The notes under the pieces are model-generated. The model was not told the DNA's origin, did no database searches, and worked only from the letters and a program-made list of their open reading frames with translations. The position numbers were made by a program, and so were the translations under genes. Below, piece after piece: positions 1 through 64,000 of a stretch of 64,000 bases of DNA (position 1 is its first letter; each line of letters opens with the position of its first letter). Origin of the DNA: Polytrichum commune (Eukaryota; Streptophyta; Polytrichopsida; Polytrichales; Polytrichaceae); the NCBI GenBank assembly GCA_950295325.1, contig OX485807.1:5832501-5896500 (forward strand), in the 5' to 3' direction.

Positions 1-748
1 AACTCCCTCCAGTGGGCTGGGATGACAAAATTGGGCATCTTTGCACGCACAGCAGGCATTAGAATAGCTGCCATGGTGCCAAACTTGTCACATATGTCAT
101 AAACAATGAAGTCCATAACGAACTGCAGATGTCCATTCAATTAAACATCAAGTCCCTGCTGACACCCCCTGCATGCATTGCAAGACAGCCCCTGCCACTT
201 CTTGCAATCTCCCCTACACAAAATTTGCACACGTGCTCATTATCATGCCATGGGATGCTCCCTGCACAACAGATCAAAAAACAAATAACATAAGTGCTTC
301 CATGGACACTCAGAAGTCAAGTTAGCCTCGCAAAAATCCATTAGGCACAACGCAATGTCTGTTGATTCATATAATTCGGATGCTCGGACCCACAAACAAA
401 ACCTGACGTACTAAAGCTGCGTACATATCAAGGAATTGCAATGACATTGACACAAATCATAGGGTACCTTCTGTACACGCCAAGAGCCTCTGGGAACATG
501 CATTTCTCAAAAGCAGTATTGGCCCTAACGTGAGCCCAAAAGTTGTTCTTCTTCCTTGGACACCACTCAATTCTGCTCCGCCTCTAAGAACAAAAAACAT
601 CTTTGTGATCGTCAAACGCATTTCCTGGCTCAATAAGATGCTATGTTAGCGGAAGGAATGCACATGTATTCAACAAATATCATGTACATTTCAAAGGCAC
701 ACCAAATGCACAGAAAATGAAGTTGGCTTTGGGGTAAGGGTTCACTGT
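1..748. other. No gene seen; presumed interior of the CACTA element
   Basis: I see no convincing reading frame, RNA gene or repeat here. The stretch lies downstream of the minus-strand TNP2 gene and before the solo LTR. No CACTA left terminus is visible, so the element probably continues beyond the window. This is inference from the layout. Confidence 0.4.
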
Positions 749-1723
749 TGTCGCGACCCTTGCTAGCCCAACCTTGACCATCTTGCCAATTTTCAATTCT
801 AGCAAAGGTTACGAGTGGCTAACCCTTCGCATACCGCCATGCTAATGGTTAGCTTCTCTAACCCCGGACCAATAGTTCATAGGAGGGAACCAACCCTCCT
901 ACTTTGCTTTCGGGACTCACCCCTTAATCGGTAACCCATTTCCCCAATGTGGACTTCCATCTATGGAAGTCCAATCCTATGTTGATCATCGCGTTGCCGG
1001 AGCAACACTACAACAACCCGAACCATACTAGGCAACTATGGCCTCACAATAGGCCAAAGCCCATGGAGGCCTTGCCGTTCGGCCTCGGGTGGGTGAGGCC
1101 ACACCACCTCACCCATATAAGCCTCTAGGACTTCACGCGGGGCCCCTACCCCACCGTCAACCAACCTCTTGTCTCTCTACCAAGAGTTGGGGCGAAGTGG
1201 ACATTTTCCTTTAGCTGCTGGGCCTAGAACCCCCTAGCAGCTTCAGACCATCATAACTTCCTTGTATGATGTCTCATCATAACAACCAACCACTCCATCC
1301 TCATCTACGTTTCACGTAGATACCGATGGACTCCTCACTTGCCCCATTTGAGCAAGCCTTGAGGAAGTTATGCCTGTTTGAACCTTGGCAGTCCCGGGAA
1401 TCACTCCCAGGCACTGCTGCACCAGGGCGCTGTCCCGGGACAGCGCCCCACTCAAATGGCCATAACTCCTAGCTCACACCTCCGATTGAGGTGTTCTTGA
1501 GCATTCTAGAATCACCACGCCATGAGCTACGCATAGCTCTTGGCTTCACCCTCATGCCTCCTAGTCTCCGTGGGTGGGAGGCGTTCCCAACGCCTGGGGC
1601 CCTCACCCACACTAGGATCACTTGGGCCCTCTCACCAACGGCGCCACAAGTCCCGGGTGTCACTCCGGGGTCCCCCTTGTGCCCACGGTGTTTCGGGCAC
1701 TCCTCATGGAGAGGTGCGCGACA
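749..1723. mobile_element. Probable solo LTR (975 bp)
   Basis: The segment starts TGTCGCGACC and ends GGTGCGCGACA, giving matching TG...CA inverted ends (TGTCGCG/CGCGACA) of the kind seen on plant Gypsy LTRs. The flanking five bases are ACTGT on the left and ATTGC on the right. They differ only by two C/T changes, as expected for an old target duplication decayed by cytosine deamination. The interior has typical LTR texture (short CCCGGGACAGCGCC-like GC-rich words, no gene). There is no second LTR or internal polyprotein nearby, hence a solo LTR. Confidence 0.6.
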
Positions 1724-2409
1724 ATTGCGTAGCCTCCTGGCATTATCTGCCACGTTGCCCGGACGTGCAGCACCTACATTGCACCATAACGCCACAGATG
1801 AAATATGTGAATGAAGCTCTGGCATAAGTATAAGCGCTATAACCTGCGGAAGATAAACACCGCTACCATCCGAGGTCTTGTTGATTCATGGATTACATCA
1901 ACGATGACCACCACGTACAGGTGGGATGGCATGCTGTCCAACATACAAACATACTGCAACGAGGTGTAAGGCCAGGCACACAAATCAGGATACGCCCTCT
2001 ACCATGCTCAGATGTTGGCATATAAATCTGCACAAAACTTCCAAAATTGTGGTCACTATGCTTCTATGCATTCAATAGTCTACACCTGCTGCGCAAATGC
2101 GATGGTGATCTCCCTGTACTCCACACTTGTAAGCATTATGGACAGCCAGTCACACACGTCAACTGAAAGTTGCGTCACAACCAACAAGGGGTGCACACAA
2201 TCTGCAACCACAAAGTCGTTCGCCAAGTTGAAATTCCGCGTGGAAGAACTTCCTCACATGGCCAATTTGTCGTTAATGTGACAACAGACCTTCGCATCCA
2301 ATATTCTACCACAGGGAATCCACTTTACAGATTGTGCATACATCGACTAACCTGCTACTCACCCCTGTCATAGCAGAACTCTTCTGCAGTCCCACAATAG
2401 TGACTTAGT
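1724..2409. other. No gene seen; downstream flank of the TNP2 gene
   Basis: Short open frames here show no recognisable family and no splice context. The stretch separates the solo LTR from the last exon of the minus-strand transposase gene and probably holds its 3' untranslated region. Confidence 0.4.
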
Positions 2410-2893
2410 TCAGATTCTCTGGACCGGTCTTCCCCTGATGTGTCCCCTCCCCCTTCCCCTTCCCCTTCGTCCCCGAGCTCTTCCATGTTCGTGTTCGTCA
2501 ATTCTTTTGCCGCTCACCAACGCATTCAACCTAGCAACTTCTGCTGCTGGAACCCTCTCCCCGTCATGGCCCGGATTTGGGCGGAATTCCACTGCATTCA
2601 TGTCCACCGGCAGTTGCAAGCCGATCAAATCTCCCGATATCCCCAAAATCTGTTCGTCGTTGTTGTCCACCACTCTCCTGGATCTCGGCTCCTTCTGAAG
2701 GACAACCCGCCACCCCGGATGTCTCCAGTCTTTGATGAAGAACACTTGTTCCAAAGGTGCACATTGCCATGACAACGTTGTATGAGGCCTAATCAAAATT
2801 TCACAACCTCATTTGCTACAATGATGCAACTCAATCCGAACACAAACAAGCTCATTGCTTTATGCAATCAATTAAGAAAAGAAGCTGGAATAC

Positions 2894-3470
2894 CTGCCGG
2901 ACCGTAGCTGGCAATACATATGGCTCCCTATCTCGTGCAATGCGATCGTTGAAACGTACCAAGGTGAAGCCATATTGGTCTATTTTTGTTGATGAGCGTG
3001 GCCCGCAGTCATTGCGTATCCAGGATCCACGAAATACTACCCTCCGTTGGGCCAAGTACCTTACAACAATTATCTCTTTCAATACGCCCACCAAACTCAC
3101 ACCTGCACTTTGTCCTTCCTCTGGTCCAAATATACTGGCGATGCCATAATCCTGCGTGATGAATCCATGTTCGACTCCGTCATTCAGCACCCTATAGTGA
3201 TTTCCATATTCCCACATTTGTTGGTAAGTCTCTGCGTGCCTCGAGGGTAGAGCAGATAAACGTTGCAATTCAATGTCAACATTGCTGGAGCCTTGTGCAT
3301 TGACCAACTGTGTTGTGTACTGGGCCAACCACTCAACAAAGTCCGGCAGATCATGCAATAGGTGAGGAGGATACAGATGTTGTTCTCTTCGAGGCAGTCC
3401 CCTTGATGCAGCGTCCCTTCGGAATGCATCCCTGCCTGCCTCAAGCTCCTCAGCTACAGCCTGGTACTCT
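2894..3470 (-). pseudogene. TNP2 exon 4: DUF4216 region
   Basis: The exon encodes LPDFVEWLAQY, HGFITQDYGIAS, VLKEIIVVRYLAQRRVVFRG and KIDQYGFTLVRFNDR, which is the DUF4216 pattern that follows DUF4218 in plant CACTA transposases. It begins at a GCAG acceptor in the phase required by exon 3 and ends CGG CAG before GTATT. The exon itself is open throughout. Confidence 0.87.
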
Positions 3471-3591
3471 CTGCCACATAAATACTTCGTGTAAATGTAT
3501 TGTAAGACTAGAATATGTAAACATCAAACTAGCGTGCCAGCGAAACAAAGTGGATTCACATTACTCAAAATCTGGGTGACAATGGTCATAC

Positions 3592-4490
3592 CTCCAAGGC
3601 TGCATAGTTGCCTCAGAATTCCGGATAATCCAGGAATGGATTCCTCGACGCTCTTCGCTGGTTAATTCTCTGTTCGATGCCTTTCCTTCCAACAATTCCC
3701 CACAATCGCCTAGCTCCTCCTCGTCGTCCCAAATCCTTCATCGTGTGTGAGGGTACAACTTTAAGTACTCAGTGCAGAAACCTAAAGCTTCATCATACAT
3801 ATAAGCGTTCGCAATTGCCCCTTCGGGATGTGCCCTGCTCCGGACATATTTTTTCAAAACATGCAGGTGTCTCTCTACTGGATAGCACCAAGCATTAGCT
3901 ATTGGTCCACACAACTTAACTTGTCTGACAAGGTGGATTGGCAAGTGTACCATAATATCAAAAAACGAAGGAGGAAACCAAATCTCCATCAAGCACATGG
4001 TTTCCGCTGCATAATGTTGGAGACGATCCAATTCAGCAACATTTATGACTTTCTTGCAGATCATCGTGAACAACCTGGCCAACCGAATTATGGCCTGCCG
4101 AGGGCCAGAGTCCAATAGATGTCTCAAACAAACAGGAAGTATAAATTGGAAAAAAATGTGAAAGTCATGAGACTTCATGTTACCAATTTTGTTCTTGATG
4201 ATGTGCTTCTTCATGGGACCGCAATAACCCGTCAGTAAAGATATGCCATCCAATTGCTCCAAATTTTTTTTTTGTTCTTCCTTCGTCAACACATACGGCG
4301 CCGGAGGCTTGAAGTAGTGGCCACCTGCTATCGGCTCTCGTCGAATCCACAGATGTTGCCGTATTCCCTCCTCTTCCATGTCTCGACGTGATGCTGCAGT
4401 GTCTTTGGCTCCAAATAGTAGTTTTAATAGGCTCTCACATATATTTCGCTCAATGTGCATTATGTCCAATAGATGGCAAATTGGAAGCTT
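3592..4490 (-). pseudogene. TNP2 exon 3: DUF4218 region
   Basis: The exon opens at an ACAG acceptor with KLPICHLLDIMHIERN, the conserved LDVMHIEKN-type motif. It continues through LLTGYCGPMKKH, MKSHDFHIFFQFILPV, LCGPIANAWCYPVERHLH and LKKYVRSRAHPEGAIANAY, all typical of DUF4218 in CACTA transposases. An in-frame TGA (3738-3740) lies 50 codons before the donor at 3591-3590, where a CGA or TGG codon would be expected. The exon is therefore inactive as it stands. Confidence 0.9.
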
Positions 4491-5329
4491 CTGTAGCAAA
4501 AACATTCACGCACGTTAGTTAAATAGTGCATCGGACACATAATCCGTGAGCAATACAAAAATTCAGGACATGTTCGTGACACGGTGAACATCTGAAACTA
4601 GGCACGTGTACAATCCATTGTTCTCTCTAAGCTTGCCCCTCTGTTAACGGGTGATCAGTTGGAACTTCGTGTATGCTTCTACAAGCTTAGCCAGTAACTC
4701 TCAACCACGATCATTATCGACGGTATTGCCTCAGGCCGCTCCAACACCCATTCAATTGTGCGCAACATGATATTGGGGTTTGGTTCTTCTTCTGCTCCAT
4801 TCTCCAATCTGGGAAGGGATGACCAATAATCAAATCATCCTGCATCAACTGCCTCACCTTCAGTAGCTAGCTTACATATACAAATTGGCCTCAAATTGGT
4901 TTGATTTTATTTTTCTTAAATTAAAACAATAAGTCAATCCCAGTCATTATAGTTTTACTGAAGGAAATAAGATGAACTGGCCAGATTTTGGGTATGTCTG
5001 GAGTTGGAATGGGCCAGCAGTAATAATGAGGATCTAACACTGATACTAAACTGCGACTACTCTGAGGCATGATTGTGTGTTACAGAAACCATTGAAGAGA
5101 TGTAACCTGGACCTCTTGGAAACTCTGAGCAGCTGCTATTTTATTCACTAGATTAAACTCATTCCTCATTAATACCTGTGCCTGCGAAATCCCATAACAA
5201 CCCAAGAGTGTATTATCTTCTTGGACTGTGTGGCCGAACAACAATGCAATAGCATCAGATGGGAATCAATGTTGTTTATATGCAAGCACAAACAAGCAAA
5301 ATGCATGGAGTTAGGTTTAGGGCACCAAC

Positions 5330-7131
5330 CCGCCAATATGGTAATTGGTATAAGGCTGATACCCTTTTCACACCGTGCTCCTTTGCTGGAAATCCATCGT
5401 CCTTTTCCAACCCGCCACCGTCAATGTAGGCCTCCGATTGGATGCCACGTCTAATTGTTTGATTTCCAGGTAGGGGTTCCTCTTCGTTGTCGACATTGGC
5501 CTCATTGTCAAATGCAGCAACCGCTCCACGAAAGTAGTGGTCTTCTCGAAGATACCGTCGATGGCAATTGCAGTACACCATTTTTCGGAGAACCTTTGAC
5601 CTCCGTGATTTTGTATGCGGTCCGCATACAGGACAAGCTTTAAACCCTTTTGTGGTTAGTCCAGAAATAAGCCCGTAAGCTGGAAAATCATGCAATGTCC
5701 ACATTAGTACAGCCTCAACTTGAAAATAGACATCCCCATGTACGCTCTAGCATCCCGTGTAAGAACCCCTTCCCGGCTCCAAAGTTGCTGCAATTCATCC
5801 ACCAACGGTTGTATAAACACATCAAAATTCAAGCCAGTTAGTCTTAATTTTGTTGGAATCAGAAGACATAACAATACAAAATATTTTTTGGTTACCATCC
5901 ATGGAGGCAGATTGTAATTGAATACAATCACAGGAGTTAAGCTTTCGGTACTACGCTTCTCCGAATATGGGTTCATGCCATCTAAGGCAAGACCTAGATG
6001 CATATCCCGTGGATCCTGTCCGAACATACCATTGCCCGCATCGGGCTCCAAATCTGTGTGCACAAAACTCCATTGGGGACAATCAGCTGTGTGTCTCATA
6101 TTTCCATCCTCACTCTTGTGAAAATGATGCCACACATTTAATTTGGACAACTTCCTCGAACTGTACATTCTTTGCAACTGAGGAATTAGTGGGAAATGAC
6201 GCAATATCAAGGTTGGTACCCTTGCCCTACCGGACATTCTATACCTCTCAGCATCGCAAACTGGACACTTTTCTGAGTCCTCCAAATCACCCTTAAACAA
6301 ACAACAACCATTGGGACATGCATGTATCATATTATATGCCAACCCGAGTCTTCGCAGAATTTTCATGCTCAAGAGCATAAGTAACTCATTCATGAACATG
6401 TTGGAAACACCGTGTGTCTTGCAACAATTCAATATAAGTAAAGTAGCACATAACATGGATACGGTGCTGCCTTCGTACAAGGGCAGTGTGGCTGATGTGT
6501 CAATCTCTGGATTTGACCCCATGCGGTCATGAGGAATTTGTTCCAGCATTTCTTCCACATCTTCGCCGTCAGTGGATGTGTCATCTGCTGCATCCCACTC
6601 CTCAGCTCTCACAGAATCACTGGAGTTGTCCACCGCATGACCATTCTCCTCCACGCCGAATGATTGCTCCTGTGCGTTGGATCCCCCGAAGTGACTTCCT
6701 CCTCCATCTCCAGCTGGTTCCCCACTGTCGCTATCTCCCGACTCAGAGGAGTTTGTGCCAAGGCTAGCAGTGTTGTTGGAATGGATGTCCATGTCGCATG
6801 CCTCGCCGAGGTGGTGGGATCCTTCAGAAGCATCGGGCCCTGCATTATTGTAATGCACATTGCCATTGTCAAGTCCACCCGAGTGTCGACCCTGTAATGG
6901 TTGCTCGTGCACATGTGAACCGACTGGCATGCCGTTGGAGGAGCACTCCGCGAGAGACGCACGCATGTGAATGTCATCCGCACGAGCGAAGGCGTTCCTC
7001 ACCATCGTCCCCATCCCGACCCCTTCATCCAGTGCGATCTCGGCTACTGGCTCATTTAGTCCAAGAAATGCTCTGGCATTTCTCCCAATGTGCTCCTCCC
7101 ACTCCTTGTCCGATGAGTCGCAGTCGTCACC
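5330..7131 (-). pseudogene. TNP2 exon 2: Transposase_21 core
   Basis: After an acidic, serine-rich lead, the exon shows the hallmark order of Transposase_21: an ACPNGCCLFKGD cysteine motif, CPVCDAERYR, then LGLALDGMNPYSEK and YNLPPWMVTKKYF, followed by a leucine-rich block with IQPLVDELQQLW. The final part (5704-5330) carries WTLHDFPAYGL and a KACPVCG knuckle and ends at LPYWR before a GT donor at 5329-5328. The frame break near 5713 divides the two halves. The exon starts with a clear GCAG acceptor at 7132-7135. An upstream ATG at 7014 would give only the second part of the protein, so I favour the start in exon 1. Confidence 0.88.
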
Positions 7132-7467
7132 CTGCCTCAGAAAAAATTAACACGTTCAGGTTTTGAAACATAGATTTCCAGGGCCGTGCATTTCCAGCGG
7201 ATGAAGGGCTCAATCACGATGTGGGGACGGGGTTACCTGTGTCCATCCTCTCAAGGCACCATGCCTGCCTCGATGCCTCAGGTGCCGTGCAACAGTGCTG
7301 CTATTGTATGGCCACCTTCGACCTCCACAAAGGTTGCACGGACACCTGTACCTTTGTAGTTCATTCCTACTTGCACGTTCTTCATCTCGGCGCTGCAGCT
7401 TTAAGTCCCTTGCCTTGATGCGAAGGGGATGATTTAGTGGAAGTTGAGCTGTAGGTTCTCCGTCCAT

Positions 7468-8760
7468 GTGAATGCTAATCTCTAAACACTAAACTCCTGC
7501 ATCTAAAAGGGTTTAGGAACGTTTGATCGGACCATAGAACCAGTACGGCGCAGCTTGAATCAACCACATCCTGACATTAGAGTTCATTTACATTGTAAAA
7601 AAACACACTGTCCGAGGAAAAATCCCGCCCGTTAGATTCGACACAATGGCAGAATGAGGCACTTCTAGTGAAACTAACACATGTTTAATGCACAGTTTCA
7701 ACGTGGGCTTCGTTTTTTGAACTGCGGTCACTAGCGATGAAGTGGAAATGCCCAGTCTGTCGTGTTGTTTCTTCCACAGGCAGAGACGCAAATACGACTG
7801 TGTTACACAAATAATCGCGTCAAGGATCCTTGGCACTAAAAATTGAGTAAACTTCTAACCCCAGCTACCACAACATGAGCGCATGAACATCGATCAGGGT
7901 CATCGTGTTAAAGCACGCTTCCCATTCGTCAAAGTATGTGAAAATCCCATTCCAATTCCGCATTGCATTCAGTCCTACTTACCGGCCCAAGAAGCGGTTC
8001 ATCCATGGATGGCAGTCGGTCGTTTCCCACTCAGCATCATGCGAAAGCAAAACTCCAAACGCACAAGGAACCGTTCTATTGACATTAGGTAGACAGCAAA
8101 AGAGATGCCCTGGCCCACATCACGGACAGTTTCACATGAAACACGCGGGCGGCCCAAATAACCCTCCTGCTCATACTGCAGGGTGGCACCATAAATCAAA
8201 AGCATACTACATATAAAGACGTTTTGGGTGGATTAAGTCACTAACACAAGGCATAACCGCAGTGCATAACCAACAAGTGACATCCGCTATCGGCCAACAG
8301 AACCAAGGGGATTAGCCGACAAGTGACTACCATTCGCCTCACATGGTTCACACTGAAAAAGGATGCAAAATATGACGCACCGCAGCGACCTGACATTAAA
8401 ATTTGGAATGACAGAAGTGGGGATCACAACCCGGGGAGGTGTCAACTAGAAAATACTGACTGTGACAAACGAAAACACAAGCTCATTATCAGCCTCGAAA
8501 CCTCCATCATTGTTGAAACCACATTGGATCATCGATGCCCGCCGCCACAGGGCGCAATCCACGCTTCCCTTCACAAATCCCCGCGGGCCAAGGTCGGTCA
8601 TGGAATTCGACCAACACATCTCCAGGGGTGCCGAATCAACCAAAAACTCACATCAACACCTCCGACGACTGACTGCACCACATATACAGCACACAAATAA
8701 GCCCATCTCGGACAAACCACTTGTCAACGTTAACTTGGGTCGGTTTAGGAGGAAACAAGT
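7468..8760. other. No gene seen; CACTA interior upstream of TNP2
   Basis: This is the presumed 5' flank of the minus-strand transposase gene. Several short open frames overlap on both strands but none shows a recognisable domain or good splice context. The stretch ends at the CAAGT target-duplication copy (8756-8760) of the next LTR. Confidence 0.4.
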
Positions 8761-11608
8761 TGTGGTACTTTTGGGCCACCCCCTTTCGAGGGAGCCTAAA
8801 AGTATCACACAAGCCCTTCGGTGAAGGTGGCCTGCATTTGCAGGCGCCCAAGCCGAACCCGGATGATAGGTGTATAACGTGAGTAGTTAGATTTTTAAGG
8901 GAGATTAAATATGCGTCGTAGTACCTCCGGAGGTTAGGCCTTAGTTTTTTACTAGTGTGGCTTTAAACTCCACTAACCAATTTCATATCTAGTTCTAACC
9001 TTAACCTACAACCTATTCTACGCGCAGACGCACCAGCCTTGAAACCAAGGCAATCCTAATTTGTGAATTGGGATGGTTCTGATACACCCAACCGGGTGTG
9101 ACTCATACCACCCTAACTCAACGAACGGAATAACGACAATTTGATGGACCATTCAATTCTTCCTATTTCTTTATTTAGTTCTATTTAGTTTTCTAAGCGG
9201 GGGAACTTGGCCTAAGTCCCACCCTTCACACAAATTCCTTCTTAATTACTTACTTTTGTTTGCACGTCCTAACTTACTACATTAACATATTAGGCATCAC
9301 CCCTTACCTTGGGTCTCTTGCCAACAAGGGTTTACGATTTATTTTGTATGTTTTGATTGTTAAATGTGTTTACACTGGATAGACCACGAAATGCAACTCA
9401 ATGGGACCAGGGTGACGGGCGACCTGTAAGTTCAACCTGTTGCGCAATCTTCATAAATTGGGGCCATTACTCCCAATCTATGGGGCCAACAACATAATAG
9501 TGGATTCGCGGGTCATTAACCCCACCTTTCCACCAACAACATTCAGAGTGGTCGTGTCGGTGATTAATCCGACTTACCACACACGAAACTTGCTAATAAA
9601 TGAAGCTACTACCACAAAACATACCAAGGGCCCCGAAAACAATGGAATTGGGTACTCCCTTGGCGGTCAAGTGGTCAAGCCACTTGACCTTACGAGATAG
9701 GTGAGTGGGTTTAGAGATGCGTACCTTAGCCGTGCTCCCTCCAATCCTAAATGGAAGGCTTAAGGTTAGTTAATTTACCTCAATTTTCCTCGGTTGATTT
9801 GGGCTTGATGTAGGCCGAGCCGCTACCTCCTTCCTTGCTCCACTTTCCGAGCGTCGACCTTGCCTCCTTCTTTGTAACTAGTTTGGTAGTAAGCGTACCT
9901 TAGTTAACAATTAAAATATAAAGTGTTATTCTGCCCTGTAATTTAATCCTAAGCATAATATTTATACTTAGTGCACCAAATTATCTTTCCAATGATCTAA
10001 AAATCACTCTAATCGGATAAGAAATGCAAAAGTTATGAGGGTTGGAAGTGTGAGGTCGATTCAACCGACCCTTCCAACCCACCTATCTACCTTCTAACTT
10101 CAAAAATTCATAGCACATTCCTTACTACTTGGATCTAGGCTTTCCTTATACCATTGGAAAGCTATGAACAAGCTCTAACTAGAAAAATTATGACATCAGC
10201 AGGTTAAGCTAATAGAAATTCAGCGGACTCCTTGTAACACAGCAGTCAATCAAGAAGGCTTAAACTATGTATCTCGCCTTCAACAATTCATATCTAATTC
10301 AAATCTTAGTCAAATCAAACGTTCTATATGACCCTGGAAAGATATTAAAAATATGTATTTGATAAAAATATGTGATTAGAAAGGTAAGCCGAAGTGAACC
10401 CAGCAGGTCCTCTGTAATGCAGCAGTCAACCAAAAGTTCTCAAACTATGTGTCCCATCTTGCACAATTCATATCTAATTCAAATCATGCTCAAATCAAAT
10501 GTTCTAAGCCATTTTGGAAAGCTACACAAAAGTTCTACTTGGGAAAAATATAATTTCTTGGAATTAAAATTCCTATTGGGCTCGCAGGTCTGATCCAGCA
10601 GCCGCTACCCACAAGACCACCCAGTTTTTCTACTCCATCTTTGAAAATCCATAACTAATTGTCATCTCAACCAAATTACAAATGGGAAACGGCTATGGAT
10701 AGCTATATGAAATCTCTCTAAGAGAAAAATGATAAGTATCTTGTTCTAGCTTTTGAACTAAGCCTTCAGGGCATTGGCAGATGAGGTCTATAATGCCTCT
10801 ACTCAAAACTCTACCATCCAACCTACCTCTACAAAAGAAGGAATAATTTTGTTGGTGTGTTAATAAACACACAACCTAACTAGGAGAGAGAGAGTAGAGG
10901 AGGTTCTCAAGCCTTTCTTTTAGACCATTGAGAATACATGCTAAAGGATTTTTTCCTAACTACATTGAAGCAGGGCTTCGCCCAAAAACTAGAGAAAGAG
11001 AGAGAGCTACAAGGTGGAAGGAGGGGTTTTTAAACCCTCTCACAAAAGGGTTGGACCCCTCCTCCACCGGATCCATTTTTCAAACCCTTTCCCGAAATTT
11101 TGGCTCGGGGGTTTTCCCGGTTGAGGTTGCCACCCTCTCGCCGAGGTGGCTCCGACAAAAAACCTTTAGAAATCTTTCTAATTTTTCCGCCATCGAGTTG
11201 GCAAGGGGGCAAGTGGGCAAGTATCCCCCTTGCTCTCTTTCTTTTTTGTCTTCAAAATTCTTCACGCCGATTTTATCTTCTTACGTAAAACACCTCCAAT
11301 AGTCTTGTGTGCCTCACACTAACTAATAAACTAACACTTGCTTAGCTAGCATTTACTAACATTTGCTTAATAGCTAGCATCTACTAATATTTGCTTAGCT
11401 AGTTGTTTTTACTAGCTAGCATATTTTTTCTACTTTGCTATCTTCTAGCACTACTTAGTTTCATTTTGACCTTCCTTCTTCTAGGCTAAATACTAAATGA
11501 ACTAATTTTCCCTAAATTCCCTAAATTCCCTATCAATTCTAACTTTTAATGCTAACATTCTAACTAAAAGTGATCCCGCAGAGTGGTGGACCACTCAAAG
11601 GGTTCACA
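8761..11608. mobile_element. Solo LTR (2848 bp) with CAAGT target duplication
   Basis: The segment begins TGTGGTAC and ends GGTTCACA. It is flanked by a perfect 5-bp direct repeat, CAAGT, at 8756-8760 and 11609-11613. This is the signature of an LTR retrotransposon insertion. The interior holds no reverse transcriptase, integrase or second LTR, so a solo LTR left by recombination is the simplest reading; a non-autonomous element cannot be excluded. The middle part (about 10080-10720) contains degenerate repeats of roughly 120 bp built around 'ATTCATATCTAATTCAAATC' and 'GGAAAGCTA', a texture common in long plant Gypsy LTRs. Confidence 0.85.
10080..10720. repeat. Degenerate ~120-bp repeats inside the LTR
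   Basis: About five imperfect units each contain a 'TTCATA(A/T)CTAATT(C/G)' core, a 'TTGGAAAGCTA'-like core and a 'CAGCAG(T/G)' word. They were aligned by eye, so copy borders are approximate. Confidence 0.55.
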
Positions 11609-11667
11609 CAAGTCCTACATGGCTAAATTTCATAAGATGCACTTCATTACTGTAGAACGATAACCCT

Positions 11668-12006
11668 TTGTGTGTAATACACAACCAACATTTCAACGTG
11701 TCAGGGCATACTCGGAATGTCCAAAAAGGGTTTTGGGAACAAAGTCAGGGTAGAGATGTGGACACAGGTGAGCAGGCAGACGTTACTCCACCATGTGGAG
11801 AGATAAACCCGCTCCATTGGCAACAACAAGGAGAATTGCACAAGCAGAATTGTGGTGATCACTACCTGCTCGTGAACTGGCCCCAAAACCCCGAGTGCCC
11901 AGTCCAAAGCTTTTCAGTTACAACACACGATGCCCCAATAAACATGGACCGAAATCAAGGAGATGGGATGTACTTCCCGCAAGCGGCATTCAACCAGGAC
12001 CCGTGA
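11668..12006 (+). CDS. Candidate coding fragment, polar and Q-rich, unknown
   Basis: A 112-codon open stretch just right of the solo LTR is rich in Q, N, H and P (for example HWQQQGELHKQNCGD). That composition resembles the N-terminal half of the plus-strand TNP1-like gene downstream. It may be a displaced or relic exon of a CACTA accessory gene, or chance. I found no domain and cannot place splice sites with confidence. Confidence 0.2.
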   Translation: MCVIHNQHFNVSGHTRNVQKGFWEQSQGRDVDTGEQADVTPPCGEINPLHWQQQGELHKQNCGDHYLLVNWPQNPECPVQSFSVTTHDAPINMDRNQGDGMYFPQAAFNQDP

Positions 12007-15000
12007 CATTCACAAGTTCTTGCTCTCCTTCTTGTTGTTGCTGACAAGCCTCATCTCCCACGTACTGAGCATGCTCGGATCCTAGATTGGATGGGGGCCA
12101 CACAATTAAAACATGTGAGTGAATGAGATACCCAACACAAAATCATTTCTTCGCAGATGTAAAAAGCAAGCATTGAGCAACCCGCCATTACAGACACAAG
12201 GTTCACATGAACAACAAAAATCGCGATGAAGAATGATTTGGTGTGTAAACTGGACACTACATAGCGGACATAAACTTTGCACGAAGGAGGAAATCAAATG
12301 AATTATGCATAAAGATCGAGGTTATCTCATTCCCCAGCTTGTTAGTAGTGCATTGTGCGGATCATGAGCATGCAAGGGTCGAGGAAGCTGATCGCATCGC
12401 ACTCCCCACGCCCGAGAGAGAACACATCGCACTCCCCCCAACCGAGGCAAGCATCATGGCCTACTCTCCCCCCCTCACAGCAGGCGTCACCCTGTTCCTC
12501 CTGGGTGTCAGAGCCAAGACTGCCATGCCTCACTCTCAAGGCCAAGTGGATGTGATCTAAAGGTGCTCCAGACACAAGTTTTAGAAATCATAGTGGAGGC
12601 GGAGACACGGAAGGAGAGGGAACGGGATCGGACTGCAAGGGATTCAGAACGCAAAGCGAAGGAGGCGGAGGGCATCTGTTTGGTGATAGACGCGAAGGGG
12701 AGGAAGACGTAAGACAACTGAGGGGGATGGCATGGCGGAAAGTGAACAGCCCGCCTCGGAGAGAGGGACAATGATGACGGGGACAGCCTAAGTGGAGGGG
12801 CATGTCCGCCGCCGACGGGAACGGACATCGAGGCTGCCCGGGCACATCTGCACCATCGATGTGCATATCGACTGCCCGGCAGCAACATTCCACACCTGCC
12901 CGAGGTGATCTGGGCCGCACATCTGCAACCCCCTGCCCGTACCCCATACCCCATCATTGTGGGGGGCTGGCAGATCCGTGTACTTGGTGTGGGCGATTCG
13001 TATCATGGATCTATTGTAGCCCCCGGCAATGATGGGGTGAATGTCACTCCCACTCCCCCCGAATTTGCAATTATTGCACCTATCCGGAGTCCTACTCTAG
13101 GACCATGGCTCTCCATCATCCCACTTTGCCAACTATGGGAAGGGGTTGCCTTCATCTCCTCTCCGCTAGACTGGCAGTTGGCCAACTGCGAACTCTGAGG
13201 AGGGGCCAGCCCTCCTAGCACCGTGGTCATCACCATCGTCACTCAGCAGTGTTTTGGTTGTTTCTTTGCCAGAGTGTTGTCTAGTTCTTTGCCAGAGTGT
13301 TAGAAGTGTTCTTTTCAGTCCCGAGGGTTAACCGGAAATGGCTTTCATCTCATTTAGATCGCCATAGTTTGTTGCGGTCTGCATCGCATTGCGTGGCCTT
13401 GTTGTTGATCTTTTGCATTCGCCCTCCAAATCACGCTACTCGGTAGTGTTGTGAATGTCATCGCAATGCAGTTTTGATCTCACACATTGTAATGTAGCCG
13501 TATATGCGGCCCAGCTTAGTGTGGAGTTTATTGATGGCAGTGTGCCGGAGTCGGCCGTTGGGATCATGAGCACCGACGTTGCATGTCTGTGTTGTGGGGT
13601 GTTGTGTTGGGAGCCCAATGATCCATTTGGTGTGGGTTGGTCGATGTTGTCAATGTGGCCACTCCTGCGTTGTGGTGTCCTTGCAGAATTATGCATGCGG
13701 AAGGCCCGTTGCACAGTGATGTGCACGGAGAGTTCTTTGTGACCTAGAGTCCACGCCAGTTTGTATTGTATTAAACTTCTTGCGGATTAGCTATATGACT
13801 TATAGATGCTTGTATGGATTATCATCATCCTTGTGGATCTTCTTTAACGGCAGTTTGTGTTTGATCATGGTGATACCAATGGAAAGGTGTCTCAGCACTG
13901 TGGTTTACAACAGCGTCCCTATATAATCCATCCCGTATATAGTGTATTCTCTACAACAAATGTGATGCTCCATGTGATTGGAAGCAGCGCCGACATTGGT
14001 CTGAACAACCTTGTGATTAGGTGTCGCATCTGTTAGGTGGTCCTCGCACTGTTCGGTGGTTATGTCAAGGAAAGCGATGAAATGCACAGTGGCCAGAGAG
14101 CGCAATGCAACGTGGTCGGCTCTAGCGCTTGGCAACTTTCCAATGTTGTCACCCTTCAGGCTCTTACATGTCTGTAGATATTCATGGCGCCTCCTTTGTG
14201 TGAAGTGAATCACTACTCAATATACGTTCTTCTCCTCACATGTTGGGCTTGTGGTGTTCGTCCAGGATGCAACGATCTGGTGTGGTGGAACCTTGGGACG
14301 CGGTTGTGTGCTACTTCGACGCTGCGGCGATCTGGGTTTACAGAATCACGAAGGTTGTGTGCTACTGCATAACATAAGTACGATTTTTTTTCCCATCTCC
14401 ACTGAAAAGCGTCACTAAAATCAAAGTCGCATAGTCATAGTTTTTTTGAGGGCCCAACGTTGTGAGACAAACGTTTGTTTTTGGAGTCGGTGCGGCGTTT
14501 TTGGAGTTGGCACAGTATGGTCTTGCTGCGCAAGTGTCAATGCAACTTCCTGTTTTATGTGATAACCTGGTCAGTCGTGGAGAGTTCATAGTTCATGAAT
14601 AGGGGTCAATATACTGTGCAAAACCTCAGAAAAGATACGTCTCACAAACTTGCATCGCAAATCCTTGTGGCAAGCATCATGGATAGGAGGTTTTTGCAAT
14701 TATAGTCTACCTCTTGTGCACGTGGCCGGGAATGGAATGCAAGTGCCATCTGAGTCCTATGAGTAAGTTGCTCTTGAAAATCACGAGAGATAAGCGATTG
14801 CCATAAACACTCATGTCAAAGCGATTGGCCTTCCAGCTACCACAACATCTGCTGACGTAGTTCTATTCCCGCCGCATCCAGAAGGTACCGTGGCCTTCCC
14901 TTTTCCCCACCGAGATTTGTCTCGCAATATCTGGTGTAATTCCATTACACATGCATGCCCATGCCTGTGACCTGAGTTAGTAGTGGCACACCCATGCTTT

Positions 15001-15697
15001 TCGTTCTGAGTAGGGGTAATAGAATAAGATAGACTGCAATATGTTGTTCAGCAAGGCGTTTTATGGCACTGTGCGCCCTTTGTAGTTTGAGCGTCCCGGG
15101 GGTAAGTCCATCTAGCAGAACATATCGACTCTGTTCTTCCTCACCTCCAGGTTGTGATTATTTTGCATCCTACAATTAGCTCACATATGCATATTGTGCC
15201 TCCTTACCGAAATATCGCTAATGCAAAAATGAGAAGGGCAAAAGATGCAGTTGGAAAGCCGTGGATGTGCAAAATTTAACCACATTGTGATTTAGCCTGT
15301 TGGGTTCGGATCATGTGCCGAAAAAACTGCACTAGACAGTTTGCAAGTAGGTTAGATCGCAAGCAACTCTCACGGGCTTCAATATACGCAATACTGAACC
15401 ACAATACTGGGTGGAATCTACGGCCCTGAAATTGCATCTTGATACATTTTCCAGAGTCAAAGGAAAAAGAATCATCCCCTACAGAGGAGACATTTCGCCA
15501 GAAAGAGCAGGTCGTCCACATTGCAACTGATGCTTTTGGGTCAATCCTTGCCCACGTTGTTTTTATTGGTGTGGCATGTAGTATTACAGAGTAACTGTCT
15601 GTAGGCAAGATATTATCTCTTCCATCTGCTAATAACTTTGTGTGTGGGAGATGCCGATGAAGCTGTCCTTGCTGTCTGCGAGATGCAGGGATATATT
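12007..15697. other. No gene established; CACTA interior between the two gene sets
   Basis: There are several open frames on both strands but no recognised family. At 12590-12710 the plus strand encodes an E/R/K-rich run (ETRKERERDRTARDSERK) that ends in a stop, possibly an old coiled-coil exon. The stretch 13200-14400 is dense in short words such as GCAATGC, GTGTTGT and CACATTG. Similar words occur at 20.0-22.5 kb, which may reflect transposase-binding subterminal repeats or shared ancestry. Confidence 0.35.
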
Positions 15698-18600
15698 ATG
15701 GCTGACCAATACGAGAATGCTCCCCTCGCCGACTTTGATGTTGTGAGAAGCACCCAATTTGTGGATGATTTGACATGTGGGGTATGTGGAGTTCGATTTC
15801 CTCATTTTCAAGTTGCATTCCTTTCATGCATGGATGTCTAGCAGTATATCATGCCTGTCATGTTAAGTGCGTGTTGCTGGAGCTCGGATCATGGGACTGG
15901 CTGCGCAATTGAGTTGTATTTGTTTCCCATGTTTTTCCACAGGTATTTAGGGTCGGACAGTCCCAACCTCAGTACGTTGATCGGACACAGGTGCACCGCA
16001 TCCCTACACTCATTACCTGAAAGTCAAGAAATGGTTGTCCATGTTTCTCAATGTGGGTCACATTGCTGTCAATGTCAAAGTGTTTTCTGTTGCATACAAT
16101 GTTGAGTGTCAGTATACAAACATGTGCTACAGCCGAATTTTTCTTTGTAAGTGTGCATATTATGGGTTGGGGGCGGTGACACTTGGTTTTTCTCGCATTA
16201 GAAATGTAAACCTAATCTTTGAGTTGGTGGCTATGCGCAGATTTTGGGGCTGCCTTATGCAAGGAGCTACCATCAACCACGTAGCACAATTCCATGGCAA
16301 AATGCCCAACCGGTTTTTGGCTCTATAGGTCCTCCGAGCCAGTCCATGTACAATCCATGTATGGGGACGCCCGTAGCATCATCGAATCAATACAGCAGCC
16401 AGCTGACATATTCCGCCCAGCCAAGAGAAAGCCAGTACGAGGGGTCGAATGGCAACCATATGTTGTTGCCAATGCACAATCTACCTCATGGTGCAGCATT
16501 TAGCTCTCAATCTGAGCACATGGCAGGGAAAGAATTCTACATTTCCCAACCATTCCCAGGTTCAGGACATGAGAACCCGCAGCCTCGCCTGCCCAACCAG
16601 GGTATGCCATTTGAAGACATAGGGGAGCATGGGTTGACTGGAGCCGTTCCACCGGTGGCAGGAGGTCCACGCGGGGCTAAAATCTTTGTGCAAGGAACGA
16701 GAGATGTGAGGGGGGGTCGTGGGGCTTCATGCCCTGACAAGGATTCAGTAACAGCATCACCTGGACCATCGACATTGGGGCGTTCTACGATCAACCAAAC
16801 TCCCAGTGCCCAACCTGCATCAGGAGGGGGTACCTTGCGCGACCAACATGACTCCATGATGGAGGATCTGACCCCAACACAAAACAACAATAATCCTCCA
16901 TTGTTAAGTTCCAATACCAGTAAGTCATCCCCACCCTACACGTCGTCTCAGAGAAAACAACTTAGAGTAGAAGAGAAGTCATATTTAAAAGAAGTGAAAA
17001 GATCCATAGCGGAAGGCAGAGTGCCACAAGTCCGCCTTGCACAAAACAGCAGTGGAGACATAGTGCAATACAAAACGCAATTCCTGAACGCCCTAAAATT
17101 AGCTGCACTTGCTATTGTTCCTCACGCTGATATAGACATTAAAAATCCCTCCACAATGCAAGAAATCATGACAGAAGTGAGGAGACAGTTTGTAATAGAG
17201 AAGCCTCTTCCAGAAGGCATGGTAGCGGGATTTCTGCAACGTCTGTATAAGAGAAATAGAGTTGTGTATCATGGTCATTGGACCGTACACGGTGACGAGA
17301 ATAAGCCTAACGATTGTTCATCAGCTGCGTGGTCACAATTGGTAGATTATTGGAAGTCAAGGGAAGGGAACAAAGAATGCGCAAGAAACAAGGCAAATGC
17401 TTCTGCAAAAAAATGCGCTCCAGTAAGATTTCCTACCCTCGACTCTTAGTATGCAAATTGGACATGGCAGTCCGTGCAGTCATCAATTTGGATACACTTT
17501 TATGACCAAATAATGTTCTTTCGCATAAGCAAGTTCAGAAACAACTATCACCGTTGTTGGAGTAGTCCCCTCACATTGTTGTACCATTTTCTTTGTGTGC
17601 TTCCATGTAGGAGAAGCGCAGGCACATGTCTCAAGGGAAGTCAAGTACAAGTGGAAGCACAGATGGTGTGCGTGGCAGTTCAAATGAGCAAGCCAAAACA
17701 TTCAAGCCAAAGGTATGTAAACATGTTAACCTGCTCCTTGGCGATTGCATTCTTTTATTGGCCATACCGAACCATTCAGTATAACATTAACATAAAGGAG
17801 TTAAATATGTGCATTATCTTCATGAGCAATGTTATGCACATAGATAAGGGTAACCCATTACTGTGCCGGTAATGCATGCTGCAGCTCAAAGAAAACATCA
17901 GCAGTGTCAAGACACCTCCTGGTCGCACTCAAGGCAGACATTCTTCCAAGGTGTCATCCTCAAACAGTGCTTTGCAGCGTCAACCCATGATCGAGATTAG
18001 CAACAAGTTGCATGCCATGGTGGACGAATTTGTGTCTAACATGTCCTCGGAATGTGACTCCCTGGCGAATAACATTTCAACTCAAGCTCACTCATACGCC
18101 GCGAGGGACAGTGGACCAGATGCCGCGAAGACTCCGAGGCTGAGCAACCGCAGCACAACGGAGGTGTTGAATGGATTAAGGAGGCCCTCTGGCGAGCATT
18201 CAACGGACCCTCATCACATAGAGGGGAAGTCGCGGCTGGAAAATGGGACGTCGAAGTTGCAAGACGGAAACACTAGGAACAGAGAGGGAGGGAGATTTGT
18301 TCGGCATGTGAGGGAAAAGAAGCCCAAGAGATCGACATTGGAGGAGACCGACATCCAGCATGATGTGACATCGGTGGATATCAGCTCCGAAAATACTTTG
18401 TCAAAAGATGAAGCACAGCATGGCCGAGGCACACATGATTTGGCGTCCATAGGTAATATCATGCAATCCATTGAGATTTTGTCATCAGACCACTCTTCCG
18501 ATGATGGCCTTCGTACATCCTTGAAATATTCCAGGAAAATGGTGGGAAAACAGAATAGCACAAAGTTTAGGAACTCAAGTTCAAGGGTTCGGCCAACAGA

Positions 18601-19753
18601 GGTAGATAAAAAAAGCCCATCGAGGTCCCCCGAAAGTAGTCATCTCATGGACTACAGCTATGAGGAGGACATGAATAGCCCTGGTGGGAAAAGTCCGCCC
18701 ACTGAGAGCCCCTTTATGAAGCTCAGATGGCCCAGGAATGCAGAGACTGTGCGCGAAGGAGGGAGTGTGAAGAAGACTGAGAATAACAGTGTGCATGGGT
18801 TGAATGAGTCCCGTAAGAAGAATGACAGAAAGAAACTCGTTGATGATGTCAACTTCCATGAAGGGGACGAGTCCAACGAGGAGGATACTGAGGGCGCTGA
18901 AAATGGAGATTCAGATGGGGAGGAACTGCCGGTGCTGCCCAAGGTTCCCGTTAAGCGCAAGTTAATGAGTGAGTCAAGAGGAGCCGAGAAGAGTAGCCAG
19001 AGAGGCAAAACCAAATCCGGGAACCCACAAACGAAGAAGCTAAGAACACCACAAATTGACGCCTCTGTCATAACAAAACTGGAATTTGGGAAGCGACCAC
19101 CGAATTGCGTAAGTACTGTTGCACTGTTATTGTGTGTTCCTGACAAAATTGGTTTGTGGATATCTCTATGCTACCGAGGTGCATCCATGGAGTCCATATC
19201 ATGCCATGATAGTAATTGACTTGTGGTTTCTCCATCTTTTTTGTAGAATCCAATCAGGGTAAGAGTGAAGGTTTGGGTATTGCACCCAGAATTTGAAGGG
19301 AAGGTTGTAGCAAAAGCGTATGCGGGAATCAATCACAAGTCCAGGTGCACAAACGACGAGCAAGATTTGTGCAAAAAAGGGGAGCAAATGATCTCTGTAA
19401 TCAGAGTCTTTTACAAGGACACTCCGGTGATGTTCTCAAAGGAGGGGCGTTTTCCAAAGCATATAGCCTTCCTTGATCAAGCGGAAGGACTACCCAATAG
19501 CCCGATTTTGTGGGGTGTCTCCTACATTATGCAGATCCCAAGCATGGAAGAAATAACCCGCATGATGGGGAAGGTCACGTCCGCAATTTGTGGCAGGGCG
19601 TCCTCTACTACTCTTGGAAAAGGCCTAGATGGGAAGACCTCCAAATCCCCCTGCAACAACAATGAAGTATCGGAAACTGTGAAACTGCGCTACTCTGCCA
19701 AATTGAAGAACAGAACCGATACAACAAAAGCATCGGGCAAGAAAATTTTATAA
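15698..19753 (+). CDS. CACTA accessory transposase protein, TNP1/TNPA-like (Transposase_24), six exons, intact
   Basis: In En/Spm elements the TNPA/TNP1 protein binds subterminal repeats and works with TNP2. The model joins 15698-15781, 15943-15990, 16241-17422, 17611-17712, 17885-19108 and 19247-19753. Every junction is GT-AG and phase 0, and the frame stays open for 1048 codons. Residues about 30-280 are Q/P/G/S-rich. Residues 281-432 match the plant Transposase_24 (PTTA/En/Spm) pattern: RVPQVRLAQNSSGDI, then RNRVVYHGHWTVHG and AAWSQLVDYWKSREGNKECARNKAN. Exon 5 is acidic, serine- and lysine-rich. The last exon (VKVWVLHPEFEGKVVAKAYAG ... NSPILWGVSYI) resembles the TNP1 C-terminal domain. The ATG chosen is the first that gives a continuous frame; extra 5' exons are possible. 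Its intactness contrasts with the broken TNP2 gene. Confidence 0.75.
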
Positions 19754-22281
19754 TGCAATTTCAGGTAATGTCAGTTCTTGTAATGTTGTTTCGCTTGATT
19801 GCTCTGTTTGTTAAACAAGCTACATTCGACTGTGAATTGCTGACACGATACCGGCATTCAATCTATAACTCGATGTTGCATCCCCGAGGAGTCATGTGGC
19901 GGCATCTCATCCTTCTCACATTGATGTAAGTGTGTCCCTGGACCCCTTAACTTGTTGTTCCCGAATCTGAAGCTGAGCTTGAAGTGCACCTCTGAAGTTC
20001 AGCCAAAATTATCATTTAATATGAACATCGACCTGCAATTTCCCCACATTCAAACGCACTCCTGTTTGCTACTTTTCGCAAGGTGCAGCCGACTTGTGGT
20101 CAATCCGAACTATGCGTTGCCTTGTTCCTGAATCGGTGGTCACAAACCGCTTATGTCCGGAACTCGGCTTCTGCGTCTGTACATAGTGGTCGATTCTCTC
20201 CAATCAGTGCAGCTCATGTGTATTCTAATTGTGTGTAATTTTAATGTGTTGTTATGCTGGATGCTGACAGCAGTGATTGCATCCGTATTGTCGATGTCTT
20301 GGTTCGGTACAACTTGTAGTTGAGGTGAGGCACACAAGCTGGTTCCTTTGATGTGCATGAGATTGTTGGCTATTGTGGTTTACATGCTTCGTTGCACCGA
20401 AGTGGGAACAGAAACGACTTGCATTGATCACACACTTGATGTTATTTTAGTGTAATGTGTGCGAGAACACCTGACACAGGTGTGGGATGCAGTATCGGAT
20501 GCATAATTTCTTGGGCAGTGGCGCACGGAGGATGGTTCGACATGGACGTCGGTGTTGTGCATCCTTGCAACCCGAATGGTTATGGACAGTGGCGGAGAAA
20601 CGGAGATTCATCGAGGTTTTTGCGAGAACAATAACCTGTAGAGTTCCAATCCGAAGGGCACTAGTGCGGTCTTACATGTTGTATGGATTCATCAAAGTTG
20701 ATGTCATTGCTTTGCATGACTGTGGGAGGTGGTGCATTTGATGGGTATATGTAGTCTCTATGTGTCTCATTCATTTTTTTTAATGAAAATAGTGTGCCTT
20801 CTCAGTATGAAGACAGGGGAATGGCAAAATTCAAGGAAGACGGTAGTCATCGAGACCTGCGGGATTGCAATGGCAGACAACAAACCACCACATGAAGAGT
20901 TTTGATCGGCAGGGGCCCTCCATTTTCCGTGCAGAGGGGCACAAGGAAGCAAGCATTGTCATATTTTTAGTTTGTGTTTATTTCCAATAATATAAGCAAT
21001 ATACGTAGTCAATTACATACACACAATGTAGCCATGTTTGTGGAGGACTCACTGTGAACTACATACTGAGCCAAGAGTTCTCATGGCATGCGGTACTCGC
21101 CAGCGAGTATGTAGTGGGAGGTCGGATGTTTGTGAAGACGACCTCCCGTTCTTGGCGTTCTGTACTTGTGGGAGCATCCCTGTTGAATATGAAATACTTT
21201 CGTAGCAAACAGCCTGCGAAAAAACATTGCATTGTTTGTCCTGGTCATTGGCATTTGAAATAATAATCAATAATGCATATCCTCCTATTACCACACTCTA
21301 CTGTGCATTGTGTCTCCCCAAACAGTTCCATATGTGGTTGTGTTGTGAAGTTCCCGACCAATCCACTGCATGCACAATGTGAAACACCACTCCGAAGATG
21401 ACGCATTATCGGGAGGCCATGAACATGGTGCCAATCGCCTTATTGAAAATTGTATATGTAGTTTAGACGTTGATGTAGTTCACACCCCAGGTCGAAGAAA
21501 CCCATCGCGTTCACTTTGTCGGGCATGCACACACACGGAGACTACGCGGTGCTATGCAAGCGTAAATAGTGATCTAAGGCAGAGGAGAACGGCAATTGGT
21601 GGACCATTGTGGCGTTCAGAAATAGGTATTCAAAGGTTTTGAATGTAGTTGTCACATTACTTGCAGTGTGGTATCTAGGTACACGAGTCCATCAACATTT
21701 AAATTGTGGGCCAAGAATTTGTTGCAAAGAGGTTCGCAGAACACCACTCTAGCAAAGTAGTGGAGGCCACACAGGAGGCATAATTACAGAAGTCAAGTGC
21801 AATTAAAGGACAGTCTGCAGATGCAGAACACCACAGTGCACTAAACAAATTTTCGAGTCCGTAAAAACCTCCACACAATGCGACTCGCAATCCGCAGTCA
21901 CGTGGGTGTTGAAGGGCTTGCTGATGCTAGATCTGCACCCAATTTTGGGTGCATGTAATTGCTGCGCAGTCGAGTTGTGTTCCAGGAATGCATTAAACAC
22001 GCAAACTTTTTTAGTTCCAGCGTATGTTGTTAGTTATTGACTGACACACAAACCATGCATAGAGTGCATCACCTTTTCACCGCTGGAAGGTCACGGTCAT
22101 GTGCAGCCGGGACTGGAAGCCCAAACCAGCATTCCCCTGGTTTTGCAAGCTACGCAGCTATATGCAAGTGACAGCCACCATGCACTATTAATGAATTTCG
22201 AGCCGACAGGACTGTGGGGATCCGCAACATCTCCAATTATTTGTGCATGGACATCATATTTAACCAACATTTGCTTCAAAT

Positions 22282-22317
<36 letters not shown>

Positions 22318-22526
22318 CATCGATCGCTGACGGAATTTGACAATCGCGAAAAATAATTGTATTTATGTACGTAGCTGTGAACAAAAAGAAAACCCGGGCC
22401 ACTTTGAATACGTTCATTGTCAATGTGTATTTCCAACCGACACCCAACGGAAACTTCAACTGTAACATGATTTCGCATTAGGTGGACACCCTTTGAAAAC
22501 AGTGGTCAAAAGAACTGCAATGGGAA
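19754..22526. other. 3' flank and subterminal region of the CACTA element
   Basis: No gene is visible. The sequence has the mixed, word-rich texture of a CACTA subterminal region. Words like TGCATTGTG, CACAATG and TTGTGTGC occur on both strands, for example near 21025, 21299, 21372 and 21880. I could not define one binding motif by eye. Confidence 0.4.
22285..22313. repeat. (TA)n microsatellite
   Basis: About 29 bases of uninterrupted alternating T and A lie inside the CACTA subterminal region. Confidence 0.95.
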
Positions 22527-22565
22527 AATGACCGCGGTTCTTTTTTATCATGTTTTCTACTAGTG
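22527..22565. repeat. CACTA right terminal inverted repeat
   Basis: The stretch runs from ACCGCGGTTC through a T-rich block to TTTTCTACTAGTG. Read from the outside it begins CACTAGTAGAAAA, as expected for a CACTA terminus. It abuts coding sequence of the minus-strand DGQH gene at 22566 and supplies that gene's new stop (CAC TAG). Confidence 0.8.
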
Positions 22566-24472
22566 AGGCTTCATCTGCTTGAAGCGCGAGGTTTGGTTGA
22601 AATAAATGTCAGTGTCGGGATCGATCAAATCCCCCGTCTCGTGCTTTTCAAACACGGTTTTCCACTTCCTCCAAACTTAGTCCGATGCTGTAATCAAGTA
22701 AATCTCCCCCTTGAGGTCGTTGTATTTCTTCTGCTTGTGGCTCGAATTATCAATGGAGGAGAATTTGTTGATCATTTGGTATTTGAAATCCTGGACGTAA
22801 AAAAAACATAACATTTGAATGCGTGTTAGATATGTACATGTGATTTTCAAACCATATCATGATCAACATCTGCAACAAGAGTTTGGGTCGATCGACCCAA
22901 ACTAAAAAATACAAGACTACAACAATTGTTTGGGTCGATTGACCCAAACTAAAAAACACAAGACTGCAACAATTGTTTGGATCGATCGACCCAAACTAAA
23001 AAAATACAAGACTGCAACAATTGTTTGGGTCGATCGACCCAAACTAGAAAACACAAGACTGCAACAATTGTTTGGGTCGAGCGACCCAAACTAGATAAAC
23101 AAGGCTGCACCAGGTATTTGGGTCGGTCGACCCAAACAATACTCACCTCCCACTTGGGATTCTTGTCCTTCGCATTCTCCCTCTCCTTGGGAGGCCTACC
23201 ATAGAACTCCCACACCTCCCGCGAGGCCATGATATTCCTTATCCAGGACGCTTGGTAGGCCCTCTTCTTGTTTCCCATATTGAAGTACCGGGAGATGTCG
23301 CTGAGCTTGGCCTCGTCGTCAGACCACACCACCAGTGCCTTCCAAACCTTCAGCTTCTCCTTCTGATTGTTCGGATCATCCCACTCATTCATAAGTTGGA
23401 TTTTCTTGGATGCCTCCACGCTGTGCTGGCCGTCTATGAGCCAAAAATCGCCCTTCTGAATTGTTGGCCACATTTCAGGTGTAGGCATTTTCTTGAGACC
23501 CTGTGGCATCACTACAATCGTTTGTCTGTCGTCTTTAAACTGCTCGCAAACGATCTGCGCGATTATCCAGTCAACGTAGGCGTCCTCCTTTGCCCGGACA
23601 CACTTCTCCGGTGGCGCTAGATGGCACTGGCTGATGTTCACGTCGAACTTGAAATCCCTGCCCATGAAAAAACAGTGGGAGCATTTCGTTGTGAAATTGT
23701 TCACGATTTTCTGCAGCTCCCCTGCATCCACCTCTTCGCCGGGCTTCGGCATGCGCAACTCCGGTGATACTGGCTCGTCAGTCATCACAGAGGACTCTCT
23801 CGCCCGCTTGGATGGAGTTGTTTGACGGCTCCCAGAAGGTGTAGGCGTCTCGCTATCCGTCGGTGTTTGTGAGGGAGTGGTCCTCCGTGAGTCAGCCGGT
23901 ACTGGTCGCGGCTTCCTCACCGATTGAGGTCTTGACGACCCTGCACCTTCCTCTGTTGTAGCTTTCCGCCTCACGGGTTGCTGAGACTTGGTTTTGCTCT
24001 ACAGGGCTTTGTTGAGCACGTTGATTGCATGCTTTAGTTTCGTGAATCGGCTCGACACCTTTGTGTTCGATGTACTGTTATCGATGAATATGGACTCCGG
24101 TTTGATGACGTCTGGTTCTACACATGTTTCTTTTGCATAGATAGCGTCAAAGGGTTCGGAGAACTGGTGCATAAGCATATGCGCGTTCTGGACAGCGTTG
24201 TTCTCGATGATGACATCCACGTAGTCTCCAAGAGACTGAACCGATGCCACCTCCCACCCCATAAGAGTAGCCCATGTGTGCTTCTCCACGGTCCCAACCT
24301 TCACAACAAAAATCATTTTGTATTGCGAACCCTTAACCACTTGGATAGACCACGCGAGGACAAGCCCGTCCTTAGGAACGTAGGAGTCATCTTCCGGTGT
24401 TTCGTGCTCTTGCCATATCATGTCTGGCGCAAGCATGAACCACCTTTCGCCTAGTCGTTTCTTTGGGGCCAT
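22566..24472 (-). pseudogene. ParB-like (DGQH motif) protein gene, truncated by the CACTA insertion
   Basis: The reading starts at ATG 24472, directly after a TGCAG acceptor-like sequence that implies a leader intron. Exon 1 is 24472-23147. After a GT donor, an intron of 356 bp is filled with palindromes; exon 2 begins at 22790 and is cut at 22566 by the CACTA end. Residues 1-157 are an unrecognised domain (ERWFMLAPDMIWQEHE). A proline/threonine-rich basic linker follows. Then comes a ParB/DGQHR-type core: VDWIIAQIV, TIVVMPQ, and FWLIDGQHSVEASKKI near codon 347, with ISRYFNMGNKKRAYQASWI after it. ParB-fold proteins of this type include nucleases, CTPases and the DndB-like DGQHR family; the activity here is unknown. 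Two in-frame stops, TAG 23999-24001 and TAA 22677-22679, each fit a CAG or CAA codon changed by C-to-T. The domain call rests on motif resemblance only. Confidence 0.7.
22881..23137. repeat. Palindrome array A: six 22-bp inverted repeats in an intron
   Basis: Copies start at 22881, 22928, 22975, 23023, 23070 and 23116, so spacing is 46-48 bp. Each has arms GTTTGGGTCG and CGACCCAAAC around two centre bases (AT in four copies, AG, GT); three copies carry a single arm change. The linkers are themselves repeated ('aaaacacaagactgcaacaattgt'-like). All six lie in the intron of the DGQH gene. Confidence 0.95.
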
Positions 24473-24498
24473 CTGCAAGGAATGAAGCCCCAATGTTA

Positions 24499-25092
24499 GT
24501 TTCGATCGGTCGACCCAAACTTCTTCAAACTGAATAGAAGTCACGTAATGTAATTGAAATGTAATAGATTGCCGCATGTATTTTGTTGGTTTGTGTATTG
24601 TTATATGTGAACATCATTTAATGGTGATATTGTATTTTTATTTTTGGGTGGACTTGCATTTTATATTGTATCTAACATCATAGATTGTTTGATGGGTTTA
24701 TAATTAGAAGACTGTGTTTGGGTCGAACGACCCAAACATTAGCCCTTGTTTGCGTCCAGCGACCCAAGAATGAGAGGACCCTAGTTTGTATTGTTATATG
24801 TGAGCATCATTTGTATGCTGACATCGGATTATTTAGTTTTGGGTGGATTTGTATTTTATATTGTATCTAACATCATGGATTTCTTTATGAGTTTAGGGTT
24901 TAGAAGACTGTGTTTGGGTCGAGCGACCCAAACATCAGCCTTTGTTTGGGTCGAGCGACCCAAACAGCAGCCTTTGTTTGGGTCGATTGACCCAAACAAC
25001 AGTCTTTGTTTGGGTCGATTGACCCAAACAGCAGCCTTTGTTTGGGTCGATCGACCCAAACAGCAGCCTTGTTTGGATCGTCTCCCCAAAGT
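24499..25092. repeat. Palindrome array B: nine copies upstream of the DGQH gene
   Basis: Copies start at 24499, 24716, 24748 (degenerate), 24912, 24944, 24976, 25008, 25040 and 25071 (degenerate). The five from 24912 to 25040 are spaced exactly 32 bp apart, with a ten-base linker such as 'agcagccttt'. The array lies in the leader or promoter of the minus-strand gene. Confidence 0.93.
24585..24935. repeat. Tandem duplication of ~195 bp carrying a palindrome
   Basis: Segment 24585-24745 (from 'gtttgtgtattgttatatgtg' through 'ttatattgtatctaacatcat' to 'agaagactgtg' plus a palindrome) is repeated at about 24782-24940 with moderate divergence. It shows that palindromes in this leader spread partly by segmental duplication. 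Confidence 0.8.
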
Positions 25093-25249
25093 GTTTTTTA
25101 CTAATATATTTAAAAAGTTTGCACGTAGCATAAACAATGCTTATGCGTTGTGTATGCTACAACACTAAGAATTAACAAACATAACACAATACCTTTGAAA
25201 TTTGTTGTGCAGACACTTTGGAGTAGATGATTTCTCTTTCCAATAACCC

Positions 25250-25650
25250 TCAATAACAACTCTGGAATCTCTGAAACAACTATTCAATCTCAAACAACTC
25301 TGCAATCCCTCAAAGAACTCTTCAATCTCTCAAAGAACTCTTCAATCTCACAAACAACTCTTCAATCTCTCAAACAAATACTGGATCTCTAAAAAGATTT
25401 CTAAATCTCGCAAACGAATTCTTAATCTCTCAAACGACTTCTAAATGTCTCAAGGAACTCCTGAATCTATCACAAAACTACAGAATCGCTCAAACGACTT
25501 TGAAATCTCTCAAACTACACAAGAACTCCTGATACTCACAAGCACAATCTCAATCTCCTACACGATGTTCTCCTAACTTTTTGCAGCACTCTTCAACACT
25601 CTGCAACACTCTTCAACACTCTTCTTCAACACTCTTGAAAACTCCTCTAC
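25250..25650. repeat. CTC(A)AA minisatellite-like tract
   Basis: The tract is an imperfect tandem array of about 20-bp units of the form 'tctcaaacaactcttcaa' (25255-25520), grading into 'caacactctt' repeats (25585-25640). It has no coding potential. Confidence 0.85.
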
Positions 25651-25743
25651 TAAGTTCCTTTACCCTCACGCACTAAACCGTTCCTCCGCAAGTTTTTGTG
25701 CTTTTCAACACTCTTCCTAAACCCTAAGATTGGAGAAGAGTTA

Positions 25744-25784
25744 TGCAAGAGCAAGAGCAAAAGCAAAAGCAAAAGCAAAAAGAG
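25744..25784. repeat. (AGCAAA)n microsatellite
   Basis: About six units of 'agcaaa', slightly varied to 'agcaag', end in 'aaaagagaaa'. Confidence 0.9.
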
Positions 25785-26083
25785 AAATAGACAAGAAGAA
25801 GCAGAAATGGTAGGAATACCGCGCCTGAATCGCCGCGGCGCTTCCAAGCGAGGCGCGGAGAGAGAGAGAAAGAATTCGAAAAGGTGACGTTTGAGGTTTT
25901 GTTCGCCTCGGGAATTGGCCCCACCACCGCCAATAGGCGGCCCACAGGATTAGGGTACCCACGTAATTAGGATTTTGGGGAACCCTAAATCCTAAAGCCT
26001 AACTCTAAACCCTTAGCGGGTATTACTTATTTCAATGAACTAAGGTGCTACATGAAATATACTAAGGTGCTACATGAAATATA
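25785..26083. other. No gene seen
   Basis: This is a GC-richer patch (25810-25950) followed by 'accctaaatcctaaa'-type words near 25980 that look like degenerate telomere-type repeats on the opposite strand. Confidence 0.4.
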
Positions 26084-27512
26084 CTAAGGTGCGGTGCCAA
26101 GGCATTCTTGCAACAAAACTTTATGCCAAAGCTTATACTTAACCCCTACTTACATGACACCATACACTAAACTTTCCAAACAAGTTGAAGTCGTTGGTTT
26201 CTCTTTTGTTTGAGCAGGTTAGAAAAATAATACAATTGCGTGACATATAACGATGTAATCATTGACATTTAAACTTTCCCAATGATGCCAACAACTATGC
26301 CTTTCACCACGTTTGAAGGCCAAGGATTAACCAACTGTTTTTTAAAGCGTTGATTATAAGTTATGAAAGGTTGCTAAAATTCAAATGAGTTTAAGGGTGA
26401 AAGTCCTCACCATCTTCTGATTCAACCTCTACTCTTCCTGCAAGATATAGCCTAAAGATATGTACTTAGGCCAACTAATTTCCCAATTTGAAGAAGGATG
26501 AATGACTAAAATCCTCTCTTTTAAAAAATTTGTAGGTAAAATTTCCTACATGTTTTTTTATCACATACTAGGTTGATATCCTATGTTCTTAAATTGTGCA
26601 TAGGCTCTTTGTCCTACACTCTCAAAATTTTATAGGCTAAGTCACTTATTTTTTAGGCTGCATTTGTATTAATCACTATATTCGTTAATTTGGGATGGTT
26701 TAGGTAGGACGACCCAAACATTAGACTATGTTGTTGTGGTCCTGCTTTAAAATTGGTTCTAAGCCTTTGAAATAATTGGATGACTTTATGGTTATATTCT
26801 CAAACCTAAGTTTGATCCAAGACTTCATGTATAACTCTACTATGATGTATAAAATGCCCCCCACCCCCACCTCGCACCCCACCAAAGCTTTTGTACAAGT
26901 TTCTCAAGTTTTCAATCCCTTGTGGTTGTGATCATTTCCTAATCCACTAGACTATTTTCTCTAATTAGTGTGGCATAACATTCGGAGTTACACATTTCTG
27001 TAACATTTAATAGAAAGTATTTTTTCATCCAAATAACATAACTAGGTAGTATGCACACGAAAAATTATGATATGACTTAGTTCGTAAAAAACAATAATGT
27101 CGGTAAAAAGTTATAGCAAGACATAATTCTGAAGTGCACAAGTGCACCTCTCGTTCATCCAACATAAAGCCCTTAAATAGTATGTAACTTAAATAGTATG
27201 TAACTTGAAGGCTATTCAACATAAAGCCCTTAAATAGTATGTACCTTGAACTCTGGAGTACACTAAGGTGCTACATAAAATGTGTTATTCTACTAAACTA
27301 ACCATTTATATACCCAATGCATTCTTACAACAAAACTTTGTGCTAAACGAATACTTAACCCTTACTTACATGACACCATACCCTAAATTTTCCAAACACA
27401 TTGAGGGCATTGGTTTCTCTTTTGTTCGAGCATGTTAGGAAAACCATACAATTGCGTGATATTCAACGATGTAATCATTGACATCTAGACTTTACCAATG
27501 ATGCCAACAACT
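26040..27512. repeat. Pair of diverged direct repeats (~220-250 bp)
   Basis: Copy 1 (about 26084-26299) and copy 2 (about 27262-27512) share 'ctaaggtgc', 'gcattctt(g/a)caacaaaactt', 'cttacatgacaccata', 'ttggtttctcttttgtt(t/c)gagca' and 'aacgatgtaatcattgacat'. Copy 1 is preceded by two extra 'ctaaggtgctacatgaaata' units. Spacing is about 1.2 kb with no gene between. They could be LTR-like remnants or a simple duplication. Confidence 0.85.
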
Positions 27513-27707
27513 CACACGATATTGAATGAATAAAAAAGTCTACCCACACCCCCTAACATGTGGAACAATTTAGAATACTTGAGTGTGGAGCCTATTAAAT
27601 GAATACATTCCCCAACTGCATTTTGTAAGGGTTTTAAAATGCATGAGCCTTATTTGAAAATGCTAACATGCTCAAGTTTTAAGTACATCCCTGATATTGT
27701 GACTTTG

Positions 27708-28541
27708 ATGAATCGCAGAGTGGCCAATAAACCATGGTTCACGATATATTTAATATATATTAGATTGTGATATAAGAGTAAATCGGAGAAGCAGAACATC
27801 AAATGGAGACATTCAAGCAATCATGTTGTTATACATGTTGCCTCCATGTATATTAGATGATGGCGCAAGATAAAATAGATGTTGTTTGTATATGGGGGCA
27901 TCAGTGAACCACAACTACATTTGGTGTTTAGGGTTTAGGGTTTAGGGTTTAGGAGATAGGGTTATAACATATTAATCTATCCAATGTCAATGTATAACAT
28001 TGTCTTACTGGTGAGAAGAGTCTTATAGGAAGGTTATAGTAAAGACGATCTTGATTATGTTAATTTGTTATTTGAGACATTTAAACACGATATATTGATT
28101 GCTCTTGTGTTTATTCAAATAACATGAAATGTTGTGGATGTTAATAGGGGTTAGGGGTGCAACTTTGGATGTTTTGCTCACTTTAGGGAATCACATAGTC
28201 GCTAATAAACCATGGTTCATGATGTATTGAATATATGAAATGTGATGCAAAAGTTAATCGGAGAAGCACAACATGAAATGAAGCCATTCAAGCAATCATG
28301 TTGTTGTTCATTGTTCTCTCCACGTGTATTAGATAATGGAGGAAGATATAACATATATTGTTTGCATAATATGAAGAAGAGTCTAATCGGAAGGTCATAG
28401 TAAATACAATCTTGATCATGTGAATATGCTATGTGGGACGTTTAAACAGGATATCCTAATTGGTTTTGTATTTAGTCAATATGTATTTCATGTTGTGGAT
28501 GTTATAAGGGTTTAGGGTCCAATTTTGGATGTTTTGCTCAC
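27708..28541. repeat. Tandem duplication, period ~480 bp
   Basis: Copy A (about 27710-28180) and copy B (about 28189-28541) share 'aataaaccatggttca', 'cattcaagcaatcatgttgtt', 'ggaaggt(t/c)atagtaaa' and a closing 'ttttggatgttttgctcac'. Copy A alone carries a ~115-bp insert with telomere-type repeats at 27905-28015. Confidence 0.85.
27927..27953 (+). repeat. Short interstitial telomere-type repeat (TTTAGGG)
   Basis: Nearly four perfect TTTAGGG units lie in a row. This is the Arabidopsis-type plant telomere unit. Scattered single 'gggtttaggg' words occur nearby (28507, 28698). The tract is far too short to be a chromosome end. Confidence 0.95.
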
Positions 28542-29453
28542 ACACATTAGTAAACTTGAAGTGAACTTGATGATGGATTCAAGTAACATTAAAAGATTGA
28601 ACTAAAAAGGGACATTGCTAGTTAGTATCCCCTTAACAACGTCCACAACGTGTTCGTCATTCCCACACTTGCATGCGAGATAATAGAGCAATGTTGTAGG
28701 GTTTAGGGTTTAGTGGAGACAAATAAATAATTCTATTCATCATGACAATGGCCTCAAGCCTTGGAAACTCTCTCATAATTGCAGCCTCCAAATGGCCCAA
28801 ACCCCACCTAAATAGGTTTACACTTGAAAGCATTGAATGGAGTTGTGTTTGGGTCTACATATTGGTTAAAATATGCCGTGATGATACTTGAAAAAATTAA
28901 TGTGGCCGCCACCCTTCCTCCCAATGGCGTATGTCATATCCACACAAAACAAAAAAAATAGATTAAATAACATAGACTAAGTCATATGACGGCTGGGGTA
29001 TCAGAGGGGCATTCATAGATGCGCACTTTTCTACTATAAACAGAAAACGGGGAATGCTGTCAGGAGGTTTGAAATAACCTTTGCAAGAGAAGAAGGCGGG
29101 GAAGGCATCCAATGACAAAGTCTGGGAAGCGGAGGTGGATAGTATAAAGGGGCGCACCCCCCAGAAGTTGGTCATTTTTTTCTCTTCTCCCGCTGCCGAA
29201 TTCGTAGAGAGAACTCTTAATAGGAGCTGTACTTCAAGGTTCGTGCATGCTGCCATTCATGAGCACTTATCCACAGCATGCAAGTTCATGAGCACCTACC
29301 CACAGCATGCAAGCCCACCGTGAAGTTTGCAATGAGCTCAAATTCACCACACCACGCAATATCCGCCGCATTATACGCCGGATTTTGTGGTGTACTTGGG
29401 CGAACCTTCACCTTTCCACTAGTGTTGGCGGGTTTTGAGTCTAACCCTATGAG
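28542..29453. other. No gene seen; includes a short tandem duplication
   Basis: No credible coding region. At 29257-29312 a ~27-bp unit ('catgagcactta(t)ccacagcatgcaag') is present twice in tandem. The stretch leads into the palindrome array upstream of the DUF7869 gene. Confidence 0.5.
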
Positions 29454-30432
29454 GTTTGGGTCGACCGACCCAAACTTGTCCACTAGTGTGTAAGGGTTTA
29501 TGTATGACCCTTAACAGGTTTGGGTCGGTCGACCCAAACCCCAACCCCAGTGTGTTAGGGTTTTTTTTTGACCCTTATGAGGTTTGGGTCGACCGACCCA
29601 AACCCCTACCTGGTGTGGGTGGATGTACCCTTGTGAGGTTTGGGTCGACCGACCCAAACCCCTACCTGGTGTGGGTGGATGTACCCTTGTGAGGTTTGGG
29701 TCGGTCGACCCAAACCCCTACCCCAGTGTGTTCAATTTTTTTTTACCCTTATGAGGTTTGGGTCGACCGACCCAAACCCCTACCTGGTGTGGGTGGATGT
29801 ACCCTTATGAGGTTTGGGTCAGTCGACCCAAACCCCTACCCCAGTGTGTTCAATTTTTTTTTGACCCTTATGAGGTTTGGGTCGACCGACCCAAACCCCT
29901 ACCTGGTGTGGGTGGATGTACCCTTATGAGGTTTGGGTCGGTCGACCCAAACCCCTACCCCAGTGTGTTCAATTTTTTTGACCCTTATGAGGTTTGGGTC
30001 GACCGACCCAAACCCATACCTGGTGTGGGTGGATGTATCCTTGTGAGGTTTGGGTCGGTCGACCCAAACCCCTACCCCAGTGTATTCAATTTTTTTTACC
30101 CTTATGAGGTTTGGGTCGACCGACCCAAACCCCTACCTCGTGTGGGTGGATGTACCCTTATGAGGTTTGGGTCGGTCGACCCAAACCCCTACCCCAGTGT
30201 TTTCAATTTTTTTTGACCCTTATGAGGTTTGGGTCGACCGACCCAAACCCCTACCTGGTGTGGGTGGATGTACCCTTGTGAGGTTTGGGTCGGTCGACCC
30301 AAACCCCTACCCCAGTGTGTTAGGGGTTCTGTCTGACCCTTGTGTGGTTTGGGTCGGTCGACCCAAAGCCCTACCCCAGTGTGTTAGGGTTTCAGTATGA
30401 CCCTTATGAGGTTTGGGCCGGTCGACCCAAAC
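29454..30432. repeat. Palindrome array C: 17 copies upstream of the DUF7869 transposase gene
   Basis: Copies of the 22-bp inverted repeat start at 29454, 29518, 29582, 29638, 29694, 29756, 29812, 29875, 29931, 29992, 30048, 30109, 30165, 30227, 30283, 30347 and 30411. Arms are GTTTGGGTCG and CGACCCAAAC. The centre is AC or GT, and from 29638 to 30283 these alternate strictly with only one arm mutation (29812). Linkers alternate too: 'cccctacctggtgtgggtgg...' after AC copies and 'cccctaccccagtgtgtt...' after GT copies. The higher-order unit is therefore about 117 bp with two oppositely oriented palindromes. The array ends about 200 bp before the gene's ATG. Confidence 0.96.
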
Positions 30433-30632
30433 TCCCACCAAAATATTTTCTGGAACTTATTTTGGACTTGCGCACAGTGTTGGGAGTTCACAGTGTAGTT
30501 GTGTTGGAAATGTCTTCATCCTCGGTGTCCCCATTGATCATGGTATCTTGCATTTTCTGATATTTGATTCTTTTTAGACCCTTACATTCTTTCCATGTGT
30601 GTTAAGGTTTCATGTGCATGTGTGTAGGCGCA

Positions 30633-33600
30633 ATGGAGGGAGTTGGTGGAAGAGGGGATTCCTTCTCTGACGACATGGGCAACACGCAATCTACGTCTGG
30701 GGATGAGCTAGACATTGTCGGGGAGGATAGTTTTGATGACAGTGCAGATGAAGGTAACTTGGGGAGTCCTTTACCATCTGCCCCTTCTTACCCTATTGTG
30801 GAATGTGCGGGGCTTTCACGAGCATCATGGGTGAATTTGGATGTGGTACTTGTTAATGACAATGGAGTTGCTGTGGCGGAGGGTATTTGTCATAACACAC
30901 ATCCACAAGATTGCATTGATGAAAATCCCCTTGGCTCCGACGACGTTGGAGTTGTTATATTGGAATCACTCGTACATTCCAAAGTGAATCCAACTCATAG
31001 GTTCTCGTTGCGAAGGTGGCCGTTGAGGAATGTGACAATTGAGGGGGTTAGCTTGCATGACCATGAGCGACGACACATCCAAATCCAACACGAGCTCCAA
31101 ACACACATTAGGCCACGCAAAGGCCTACGGAAGTACGATACATTGGCACGTCCTATTCCGTCTACAAATGAGTGTAAACGTCAAAGGTTGCTATGTGAGG
31201 AGTCTATTAGAGAAGTTGCCACAAAGGATTGTTGTGTACATCGTTGTTGCCAATTGTTTCCAAGGGATAAATTGAAGGCCATCCGCGAGGAAATGTGGCT
31301 TGGAGATTTCCGTCTCAGATCCACTAAAAAGCTTGATGTCCATAGGGCGATACATGTGAACGGAGCGGGTCGCAAGGTCATCACCCTTGAGAGCATAGAC
31401 GTGTGTTGTACGGCATGGTACACCATTCACGGTGTGTCGAAAGCGGAATTTTATAGACAAGCCGCGTATGCCAAGGAAGGACGCCGGTCTCGTCACCATG
31501 GGAATACGGGCTTGAAGAAACCAAGGGAAGCAACGAGACAAGCAACAGCCACTCTGGCAACCATCATTGTCCCCCTTGCCGATGCAATGCCGTACAAAAC
31601 ATGCACACTCGCAACCGGTGAAAAGGTTGTGGAGAAGATTCTTCCTATAGGCACGAAATGGAAAGACATATTGTTGGATGTAAACGCAGTTGGCGAGAAG
31701 GCTGGGTTGGACCCTATTTCGTTGTCGAAACTGAGTGCAATCAAAAAATCGAACTTTAGCGAATACATCACAAAAAGACGAGGCGAAAAATTTGCCCGTT
31801 GTTCCAAATGCGAGAAGTTGAAACGCCTTCGAGATGCACACACGATGGGGACAGAGTCCTATGCAGCACATCAAATGAACTATTTCAAGCATGTGAACAT
31901 GCAAGAGGCACACCGTAATGATTACTACACAAATAGAGCTTTGTCCATCTCTAGGCCTTTGGAGGTCCTTACAATCATCCATGATAAAATGGACCATGCC
32001 AAAACAGCCTCACCATGTTTTGCAAATCGAATCAAAGCCATGGACGGCCTTTTTAAGCTTCATGTATCGGTTACAGGTGATTTTGATAACAATTGCATTG
32101 CATTACCTAAACACAAATTTGTGCTTTTAGGTTTGTACTTAGGGCCATAGATGTACACCATGTGAATTTTTTGGTGTTATAGTTGAATATTAAACCATTG
32201 GGGTGGCTTTGCAGGAATGATTGCACATGGGCATGGTGATGTCAAGTATGCTCATTATGCTCTTGATTTGTATCCGGCGGATTCAAACCACACGATAAGG
32301 TCATTTGCAAAGCTTTTACGTGATTTGGAGAAACTGCCGTCCTATTCATCAAGATTGTTATTTGAAAACTCGGGATCAACACCTCTATATGAAGCGGTCT
32401 TGGATGGAAGAGATGTATGCGTGCACTCCTTGCCAGAGCCACCAAGTGAAGATGTGATTGCCAAGAATTTGCCCCCAACTCTGCGTGTCCAGTTGGACAA
32501 TTATGCGAAGGATAATGAAAATAGATATGTTTTTGCCTATTGGTCGTTGTTGGTTGCGAAAGGCATTTTCAAGGAGGTTTTTGTGTCCTTTCTATTGGTA
32601 GGCCATACGCACGATGATATCGATGCATCTTTTGGGCGGTGAAGCATGAAGTTGCGCGAGGAGGATTTTCCAACAATCCCATTGTTGATGAAGTCGTACA
32701 TGGATTTGGAGAACATTCCCGTCATCCCCCATATGATCGAGGAGGTTCCAGACTTCAAGGCATTTATAGAACCGTATATTCGAAGCGGAGCTCACCGATT
32801 GATCGGGCATACGAAGGCACAACAATTTCGGTTCTACGTGCGTGACGATGGTGTCCCCGCCATGCAATACAAGTTGTTGTGCACATCACAAGACTGGAGC
32901 CCGCCGGAGGGTCTCCTTGTATGGCGTGTTGATGGGGAAGGAAAGATGATGTTGCCTGACGGAGAGCCTAAGCCTTGCAAACCAATACCCATGAAGAATT
33001 TGGAGGACATTTGTAAAGGCATATCAGGCTTCATACAATATTGGGAGAGTTTGAGGGTAGCGGATGTTGGTGGATCGTGTTGGCTTCGTTACGAAAGTTG
33101 GATACAATATTGGACACGTGTTCGTGGCGCTTTGGCAAACCTTCATCAAGATACACCCCTTACTTTAAGGCATGGGTTTTGGCCACAAACTCGTGTCAAT
33201 GTACAACCTTCGGAGGCTAGTCTTTTGGGAAATGCAGAGGTTCGAGAGGAGTTTGATGTGGACGACCATTACGTGGGGCCTGCTAGTAGTCGTCCGCCAC
33301 CATCTTTCCGCATTGCAGTGGATTGTCATGAAGGTTATATGCTCATTTTGCGTCCTGGAGATGAGACATATGCAAAGCCATTGTGGGTGGCAAGAGCTTT
33401 GTCCAATCCAAATTTTGTAACTTCCAGCCCTCATTTTCGACAAATACAAGTAGAGTACTACCGACCGACAGCATGGAATGAAGATGTTGTTCGGCATTAT
33501 ACAGGTTGGGATACAAACCAACACTTTCGGTGGAAGGTGGATTCTGAGCACGGTCCATCTTGGGTAGATACAAATTCCATATTTATAGCATGGAAACCAC

Positions 33601-33701
33601 GGAAAAATCATAGTGGATCAATGTCCATCCCTCAAAAGTACATAACTTTTGCAAAAGACAACCTTGCTCGGATCGCAGAAGAAACAACCCACGTTGAATG
33701 A
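30633..33701 (+). pseudogene. DUF7869-type DDE (RNase H-like) transposase gene, one in-frame stop
   Basis: Two exons, 30633-32076 and 32215-33701, join in phase (GTTACAG/GTGATT ... TTTGCAG/GA) to give 976 codons. The N terminus is acidic. A cysteine/histidine segment (CCVHRCCQLFPRDKL) and a second one (FARCSKCEKLKRLRDAH) look zinc-binding. The core has the spacing of an RNase H-like transposase: IIHDKMDHAKT (first Asp, about codon 450), VQLDNYAKDNENRYVF (about 572) and LLVGHTHDDIDASFGR (about 610). The C-terminal third, with GDETYAKPLWVARAL and VEYYRPTAWNEDVVRHY, looks like a small BAH- or chromo-like module (weak). An in-frame TGA at 32640-32642 replaces the Trp expected in FGR-W-SMKLR. ATG 30633 is chosen because a TGTGTAG acceptor-like site precedes it; an in-frame ATG at 30612 also exists. 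DUF7869 identity is from motif memory. Confidence 0.78.
32077..32214 (+). other. Intron of the DUF7869 transposase gene
   Basis: This 138-bp intron starts GTGATT and ends TTTGCAG. Splicing joins VTG to MIAHGHGDVKYAHY, restoring a motif run that is continuous in relatives as I recall them. Without splicing the frame ends at 32150. Confidence 0.85.
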
Positions 33702-34403
33702 AAAGTTGGTAGGATTGTGTTAGCATGATTATAGTGTAATATGTAATTCGACAAATATATATTACTCATATGTATGCTCCTCAAACTTGGGGCAAAGTTT
33801 GGGTAGAATTTGCGAATGCTATATTGTTTGGGGTTGGATGAATATCCATTTACTATATTTCAATACAGTTGTGAAGTTCATTTTTTTTATTAAGTTTGGG
33901 ACTAAATTTTCCATTGAAGAAAAATGCATTTATTGCATGCACTTTGTATGTTGCAATGTCTATATTTTATTGACCATGCTAATAATAGAAATCATTTTAT
34001 ATGTTTCTTGGGTGAAACTAGTTTGGAGTGCTCTACCCAAAGTGTTTTTGCTGATGAAGTTGGTGTTGAGTGCTCTACCATATGTGCTTATGTCCACACA
34101 TAATAGATTTGGGAAATTAGAACATATAATATATTTGAGATTGTTCGCAATATAGTTTCGGAACACGGAATGTTGTTTGATCCATATATTAATTTGAGAC
34201 TAGAGAAAGTCTCAATTTAACGAATATAGTGTTTGATATGAAATTCAAGCTAACCCCTTAATAACTTTTAAAGGCTTAAGACATATGTGGTCCAAATATT
34301 GGGCTCACATATGTGTATTACTTCATTTCACAAAAAATAACTTGTATATAGGGGGTTTTAAGAGTATGCAGTGAACGCACGTGATTCTAGGTTTTAATGA
34401 AAG
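33702..34403. other. No gene seen; 3' flank of the transposase gene with a degenerate palindrome
   Basis: AT-rich. At 34021-34042 the sequence TTTGGAGTGCTCTACCCAAA, followed by 'gtgttttt', resembles the degenerate palindrome at 25071 that is also followed by 'gtgttttt'. The right limit of the transposase unit may be near here, but I found no terminal inverted repeat. Confidence 0.4.
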
Positions 34404-36798
34404 GTGCACCCCCCGAGGTTTGCCTTTAAATTTCGTTGTAATTTTTTTGGTATTTCCATTGGAGTGATTGTGTTTGATCCCTTGCCTCATGCTCTCTATG
34501 GCTCATCATGGCTTTGTCATGGCCCTTGTTGGTGTTGTCTATCCGTGGTTCCTTGGGATCATGTGGCTCCTCATCCAATTTGCTATTTGTTAAACTCAAC
34601 GGCAGGTGTGGCCTTGTTTGCATGTTCTTCTTCCCAATGGTGTGTGTGGATCAATGGCCGACGATTTGGCATTGTGTGTATAATATTGTGTGTTTCCTTG
34701 GCGTGTTTCTTTGTTCCTATCTTTGTTTCAAATGTTGCCACTAGTGGTCTTTATTTCAACATGGTTCAAGGCGGTTTTGCAGTTGGTGATGACGCAAGGG
34801 CCTTATTGTTGTGAGGTTACTTTGCATGTAGACTCCGGGTGGTTCCTAGTTGAGTCAATTTTTCCGTGTTTGTTTCTTATATGTCTAATTCCCTTCTTGG
34901 TATTTATATGGCTTCCCATCTACTGTGGTGTCCTCTTGTTCCTCTTTCCATTTGTTGTGGTGCTATCTTGGCCTCGGCTCCATGCTAGGAGTTGTTGTGA
35001 TTAACCCTTTTGGTTGGTCTTGCTATGAGGTGCACTTCGTCTCTCTATTGTGGCTCCATTCCTCATGTACGTCTTCTTTTTGTGTAGAGTTTTTTGGGTG
35101 TAGGTCGTATTTGGGTTTGTTTGTGGGGATTTTGTGGGGATGGTTTGTGCATGTTGGGGGTGTGTGGGGGATGTGCAGGTGTTGGGAGTCGAGCAGCGTC
35201 TATTATGCACATGTAAGTTTCTTGGATTTTTATATGTTATGTTGTTGCAACTTGTTGTGTATTTAGGGTGTGCAAGTTGTCATGTACATTGTGTGGTCAT
35301 CATAATTGGTGGATTGTGTGGTTGCTTATATTAGGTATTTTTTATAGGTTGAGTTGTTGGTTGGGTTTTTCCTTTTGTATAAGGATGCTCGGTGTGTTCA
35401 TATGTAAGCATATTTGGTTTGTTTTAACAATTCCTCTTAGTGAGAGGTTATTAGGGGGTTATTAGGAGGCTATTAGTGGTTTTGCATGTGCGAATGTTTA
35501 TGGAGTATTGGTGGCGTTGTGCTAGGTGTCGTCTGTGGTTGTCTTCGCTCCCCCTCAAAGGTGATGTGCTTGACATTTGTTTGCTTGTTGATTGTGTGTC
35601 ATGTTGCCTCAGCTATTGGGCTACATTTTCAAGTTGTCGTGCTCCATGTTGTTGTTGTAGGCAACCTCCGTTGCTTGGTTGGATTGTGTCCTCCGCTTAT
35701 GGGGCTTGATTGGTGTTGCCTCACCGTGATGTTATGCTTTACCTTTTTAATCTACAATTGTTGTGTGGGGCGCATGCACAGTCAAGTACACATCTCTATT
35801 ACCCTGCATAGGTTTAAGTGAAAGTGATTCAAAAATATATACTAACTTTAAATTTTATGAAGAAAAAAAATCATAAACATTTGAGAAACACATTGATCTA
35901 CAAAGCCAAGAAATTTATGTTCACAAAAAATATTTCAAGAAAAGTCTACATATTTTAGAAGACGGTGCAAGTAGTGTGCAAATAGATGTATTGAACACGT
36001 AATTGTTTAAAACATGATAGAATTACATGAAATCTATGTCCAAAACCAAATTTAGTCATTATCTTTTGAAATTTTTTTTTAATGATAAGTTTTCAAGATC
36101 TCATCTTGATATTTTATATTTAAGTACTTAACACAACACTAAAGGGCACCATGAGAAAATTTCCAATTTAAACAACACTTGCTACTATTCTTAGGCATTT
36201 GACCAAAAACATTTATGGTTTTAGTATATTGGAGCATTGTTTTGTATATTTGATCGTGCTTGCTCCATGTGGCTTTGGTGTTCATTGTGTTTGCTTTGCT
36301 TTAATGGTGTTTGGCCCTATATTCCTCTTCCATATTGCGTGTTTGGTTTTCCTAGGTTGGTTGTTACATTGGGGGCCTTTGGTTCTAGGTAGAATGCATC
36401 ATGGAGTAGGGTTAGTGTTTGAAACATTGTTATGGCAATGCACCGATACACCCTTTGAGGAATGTGCATCAATTTTCCTTGGATGTTTCTTTGCTACGGT
36501 TGTAGGCATTAGTTGTTTGTGGCCTTCCTACAACAATGCATCGGTGATCTATCAGGGTTGGAGGTTGTGGCGAGGTCCTTGCCTTTGTTCATGCTTGCCT
36601 TGGCATGCTTGTGTTCTCTTTCTCCTCCAATCTGCTCCCAAGCACACCACATTTTATGGATCCTTCTTAGTGCTTTGTTGTTGAGTTGTTTGCATTAGTT
36701 TATGGGGGTTGTCGCTCATTGCCATTGTCCTAGTTGTGTGTGCTTCGACATGCACTACTCTATGGGCTTTGCTTTGTGGTATGTTTGGCTCTCCGGGG
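34404..36798 (+). other. T/G-rich strand-asymmetric tract, no gene
   Basis: From about 34404 to 35818, and again 36199 to 36798, the plus strand is strongly biased to T and G with many 'ttgtg', 'tggtt' and 'gtttg' words. The bias creates long open frames rich in C, W, F, V and L in several plus-strand phases at once, a sign of composition rather than of coding. An A-rich block (35819-36198) without the bias interrupts it, perhaps an insertion. Confidence 0.6.
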
Positions 36799-38689
36799 GG
36801 CGATTTAGAAAATTCAACTTGAATGGTGCAATCCAAGATATGGTATATTTTGTTATTTGTACCAAAGCTTTTGAAAAAAAATTAGAGGTAATATATGATG
36901 ACAAATTATACCATATTGGATTATAACTAATATAAGGTCCTACATAACATATCCAATTTGGTTTTCTTAGATATCTTATATTGTGGGATAAATCATCTTC
37001 ATGTTGATAATGAAGCATTTGTGTGTTGTTTGTGCCATTGAGTGTGTAATGGTGAGATATCGAAGGTTAGGATTCTAGTTGTATGTATAAAGCAAATGTC
37101 AATTGGAGCTCAATGTTTCATATTGTGGGCACAGTGGCATTCCTTGATAACTTAGTTTTACCTTTGGCACTCAAATTGTCACAAATGTCGTTGTCTATAG
37201 TCTTTGGATTTCACTTTCAAACTCACTTCAATTTACTATAATAAATTAAGGGGCTAAAAATATACCCCCTCCGTCACAATTTGTAAGTAATTATATGCAC
37301 CCTTAAAACATCATGAATAAGATAAGAGGTAATTGAATGGTCCAATTAAACAGTTTAGGCCATCAAAATATCCCCTTCAATAACGGTTGCATGTGATATA
37401 CAACCCTCCCCAAGGAATCACACACCCACTTGTGCGGTGGTTTGTCTCCGCCATCTTTCCCATGCATGCGGTCACTTCAAGGTTGCTTCGATGTAGATTT
37501 ACTAGGGCAACATGAAGTTTTCATTGTGTAAATATATTCGGTAGAAGTTGGAGAATATGAAATTCAAACGGAAAAAACACCCACATACCTTATGCACTCC
37601 CCTTTCCCGATCATGCATGTCACCATGTCTACTTTATCTAGTGACCTATGAAGAGAAGTATAATCATTGGTTTTCATCATCTTTCCCAAGCTCGGGACGC
37701 AACCTCTCCCATTCCATGACTCCATCACTTTTCTTTGCACCACATGTAAAGTACTTAGTTCTATCCATCCATCATGACTCCCAACTTCCAAAAGGTCATC
37801 CTTGAGCCATCTTGTTGCTACTACATGCAAGGTGGACGTCACTCAAGGCCCAAATGTTTTCGTCACATATACGTCCACTCTCATGCACAACCACTCCTAC
37901 ATCTTTCTTTGAGTTGTGATCTATGTCACAAATCAAACAATGTCTAACTTTATGTAAAGTGGATGTATTCAAATTTTGTAATCATACTGCACAATGCTCC
38001 AAAAATGCATGTTAATGTTAGGAACATGTAATGCATAACATTTTAGAGCCCAATAGTAAAACAAATTTGAATGTTGTTGGATAATAGGTTCTCAACCTTA
38101 TCATGAGCATAGTGTGCAAGGATTAAATGTATTCAATTGTACATATATCAAAAACACGAGGCTAGGAATTCCCTTATCAAAAAACTAGTTCTCAAATAAA
38201 TAGGGAAAACCGGGGGAGAACCCCAACTAGCGCAAAGCAATCAATTGAACCATGTTTTTAAATGTTTGACAACACTTAAAGTAGGTTACCTTATATGCTT
38301 GTAGCCTCCTTGGGATCTTGAACCACACCATAGAATGTGAGTAAGCACTGAAAGTTGAATAGTTTTCTTTGCAAGATGTTTTGCTTGTTGTTTGAAATAT
38401 TATAGTTGATCTTCACATCTTGTACTTAAAAGATAGTTGAGTCTTATTTCTAGAGCATCATAACTTAGTAACGTTAGATATGCTTTTCTTGCTCATGGTA
38501 ACAAACCTCCGTTGCAAAACTACTCATAGATTTTGCTCTTGTACTCTTGGAATTAGTGATATATGATAGAGGCTACAAACAAAAATTGATAAGTTTTTGC
38601 AGTACATATAAATAATGCCATGTAGACCCAGTTTGAGTTGACTTGGGAGTTTACGCATATATTAAAGGATGCCACATCTCTCATTCAAG
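36799..38689. other. No gene seen
   Basis: AT-rich intergenic DNA. At 37262 'taccccctccgtcacaatttg' resembles a Stowaway-type MITE end, but I found no matching opposite end. Around 36835-36930 'tatggtatatttt' and 'aaattataccatatt' form a loose inverted repeat. Confidence 0.4.
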
Positions 38690-39600
38690 AGAATATATTC
38701 TACAACATCATTCTCTCAATGGACCGCCAACTTTAGAATCTTCTTTGATGGCCCATGTGTCTAAAGTGTTGAAAGTATGGAAGTTCACATGCCTAAATTT
38801 TGGATATTTCAACCAAGGCGCATAAGTCATCCATGTACTAAGACACTCATTAATGGATAAATACTTGCCCTATAGGTTGGCTTGACCGTACAATATCGTG
38901 TCAACTGACTTAGTTACCCAACTTAGCCGATACGGATGCCATAAAGTAGTAATTTCAACACATGGGTCCTCCACACCATCCAAACTCCAACTTTACATCG
39001 TTTTCTCAAGACCAAATGTGTGTCTAAAGTATTGAAAGGACGAAACATTCATTGGTTCATATGTCTAAACGAGGTGCACAAGGCATTGGAGCCTCAAGTT
39101 TTTAATACTAGACAAAAACCTATCCGATATGTCCAATATATTGTATTGTGAACCAACTCATTTTTGAAGTAGATGCCACAAAGTAATTATACCAACACAT
39201 GGGTCCTCCACACCAGCCAAACACCAACTCTAAAACACTATTTGAGGACCCATGTGTCTAAAGTGTTAAGAGTACCGAAAAATCTTAGGTTCACTTGTCA
39301 AACGAGATGCCCAAGTCGCACATTGTGTCTCAAGAAATAAAGTATTATAATTGAAATACTTGCCCATGATGGCTAGAAAGTATGCTAATAGGTAATATGT
39401 TAATTGACTCAGTCAATATAGGTGCTTGAAAGCAATCATACCAACACATGGACTCTCCACAATAGCCAAACTCCAACTTTAAAACATCATTTGGTGACCC
39501 ACATGTGTAAAGTGTTGAGAGTACAAAAAAAACTTCATGGTTCACATGTAAAACAAGTGTCCAAGTCACCCTTGCCTCAAGAAATCAAAAATTGATGCCA
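38690..39600. repeat. Degenerate tandem repeat, period ~245 bp, about four copies
   Basis: Recurring blocks are 'accaacacatggg(t)cctccacacc' (38955, 39197, 39447), 'ccaaactccaactttaaaac' (38975, 39219, 39467) and 'cccatgtgtctaaagtgtt' (38751, 39010, 39250, 39495), each followed by a short G/A-rich part and 'ggttcacatgt'. A trailing fragment may be at 40775-40800. Confidence 0.8.
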
Positions 39601-40257
39601 AGACTTGTCCAACATGATCTAGATAACCAACCAGAAGAGAGTGGAGGATGAACCACGAGAGCGGCAAGTTATCCACCCAATCGATTTGGTTATCAATCAC
39701 AACCGATCAACTCACAAACAAAATATGAGAATTATAGACGATATTGTGCCTCCAAGAATGAAGCATCGTGACGAATTACGATTTAACCCCTTTTGCTCTT
39801 GAATGAACAACATAACATTACTCAACATTGTACTTCCATTTCCGTGGGTCCTGAGAATATAACCATGGAATGACTTAGATTCAAACTAAGGTCCCAACCA
39901 GTGCCCGGGGAGTTTTTGGGCATAGTCGGTCAAGATCCTAGTGACTCTAAACCCAACCAGTTACATGTTGATATCTTCTGGTTTTGCTTATTCATTTGAG
40001 GTATATTCTATAGATTCCTTTGTAATGATCGGTAATTCTCCTGAAGTCTCGAACTTCAACCGGTTATTTCTCAAACTCAACCGGTTCACCCGTAACTAAA
40101 TGACAGTTCCTCCCGGACAGTGGTCCCAACATCCCATGACTATATTCCTAGGGTCCACAGAACGAACACACAACATTGAGTAATGTTATGGATTAATTAA
40201 GGCTCGGAAGTAGAATAACATGTGTGAACCGTCTCAGTCAAAACGGATGCCATGGAG
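39601..40257. other. No gene seen
   Basis: Ordinary intergenic sequence. 'ctcaaccggtt' and 'aaccggtta' words cluster near 40055-40090. The stretch ends at the target duplication of the MITE. Confidence 0.4.
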
Positions 40258-40260
40258 TAA

Positions 40261-40752
40261 GGGACGCTTCACACTATGGCCGAAGGTCGAGAGGCCGTCG
40301 ATTTCCACCAATAAAATTGCAAGAAACAAAGAGTTCCGCCTCTCGGGCCCTTCACACTATGGCCAAACTCCAAAGGCCGCCGCAATTTTAAATGATTACT
40401 TCTTGAAGAAGGCGACGGACTCTCGAAGGAAGTTTGGGTCGGACGAGAATAGAAACCCAAACTATGGTCGAGAGGCTGTCGGTTTTTTTTTCACCAAAAA
40501 ATCAATCATTGACAAGATCTTGGCCGTTAGATTGAAGGGGTTATTTTGAGCAAGGAATAAAGTGGGATGCTCCTTTGGGTTTGGACTTTGGGGCTTAGCC
40601 TTTGGAGGCTTCACACTATGCCTGGCGGAAGGCTCCACTTCCTATATATCATTGGCTATGTATTTTCAGCCCATTTCTTTGGACTCTCAACAAAGTTTGG
40701 CCACTCAATTCCACGGCCTCTCGGCTTGGACGGCCATAGTGTGAAGCGACCC
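40261..40752. mobile_element. Tourist-like MITE (PIF/Harbinger class) with TAA target duplication
   Basis: The left end reads GGGACGCTTCACACTATGGCC and the right end, reversed, GGGTCGCTTCACACTATGGCC, a terminal inverted repeat with one mismatch in 21. The flanks are TAA on both sides (40258-40260 and 40753-40755), matching the 3-bp TWA target choice of PIF/Harbinger elements. The 492-bp interior has no transposase and holds extra partial copies of the terminal motif (40350, 40462, 40607). It is a non-autonomous element, and young enough for its ends to be nearly identical. Confidence 0.88.
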
Positions 40753-40755
40753 TAA

Positions 40756-43700
40756 ATCCACCAACATAAAGGCATCTTCACATCAGCCAAGCTCCAACTT
40801 TTTGAGCTCTCCAGCTTTCCAAAACACACACACACATACACAGCCAAGTGAGTTAATAATTCAACGTCGATGTTTCATTCTCCACATTCCTTGGTGGATG
40901 AGGATGCAAATATCTGCCCCAGCTGGATGCCACGTTTTCAAGCCAAGCACGCTTTCCATCTTCGTCACACAAATGGTCTCCGGGAAAGGCTCCGAAAGCA
41001 ATTGGTGCCAATTCGCAGCTTTATGCCAGCTTGTCCCCGAATGATTTCCCTAAATGATTTTTTAGTTTTTTTTGCAACACATGGTTGATGATGGTCAAAC
41101 TTGAGAATACAAGTCATTTAGAACGTTGTGCAAACGACACGACAAATGACAACTTGAAGGTCAAGGTCCAAGGAACATCTTTTTGCATTTTGTGGGCAGC
41201 AGTGATGGTCTTCTTCAATATCAAAGTTAAGATTCGTGCGTTCATTAAATGGTCATATAGGTCTCCACTTTTATTGGTTACTATATTTAGAATGGTTATC
41301 GACATGTCGTCCACTCTCTTTTTAAGACATATCTTATTGGTATATGTGCTTAGAGTCACACCTGACTTGAGTCTTTGATTAAGAAAAGGAAGTGGATGAG
41401 GACTATTTTATCTTCGAGAGAATTCGTTTTAGTGGATGGGGATCGGAAATTATTAGACGTTTTTTTAGAGGAGTAGGAGGCAAGAACTTAAGTGCTTGAG
41501 AATTATCCCATGACACTTACATTTTCTAATTATAGACATGCCAATCGTTTGGGGAGATTTTGGTTTGGATACGACATCGATTATCCCATTTAGTGTGTGT
41601 GGAACTAATTCTCAAACTCGCACTATATCGCCAAATAGTGAGGGCTGGAATTTTTACCAAATGATACTAAATTCATGAATGCATGCTCAGTTACCGTACA
41701 TTTCAAAACTGAGTGTGTGCTCTAAGATGTTTGCAAAGTGCATAATTTGTTTTGGTGAACACAAAGAGGCTTCTTCTTCTTTTGTCCAATCAACTCCACT
41801 CAACTTGAGACATCTCCTCACACCAAGAAACTCAAGAGATTGCATTGAGGGTTCTAGCCAATACCAACCTCCCCTTTTGCCACAACTCACATCCCCTCCA
41901 AAATTCGGAAAATCCAAACTCCGCCGCTCCCATGAGGTCATGAAATTGTCTTAACCTCGACACATGGCAAGGAATTCATTGCCGTCCATGCAAAGCCAAT
42001 AATAGTGTGATATTTCTCACTTGGAAAAGAGTGCCATTCAATAGTGGTCATGCAATATAGAACAACCTAGCCTATAACCGCCTTCCTACCTATGAGCATG
42101 GCCCTAGCGAAAATCCAATCACTATCCTCTTGAATGAACTTGCTCCATGTGAGAGGGGGGGGTCATAAATTCGTCCTCAGCTATATATGCCATATGGCTA
42201 GTGATGAAAGTCCCATTCATGCAAGAAATACCATGCGTGGCTTGTAAATGATGAGTGCCCTTTATAGTAGTCATTAAATTTACATGGTGTGTATTAAAGA
42301 AGTGAAGCGCACAAAACACAAGGGAACCATGACGGGGATTAAGGACGAAGAAGTCAACCTGCATGTGGTGGCATTTCCATGTTTATGATACTGCAACTTG
42401 TGTCAAAACTACACTCAAATATTTTCAATTGTGAGGGTTGTCATTTGGAGATACAACGTTGTAATAACTCTTAATTGGCATGATCATTTTTTTGACCAAG
42501 TAAGTTATAACATGTTTCTTGATGTTATTTGGGTAAGAAATGATGCTATCAGTAAAACAGTGTAGCAAAGCGTATATACATTGGATAACCCGCACTAACA
42601 AGACTATTACTACACTCAAAGACACCTTAATTATGTGGTAATATTCTATGATGTCCAAACTCCGTACCTAGTTTGTAACTTATGTTGATAAGATAAAATA
42701 CATTGTCTATATAATGGAAAGTTATAGCATTGCATAATTTCAAATACACCGGTGTCACGTACTAATGTGGGTTCCCATTTGGACTACCACATTCCTACAA
42801 GTTCATAAGAGTATCAAGTTTTATCCACCTAAAATATATAGCTAGGATGCACATCACATAATATGATGTAACTCACTTGGTAAAATATAGTTTTCTCAAG
42901 GTGTTCCATTTATTTATAACAACGTGCAAATCCGTATGATTACCCACACTAGTAGGTGAATTGCCCGGGGACCTCTTCAATACCATGTACGAACTGACGT
43001 GAGTGTAAGGAGTATTATTTGAGGCATTAGAGTACATAGTATACATAAGGGAGAGGTGTTGTTTTTCTCTAGTGTGTACGTCTTAAAAAAGGCCATATCA
43101 ATTCAGCTTTTAATTAAAGGTAGATGTACAAAAGGAGGTCTTGAGGTTTAGAGAAGTTGAATAGTAGATGTGTTGGTTTCATTCAATACATGTTTTCAAT
43201 TGTTGTCATATGGTTATAGTCCTTAACGACTACCATGTCCATTCTTGGTAGGGTTTAAATGAGGTTCTAGGTGTTTACAAACAATAGGCTCTCCTAGGAG
43301 GTGCACCTTTCATAACACGTACGTGTATATGTGAGTGCACAATAGGGTATTAATTTGAACAACCAATAAACCATGGTGATCTCATCAATAAACATGTTAT
43401 TAATTTGAACTTTTCCCCCGAATACAAAATTAAACCAATAGAGCATAAATAGGTCTATATCTGACAATGTCTCCAAATCTAGCCTACCACAAGTGTCCAT
43501 TGTTAACACCCAAATGGAAACCCCGAAACACTACCAGAATGAATGGACACCAAGGCGAAGTAGTTGAGATTGGAGACACTAGTGTTGACAATCCAACATG
43601 AATCCAAGGCAAGAAGGAAGGACATCACAATCCAACACTAAAGCCATTGAGAGCGCAACACTGAAGCCACTGAGAGTGTGGCACTAAAGCTACTAAGGAC

Positions 43701-43965
43701 ACAACACTAGGATGCAACACTAGGACTCAACACCAAGGAAGCGTCGCTGAGTGACTAGGAGGCATGGCCTTAGGAGGAAGGGCCCAACATCAAAGGGCAA
43801 TGGCTCAGGTCATTAGACCTTGAGTACTAACTAGAAGCAGACATTGAGGATTTGCAACAACAAACCCCGAATATCGGGTGTCCATCTGACAAAGGTGATT
43901 AAAGGAACAAATACGATGAGGATATCATAGGACATGCCAGTTATTTACCCATGTTACCAATTATA
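40756..43965. other. No gene seen
   Basis: Short open frames on both strands lack domains. Sequence is increasingly AT-rich to the right. A stretch at 42425-42910 contains words ('cattgcataattt', 'cttggtaaaatata') that recur at 46.1-46.7 kb, suggesting an old dispersed repeat family. Confidence 0.4.
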
Positions 43966-44120
43966 AGCAAGTTAATAACCACTTATGGATAAGCTATGCC
44001 GCATACCAAAAGTTAATGGCCACTTAAGATTAGTGAGCCATACCAAAAACTAATGGCCACTTAAGATTAGTAAGCCATACCAAAAACTAATGACACTTGA
44101 GATTAGTGAGCCATACAAAG
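43966..44120. repeat. 37-bp tandem repeat, about four imperfect units
   Basis: The unit is approximately 'gccataccaaaaactaatggccacttaagattagtaa'-like, with two good copies at 44000-44080 and decayed copies on each side. Single words such as 'ttagtgagccac' continue to about 44265. Confidence 0.85.
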
Positions 44121-46127
44121 AATGGTGAGCCACTCAAAAGAAAAGAAAAAGAAAAGAAAAATTACGCCCATATCTTCATGAGCCACTCAAAATTAGTGAG
44201 CCACTTGAGACTTAATGCACTGCTTGGGATTCGTAAGCCACATAGCAAACCACTTAGGATTAGTGGACTCCTTTGATCAAGTAACAATTAGGCCACTTAG
44301 GCAAGGAAAAGCAAAGGTGGAAGAGGATGAGGGCCAAGGAACGACTTCTTGGCTATTCTTGTGAATTCCTCCAAACGTAGATAGTAATAGGTAGATTTCA
44401 AAACAAAATCTACCACATTGTGAATGTAAAAGAAGACAGAGGACTTGTGCTCTCTTTTGAAGATTTTAGAGAAGCATTCTTCATCTTCTTCAAGGAAAAA
44501 CAATTTAGCAATCTAGGAGAGAGGCACATGGTTTGAGCCATCTTTCAATATGTATAGAGTTAGGTTTTTTTTATAGCTTTACCATTTTGAATGTAAAAGC
44601 TCAAACTTCTCTACAGCTATTCAAGGTAGAGGCAAAGTAATTGATAGCATAGATACCATCTAGTTAAGAGGTTGTGCAAGAGAGACTTTCTATTACTTGT
44701 AGAGTGCTATGTACAGAAACTCACATGAAGTGAGCATAATCACATAAGTTGAGGAAAGACAACTTGTATGAAAAATTGATCATAGAATTGCAAAGCAAGT
44801 GAGTGAGAGTGGATACTTGAAAGTCTCATGCAAAATTAAGAAGTTTCACTCATAATAGGAATTACCAATTGGAGTGGGAAGTGAGAGAGAATTATTTGGA
44901 TATAGCAAGGCAATTAGTGAGAGAAAAGAGACAACTCAAGAATATTGGTATGAGAGAGGAGTTGTGATAGGGAGAGTGAGTGTCCAAAGCAAGAATGTTT
45001 GGTAATCGAGCATATATATATATATATATATATTTCTAACGTACTAAGTTGATTGGCTATAAACAAAAGATAAACTTATTCAACATAAACTCAAACATGA
45101 TTGATTTCTTGTGTATCTAAGTTACTAATATTGTTTTTCTTTAAAAATTCATTTATCCTATCATATCTTAGACACAAAAATAATTGATTGCCTACGTATT
45201 GGAAGACTTAAGGATAATAAAAAATACCATGAACATTAAGCAAATTATGATGAGTTTCTTTATTGGTATGATTATATATAAGATGACATTGCTATACAAC
45301 AAGTATTGAGTGACTTATAATATCTAAATAAATATCATGGCTATGCTTAAAGTAGTTTATAACTACTATGATGCAACTCCATGCTAACACTTTATGTTGT
45401 AAGTTATCTTTAAAAGAAAGGTTATAGTTGATAAAGATGATAAATTTTGAGGGGACTAATACATAGATGCCTTCTTAAGAGTAGATAAGGAAGTTGGAAG
45501 TTAGTAGAGGTATTTCTACACATATGGAATGAAGGTCTTTCATACATGGCAAGAGAGTGTCCAACAACAATGTGATAGTCATTGAAGTGATTGCTACTTT
45601 TTACATACTAGGAAGTGACTTCAATAATGGAAATCAGCAATAAGAGGTATATAAAGTGTGAAAGAACGACATGATTAGTTTAAGAAGCTAAAGAAGGAAG
45701 TGTGAATGTTGGTTGTTGAAAGAAGGTTTACTTGGTTGTTTGGCTACGCCTTACGTACACAAGAGTGACTACAAAAGATCATCGGTTACTCTGTTATTTA
45801 GATATTTAAAGAAGAGCCACTCAAAAGAATCATCTGATCACTTGATTACTTGGATACTTGCAAAACAATCACTACAAAAGATTACTTGGATACTTACAAA
45901 GGATTATGACAAAGATTAGTTGGCTACTTGGTTACTTGAAAACTTGAAAATAAATTATTTGGAAGAATTACTTGACTACTCACAAGGGATTTCATAAAAG
46001 ACTAGCAAAGCTATTCGGGAGGAAAACTTAACTAGCTACTTAGAATCAAAGAGCATTAGTGACTTGGAAGAAAAAATAAGTACATACTCGGAGGAAAGAG
46101 ATAACAAACGACTTGAAGGACAAGATA
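44121..46127. other. No gene seen; AT-rich with simple repeats
   Basis: A (TA)n run lies at 45012-45033. From 45770 to 46090 short words like 'acttggatactt' and 'caaaagatta' recur irregularly. I see no coding structure. Confidence 0.45.
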
Positions 46128-46700
46128 ACTATACTAAATATGATATTCAGTGTCACTTACTATTAAGTATTACACAATACTATATCTATTATCTATATTT
46201 CTCATATTTTACCAATAAATACGAAATTGGTAGTTGGGACATTATAGACCACTAACAACTTTATTTGGTAAAAAATACATCAATTGTAAAAATTTATAGC
46301 ATTGTGTAAATCTAAATAGTAAGTGATACCAAATTCCATATTTAATGTAGCTACTAGGAGGAAGAAGATAACAAGCTCCTTATGAAAAAGTTAACAAGCT
46401 ATTTGGAGGAAAATTGATGAAGTTACTTAGAAGAAAAGATCCTTGGCATCTTAAAATTTAAAAAAAAAAACTATGCTAACTATGATATTTATAGCGTCAT
46501 CGACTATTTGGAATTATGCAATGTTATATCTATTATTTTTATTTCATATTTTACAAAAAGAACCCTCAATTTGGTTGTTTGGACATAATAGAATATTAAC
46601 AACTTTACTTGGTAAAAAATTACATCAATAATATAAAAATAGCATTGTGTAAATCCAAATAGTAAATGACACAAAAAATCATATTTAGTGTGGTTTTTTG
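46128..46700. repeat. Tandem duplication, period ~350 bp
   Basis: Copy A (about 46128-46352) and copy B (about 46480-46698) share 'aactat(a/g)cta', 'tatatctattat', 'catattttac', 'acaacttta(t/c)ttggtaaaaaat', 'tagcattgtgtaaat(c)' and 'aatagtaa(g/a)tgac'. Divergence is substantial, so the duplication is old. Confidence 0.8.
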
Positions 46701-47644
46701 GAGGAGAAAATGCAACTTGTTACTTGGCCACTTGGTACTTGAAACTTAGACACCTAGTACAACGATGGGCAAAATGACTACATGGAACTCTAACCTTTAA
46801 AAGCTACTTGATGCTACCTCGCAATGAAAGAGGCAATAGTCAAGAGACTTCGTGGCAAATTAGAAGAAGTTTAGCAATCAAGAAAGAGTATACTTCTATT
46901 ACTACAAAGGAGCTCCATGAAGAAGAAGAATTTTATTTATTTTTTTAAAAATAAAAATAAAAATAAAAATCAGTTGTAGCACATGAAGAGTTGCAACATA
47001 CGAGGAGAGTTTGCATGACTATGGCCAACACGAAGTAGTGACATTAGAACTAGAGAGACAACTACCGCACATGAAGAGCTCCAACACAAGTAGGGAGTTT
47101 GATATAACCAAGTTAAAAGATTAAGAGTAACATTTGAATTGGTAGGAATCACTTGAAGTGATATCACTAAGGAAAGGATACATCTCAACAAAGAGCCTTT
47201 AAGTGAGGTTGAAGGTTCCATTATTAAAACTACAAGGTAGAGGAACTTCTGAAAGAACTCTATGTAACCAACAACACAAAAGAAGAATACATTGATGGAA
47301 GCTTGAAAGAGAAGGACAAACAATCAACGTAGAGTATAGGTAGTTAATCATCTTGATATGGACGATGCCTTCAATCACTACGATACGAGCAAACCTAGAA
47401 ACAAGTAGAGGAAGTAAGCTCTACATCCACCTATGGATAAACAGGGATACCAAAAGTACACTCATACCACCAATATCAAGGAACCTCCAATTGGTTCATA
47501 TAAAGCGAATGAGGGAAAAATTCTTCATAGTGAACCTCTAAATATTGAAGAGGTCGAGCGTCAAATGCCTCATAGTTCAATGGGATCCTCGGTTGCCATG
47601 AACGATTTCAAAAGGTCAAGAAAAGTATGGCGATCCTCAATCTT
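46701..47644. other. No gene seen
   Basis: AT-rich, with an (AAAAAT)n run at 46950-46970. Open frames are short and unsupported. Confidence 0.4.
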
Positions 47645-49280
47645 TAGCCTTTGTTCAAACCTCCCGAACATTGCATCAACATCCTCATGTGTATGCTCAA
47701 CAATAAGGAATAAATCAAGGACTTCACGAAAAAAATAAAAAAATAAATTGCAGTCAAGGCAAACCGATACAACTTGTTGTACTTTAATTTGTTGTCCTTT
47801 GTATAGTTGTTCATTTGAAAAAGCATATGGGGTAGCAAACTTGTAGATGAAACTATTTCAAAAGGCATCTAGGAAGTGCTCCCGATCTAGACCAACCACC
47901 AATGCGTCGTGTAAAGGGTCGCCTAGGGAAGAAATGGGAATATGCCGATTGGAGTGGACAAGTGAGACCTTGAGTTGACAAAGCAATTTTATGATGGAGG
48001 TAATCATGAAGTTGGCATTGCATGGGACATATCCAAAACATAAAGCGCATAATTGTATTAGAATGACCATGCGCAATCATCCCCGCGATGGATACTAGAA
48101 AACCCTTGTCAACATGTTTGTTTTGGTACATTAAAATAAAAAATTAAAACCATATTTCCATAATCCAATTTATTATTGATGATACAAAAAACCCTCTTTG
48201 AGATAGTACTTTGATCAATCTTATTTTTATAGTATGGAACTCCTACAATCCAAGATGTCGAAGGCTAACCTTTGAGATGGCCAAATGATCTACATTGTTC
48301 TTTGTGTATATTCACAACAAATCCTTGAAACTTGCATACGTTCCACAATGATAGAAGTTATCACCATAGCTATTTATAACATAATACTTAAAATGTTGAC
48401 AATGTAATAGATTGAAATTTGACATAGAGATAGGGTGTAACCGAGGTCATTGTCCAATTTGTTGACTTCCTCTAACAGGTTGGACCAAGTTATTCCCACC
48501 AAAAGTATCTCCATTCCTATTCTTTCAACAATTGGAAGTGTCCGAATCATATGTGGCACGGCATCCACCCAATACTACTAGGGTTGTTTGTGCTTTGCAT
48601 TGTGTTTGCCCTAAGATTCACATATCATGAATTTTCATGATTATGAGATCTTTCTCTCATTAAGCTTTCAATCTTGTTCATGTTAAATCGTGTCATGGAG
48701 ATGATATAGATGTTCATTCATGCATGAGTGCAAATTATTCTCCCTAACACAACCAATGTTTCTTTAACCTACTGTTCTTTCTGAATCGCTTGGAAAACCA
48801 CAAGGCTTATGAATTTCCGAGCATTGAATGGCAAAGGAAAGTATTGTTCCTGCATACTAATCAACAAAGATCTTGGGAATATCAAGTAACAATGCTCTTT
48901 ACAACAATCGACCATTGCTAACATTCGGGCGTGCTCCTTGGTCACTCCCTAATTTTTTTTTCCAGCTCAAGGTGTGGATATCCTCATAGTATTGTATCAT
49001 CATTTTCTAAGCAAACGCCAACGATTCAACTCTTCACAGGTTGCATCATGATGAACCTGCAATATTTCCGCCAATGTATGTCCTGTAATTTTGTATGCGA
49101 TAAGGCCAATGGTGTAGAGTATTCACCCAATCTCAACAAAATGACATTGCCATTTGGGTTCAGGACAAAATCCCCAACATCCTCATCGCCTAGGATGTTA
49201 CCAGCGATAGAATCCAACGGATTTGTGTTGCCAATTAATTTGTCTGAAAGAACACAATCCTCATCATCAAAAGAGGACAA
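47645..49280 (-). pseudogene. Possible degraded protein-coding relic, family unknown
   Basis: Several minus-strand segments in different frames read like globular protein: LGEYSTPLALSHTKLQDIHW (49026-49280), RTLPIVERIGMEILLVGI (48374-48568) and GDPLHDALVVGLDREHFLDA (47858-48076). They are separated by stops and frame changes over about 1.6 kb and never join into a clean exon set. This fits an old gene or transposon fragment. I do not recognise the family. Confidence 0.25.
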
Positions 49281-52200
49281 CCGCCTTACCCTTCAAGTAT
49301 GTCCTTGACAATTCAAGTAATGAGGAATCCGAACATAAAACAATGTAATAAAATAAGTGCTATCATATTATCTACACTCTCATGAGGAGGGTTCCTTGTC
49401 TTCCAACTTATATTTACAATGTCAAGTATTTCCCATTTTAATGATATTTCCAAATCAAACGGAATACACCTCTCACCTCCCATTGCATAGTTATAACACT
49501 TTCATAGGTGATCACCCGTGGAAGACATTGGTCACATCTTAGCCAAAATTACACATGTAGGGTAAACTTCTACACCTTACTACACGTAGCTCAACTCACG
49601 TATGTCAAATATAACATATCACCGTAGGAAGAACAACTCTCGTCACCTAGCTCCAAAATGCTTCAACATCAACTATTTTAGAATTTTCACACCCAACTTA
49701 ACTAGAGTAATCCCAATGTTGATGAAATCTCTAGGATTGAAAGGTTTATTCAAGTGATGGTGAAGTAAATATCATTCAAATTATAAATTATTGTCGAATA
49801 TATGTTAATTTAATTGACATCATGGTTAGTCACATTGAGATACATATTGCAACCCCCACTACATAGTGATAAGTCTCCCACGGGTGATCGCCTATTAAAG
49901 ACATATTACGATTCTTATCAAGTTATAGATATTCAGTATAGCAGAAAACTCTTACATATTCTTTTGCCCATATTGTCGTAAGATTTTTTCATTTTCAGTA
50001 GCCTAAATTGACTTTAAGTGAGAACAATGCCTTCTTTGAACTAGAGAGGATGAAGTTACCTAATACGAATAGGCTATTGTCTTCGGATAGCAGACAGTAG
50101 TTATTGCAAGGACTATGGCTTGATTTTCCAAGGGGCAAGAACTGATATAACTACCTTGGGGGAAGATGAAGGAGGGGAGGCCAATTTTCTTTGTAGGTAG
50201 GCCGGGGCTGGAACTACGTTTTTTTCTATATTATTATACTTTTGCTAAAATTCTGGATTCTTTGAATGGAATTCATTTTGAATATCAAGATTATATGGAT
50301 GCATATGTGTGTGATTTGCATATGCTAAGTCAATTGTTTGTTGTTTGATACTCTTAATTTATCTCTAGGGGGAATGTACTGGAGTTGTGAGATTATGTCT
50401 ACTTTCAATAAAAGTGTTTGAGTGCGAGTGAATTTGCAAATTATTCAGGGGAGATTCCTGGGTTTTCACTGTACGGAAGTCACTTGATACTTTGTCAATC
50501 TTTTTATTCGGTTACAATAAATGGTTAATTTAACGGGCAAGACTATCATCCGAGTTTGTAGCGAACTGTATTGTGGAATAGGCTCTCTCAGTCTATATCT
50601 ATGAGGGACCATTGTACAATTGGCCGAGTCTTTGAATAAAACACTCTCGCAATTTACAAAATAGGAAATCAGATGTAGCTGAAACTAATGAGATTAAGGC
50701 CATAATTTGATTAAATTGCAAATCAATGTATCTCAGCTTAATTACCTAAATGCAAGAAATATGTTTGTATATGCATATTTATGAGCATGCACTGTGTTTA
50801 AATAAAAAATAATTGATTCAAATAAAGTCTCAAAAAGGATTGCTGGAATTTAATAATCTCGATTCAGTCCATGGTCTTAGAGATTGCAGTTCGCGTAAGA
50901 TGACAATGTATAACCAAAGACCATAATCTGAAGGAGGCGAGATTATGTGATTAGTTACTTTGTGAGAAGTAGTTGATTGATGAAACAAGCGATTTCAACA
51001 CTGCTAATTGGAGGATATTAGTCCTTTAGTTTTTATAAACTAGGGTGAAATTCAATCTTGATTGATTCCCAATAACCGAGCAATTTTAACCTCTCCAAGC
51101 ACTTAAGAGAGTTTGAGAGGAGTGATTTCCCTGCCTGTGGATTGCACTCAATATTGTAGTTGAATTGAATGCTAATTTGGAGTTAAGTATATGTTATAAA
51201 CTTGTTTGATTGAGCGACATACTCAATAGGCCATAGGCTGTCCATTCACGCACCTTGCGTATTTTCCGAACTTCCTTGAAAGCTAATTGCACTAGCAAAT
51301 AAGACGTCATGAATGTAATTAAATTCTTTTAATCAACCTGAGAGAAGAAAGTGGCGTCGTTGTAATATGTGTGAGTGAAGGGAAGCCTTGGTACCTGGTA
51401 CTATAATATAATCAAATCAAACTTTGTCAAGACTATAGACTTTATGGCATGTAGCATATCCCTCTGTCATTCTAACCTTAAGTAGAAGGCGAAGAGACAA
51501 GAACCCAAATCATAGGCTGCGATCGGTTCACGTGAAGTCGATGGAGAGTAAGTTTGAGAAGACCAAAAGACTTTGCACATTGTTGAAGGTAAGTACTTAA
51601 CCTTTGATAAAGTAAAGGAATTTCTTAGCGAGGTATGCCAAGATGAAGACCTGGAAGTGTATTATTGAATGCCCTAGGCAATTGTCTTGATTATATCATT
51701 ATTAAAGGAAACCTCTTAATTTGTTAAGATTAATTTGATAAACTTGTAAAATGGACTTCACCTTTAACAAGATAAATTAATGAAAGAAATGTTGTTTAAT
51801 TAAACTTGGTGTGATTTGGTCGATTGTTGCGATTCATGGAAATGAGAATTACCTTGGCCAAGACTAGGTAAGAGACTATTGTCGGACCGCATATTCAAGA
51901 TTGAATTTAATCAAAGAAGATTGTTAATCATGAAATGATGACTGCATTGCATTTTCAAGTTACATTAAATGAAATTAATGAATGAAAAAATATTGACTAC
52001 ACCGGAGTGCCCTTGGCTTCAGTAAAGAGACAAAAATGGGTTACTTCTACAAGATTATTGACTATGCTTGTGCCTATGCTTGTGCACCACACTTGGTCCA
52101 ATTAAAATGAACTCACTGCCAAATTATTGCTTGGGAATTTAGAGTGAGGTGAGTGACTGTCACAAATGTATGTACTAATTTGGAGAGCTTTTAAAGTTTT

Positions 52201-54224
52201 TATCCCTTACCCATAATCCAATTGTCAATTCTAATCCGAAATGAAGTGAAATAACTATGTGTTTTCCTTAATAAAACTTATATGAGACACCTAGATGATA
52301 TACAAATCACCTTTTAAGTCTTCCCTGCGTGTTTCCTTGGGTTTTGTTTCTAGTCAAAAACTAAACTACACATATCAACTAAATAAGATCAAAATCCTTG
52401 ACATCCAACTACATACAAAGCAAATTCTAACTATCATTTTGCTACATTATGCTCTTAATTTCCAAAATCATCATAAGCATATAAGTACAATGAAAACACA
52501 TATGAGAAAGATTCACAGTATGGATGGAGAAAAATATAAACATACATGGTATTATAGTAGAATTTCAATTAAAAGTCAAAATATTAGACTCCCATAGTTA
52601 TCGTGGGGTAATTTATGAGTGAACACCCATGGGACACCTCACGGTCAATCACCCATGTGGCATCCCATGGATGCACCCATGAGACACCCTACAAAAACTA
52701 TGAAATACCTTACATGTGCACATGTGAGATACCCATGACAACTATGAAATATCCCACATATGCATCCGTGAGAGTCTCAGAGGCAGACCAACTCATTACA
52801 ATACAAGAATATTCTACACAAAATACTAGAGGTAGAAGACAAATATGCTAACTTCTTCATCCATGTTGTTCATTCTATGGAGAGTTCCTCAAGAGCCAAG
52901 GGGGAGGAGTTGAAATGGGTGTTCCAAATGGGTTGCTGCTATATAATTAGGCATTGAGAATCCCCTTCCAACTATGAATGTACATAGACCTTCCCACCAA
53001 TTTGAATGGTCATAGATCTATCATAGGACATGAATGATCTACGATATTTATTACTGAATGATCCTCATTTATTACTAATGGTTGGGGGAGTGAATTTCTT
53101 TATTTTATGTACATTATATATATTTAGACTGTTGTACCGAGGAGATTTTTTATTGGTACATTGAGGAAAGTGGGTACGTCCTCCAATTAACATCATTGAA
53201 GGTCGCAGTATTATGTGAAGTAGTGTGTCTCCAATAATGCATACCCAGATGACACAAATTATGTTAAGAATTGCACGCTTTAAAAGTAACTCTTGAACAC
53301 TCATCTACCTTAGATGACATTTTGATCAATTCATCTCAAGTTAGTCCCTCAAGTATGCATGTACTACATCTCTCATTCAACCTCCACATGGGATTCTAGA
53401 AAGTTTAACCACTACAGGATTCTCACGTGATATATATTTTGCAACTTAATTTGTAGCCTTGAATTAGTGTGATGCCCAAAGGTTTACTTTGATTTTGGAA
53501 ATAGTATTATAGACCCTAAAGTATTTTCATATTGTAGCTTATGTAGCTAGCCATGCAAACTAGTATATGCAATTAGGTTGCCTTCTAGAATAGGTTGCCA
53601 CTTTACCTATGCAACTAATCTTAGGTAAAAATCATATGTTAGTTAGGTGAAAATCTTAGTTATCTTGACCAAGGTGATTTGCAAGGGTAGTTATTTATTT
53701 GCAAAGGTAACACAATTCCACATATCAATGTAGAAGTTAGATCCATGAAGTATTGTACTTAAGTTTAATATTATCCCCATGCAATCCGGGTAGTTCAGGT
53801 AGCCTGAAAAAATGTAACTACCCAGGGTTTGTAGAAAGTTTTCTTTAGCATGCCCGTGAAATAAATAAATAATTTTAAAAAAAAACTTGGTCATTGGGAC
53901 TTACTCCATGGAAATAAAAATGTCCAAACATGAGCATGCTCATGAAATAGCTTTCATCAATGTAGGCTCATGATGTATCAAGAGATGAGAAACAAAACTG
54001 AGTATTTATGGATAAAACAAAAAGAAATGCTAACTTGAATAGTTTCTATTGTGTACAAAATGATGATACATGTCTTTTACTTATGAAAAATTAATTTCAA
54101 AGTTTATTTAATTTTTGAAACTTTATGCTCTTTCAAGAAGCCATGTATAAGTTGCATGAATGTTTTTTATGTAAGGTTACTTACAACTTTGATATGTTTG
54201 TTGACAATGTTTTCTAAAACCCTC
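49281..54224. other. No gene seen; AT-rich intergenic DNA
   Basis: No coding or RNA gene is apparent in this ~4.9-kb stretch. At 52614-52770 a short array of 'acccatg(g/a)gacaccc'-like words occurs. Confidence 0.45.
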
Positions 54225-54260
54225 CACACACACACACATACACACACACACACACACACA
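54225..54260. repeat. (CA)n microsatellite
   Basis: About 36 bases of CA repeats with one interruption ('cata'). Confidence 0.95.
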
Positions 54261-54492
54261 AGATCTACATACACAAAGTAAGAGCCCACACCACCCCTTA
54301 TTGCCTACCAAGTTGCCCAACGCCCAAATCACACAAATTCTAAAATTCCAATACGCCTAATACATGGGAAACCATTTTTCACAAATTTATTCATTTATTT
54401 TTGAAAAACACCTCACGCACCCCAACAATGCCAAAGGCATATGGCCCCACCTCCTATTCACATTCATGCCAATACTTGGTTACATGTGCTAA

Positions 54493-54531
54493 TTTTTCTT
54501 TTCTTTTCTTTTCTTTCTTTTCTTTCTTTTT
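54493..54531. repeat. (TTTTC)n/(TTTC)n pyrimidine microsatellite
   Basis: A pure pyrimidine run of 'ttttc' and 'tttc' units. Confidence 0.92.
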
Positions 54532-56212
54532 GGAGAGCTTACTTCCCATGTCCACGTTTTTTCCTTTCCAAGGATTTTGTAATTTTTCTTCATTGAACCA
54601 ATGGAAAACGTTCACCAAACCTATCACCATTGTGCATGCTAGATTTTGAGCATGTTTTGAGCACATTTGTGATTTTTTAAACAAGCTCTTTAAAAAATCT
54701 TTGACCGTTGTTACTCTAACAACTACACAAAATTGTCCCATTAGTTTGAGTGATAATTTGATCTAAATATATTTAATGTGGACCACTCTAATTTTCTAGT
54801 CATGATGGAAATAATGTGGGCTCAAGAGGTCAGTGTTCCTCTAAGTCTTCTTGGAAACTTATGACCAACACCTTATTACAAGTATCAGTTAAAGGGCAAA
54901 AGTAGCATCGAATTAATTTGTCAGCCACATCACTTTCCTATAAAAACAATAAATTGTGGCCACACCCATAAGACAATTTTGTGTAATTCCATATGCCATC
55001 TCTTGCCACACAAAAATTTTGAACGAAAATGAGGCATTTGCATCCCCAGCCCCCCCAGCAGCAACCCCACCCCCCGCCCCATTTTTTTTCCCTCATTTGG
55101 ACAAAAGCGTCAAGTATTAACCCCTAAAAACTGTATCAAACATACATGTTTGTCTTTGGCATCTGATTTTGAGTCAGACCTGTCATAAGAGGTGCTAACT
55201 TTTTGTAATAAGCTTTTGAATTGGGCTAAAACTGTTTTAGGCAATTTTGAAACATTTTTGCTTCGACATTTAGGAGTTCATGTGCATATTAACAATTGAC
55301 CACCAATTGTCACTCTTTATTGAGCCTCTACACGTAGTCACTCTCCTATCAAACTGGTTGAGTGATAACCAGTCGATCAATCATTCAATAATACTCAGTA
55401 AACATGCATAACATTCTCATTTTCAGAACATAGAATTGCCTGATTAAAGAGAGGTTAAAAACGATTTTCTCCAGGAGACTCAAATCACCTCCTCCACTGC
55501 AGTCCCTCATCAGTCATAACCCACTGAACTTGGCTTTGGCAATTCCACTTAGAAGTTAAAAGAACCATATAAGCAAACATGATGTTTACACTAGTACTGC
55601 CAATCCAAACAATTGTTCACATCAGCCATCCATGCAAATCAATCCATATTGACACAACAAGAGCTAATTTGGCTGTATTATGTGTATGCTTCAATTCTTG
55701 AACAAGAGACAAGTTTCCCTCTGCTGTCTACAAATCTTTAAGCTGATTTCCTTGAACAGACTACATTTTTGCAGCCTTGCATGCTGTCATTGATGACCAC
55801 CTGGAACTTCTATGGGTCTGGGCCACAAGGTTCAGAAGATGCGTCTACTCACACTTGGGTCATGTTAAAAGGATGTGTACACAATATAAGCTAAACTTTC
55901 ACAGGAGACAACCTCCTGTCTTTCTGAGCCTGAGAAAATCGGAGACTAGTACTACATAGATGTAGTAGCAAGAACATCAGGGTTCCAATTTGTTGGGTCT
56001 CTTCCCTCGACAGTCGATTGAATATATGCACCCAATCAAATTTGCTAAGAATAAACATGGAACTACATGGCATCTCAAGTTCACTAAGTACTGCATCAAT
56101 ATGCCTTCAACTGAACATGCAACATGAAAATATTTCCGGCACAAGCTTTAGGCCCAAGCCTCATTTGTAGAAGAGTTAGAGCAATCATAGATGCCCCTGG
56201 CATACATACAGC
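54532..56212. other. No gene seen; 3' flank of the translocator gene
   Basis: There is a C-rich patch at 55045-55082 ('ccccccagcagcaacccc...'). The part next to 56213 should include the 3' untranslated region of the minus-strand gene; I did not identify a clear polyadenylation signal. Confidence 0.4.
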
Positions 56213-59200
56213 CTACTTCGTTTTCTTGTCTCCTTTCTTGGCTTTCACTTGAGAATAAGCAAACACTCCAGTTAAAGCCAGACCAGTTCCTGTCAGATAG
56301 ACCAAATGCAACAATCTGTCAGCCTTTCCATCCTCCTTGTAAATGCTCTACCATTGTAACTATAAATACAGTAGGTACATGACTGAAACTTACTTAAAAG
56401 AGCAGACTTACCAAGGGCATTGACCGTGGAAACTGGAGTCCGGAAGAACAAAACAGATGTAACAATCACAATAACCCGCTTCACACAGTTACCAACTGAA
56501 TGTGTCACTGGTGACACCTGTGCCAATATCATGTATGACACCTGCATTGCCACCCAGCATTATGTTTCAGTAAATTGTAAGCTTGCATACCCAAACAACA
56601 TAGTGTTTAGTCTCAGGCTATGAAATGAACATAACATGAAATCACAAAATAGGCAGCTCTTGATCTGCTTTGCACTCCACGAAATCAAAGCAAAAATTGA
56701 ACTTATTTTTTACCTTTTGCAATATTGATGACATACAACAGTTCTACACAACCAAACTAACCCAAAATTTGATGAATAGGCGAACAATTGAGATAAGAAT
56801 CATCTCACATGATTATGCAGTAAACATGATTGTTCTAAACTAGTTAACAGCACAATAATCACCCCAAAATTTTGAATCCAGTTCATTTGATTGACCCACC
56901 TGCTGATATGCATGAAAGCAAAAGCCAGCTAGTAAAGCCCGAGTTGCCACGACCTTAACATCCAAACCCTGCACACAGAGGCATTGAAATCTACCCTTTC
57001 AGAAAATGTGACGAGCAGCCTTTGCAATTACTTCAAGGCAATTGATATCAATCAGAACATCCAAATAAGTTAATTTCAAGGTGGACTTCAATTGTCTGTA
57101 TACATGGCATGCTTTAGCATTAATGTAGTGCACAGTGAATAGACTTGGAAGAATATACTTGATAGGATCTTAAAGAACTATGAACCAGCTGCCCAGCATA
57201 TTTGAGTTTGGCAGTTTAAAAAGGTCCCTGAATCTAACCAATTTTGGTAGCTAGACAAGATACTCTTCCTGCAAATTTGGGTTTCTGAATATGTGCTATC
57301 AACATATTCCACACTTAAGTCAGTAACTCACCGCTGCTTGCAAGAGACTAGGTGTAAACTTGATTCCCTCCACAAAAATGGTGGCAGGCAAAAGAAGAAA
57401 GAATGACATGACTGTGATTATAGAGAAGAGATTGATATTATCCAAAGAACCCTGCAACCAATTCGCCACATTCAGTTGACTTGGAAGACTTGAAAGACCT
57501 CAAGAAGGGTCAAAAGGTGCAAGTCTCAAACTGGAGTAACTCCCTCCACATTGCAAAAAAGAGTTCTAGTAGCTAGCACAAGATCAAAGACACCGAAAAG
57601 TACAGAATAACAATGTACATATCGCACCTCTTTCTTCACCATGAACTTTTTGCTGAGCACATTTCGAGATTGAAATGTCACATTGGAAGCCATAGCACTC
57701 AAAAATCCTGCCCTGAAGATTGCATATTATTGCAAGCATGAGCAGGAAATCAAGATACAAGTGCCCTTCACAAAAAAATCATATGTTTCATGTACCAAGA
57801 AACATTAAACATGGACAGATTACCATTACTTTATGACTTTCTCCAAAATCTGCTGCAACTATCTACACCTATGATCTGCAACAGGCATATCCTACCATCA
57901 CTATATGACTTTGTGTTCCACAATAGACACTAACCCTTCCAATAAAGTTCAAATTGTTGGATGAATGTACCAGTTGAAAGAAGCTTCAGTCAGAGATGCC
58001 AACGCAACTCCCCCCACAATAGGTACTAAGGTTGCAATAACCAGTGGATTTGGCACCTGCCTAGCCAGTGAATCAGGTCTCATGTTAGTAAACTATGCTA
58101 GAGTAATGGTCCCACAATGTACTAGTACAATGTAGAGAGCCTACACATTAAGTACTGCCAAAAAGAACCCTCATCAACAGAAGAATTTCAGTCTATCTCA
58201 CACCACCCATTATAGATATGCCAGTTTCCAAACTGGTTATTCTGGCATACAAAAACTCAAACTAGTCATATTTTCATATGCAGTGGTGTTAAATTGTCAA
58301 CATCACAGGTGACATGATCCAAAAAGTGCAACACATATACTAGGAAAGATACGGTCTAAAAACTGCAATAAAGACCTCATCATTGGAATAAATGTACCTC
58401 GCCCAAGAAAAGAGCTGAAAGGATCACAGAGAAAAAGGGCTCCATGGCTTTGATGGTGTGAGTGAAAGACACTGCCACTTTCCCTAAACTCATGTTTGTA
58501 AATAAATTCCCCAGAGTGTGCACACATGCCAATGGTAGAATCAATTTCAGCTGCACCAAAAAAACTTGAAGAGTCAGGAACATTCCAGAAAGAACAGAAA
58601 AACGCACTCTGAGCAGTCCACATACTCGACTTGGTGGTAACACTCTAAAATAAAAATTAAAAGTACTCAGCCTCACTTGATGGATGTATTCTCAAACAGG
58701 CTATGAAGGTAGGTGAATAACCTGAGCTGCAGTGATGGTAGGCTTCTTGTGGAGGCCAGTTATCCACATAACAGAAGCAATACAAGCTCCCACAGCAAAT
58801 TGCAGGTTGGTAATGTTGAGGGGAAAAGGGAACACTTTCAAAACCTGCATGCACAGAACAAGGTTCAGACCATGGCAGCAGACCTCTCAGTCTGTTGAGC
58901 ACGTGCTCCACAAGCTATTCTGTTCAATATCAGAGCTTTTATACATGCGGGGTTCTAGAAATTACTCTATTGTTTATCAACCAAGCGCAATCTACTATCG
59001 TCACAGTTAAACCCAGGGAATTAAAGCAGATGATTTGTGAATCCCAAAGCATGTGACTGCTGATCACTGAAAAGAAGGATTTCAATAGCATCCTGGTAGT
59101 CGATGAGTTTTGCTATTCGACACTTACAGAAATTGCAGATTCAGCTTGATCTCACGATCAAGCTCTAAGAATCTCAATGTTGCAGCAAATCCAAGAGTTG

Positions 59201-60298
59201 AAATTGGCTACATAGGATTGGCTGCACTTCCTAGGAGCATCTCACTAAACGGAACCAAAGCCCATCCACTATATTGAATCAATACTTAGTAAACAGCAGC
59301 TAAACTGTCTCGTAGTGAATACCCGATACTTTCGACAACACACCCAAAAACGTCCACACCGTGCTATGCAATTGCATCAAATACTTCATATCAAGCCTCT
59401 TGGCAGACCAGACACTATCGATGCCATCATCAAGGTGTAAAGGGCTCTTACAATCGACCTGTAAACCCCTGTGCCTAGACTAGATCGAAGAGGCCAAAAT
59501 GCATGATTAATTTTCGCAGGGAAGTAATTTATGATGATTTTGTCATGCCTTCTTATTGTAAATGTTGAATAACTATGTTGACCCAAGACTTGTAGTATAT
59601 ATCCCGCAACTTTCACTAACACACCCGAAAATCTCCAACCATAACGCGCAAGCGTGAGCTCCTATGCAATTCTCTAAACCCCTACTGCATCGACACTACT
59701 GATGCCATCATCAAGGTGTGGTTCAGGGCTCTTGCAGCGACCAATGCAAGCGAGCGCATGATCGACCTAAATCGAAGAGGCAAAAAATGCAGATGATTAC
59801 TTGCGCAGGGAATATTTTGTGATGATTTTGTCATGCCTGCTTGTTGTAAATGTTGAAGTAGATGTTGAACAAGTACCAGAGACCGAACAGCGATCCCAGC
59901 TTCAAGGTGGCTGCCAATTCCGAGGTTCCCACTCCCGCCTGCGCGGTCTCCAATCCGCTCCCCGCATCCCCTGCTCCCACAGCATCATCCCCAGGCGACG
60001 AGGACGACGCGCTGGCCTCCACCACAATCAAACCCCCCTTCCGCGACACATTCTCCCCTCTCTGCGTTCTCCTAAGTAACCCTGCGTGTGGCAGAAACGA
60101 GGTTCGCTGGTAATGCAAGCCTGACCCCAATCGGAGCTCATTCGATGTCGATCCCTTTTTGTTTCCAATGGCGACCATGGCGCATTGGCCCATGGCGACT
60201 CCCCCCAACGGTCGGCCGGCGGCCATCGTGGCGAGGCCCCTGTCGGGGGCTGAGACTGATGCCGTGGTGGCCATGGTGCGCACACCCAGAGCCTCCAT
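56213..60298 (-). CDS. PPT: Plastid phosphoenolpyruvate/phosphate translocator (PPT), nine exons
   Basis: PPT is an inner-envelope antiporter that brings phosphoenolpyruvate into plastids in exchange for phosphate and so feeds the shikimate pathway. Exons on the minus strand are 60298-59837, 58844-58722, 58550-58398, 58056-57971, 57712-57628, 57451-57332, 56968-56900, 56541-56412 and 56289-56213. They sum to 1305 bases, 434 residues plus TAG, with all phases consistent. Residues 1-~95 are Ser/Ala/Gly/Arg-rich, a plausible transit peptide. The membrane domain follows: [127 protein letters not shown] and [15 protein letters not shown]. This pattern separates PPT from the triose- and xylulose-phosphate translocators. 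Intron 1 uses a GC donor; the other seven are GT-AG. The start follows an upstream in-frame stop; ATG 60274 is an alternative. Confidence 0.97.
58845..59836 (-). other. GC-AG intron 1 of PPT
   Basis: Exon 1 ends AAC AAG CAG and the intron begins GCATGA, a non-canonical GC donor with a good exon-side match. It ends GCATGCAG before GTT TTG AAA. The protein ([11 protein letters not shown]) requires exactly this junction. Confidence 0.9.
59320..59869. repeat. Tandem duplication (~270 bp) spanning the exon 1/intron 1 boundary of PPT
   Basis: Copy A (59320-59581, wholly in the intron) and copy B (59601-59869) share 'aacacaccc', 'gatgccatcatcaaggtgt', 'cgcagggaa', 'gatgattttgtcatgcc' and 'ttgtaaatgttgaa'. 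In copy B the last part is the true end of exon 1 with its GC donor. Copy A retains a decayed version of the same exon end and a matching AAG/GCATGA donor-like site. Confidence 0.85.
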
Positions 60299-60620
60299 CG
60301 CGACTCCTTAACGATGGATTATTTTGCGATGGAGCTCCAAACCCTAAGTTAGTGCGCAACTGGGAGTCTCCTCCCGCCTTGGAGCTACGACGTTCATCGG
60401 CTCCTCCGATGCTCCTGCTTTGTTGTTTTGCTTCTCTTCGTGGGACGCCGACGGAGGACGGGTCCGGGCCCGGCCAGCCTCGGGCCGTCCCCTATCGTAT
60501 AATAATTAAGTTACACTCTAAACTCCGTAGTATCACACCTGTGGCAACCAAAGTGCACGTGATATTACGGAGTTGTGTGGTGTTAACATGGATGCGTGAT
60601 ACTATAGAATTAGTGTAGCA
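60299..60620 (-). promoter_or_regulatory. Presumed PPT upstream region with an inverted repeat
   Basis: This is the 5' flank of PPT. It includes a GC-rich block (60340-60490) and, at 60521-60536 and 60559-60574, a 16-base inverted repeat (AACTCCGTAGTATCAC against GTGATATTACGGAGTT, one mismatch) with a 22-base loop. I cannot identify a TATA box with confidence. Confidence 0.5.
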
Positions 60621-61453
60621 TGTGACATCATGGAATAACACAAAGGAGATGTGAGGACAAGTTGAATTCGTTCTCCCATCACCTACGCTAGTGTGGTCCA
60701 CTCCACTTGGGCTTCCCTAGCGATGTGGTGGACGCATGCATCAACATTCAACAAGTGGCAGAAGAAGAAGAAGGTGAAACTCCACATGTTGACACATGGC
60801 GCAATACCATGGTGTGGGTTGACTTCTTCGGTGGTTTGCATTAATGACAAACTTCATGATATAAGGGAGAGAAATGTGACAATTAGGAGTGAGATTTGAA
60901 CTACGAACATCCGTTCCCTAAGGTTTCATGATAGTAAAGAATGTGTGACATTGTGGAGGTTGATATTACAAAGTTTAGGATGTATCTCTCCTCTCCAACT
61001 AGCACTGCATGGACTACATAACTAACAAGAGGAGAGTGGACAACGAGCCGCATACGGACGCAACAAGTCATCCATCTACTTAAGTTGATTATCATCCATA
61101 ATTGAACAGCTTGTGACCAAAATTTGAGAATTATGGATGTAATCATGCCTTCTTTAATGAATATTTATGATGAGTTTTTATAACTTATAATTTTCTTGGA
61201 TAAGCATTTGGTTATGACTACATAATCAAGAAAGAAAGACAACTCAAATGTTGCCATCAGCATGGATTACGATGTTGCTTCATTTTTTAGTTGGTCTAAG
61301 TCTATATGTAATCCCAACACATGCATTATAATAATTAGAGGGCCCCCCAATGACTATTATCTCCTTTTGAACGGGCACGGACAAGCTGGCCTGCACCTTA
61401 TCCGATCCCCCTCCAAAAAAAGGGCAAGCTCCTAGGTTCTCACATAGGTGGTA
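60621..61453. other. No gene seen
   Basis: Intergenic. Open frames are short, without domains or splice context. Confidence 0.4.
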
Positions 61454-61572
61454 GGGTGCATTAGAAATCAAGTACAAGGAAGGTCACCCATCCAAATACT
61501 ATTCTAACTTTAGGCAACTTAACCTTAAAGTTCCCATGGGATTTGGATTTAGGCCCAGGGTTTAAGTCACCC
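61454..61572 (-). pseudogene. 5S rRNA-like relic (119 bp)
   Basis: Read on the minus strand, the segment starts GGGTGAC, contains AATCCCATGGGAACTTTAAG and GTTAAGTTGCCT, then GTATTTGGATGGGTGACCT, and ends AATGCACCC. These correspond in order to the plant 5S rRNA blocks GGATCCCATCAGAACTCCG, GTTAAGCGTGCTTGGG and GTACTAGGATGGGTGACCT, and the closing GCACCC, at the usual ~120-bp length. Many changes rule out a functional gene. It could be a dispersed 5S pseudogene or part of a Cassandra-type TRIM or 5S-derived SINE. Confidence 0.65.
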
Positions 61573-64000
61573 TACTAAATCAGCAAAGAGGGAGTACATG
61601 ATGAGTTGCAAGACAACCATCCACTCAAGCCATGTATGAGGCACAACCAATCATTCATCCAATAGCATAAGGGTTATCAAAATTTGTCACACATTTCATC
61701 CATTTAAGCATAATATCATATACGATTCCCATATTCCACCCATGAGCTTGTTGGTTATGTCTGATAACCAACTTGAGTAGGTAGATGGCAAGTCACTCCC
61801 ATGGCTCATCATCCATGTCCCTTAAATAACACACAAAAGCGGCCACTTGAAGTGCTCTCCGTAATGCGCATGAACAAACATTTACATGATAATCGCAAAT
61901 GAAGAACTTTCCTCTTGCCATAAAGCTTTGTTGTTTGGCTCTCCTATCATCCATGAGGAGTAAGTTGTTTATTGGCCATAATCAGTATGATGATGACCAG
62001 AATCAAGAAAGTATACATGTATGAAATGTTGTATGTGTGGATAGGAAAGCACAAGAGAATTGTTGAAAGTGATATCCACTTACATGAGCAACTTTGTCGA
62101 AGCCTACTCATGAAATGAACTTGTAGGAGCAATGCATTATGCTACCTATCAACTCCATCGATATTGGTGCATTGTACCAATAGCGGGACATCCAACCTAG
62201 GGAATATCCAATATGCTCCTGGACAAAACAAATTGAGTTATGTATGGATGAAATGCTATCTATATGGATAGAAAAAACGCACTAAAGTAGAAGTGCCTTA
62301 AAGTAACACCTTTCTTTTGGCGACATCTAATATTCATCCTTAAATTGTCAACAAGTGAGTGTAATGGTGCCATCGAGTAAGTCATCCTATCATCGAGTAA
62401 GTCATCCCATCGAGTAAGTTATCAATCATATGCGGCATAAAGTACAAAATAGCACCACTTTGGCCATTCGTAATAGCAATGTAAGAAGGATGCAATGATG
62501 CTTTAAGAAGAGCATCAACTTTGGCCAATCGTAATGGCTAATCAAGAATCTATCCGCTTGCTAACGTGATGTAAGAATTGATCCACAAAAGAGGGACAAC
62601 ACCTTCATCGAATGAGTGCAAGCATGGTAAAGTGGACCCAAACAATACTTCAGTATACTAAAACCATTTTCTTGGGTCAAATGCCTAAAAATAATAGCAA
62701 AGTGTTATCTTAATTGGTTTTCTTCATGGTGACCTCAATTTTTGTGCTAAATACTCAAATATAGAATAACAAAATGAGATTTTCAAAACACATTTAAAGT
62801 AATGTTGAAAAGCAAATAACACCATATTAATAATTTGGGGATTTTACGCTTAATTTGGGACTATGAATGGCTCCATAAGATCCAATAGAAACTATTGGGA
62901 CTTAATGGGAACATATCGGGAATGTACTAGAATTTATTCATAAGAGATTGGGAACACACACATAACACATTGGGAACATGCATGAAATGCATTGGGAACG
63001 CATTGGCATTAAGAACATATTGGGACCGTGACTAGGAATGCTTTGAAAACAATGTCAAATTTCTCTCCATCTAAAGGAACATTTCATGTGTATTTGTTGT
63101 AGATGGCAAAAAGAAGCATGTGAAGGTTATGATGCAATGAAATCCTTATTCACACAACCGCAAAAGATTGAGGCCATAAAATACAACCTTTTTATAGATC
63201 TAGAGAAACATTTGCATACATATGAAGGCGGAATGAAAGCCATGCGGTTTAATTGTGGCATTGAATGGTGGGAGGGGACCCAAAAAATGTTATAACACTC
63301 TCAAACTACATTATTACATTTGTATCGCTCATCGGTTCAATAACACTTGGTGGCTTCTAAGGGAAACCTTGTCTTAGTCTAGGTTTTGGTTGAGGGTTTG
63401 GCAAGGTTAGCCAATCCAACATGCAACATCCTCTTGAAAAATGGCCAATTGTTTCTACAAAATAGCTTTGGTATTTGTGAGAAGACAAAGGGTGTGTGCT
63501 TGACAATGGAGTAGGTAGATGTGTTGAATATTCAAGAGTGGGGCAAATATTATGGTCAACACTTGAAAACATAATTAGAAATCTCTCTCTATATATATAT
63601 CTATATTGGTACATCTTGAATCATGCAAGTCATGGGAAAAATGGAAAAAAAAACTTAAGAACAATTTTGAAATGACCATAATAACACTTTCATGAGAGAT
63701 TAACCGATCACAAAATAAATTTTCCAAGGTAGAAACTCGATGTGGAGATTTAAAATGCACTCAACTAGGAGCATCAAAGGGCATGACAACTACATGATCT
63801 CCAAGAATGGTGAGGTGGGTTTTGGTGCCATAACATGATGTAATGAACGAGTTGCGGTGGGACAAACAAACGCAAAGCGCACAAACGTGGTCAATATATA
63901 TCCAACACAAAGAAACTAAAGACCGTGAAATTCAAACATGTTACATTACAAGAATTGGGTCAACAACATTACAAATTGTCATTGCATAATTATAAATGTG
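61573..64000. other. No gene seen; short tandem words
   Basis: At 62370-62420 'catcgagtaagtcatcc' occurs three times. At 62890-63030 'cattgggaac' recurs. A short 'atatatat' run lies near 63590. No supported coding region reaches the window edge. Confidence 0.45.

Follow-up and report, generated by a model that had tools for sequence, protein, structure and literature searches.

A palindrome that accompanies a large putative DNA-binding gene inside a candidate DNA transposon of Polytrichum commune

Our analysis of a 64,000-nucleotide stretch of P. commune DNA (the window) points to a candidate DNA transposon with two genes in head-to-head order and many copies of one palindrome in its non-coding parts. 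On balance we lean towards a cut-and-paste element whose gene 1 protein would bind the element's own palindromes and thereby mark it against silencing, in a manner resembling VANC. This reading draws on the arrays themselves, on similar sites in the introns of gene 1 relatives and on the termini that enclose both genes.

Palindrome Arrays in the Window

The inverted repeat GTTTGGGTCG-NN-CGACCCAAAC was found 31 times in the 64-kb window at up to 3 mismatches, where none is expected by chance (0 matches in 100 dinucleotide shuffles of the window), and 298 of its 310 dyad pairs are intact. All copies are confined to 22881-30432, in agreement with the earlier note, which had seen no comparable array elsewhere in the window. 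They form groups of six (22881-23137), seven (24499-25061) and seventeen (29454-30432), with one degenerate copy at 26698, and the three arrays differ both in spacing (46-48, 32 and 56-64 bp) and in their spacers. Both ATGs have arrays on their 5' side, possibly within 5' introns, and intron 2 of gene 1 holds another, which bears out the placement proposed earlier for a repeat shared by the two genes. Palindromes of the window that lie outside gene 1 are:

26698..26719, no strand, degenerate palindrome with 2 mismatches, adjoining an internal terminus-like sequence at 26674
29454..30432, no strand, array of 17 palindromes with 56-64-bp spacing, upstream of gene 2

A satellite or chance repeat was ruled out by the zero count in shuffles, by the three differently spaced arrays with different spacers and by the absence of palindromes from 107 kb of nested and surrounding DNA. 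Searches for exact matches returned 0 in viral contigs and 0 in GTDB genome contigs.

Gene 1 and the Nested CACTA Transposon

Gene 1 lies on the minus strand (ATG at 24472) and reads as a multi-exon gene with many relatives, the top one being P0001 (93% identity over 85% of the 518-aa query). The parts of this region are:

24473..25192, minus strand, predicted 5' intron (intron 1) of gene 1, donor CAAAG/GTATTG and acceptor CCTTGCAG/ATG, read from the sequence
23147..24472, minus strand, gene 1 exon A+B (442 codons), encoding the N-terminal part, which includes the DGQH core
22791..23146, minus strand, gene 1 intron 2, donor GAG/GTGAGT and acceptor CCAG/GATTTC
22566..22790, minus strand, first part of gene 1 exon C, cut at 22565 by the nested CACTA
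1..22565, no strand, right part of the nested CACTA transposon, with Transposase_21 and DUF4218 matched

Intron 1 carries palindromes at 24499, 24716, 24912, 24944, 24976, 25008 and 25040, the last five (24912-25040) forming a 32-bp tandem unit, while the six of intron 2 (22881-23137) follow a unit of about 47 bp. The end of gene 1 had been placed at 22566; the gene is instead interrupted there by the CACTA transposon and continues beyond the left edge of the window, where exon C picks up at about -6568 and matches to relatives reach about -9323. The inserted element measures 29,130 bp (-6564 to 22565), with termini CACTAGTAGAAAA and Pfam matches to Transposase_21 and DUF4218 (DUF4216 fell below the cut-off). 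Both features used here to recognize CACTA/EnSpm elements, a 3-bp target duplication (AGG) and Transposase_21 in the element's own transposase, are present. The nested CACTA splits gene 1 and stands outside the palindrome system. It had escaped the earlier note, as had the methyltransferase-like C-terminal half of gene 1 and the tie of the palindromes to this gene.

In-frame stops occur in gene 1 near 24001 (the one stop within the 442 codons of exon A+B), near 22679 and further on in the last exon. Together with a stop at 32640 in gene 2, they make this copy look non-functional, with both genes apparently broken.

With regard to domains, the gene 1 proteins had no match above a curated cut-off in Pfam or NCBIfam, and their best match in PHROGs (E 0.0051) was to a family of unknown function. 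A PDB profile search with the N-terminal part gave no match, and the match of the C-terminal part to a nanobody (E 0.011) was taken as spurious. Searches of viral contigs for gene 1 relatives brought up 20 and 84 candidate stretches, none of them confirmed, and tblastn with P0144 in phages and P0145 in plasmids yielded none. Profile comparison suggests, with moderate support, that the C-terminus resembles N4/N6 DNA methyltransferases (hhalign P 2.6e-4, score 37.8, probability only 42%). The alignment covers 57 columns at the C-terminal motif region, and 0 of 200 column shuffles reach its score; without the distant relatives L012 and L013 the probability is 1.7% (P 0.029, 2 of 200 shuffles). 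L013 itself matches PF01555 below the cut-off (E 0.033) and L012 does not match. Compared with N6/N4 DNA methyltransferases such as E. coli YhdJ, the C-terminal motif region aligns, but large extra regions are present here. By eye, DFRN stands at the place of the usual DPPY motif, so that catalysis is doubtful and the catalytic motif looks lost.

In hhalign, the DGQH core bears a weak resemblance to ParB-like domains over 16 columns around the DGxH motif (probability 4%, P 0.01, a level that 2 of 200 shuffles reach), and a PHROG ParB-like profile matched P0067 weakly (E 0.28). The ParB-like label given earlier to this core is tentative; the gene 1 proteins showed no ParB-like Pfam match.

Gene 2

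Gene 2 lies on the plus strand (ATG at 30633) and also reads as a multi-exon gene with many relatives:

30633..32076, plus strand, predicted exon 1 of gene 2, DUF7869 protein
32215..33701, plus strand, predicted exon 2 of gene 2, with the DUF7869 domain and an in-frame TGA at 32640

The match to Pfam DUF7869 (PF25273) is clear (E 6.1e-30, 104.7 bits, cut-off 26), and the protein keeps the conserved aspartates. It had been described as a transposase, a putative assignment based on the conserved acidic residues and on the position of the gene inside terminal inverted repeats (TIRs). A literature search for DUF7869 found no papers. Elsewhere in the window a very distant DUF7869 remnant (47588-48945) has no palindrome nearby, which argues mildly against a general tie between palindrome and DUF7869; a palindrome array beside a DUF7869 gene is known from this copy only.

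Palindromes in Introns of Gene 1 Relatives

Palindrome-like peptides were found in 22 of 23 intron-2 and 14 of 14 intron-3 read-through stretches of gene 1 relatives, counting stretches of at least 12 aa excised by pattern, in a sample where P0009 and P0054 are degenerate and P0002-P0004 near-identical. The intron-2 count is 22/23 rather than 23/24 because P0030 was misparsed and dropped. Dyad-compatible 7-mers numbered 34 in 608 for intron 2 (about 8.5 expected) and 24 in 454 for intron 3 (about 6.4 expected), the expectations being taken from the 1.3-1.4% rate in coding controls. The strict palindrome peptide was present in 26 of 73 gene-1-family proteins and in 0 of 73 DUF7869 matches. On this wider evidence the palindromes appear tied to gene 1, not to gene 2. 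Upstream of the ATG, two of 3 readable tails had a match, one of them probably by chance. P0010, with a tail ending in VWVD that may be a truncated copy, had no 7-mer match; P0058 carries LGRSTQT but was not caught by the parse. In P0145 one strict peptide (residue 880) lies in apparently coding sequence.

The motif varies among related elements. Some peptide variants have both arms changed (FGRTPET, FGRPTET, FGPVGPN, FGPTGPN) and others are half-changed (LGRATET, LGRPTET), while L012 and L013 carry a different palindrome in the same introns. The latter, TTCAGCTCGA-N-TCGAGCTGAA, is present in 8 copies in each at up to 3 mismatches (0 in 200 shuffles), within GTAAGT...CAG introns 2 and 3 and in the flanks, and has only the central TCG..CGA in common with the gene 1 palindrome. 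Its exact core occurs in 12 copies in a 4.8-Mb bin, solely on those two contigs.

The Candidate Outer Transposon

When flanks from the same genome were included, a candidate transposon was delimited from -12086 to 34232, one copy of which was seen:

-12086 to -12060, outside the window, left terminal inverted repeat, 27 bp
34206..34232, minus strand, terminal inverted repeat on the right, 27 bp, with 1 mismatch against its left counterpart
34233..34238, plus strand, TTGATA, 6-bp direct repeat flanking the element on the right, with the matching left copy at -12092 to -12087

The inverted termini are identical at 26 of 27 positions (blastn of 20.7 kb left vs 40.3 kb right, E 2.8e-6), for a single copy and with the terminus chosen after the flanks were seen. 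With 27-bp TIRs and TTGATA on both sides, the element has the features of a TIR (class II) DNA transposon; its mobility is inferred from this one copy. A TIR search of the window alone missed it because its left end lies outside. The element's own sequence holds 36 palindromes, compared with 0 in the nested CACTA and 0 in 77,681 flanking bases, and across the 124 kb examined the palindrome at up to 3 mismatches occurs only within the candidate element. The proposal that the two genes and their shared arrays constitute one mobile system is thus strengthened, as a single candidate element, bounded by TIRs and flanked by a 6-bp repeat, encloses them all.

The outer termini read ACACTA..TAGTGT. 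Assignment to CACTA/EnSpm was rejected, since the flanks next to CACTA (TAA/TTT) mismatch and gene 2 encodes DUF7869, not Transposase_21. IS3EU transposons are described, in the text considered here, as usually having a 6-bp target duplication and TA..TA ends (PMC10045372). The 6-bp duplication is shared, but the termini (ACACTA, not TA) do not fit IS3EU. In the same blastn comparison, a longer inverted match further out (-23223..-23041 with 40119..39939; 183 nt, 84%, E 9.8e-50) has a second, partial left match and is therefore presumed to be a dispersed repeat. The internal sequence at 26674 resembles the right terminus (1 mismatch in 19; 86% over 29 nt) and allows a smaller, gene-2-only element, though with no matching flanking repeat.

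Comparison With Known Systems

Bacterial parS sites are not known from introns and work with a partition ATPase. As in ParB/parS, a ParB-like core (weak) is combined here with palindromic sites near its own gene, but these palindromes also sit in introns; a Pfam scan of a subset of the window's ORFs gave no ParA match.

VANC proteins are anti-silencing factors of Arabidopsis VANDAL elements, which are MULEs. According to the portions considered here of Hosaka et al. (2017; PMC5735166), the motifs of VANC are placed inside introns and ahead of the transposase gene, and they vary among related elements and their proteins. Similarly, the present element has an accessory gene beside the putative transposase gene, and its short motifs form tandem arrays both within introns and 5' of gene 2; these arrays occupy non-coding DNA and the motif differs between related elements. 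The likeness is one of layout, and the VANC21 motif has 9 bases, is arrayed in one orientation and is not palindromic (PMC5735166), unlike that of gene 1.

The closest case in our literature search, which found no palindrome-bearing ParB-type transposon, was the Ectocarpus transposon Sola1-1_Ec32, with a ParB-like and N4/N6 methyltransferase accessory protein (Dinatale et al., 2025; PMC12477816). In the text available to us, its authors suggest that proteins of this kind may bind the transposon that carries them and modify it, and palindromic sites or intron arrays go unmentioned. Both systems feature a large protein with methyltransferase-like and, weakly so in gene 1, ParB-like regions, on the strand opposite the transposase in a giant DNA transposon; here, gene 1 is on the minus and gene 2 on the plus strand, both inside the TIRs. 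They differ in that a DUF7869 gene takes the place of the Sola1 transposase (PMC12477816) and that the catalytic motif of gene 1 looks lost.

Proposed Role of the Palindromes

In the mechanism that we favor, a cut-and-paste DNA transposon measuring about 17.2 kb, or 46.3 kb once the nested CACTA is counted, would carry two genes head to head, gene 2 encoding a putative DDE-type transposase of the DUF7869 kind and gene 1 a large accessory DNA-binding protein with a DGQH/ParB-like core and a DNA-methyltransferase-like C-terminus. The gene 1 protein, presumably as a dimer, would bind the 20-bp palindrome of its own element, many copies of which are found in gene 1 (5' intron, other introns and close to the 3' end) and ahead of the transposase gene. 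By analogy with VANC/VANDAL, binding at many sites would most likely mark the element and let both genes escape host silencing, and it may also tune their expression. The binding role of gene 1, its dimeric action, the anti-silencing effect and any activity at all are what we infer from this arrangement.

It is rather unlikely, in our view, that gene 1 serves as an ordinary auto-regulator, or loads onto DNA in a ParB-like way for copy cohesion or replication, with no anti-silencing role: the arrays that precede both genes or lie in introns, and the weak ParB likeness of the DGQH core, are in its favor, but sites also occur near the gene 3' end and in several introns, and no partition partner was noted in an inspection short of a profile search. 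Nor do we expect the palindromes to be binding sites of the DUF7869 transposase, comparable to subterminal repeats, with gene 1 a passenger. The 17-copy array does precede gene 2, and at 160-350 bp from the left terminus there are three degenerate copies; however, intact copies are found mid-element, the 3.8 kb next to the right end contain none at up to 3 mismatches, only one 5-mismatch site (34021) was found in the last 530 bp, and elsewhere palindromes accompany the gene-1 family while the distant DUF7869 remnant has none.

We regard as improbable a juxtaposition of two unrelated elements, one with gene 2 (about 26673 to 34232) and a separate one with gene 1, the palindromes having been captured. 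The terminus-like sequence at 26674 and the lack of another two-gene copy among those seen would suit it, but the outer termini match better (26/27) and are the sole pair with a flanking repeat, and the same palindrome occupies both halves. Least credible of all, to the point of being very improbable, is an action in RNA, by intron hairpins aiding splicing or transcript control. Location in introns and some symmetrically changed, stem-like variants agree with it; against this, conservation extends to the innermost pairs, which a hairpin whose loop has 1 or 2 bases could not form (30/31 and 28/31 palindromes at positions 10 and 13; 16/16 and 15/16 L012/L013 sites at positions 10 and 12), and some copies lie beyond the last exon.

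Few cases are known in which transposons discriminate their own from host DNA and evade silencing. If gene 1 does bind cognate intron palindromes, natural protein-site pairs of differing specificity would be available from at least two lineages for studying how specificity evolves. If true, self-marking by gene 1 would likewise point to a function for the ParB/methyltransferase proteins of algal transposons and possibly offer a new sequence-programmed tool for plant epigenome work. Such accessory proteins are already known from algal transposons, and it is the cognate intron palindromes that appear new. More tentatively, and with somewhat less than even confidence, the system may be a form of self-recognition in a plant transposon family, assembled from prokaryote-like components, in which a ParB/methyltransferase-derived protein that has lost ordinary catalysis reads a long palindrome across introns and promoters, site and protein having co-evolved, convergent with VANC and a eukaryotic cousin of ParB/parS. 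Under such self-recognition, the site would have been almost wholly replaced between lineages, with the intron positions kept.

Palindrome arrays and candidate element boundaries

According to the earlier note, two divergent genes, gene 1 (with a ParB-like DGQH core) and gene 2 (with an RNase H-like transposase core), constitute a candidate two-gene mobile system sharing a 22-bp palindrome, arrayed 5' of both ATGs and in a gene-1 intron. Our analysis supports the shared palindrome: GTTTGGGTCG-NN-CGACCCAAAC occurs 31 times in the window at up to 3 mismatches, with 0 expected, and all 31 copies lie between 22881 and 30432. Within arrays, conservation is 98-99% in the arms, the central two bases are variable, and 298 of the 310 dyad pairs of these copies are intact. 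A satellite unit was ruled out as a reading, since the three arrays differ both in their spacers and in their spacing (46-48, 32, and 56-64 bp) and thus have the dyad as their common feature. Conservation of the innermost dyad pairs argues for dyads that would act as DNA rather than as RNA hairpins. An exact lone half-site GTTTGGGTCG was also observed at 40432, outside the element; measured against the full palindrome, this site differs at 6 positions.

The main features are as follows (negative coordinates lie in the left flank, outside the window).

Genes and outlying palindromes of the element
24472, minus strand: ATG of gene 1, from sequence reading
30633, plus strand: ATG of gene 2 (DUF7869), from sequence reading
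-7760 and -7724: palindromes left of the window, in gene-1 intron 3
-9035, -8966, and -9357: palindromes left of the window, close to the gene-1 3' end
-11925, -11836, and -11736: degenerate palindromes GTTTAGGTAGGGCAATCCAAAC in the left flank near the left terminus, about 90-100 bp apart

The window derives from a 408-Mb assembly of 64 contigs, and 60 kb of flanks were added to it. Gene 1 is split by a nested CACTA transposon of 29,130 bp (-6564 to 22565; termini CACTAGTAGAAAA, duplication AGG), which carries Transposase_21, DUF4218 and, below its Pfam cut-off, DUF4216; long ORFs at 16223-19753 had no Pfam match. The remainder of gene 1, at about -6568 to -9323, carries on the reading frame of exon C. 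Inverted repeats of 27 bp, ACACTATATTYGTTAAATTGAGACTTT, are located outside both genes at -12086 and 34232 (26/27 identical, blastn E 2.8e-6) and delimit a candidate element of 46,319 bp, which comes to 17,186 bp once the nested CACTA is subtracted. Both termini are flanked by TTGATA; the terminus was placed one base outside the sequence CACTA after the flanks had been inspected, and the chance of this 6-bp match is therefore estimated at roughly one in a thousand. Allowing up to 3 mismatches, the whole element contains 36 palindromes, of which 25 are exact, and at this threshold none was found in the nested CACTA or in 77,681 flanking bases. The degenerate GTTTAGGTAGGGCAATCCAAAC copies may represent an older form of the site.

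The same comparison yielded a longer inverted match outside the element (-23223..-23041 against 40119..39939, 183 nt, 84%), which is probably a dispersed repeat. A smaller element carrying gene 2 and bounded internally near 26674 is possible, given a terminus-like sequence at 26674; together with the degenerate palindrome that follows it (26674-26719), this sequence resembles the subterminal stretch at the element's left end.

Gene 1 and gene 2

A splice-acceptor-like sequence directly precedes the ATG in both genes, so the upstream arrays may lie within predicted 5' introns. The search for gene-1 relatives, in which longer annotated proteins could be missed due to a limit on protein length, returned 69 proteins and 4 more, drawn from sources labelled ena, lgn, jgi, ncbi or src and none from uniref or nr. 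Their exon layout is A+B (about 442 aa), C (about 445 aa), and D. With two distant loci, L012 and L013, included, the C-terminal part matched YhdJ-type N6/N4 DNA methyltransferases (P 2.6e-4 and a probability of 42% in hhalign; the score over 57 columns was 37.8, against a maximum of 23.9 among 200 column shuffles); without them P was 0.029 and 2/200 shuffles were equally good. By eye, the methyltransferase DPPY motif reads DFRN in gene 1. For the DGQH core, the best alignment was to ParB-like YbdM and ParB-like proteins of phages; it falls on the DGxH motif and is weak (P 0.01, 16 columns, 2/200 shuffles).

Regarding gene 2, the window protein was aligned with 49 of its 73 matches, those of at least 600 aa. 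Four aspartates (D454, D576, D616, and D618 in the numbering of the spliced protein from the window) hardly vary across this alignment, nor does a CxxC...H pattern. This is consistent with a DDE transposase of RNase-H-like fold, the fold we take DUF7869 to have. All six matches with a species in their name are from mosses (1 Ceratodon, 5 Physcomitrium), which makes a bryophyte the likely host. A second, very distant DUF7869 remnant lies at 47588-48945 (minus strand), its best piece being 30% identical to the protein P0070, with no palindromes nearby.

Palindromes in gene-1 relatives

Predicted gene-1 relatives often translate on into introns, and intron stretches of at least 12 aa were scanned for 7-residue peptides that a 22-bp dyad could encode. 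Such peptides were present in 22 of 23 correctly parsed intron-2 stretches and in all 14 intron-3 stretches, amounting to 34 in 608 7-mers and 24 in 454, respectively, while the coding-control rate of 1.3-1.4% predicts about 8.5 and 6.4. Strict palindrome peptides occurred in 26/73 gene-1-family proteins vs. 0/73 DUF7869 matches; DUF7869 proteins would not be expected to extend into an array lying 200 bp ahead of their ATG, so the latter count is compatible with arrays there. Variants changed in both arms were seen in the gene-1 relatives P0052 (FGRTPET), P0065 (FGRPTET), and P0146 (FGPVGPN and FGPTGPN), along with half-changed ones in P0065 (LGRATET) and P0015 (LGRPTET).

Searching contigs of prokaryote genomes with a profile retrieved two loci, L012 and L013, both from a bin that bears the title uncultured Synechococcales cyanobacterium AVDCRST_MAG81, presumably from a desert-crust sample. 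The gene-1 relatives at these loci share 34-39% identity with P0067, another database relative, and have GTAAGT...CAG introns at places corresponding to those of gene 1. Given these spliceosomal-type introns, the bin probably contains eukaryote DNA, and the two loci are probably misbinned. In each, TTCAGCTCGA-N-TCGAGCTGAA is present 8 times when up to 3 mismatches are allowed, against 0 in 200 shuffles; this palindrome overlaps that of the window only in the central TCG..CGA. Seven of the 16 copies are in introns 2 and 3, five beyond the last exon, three ahead of the first coding exon of L012, and one past a NIF-phosphatase gene of L013. The exact core occurs 12 times in the 4.8-Mb bin, always on the L012 and L013 contigs. 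Neither exact palindrome was found in the other's DNA, that is, the window type in L012/L013 or the L012/L013 type in the window-lineage DNA examined. The simplest reading of these sequences would be that the site and the gene-1 protein change together while the positions are retained.

The NIF-type phosphatase gene (L013 5170-6611, Pfam E 2.4e-14), with the L012-type palindrome downstream at 6591, is possibly a cargo gene or a host gene.

Possible role and known systems

We infer that the gene-1 protein would bind the palindrome dyads. In Arabidopsis VANDAL21, whose VANC21 is an anti-silencing protein, arrays are described in accessory-gene introns and upstream of the transposase gene, with a motif varying among relatives (PMC5735166). 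The element resembles this portrayal in all three respects, and by this analogy sequence-specific anti-silencing by gene 1 is favored, ahead of an auto-regulatory role of gene 1 and of palindromes serving for transposase binding. Algal transposons with ParB-like and N4/N6-methyltransferase proteins have already been published (PMC12477816). Our search of the open-access literature found no account of cognate intron palindromes in transposons bearing ParB/methyltransferase proteins, and no paper naming DUF7869.

Finally, the window also contains, at 59834-60307 (minus strand), the beginning of a gene resembling those for triose-phosphate transporters (below the Pfam cut-off, at E 1.4e-4).
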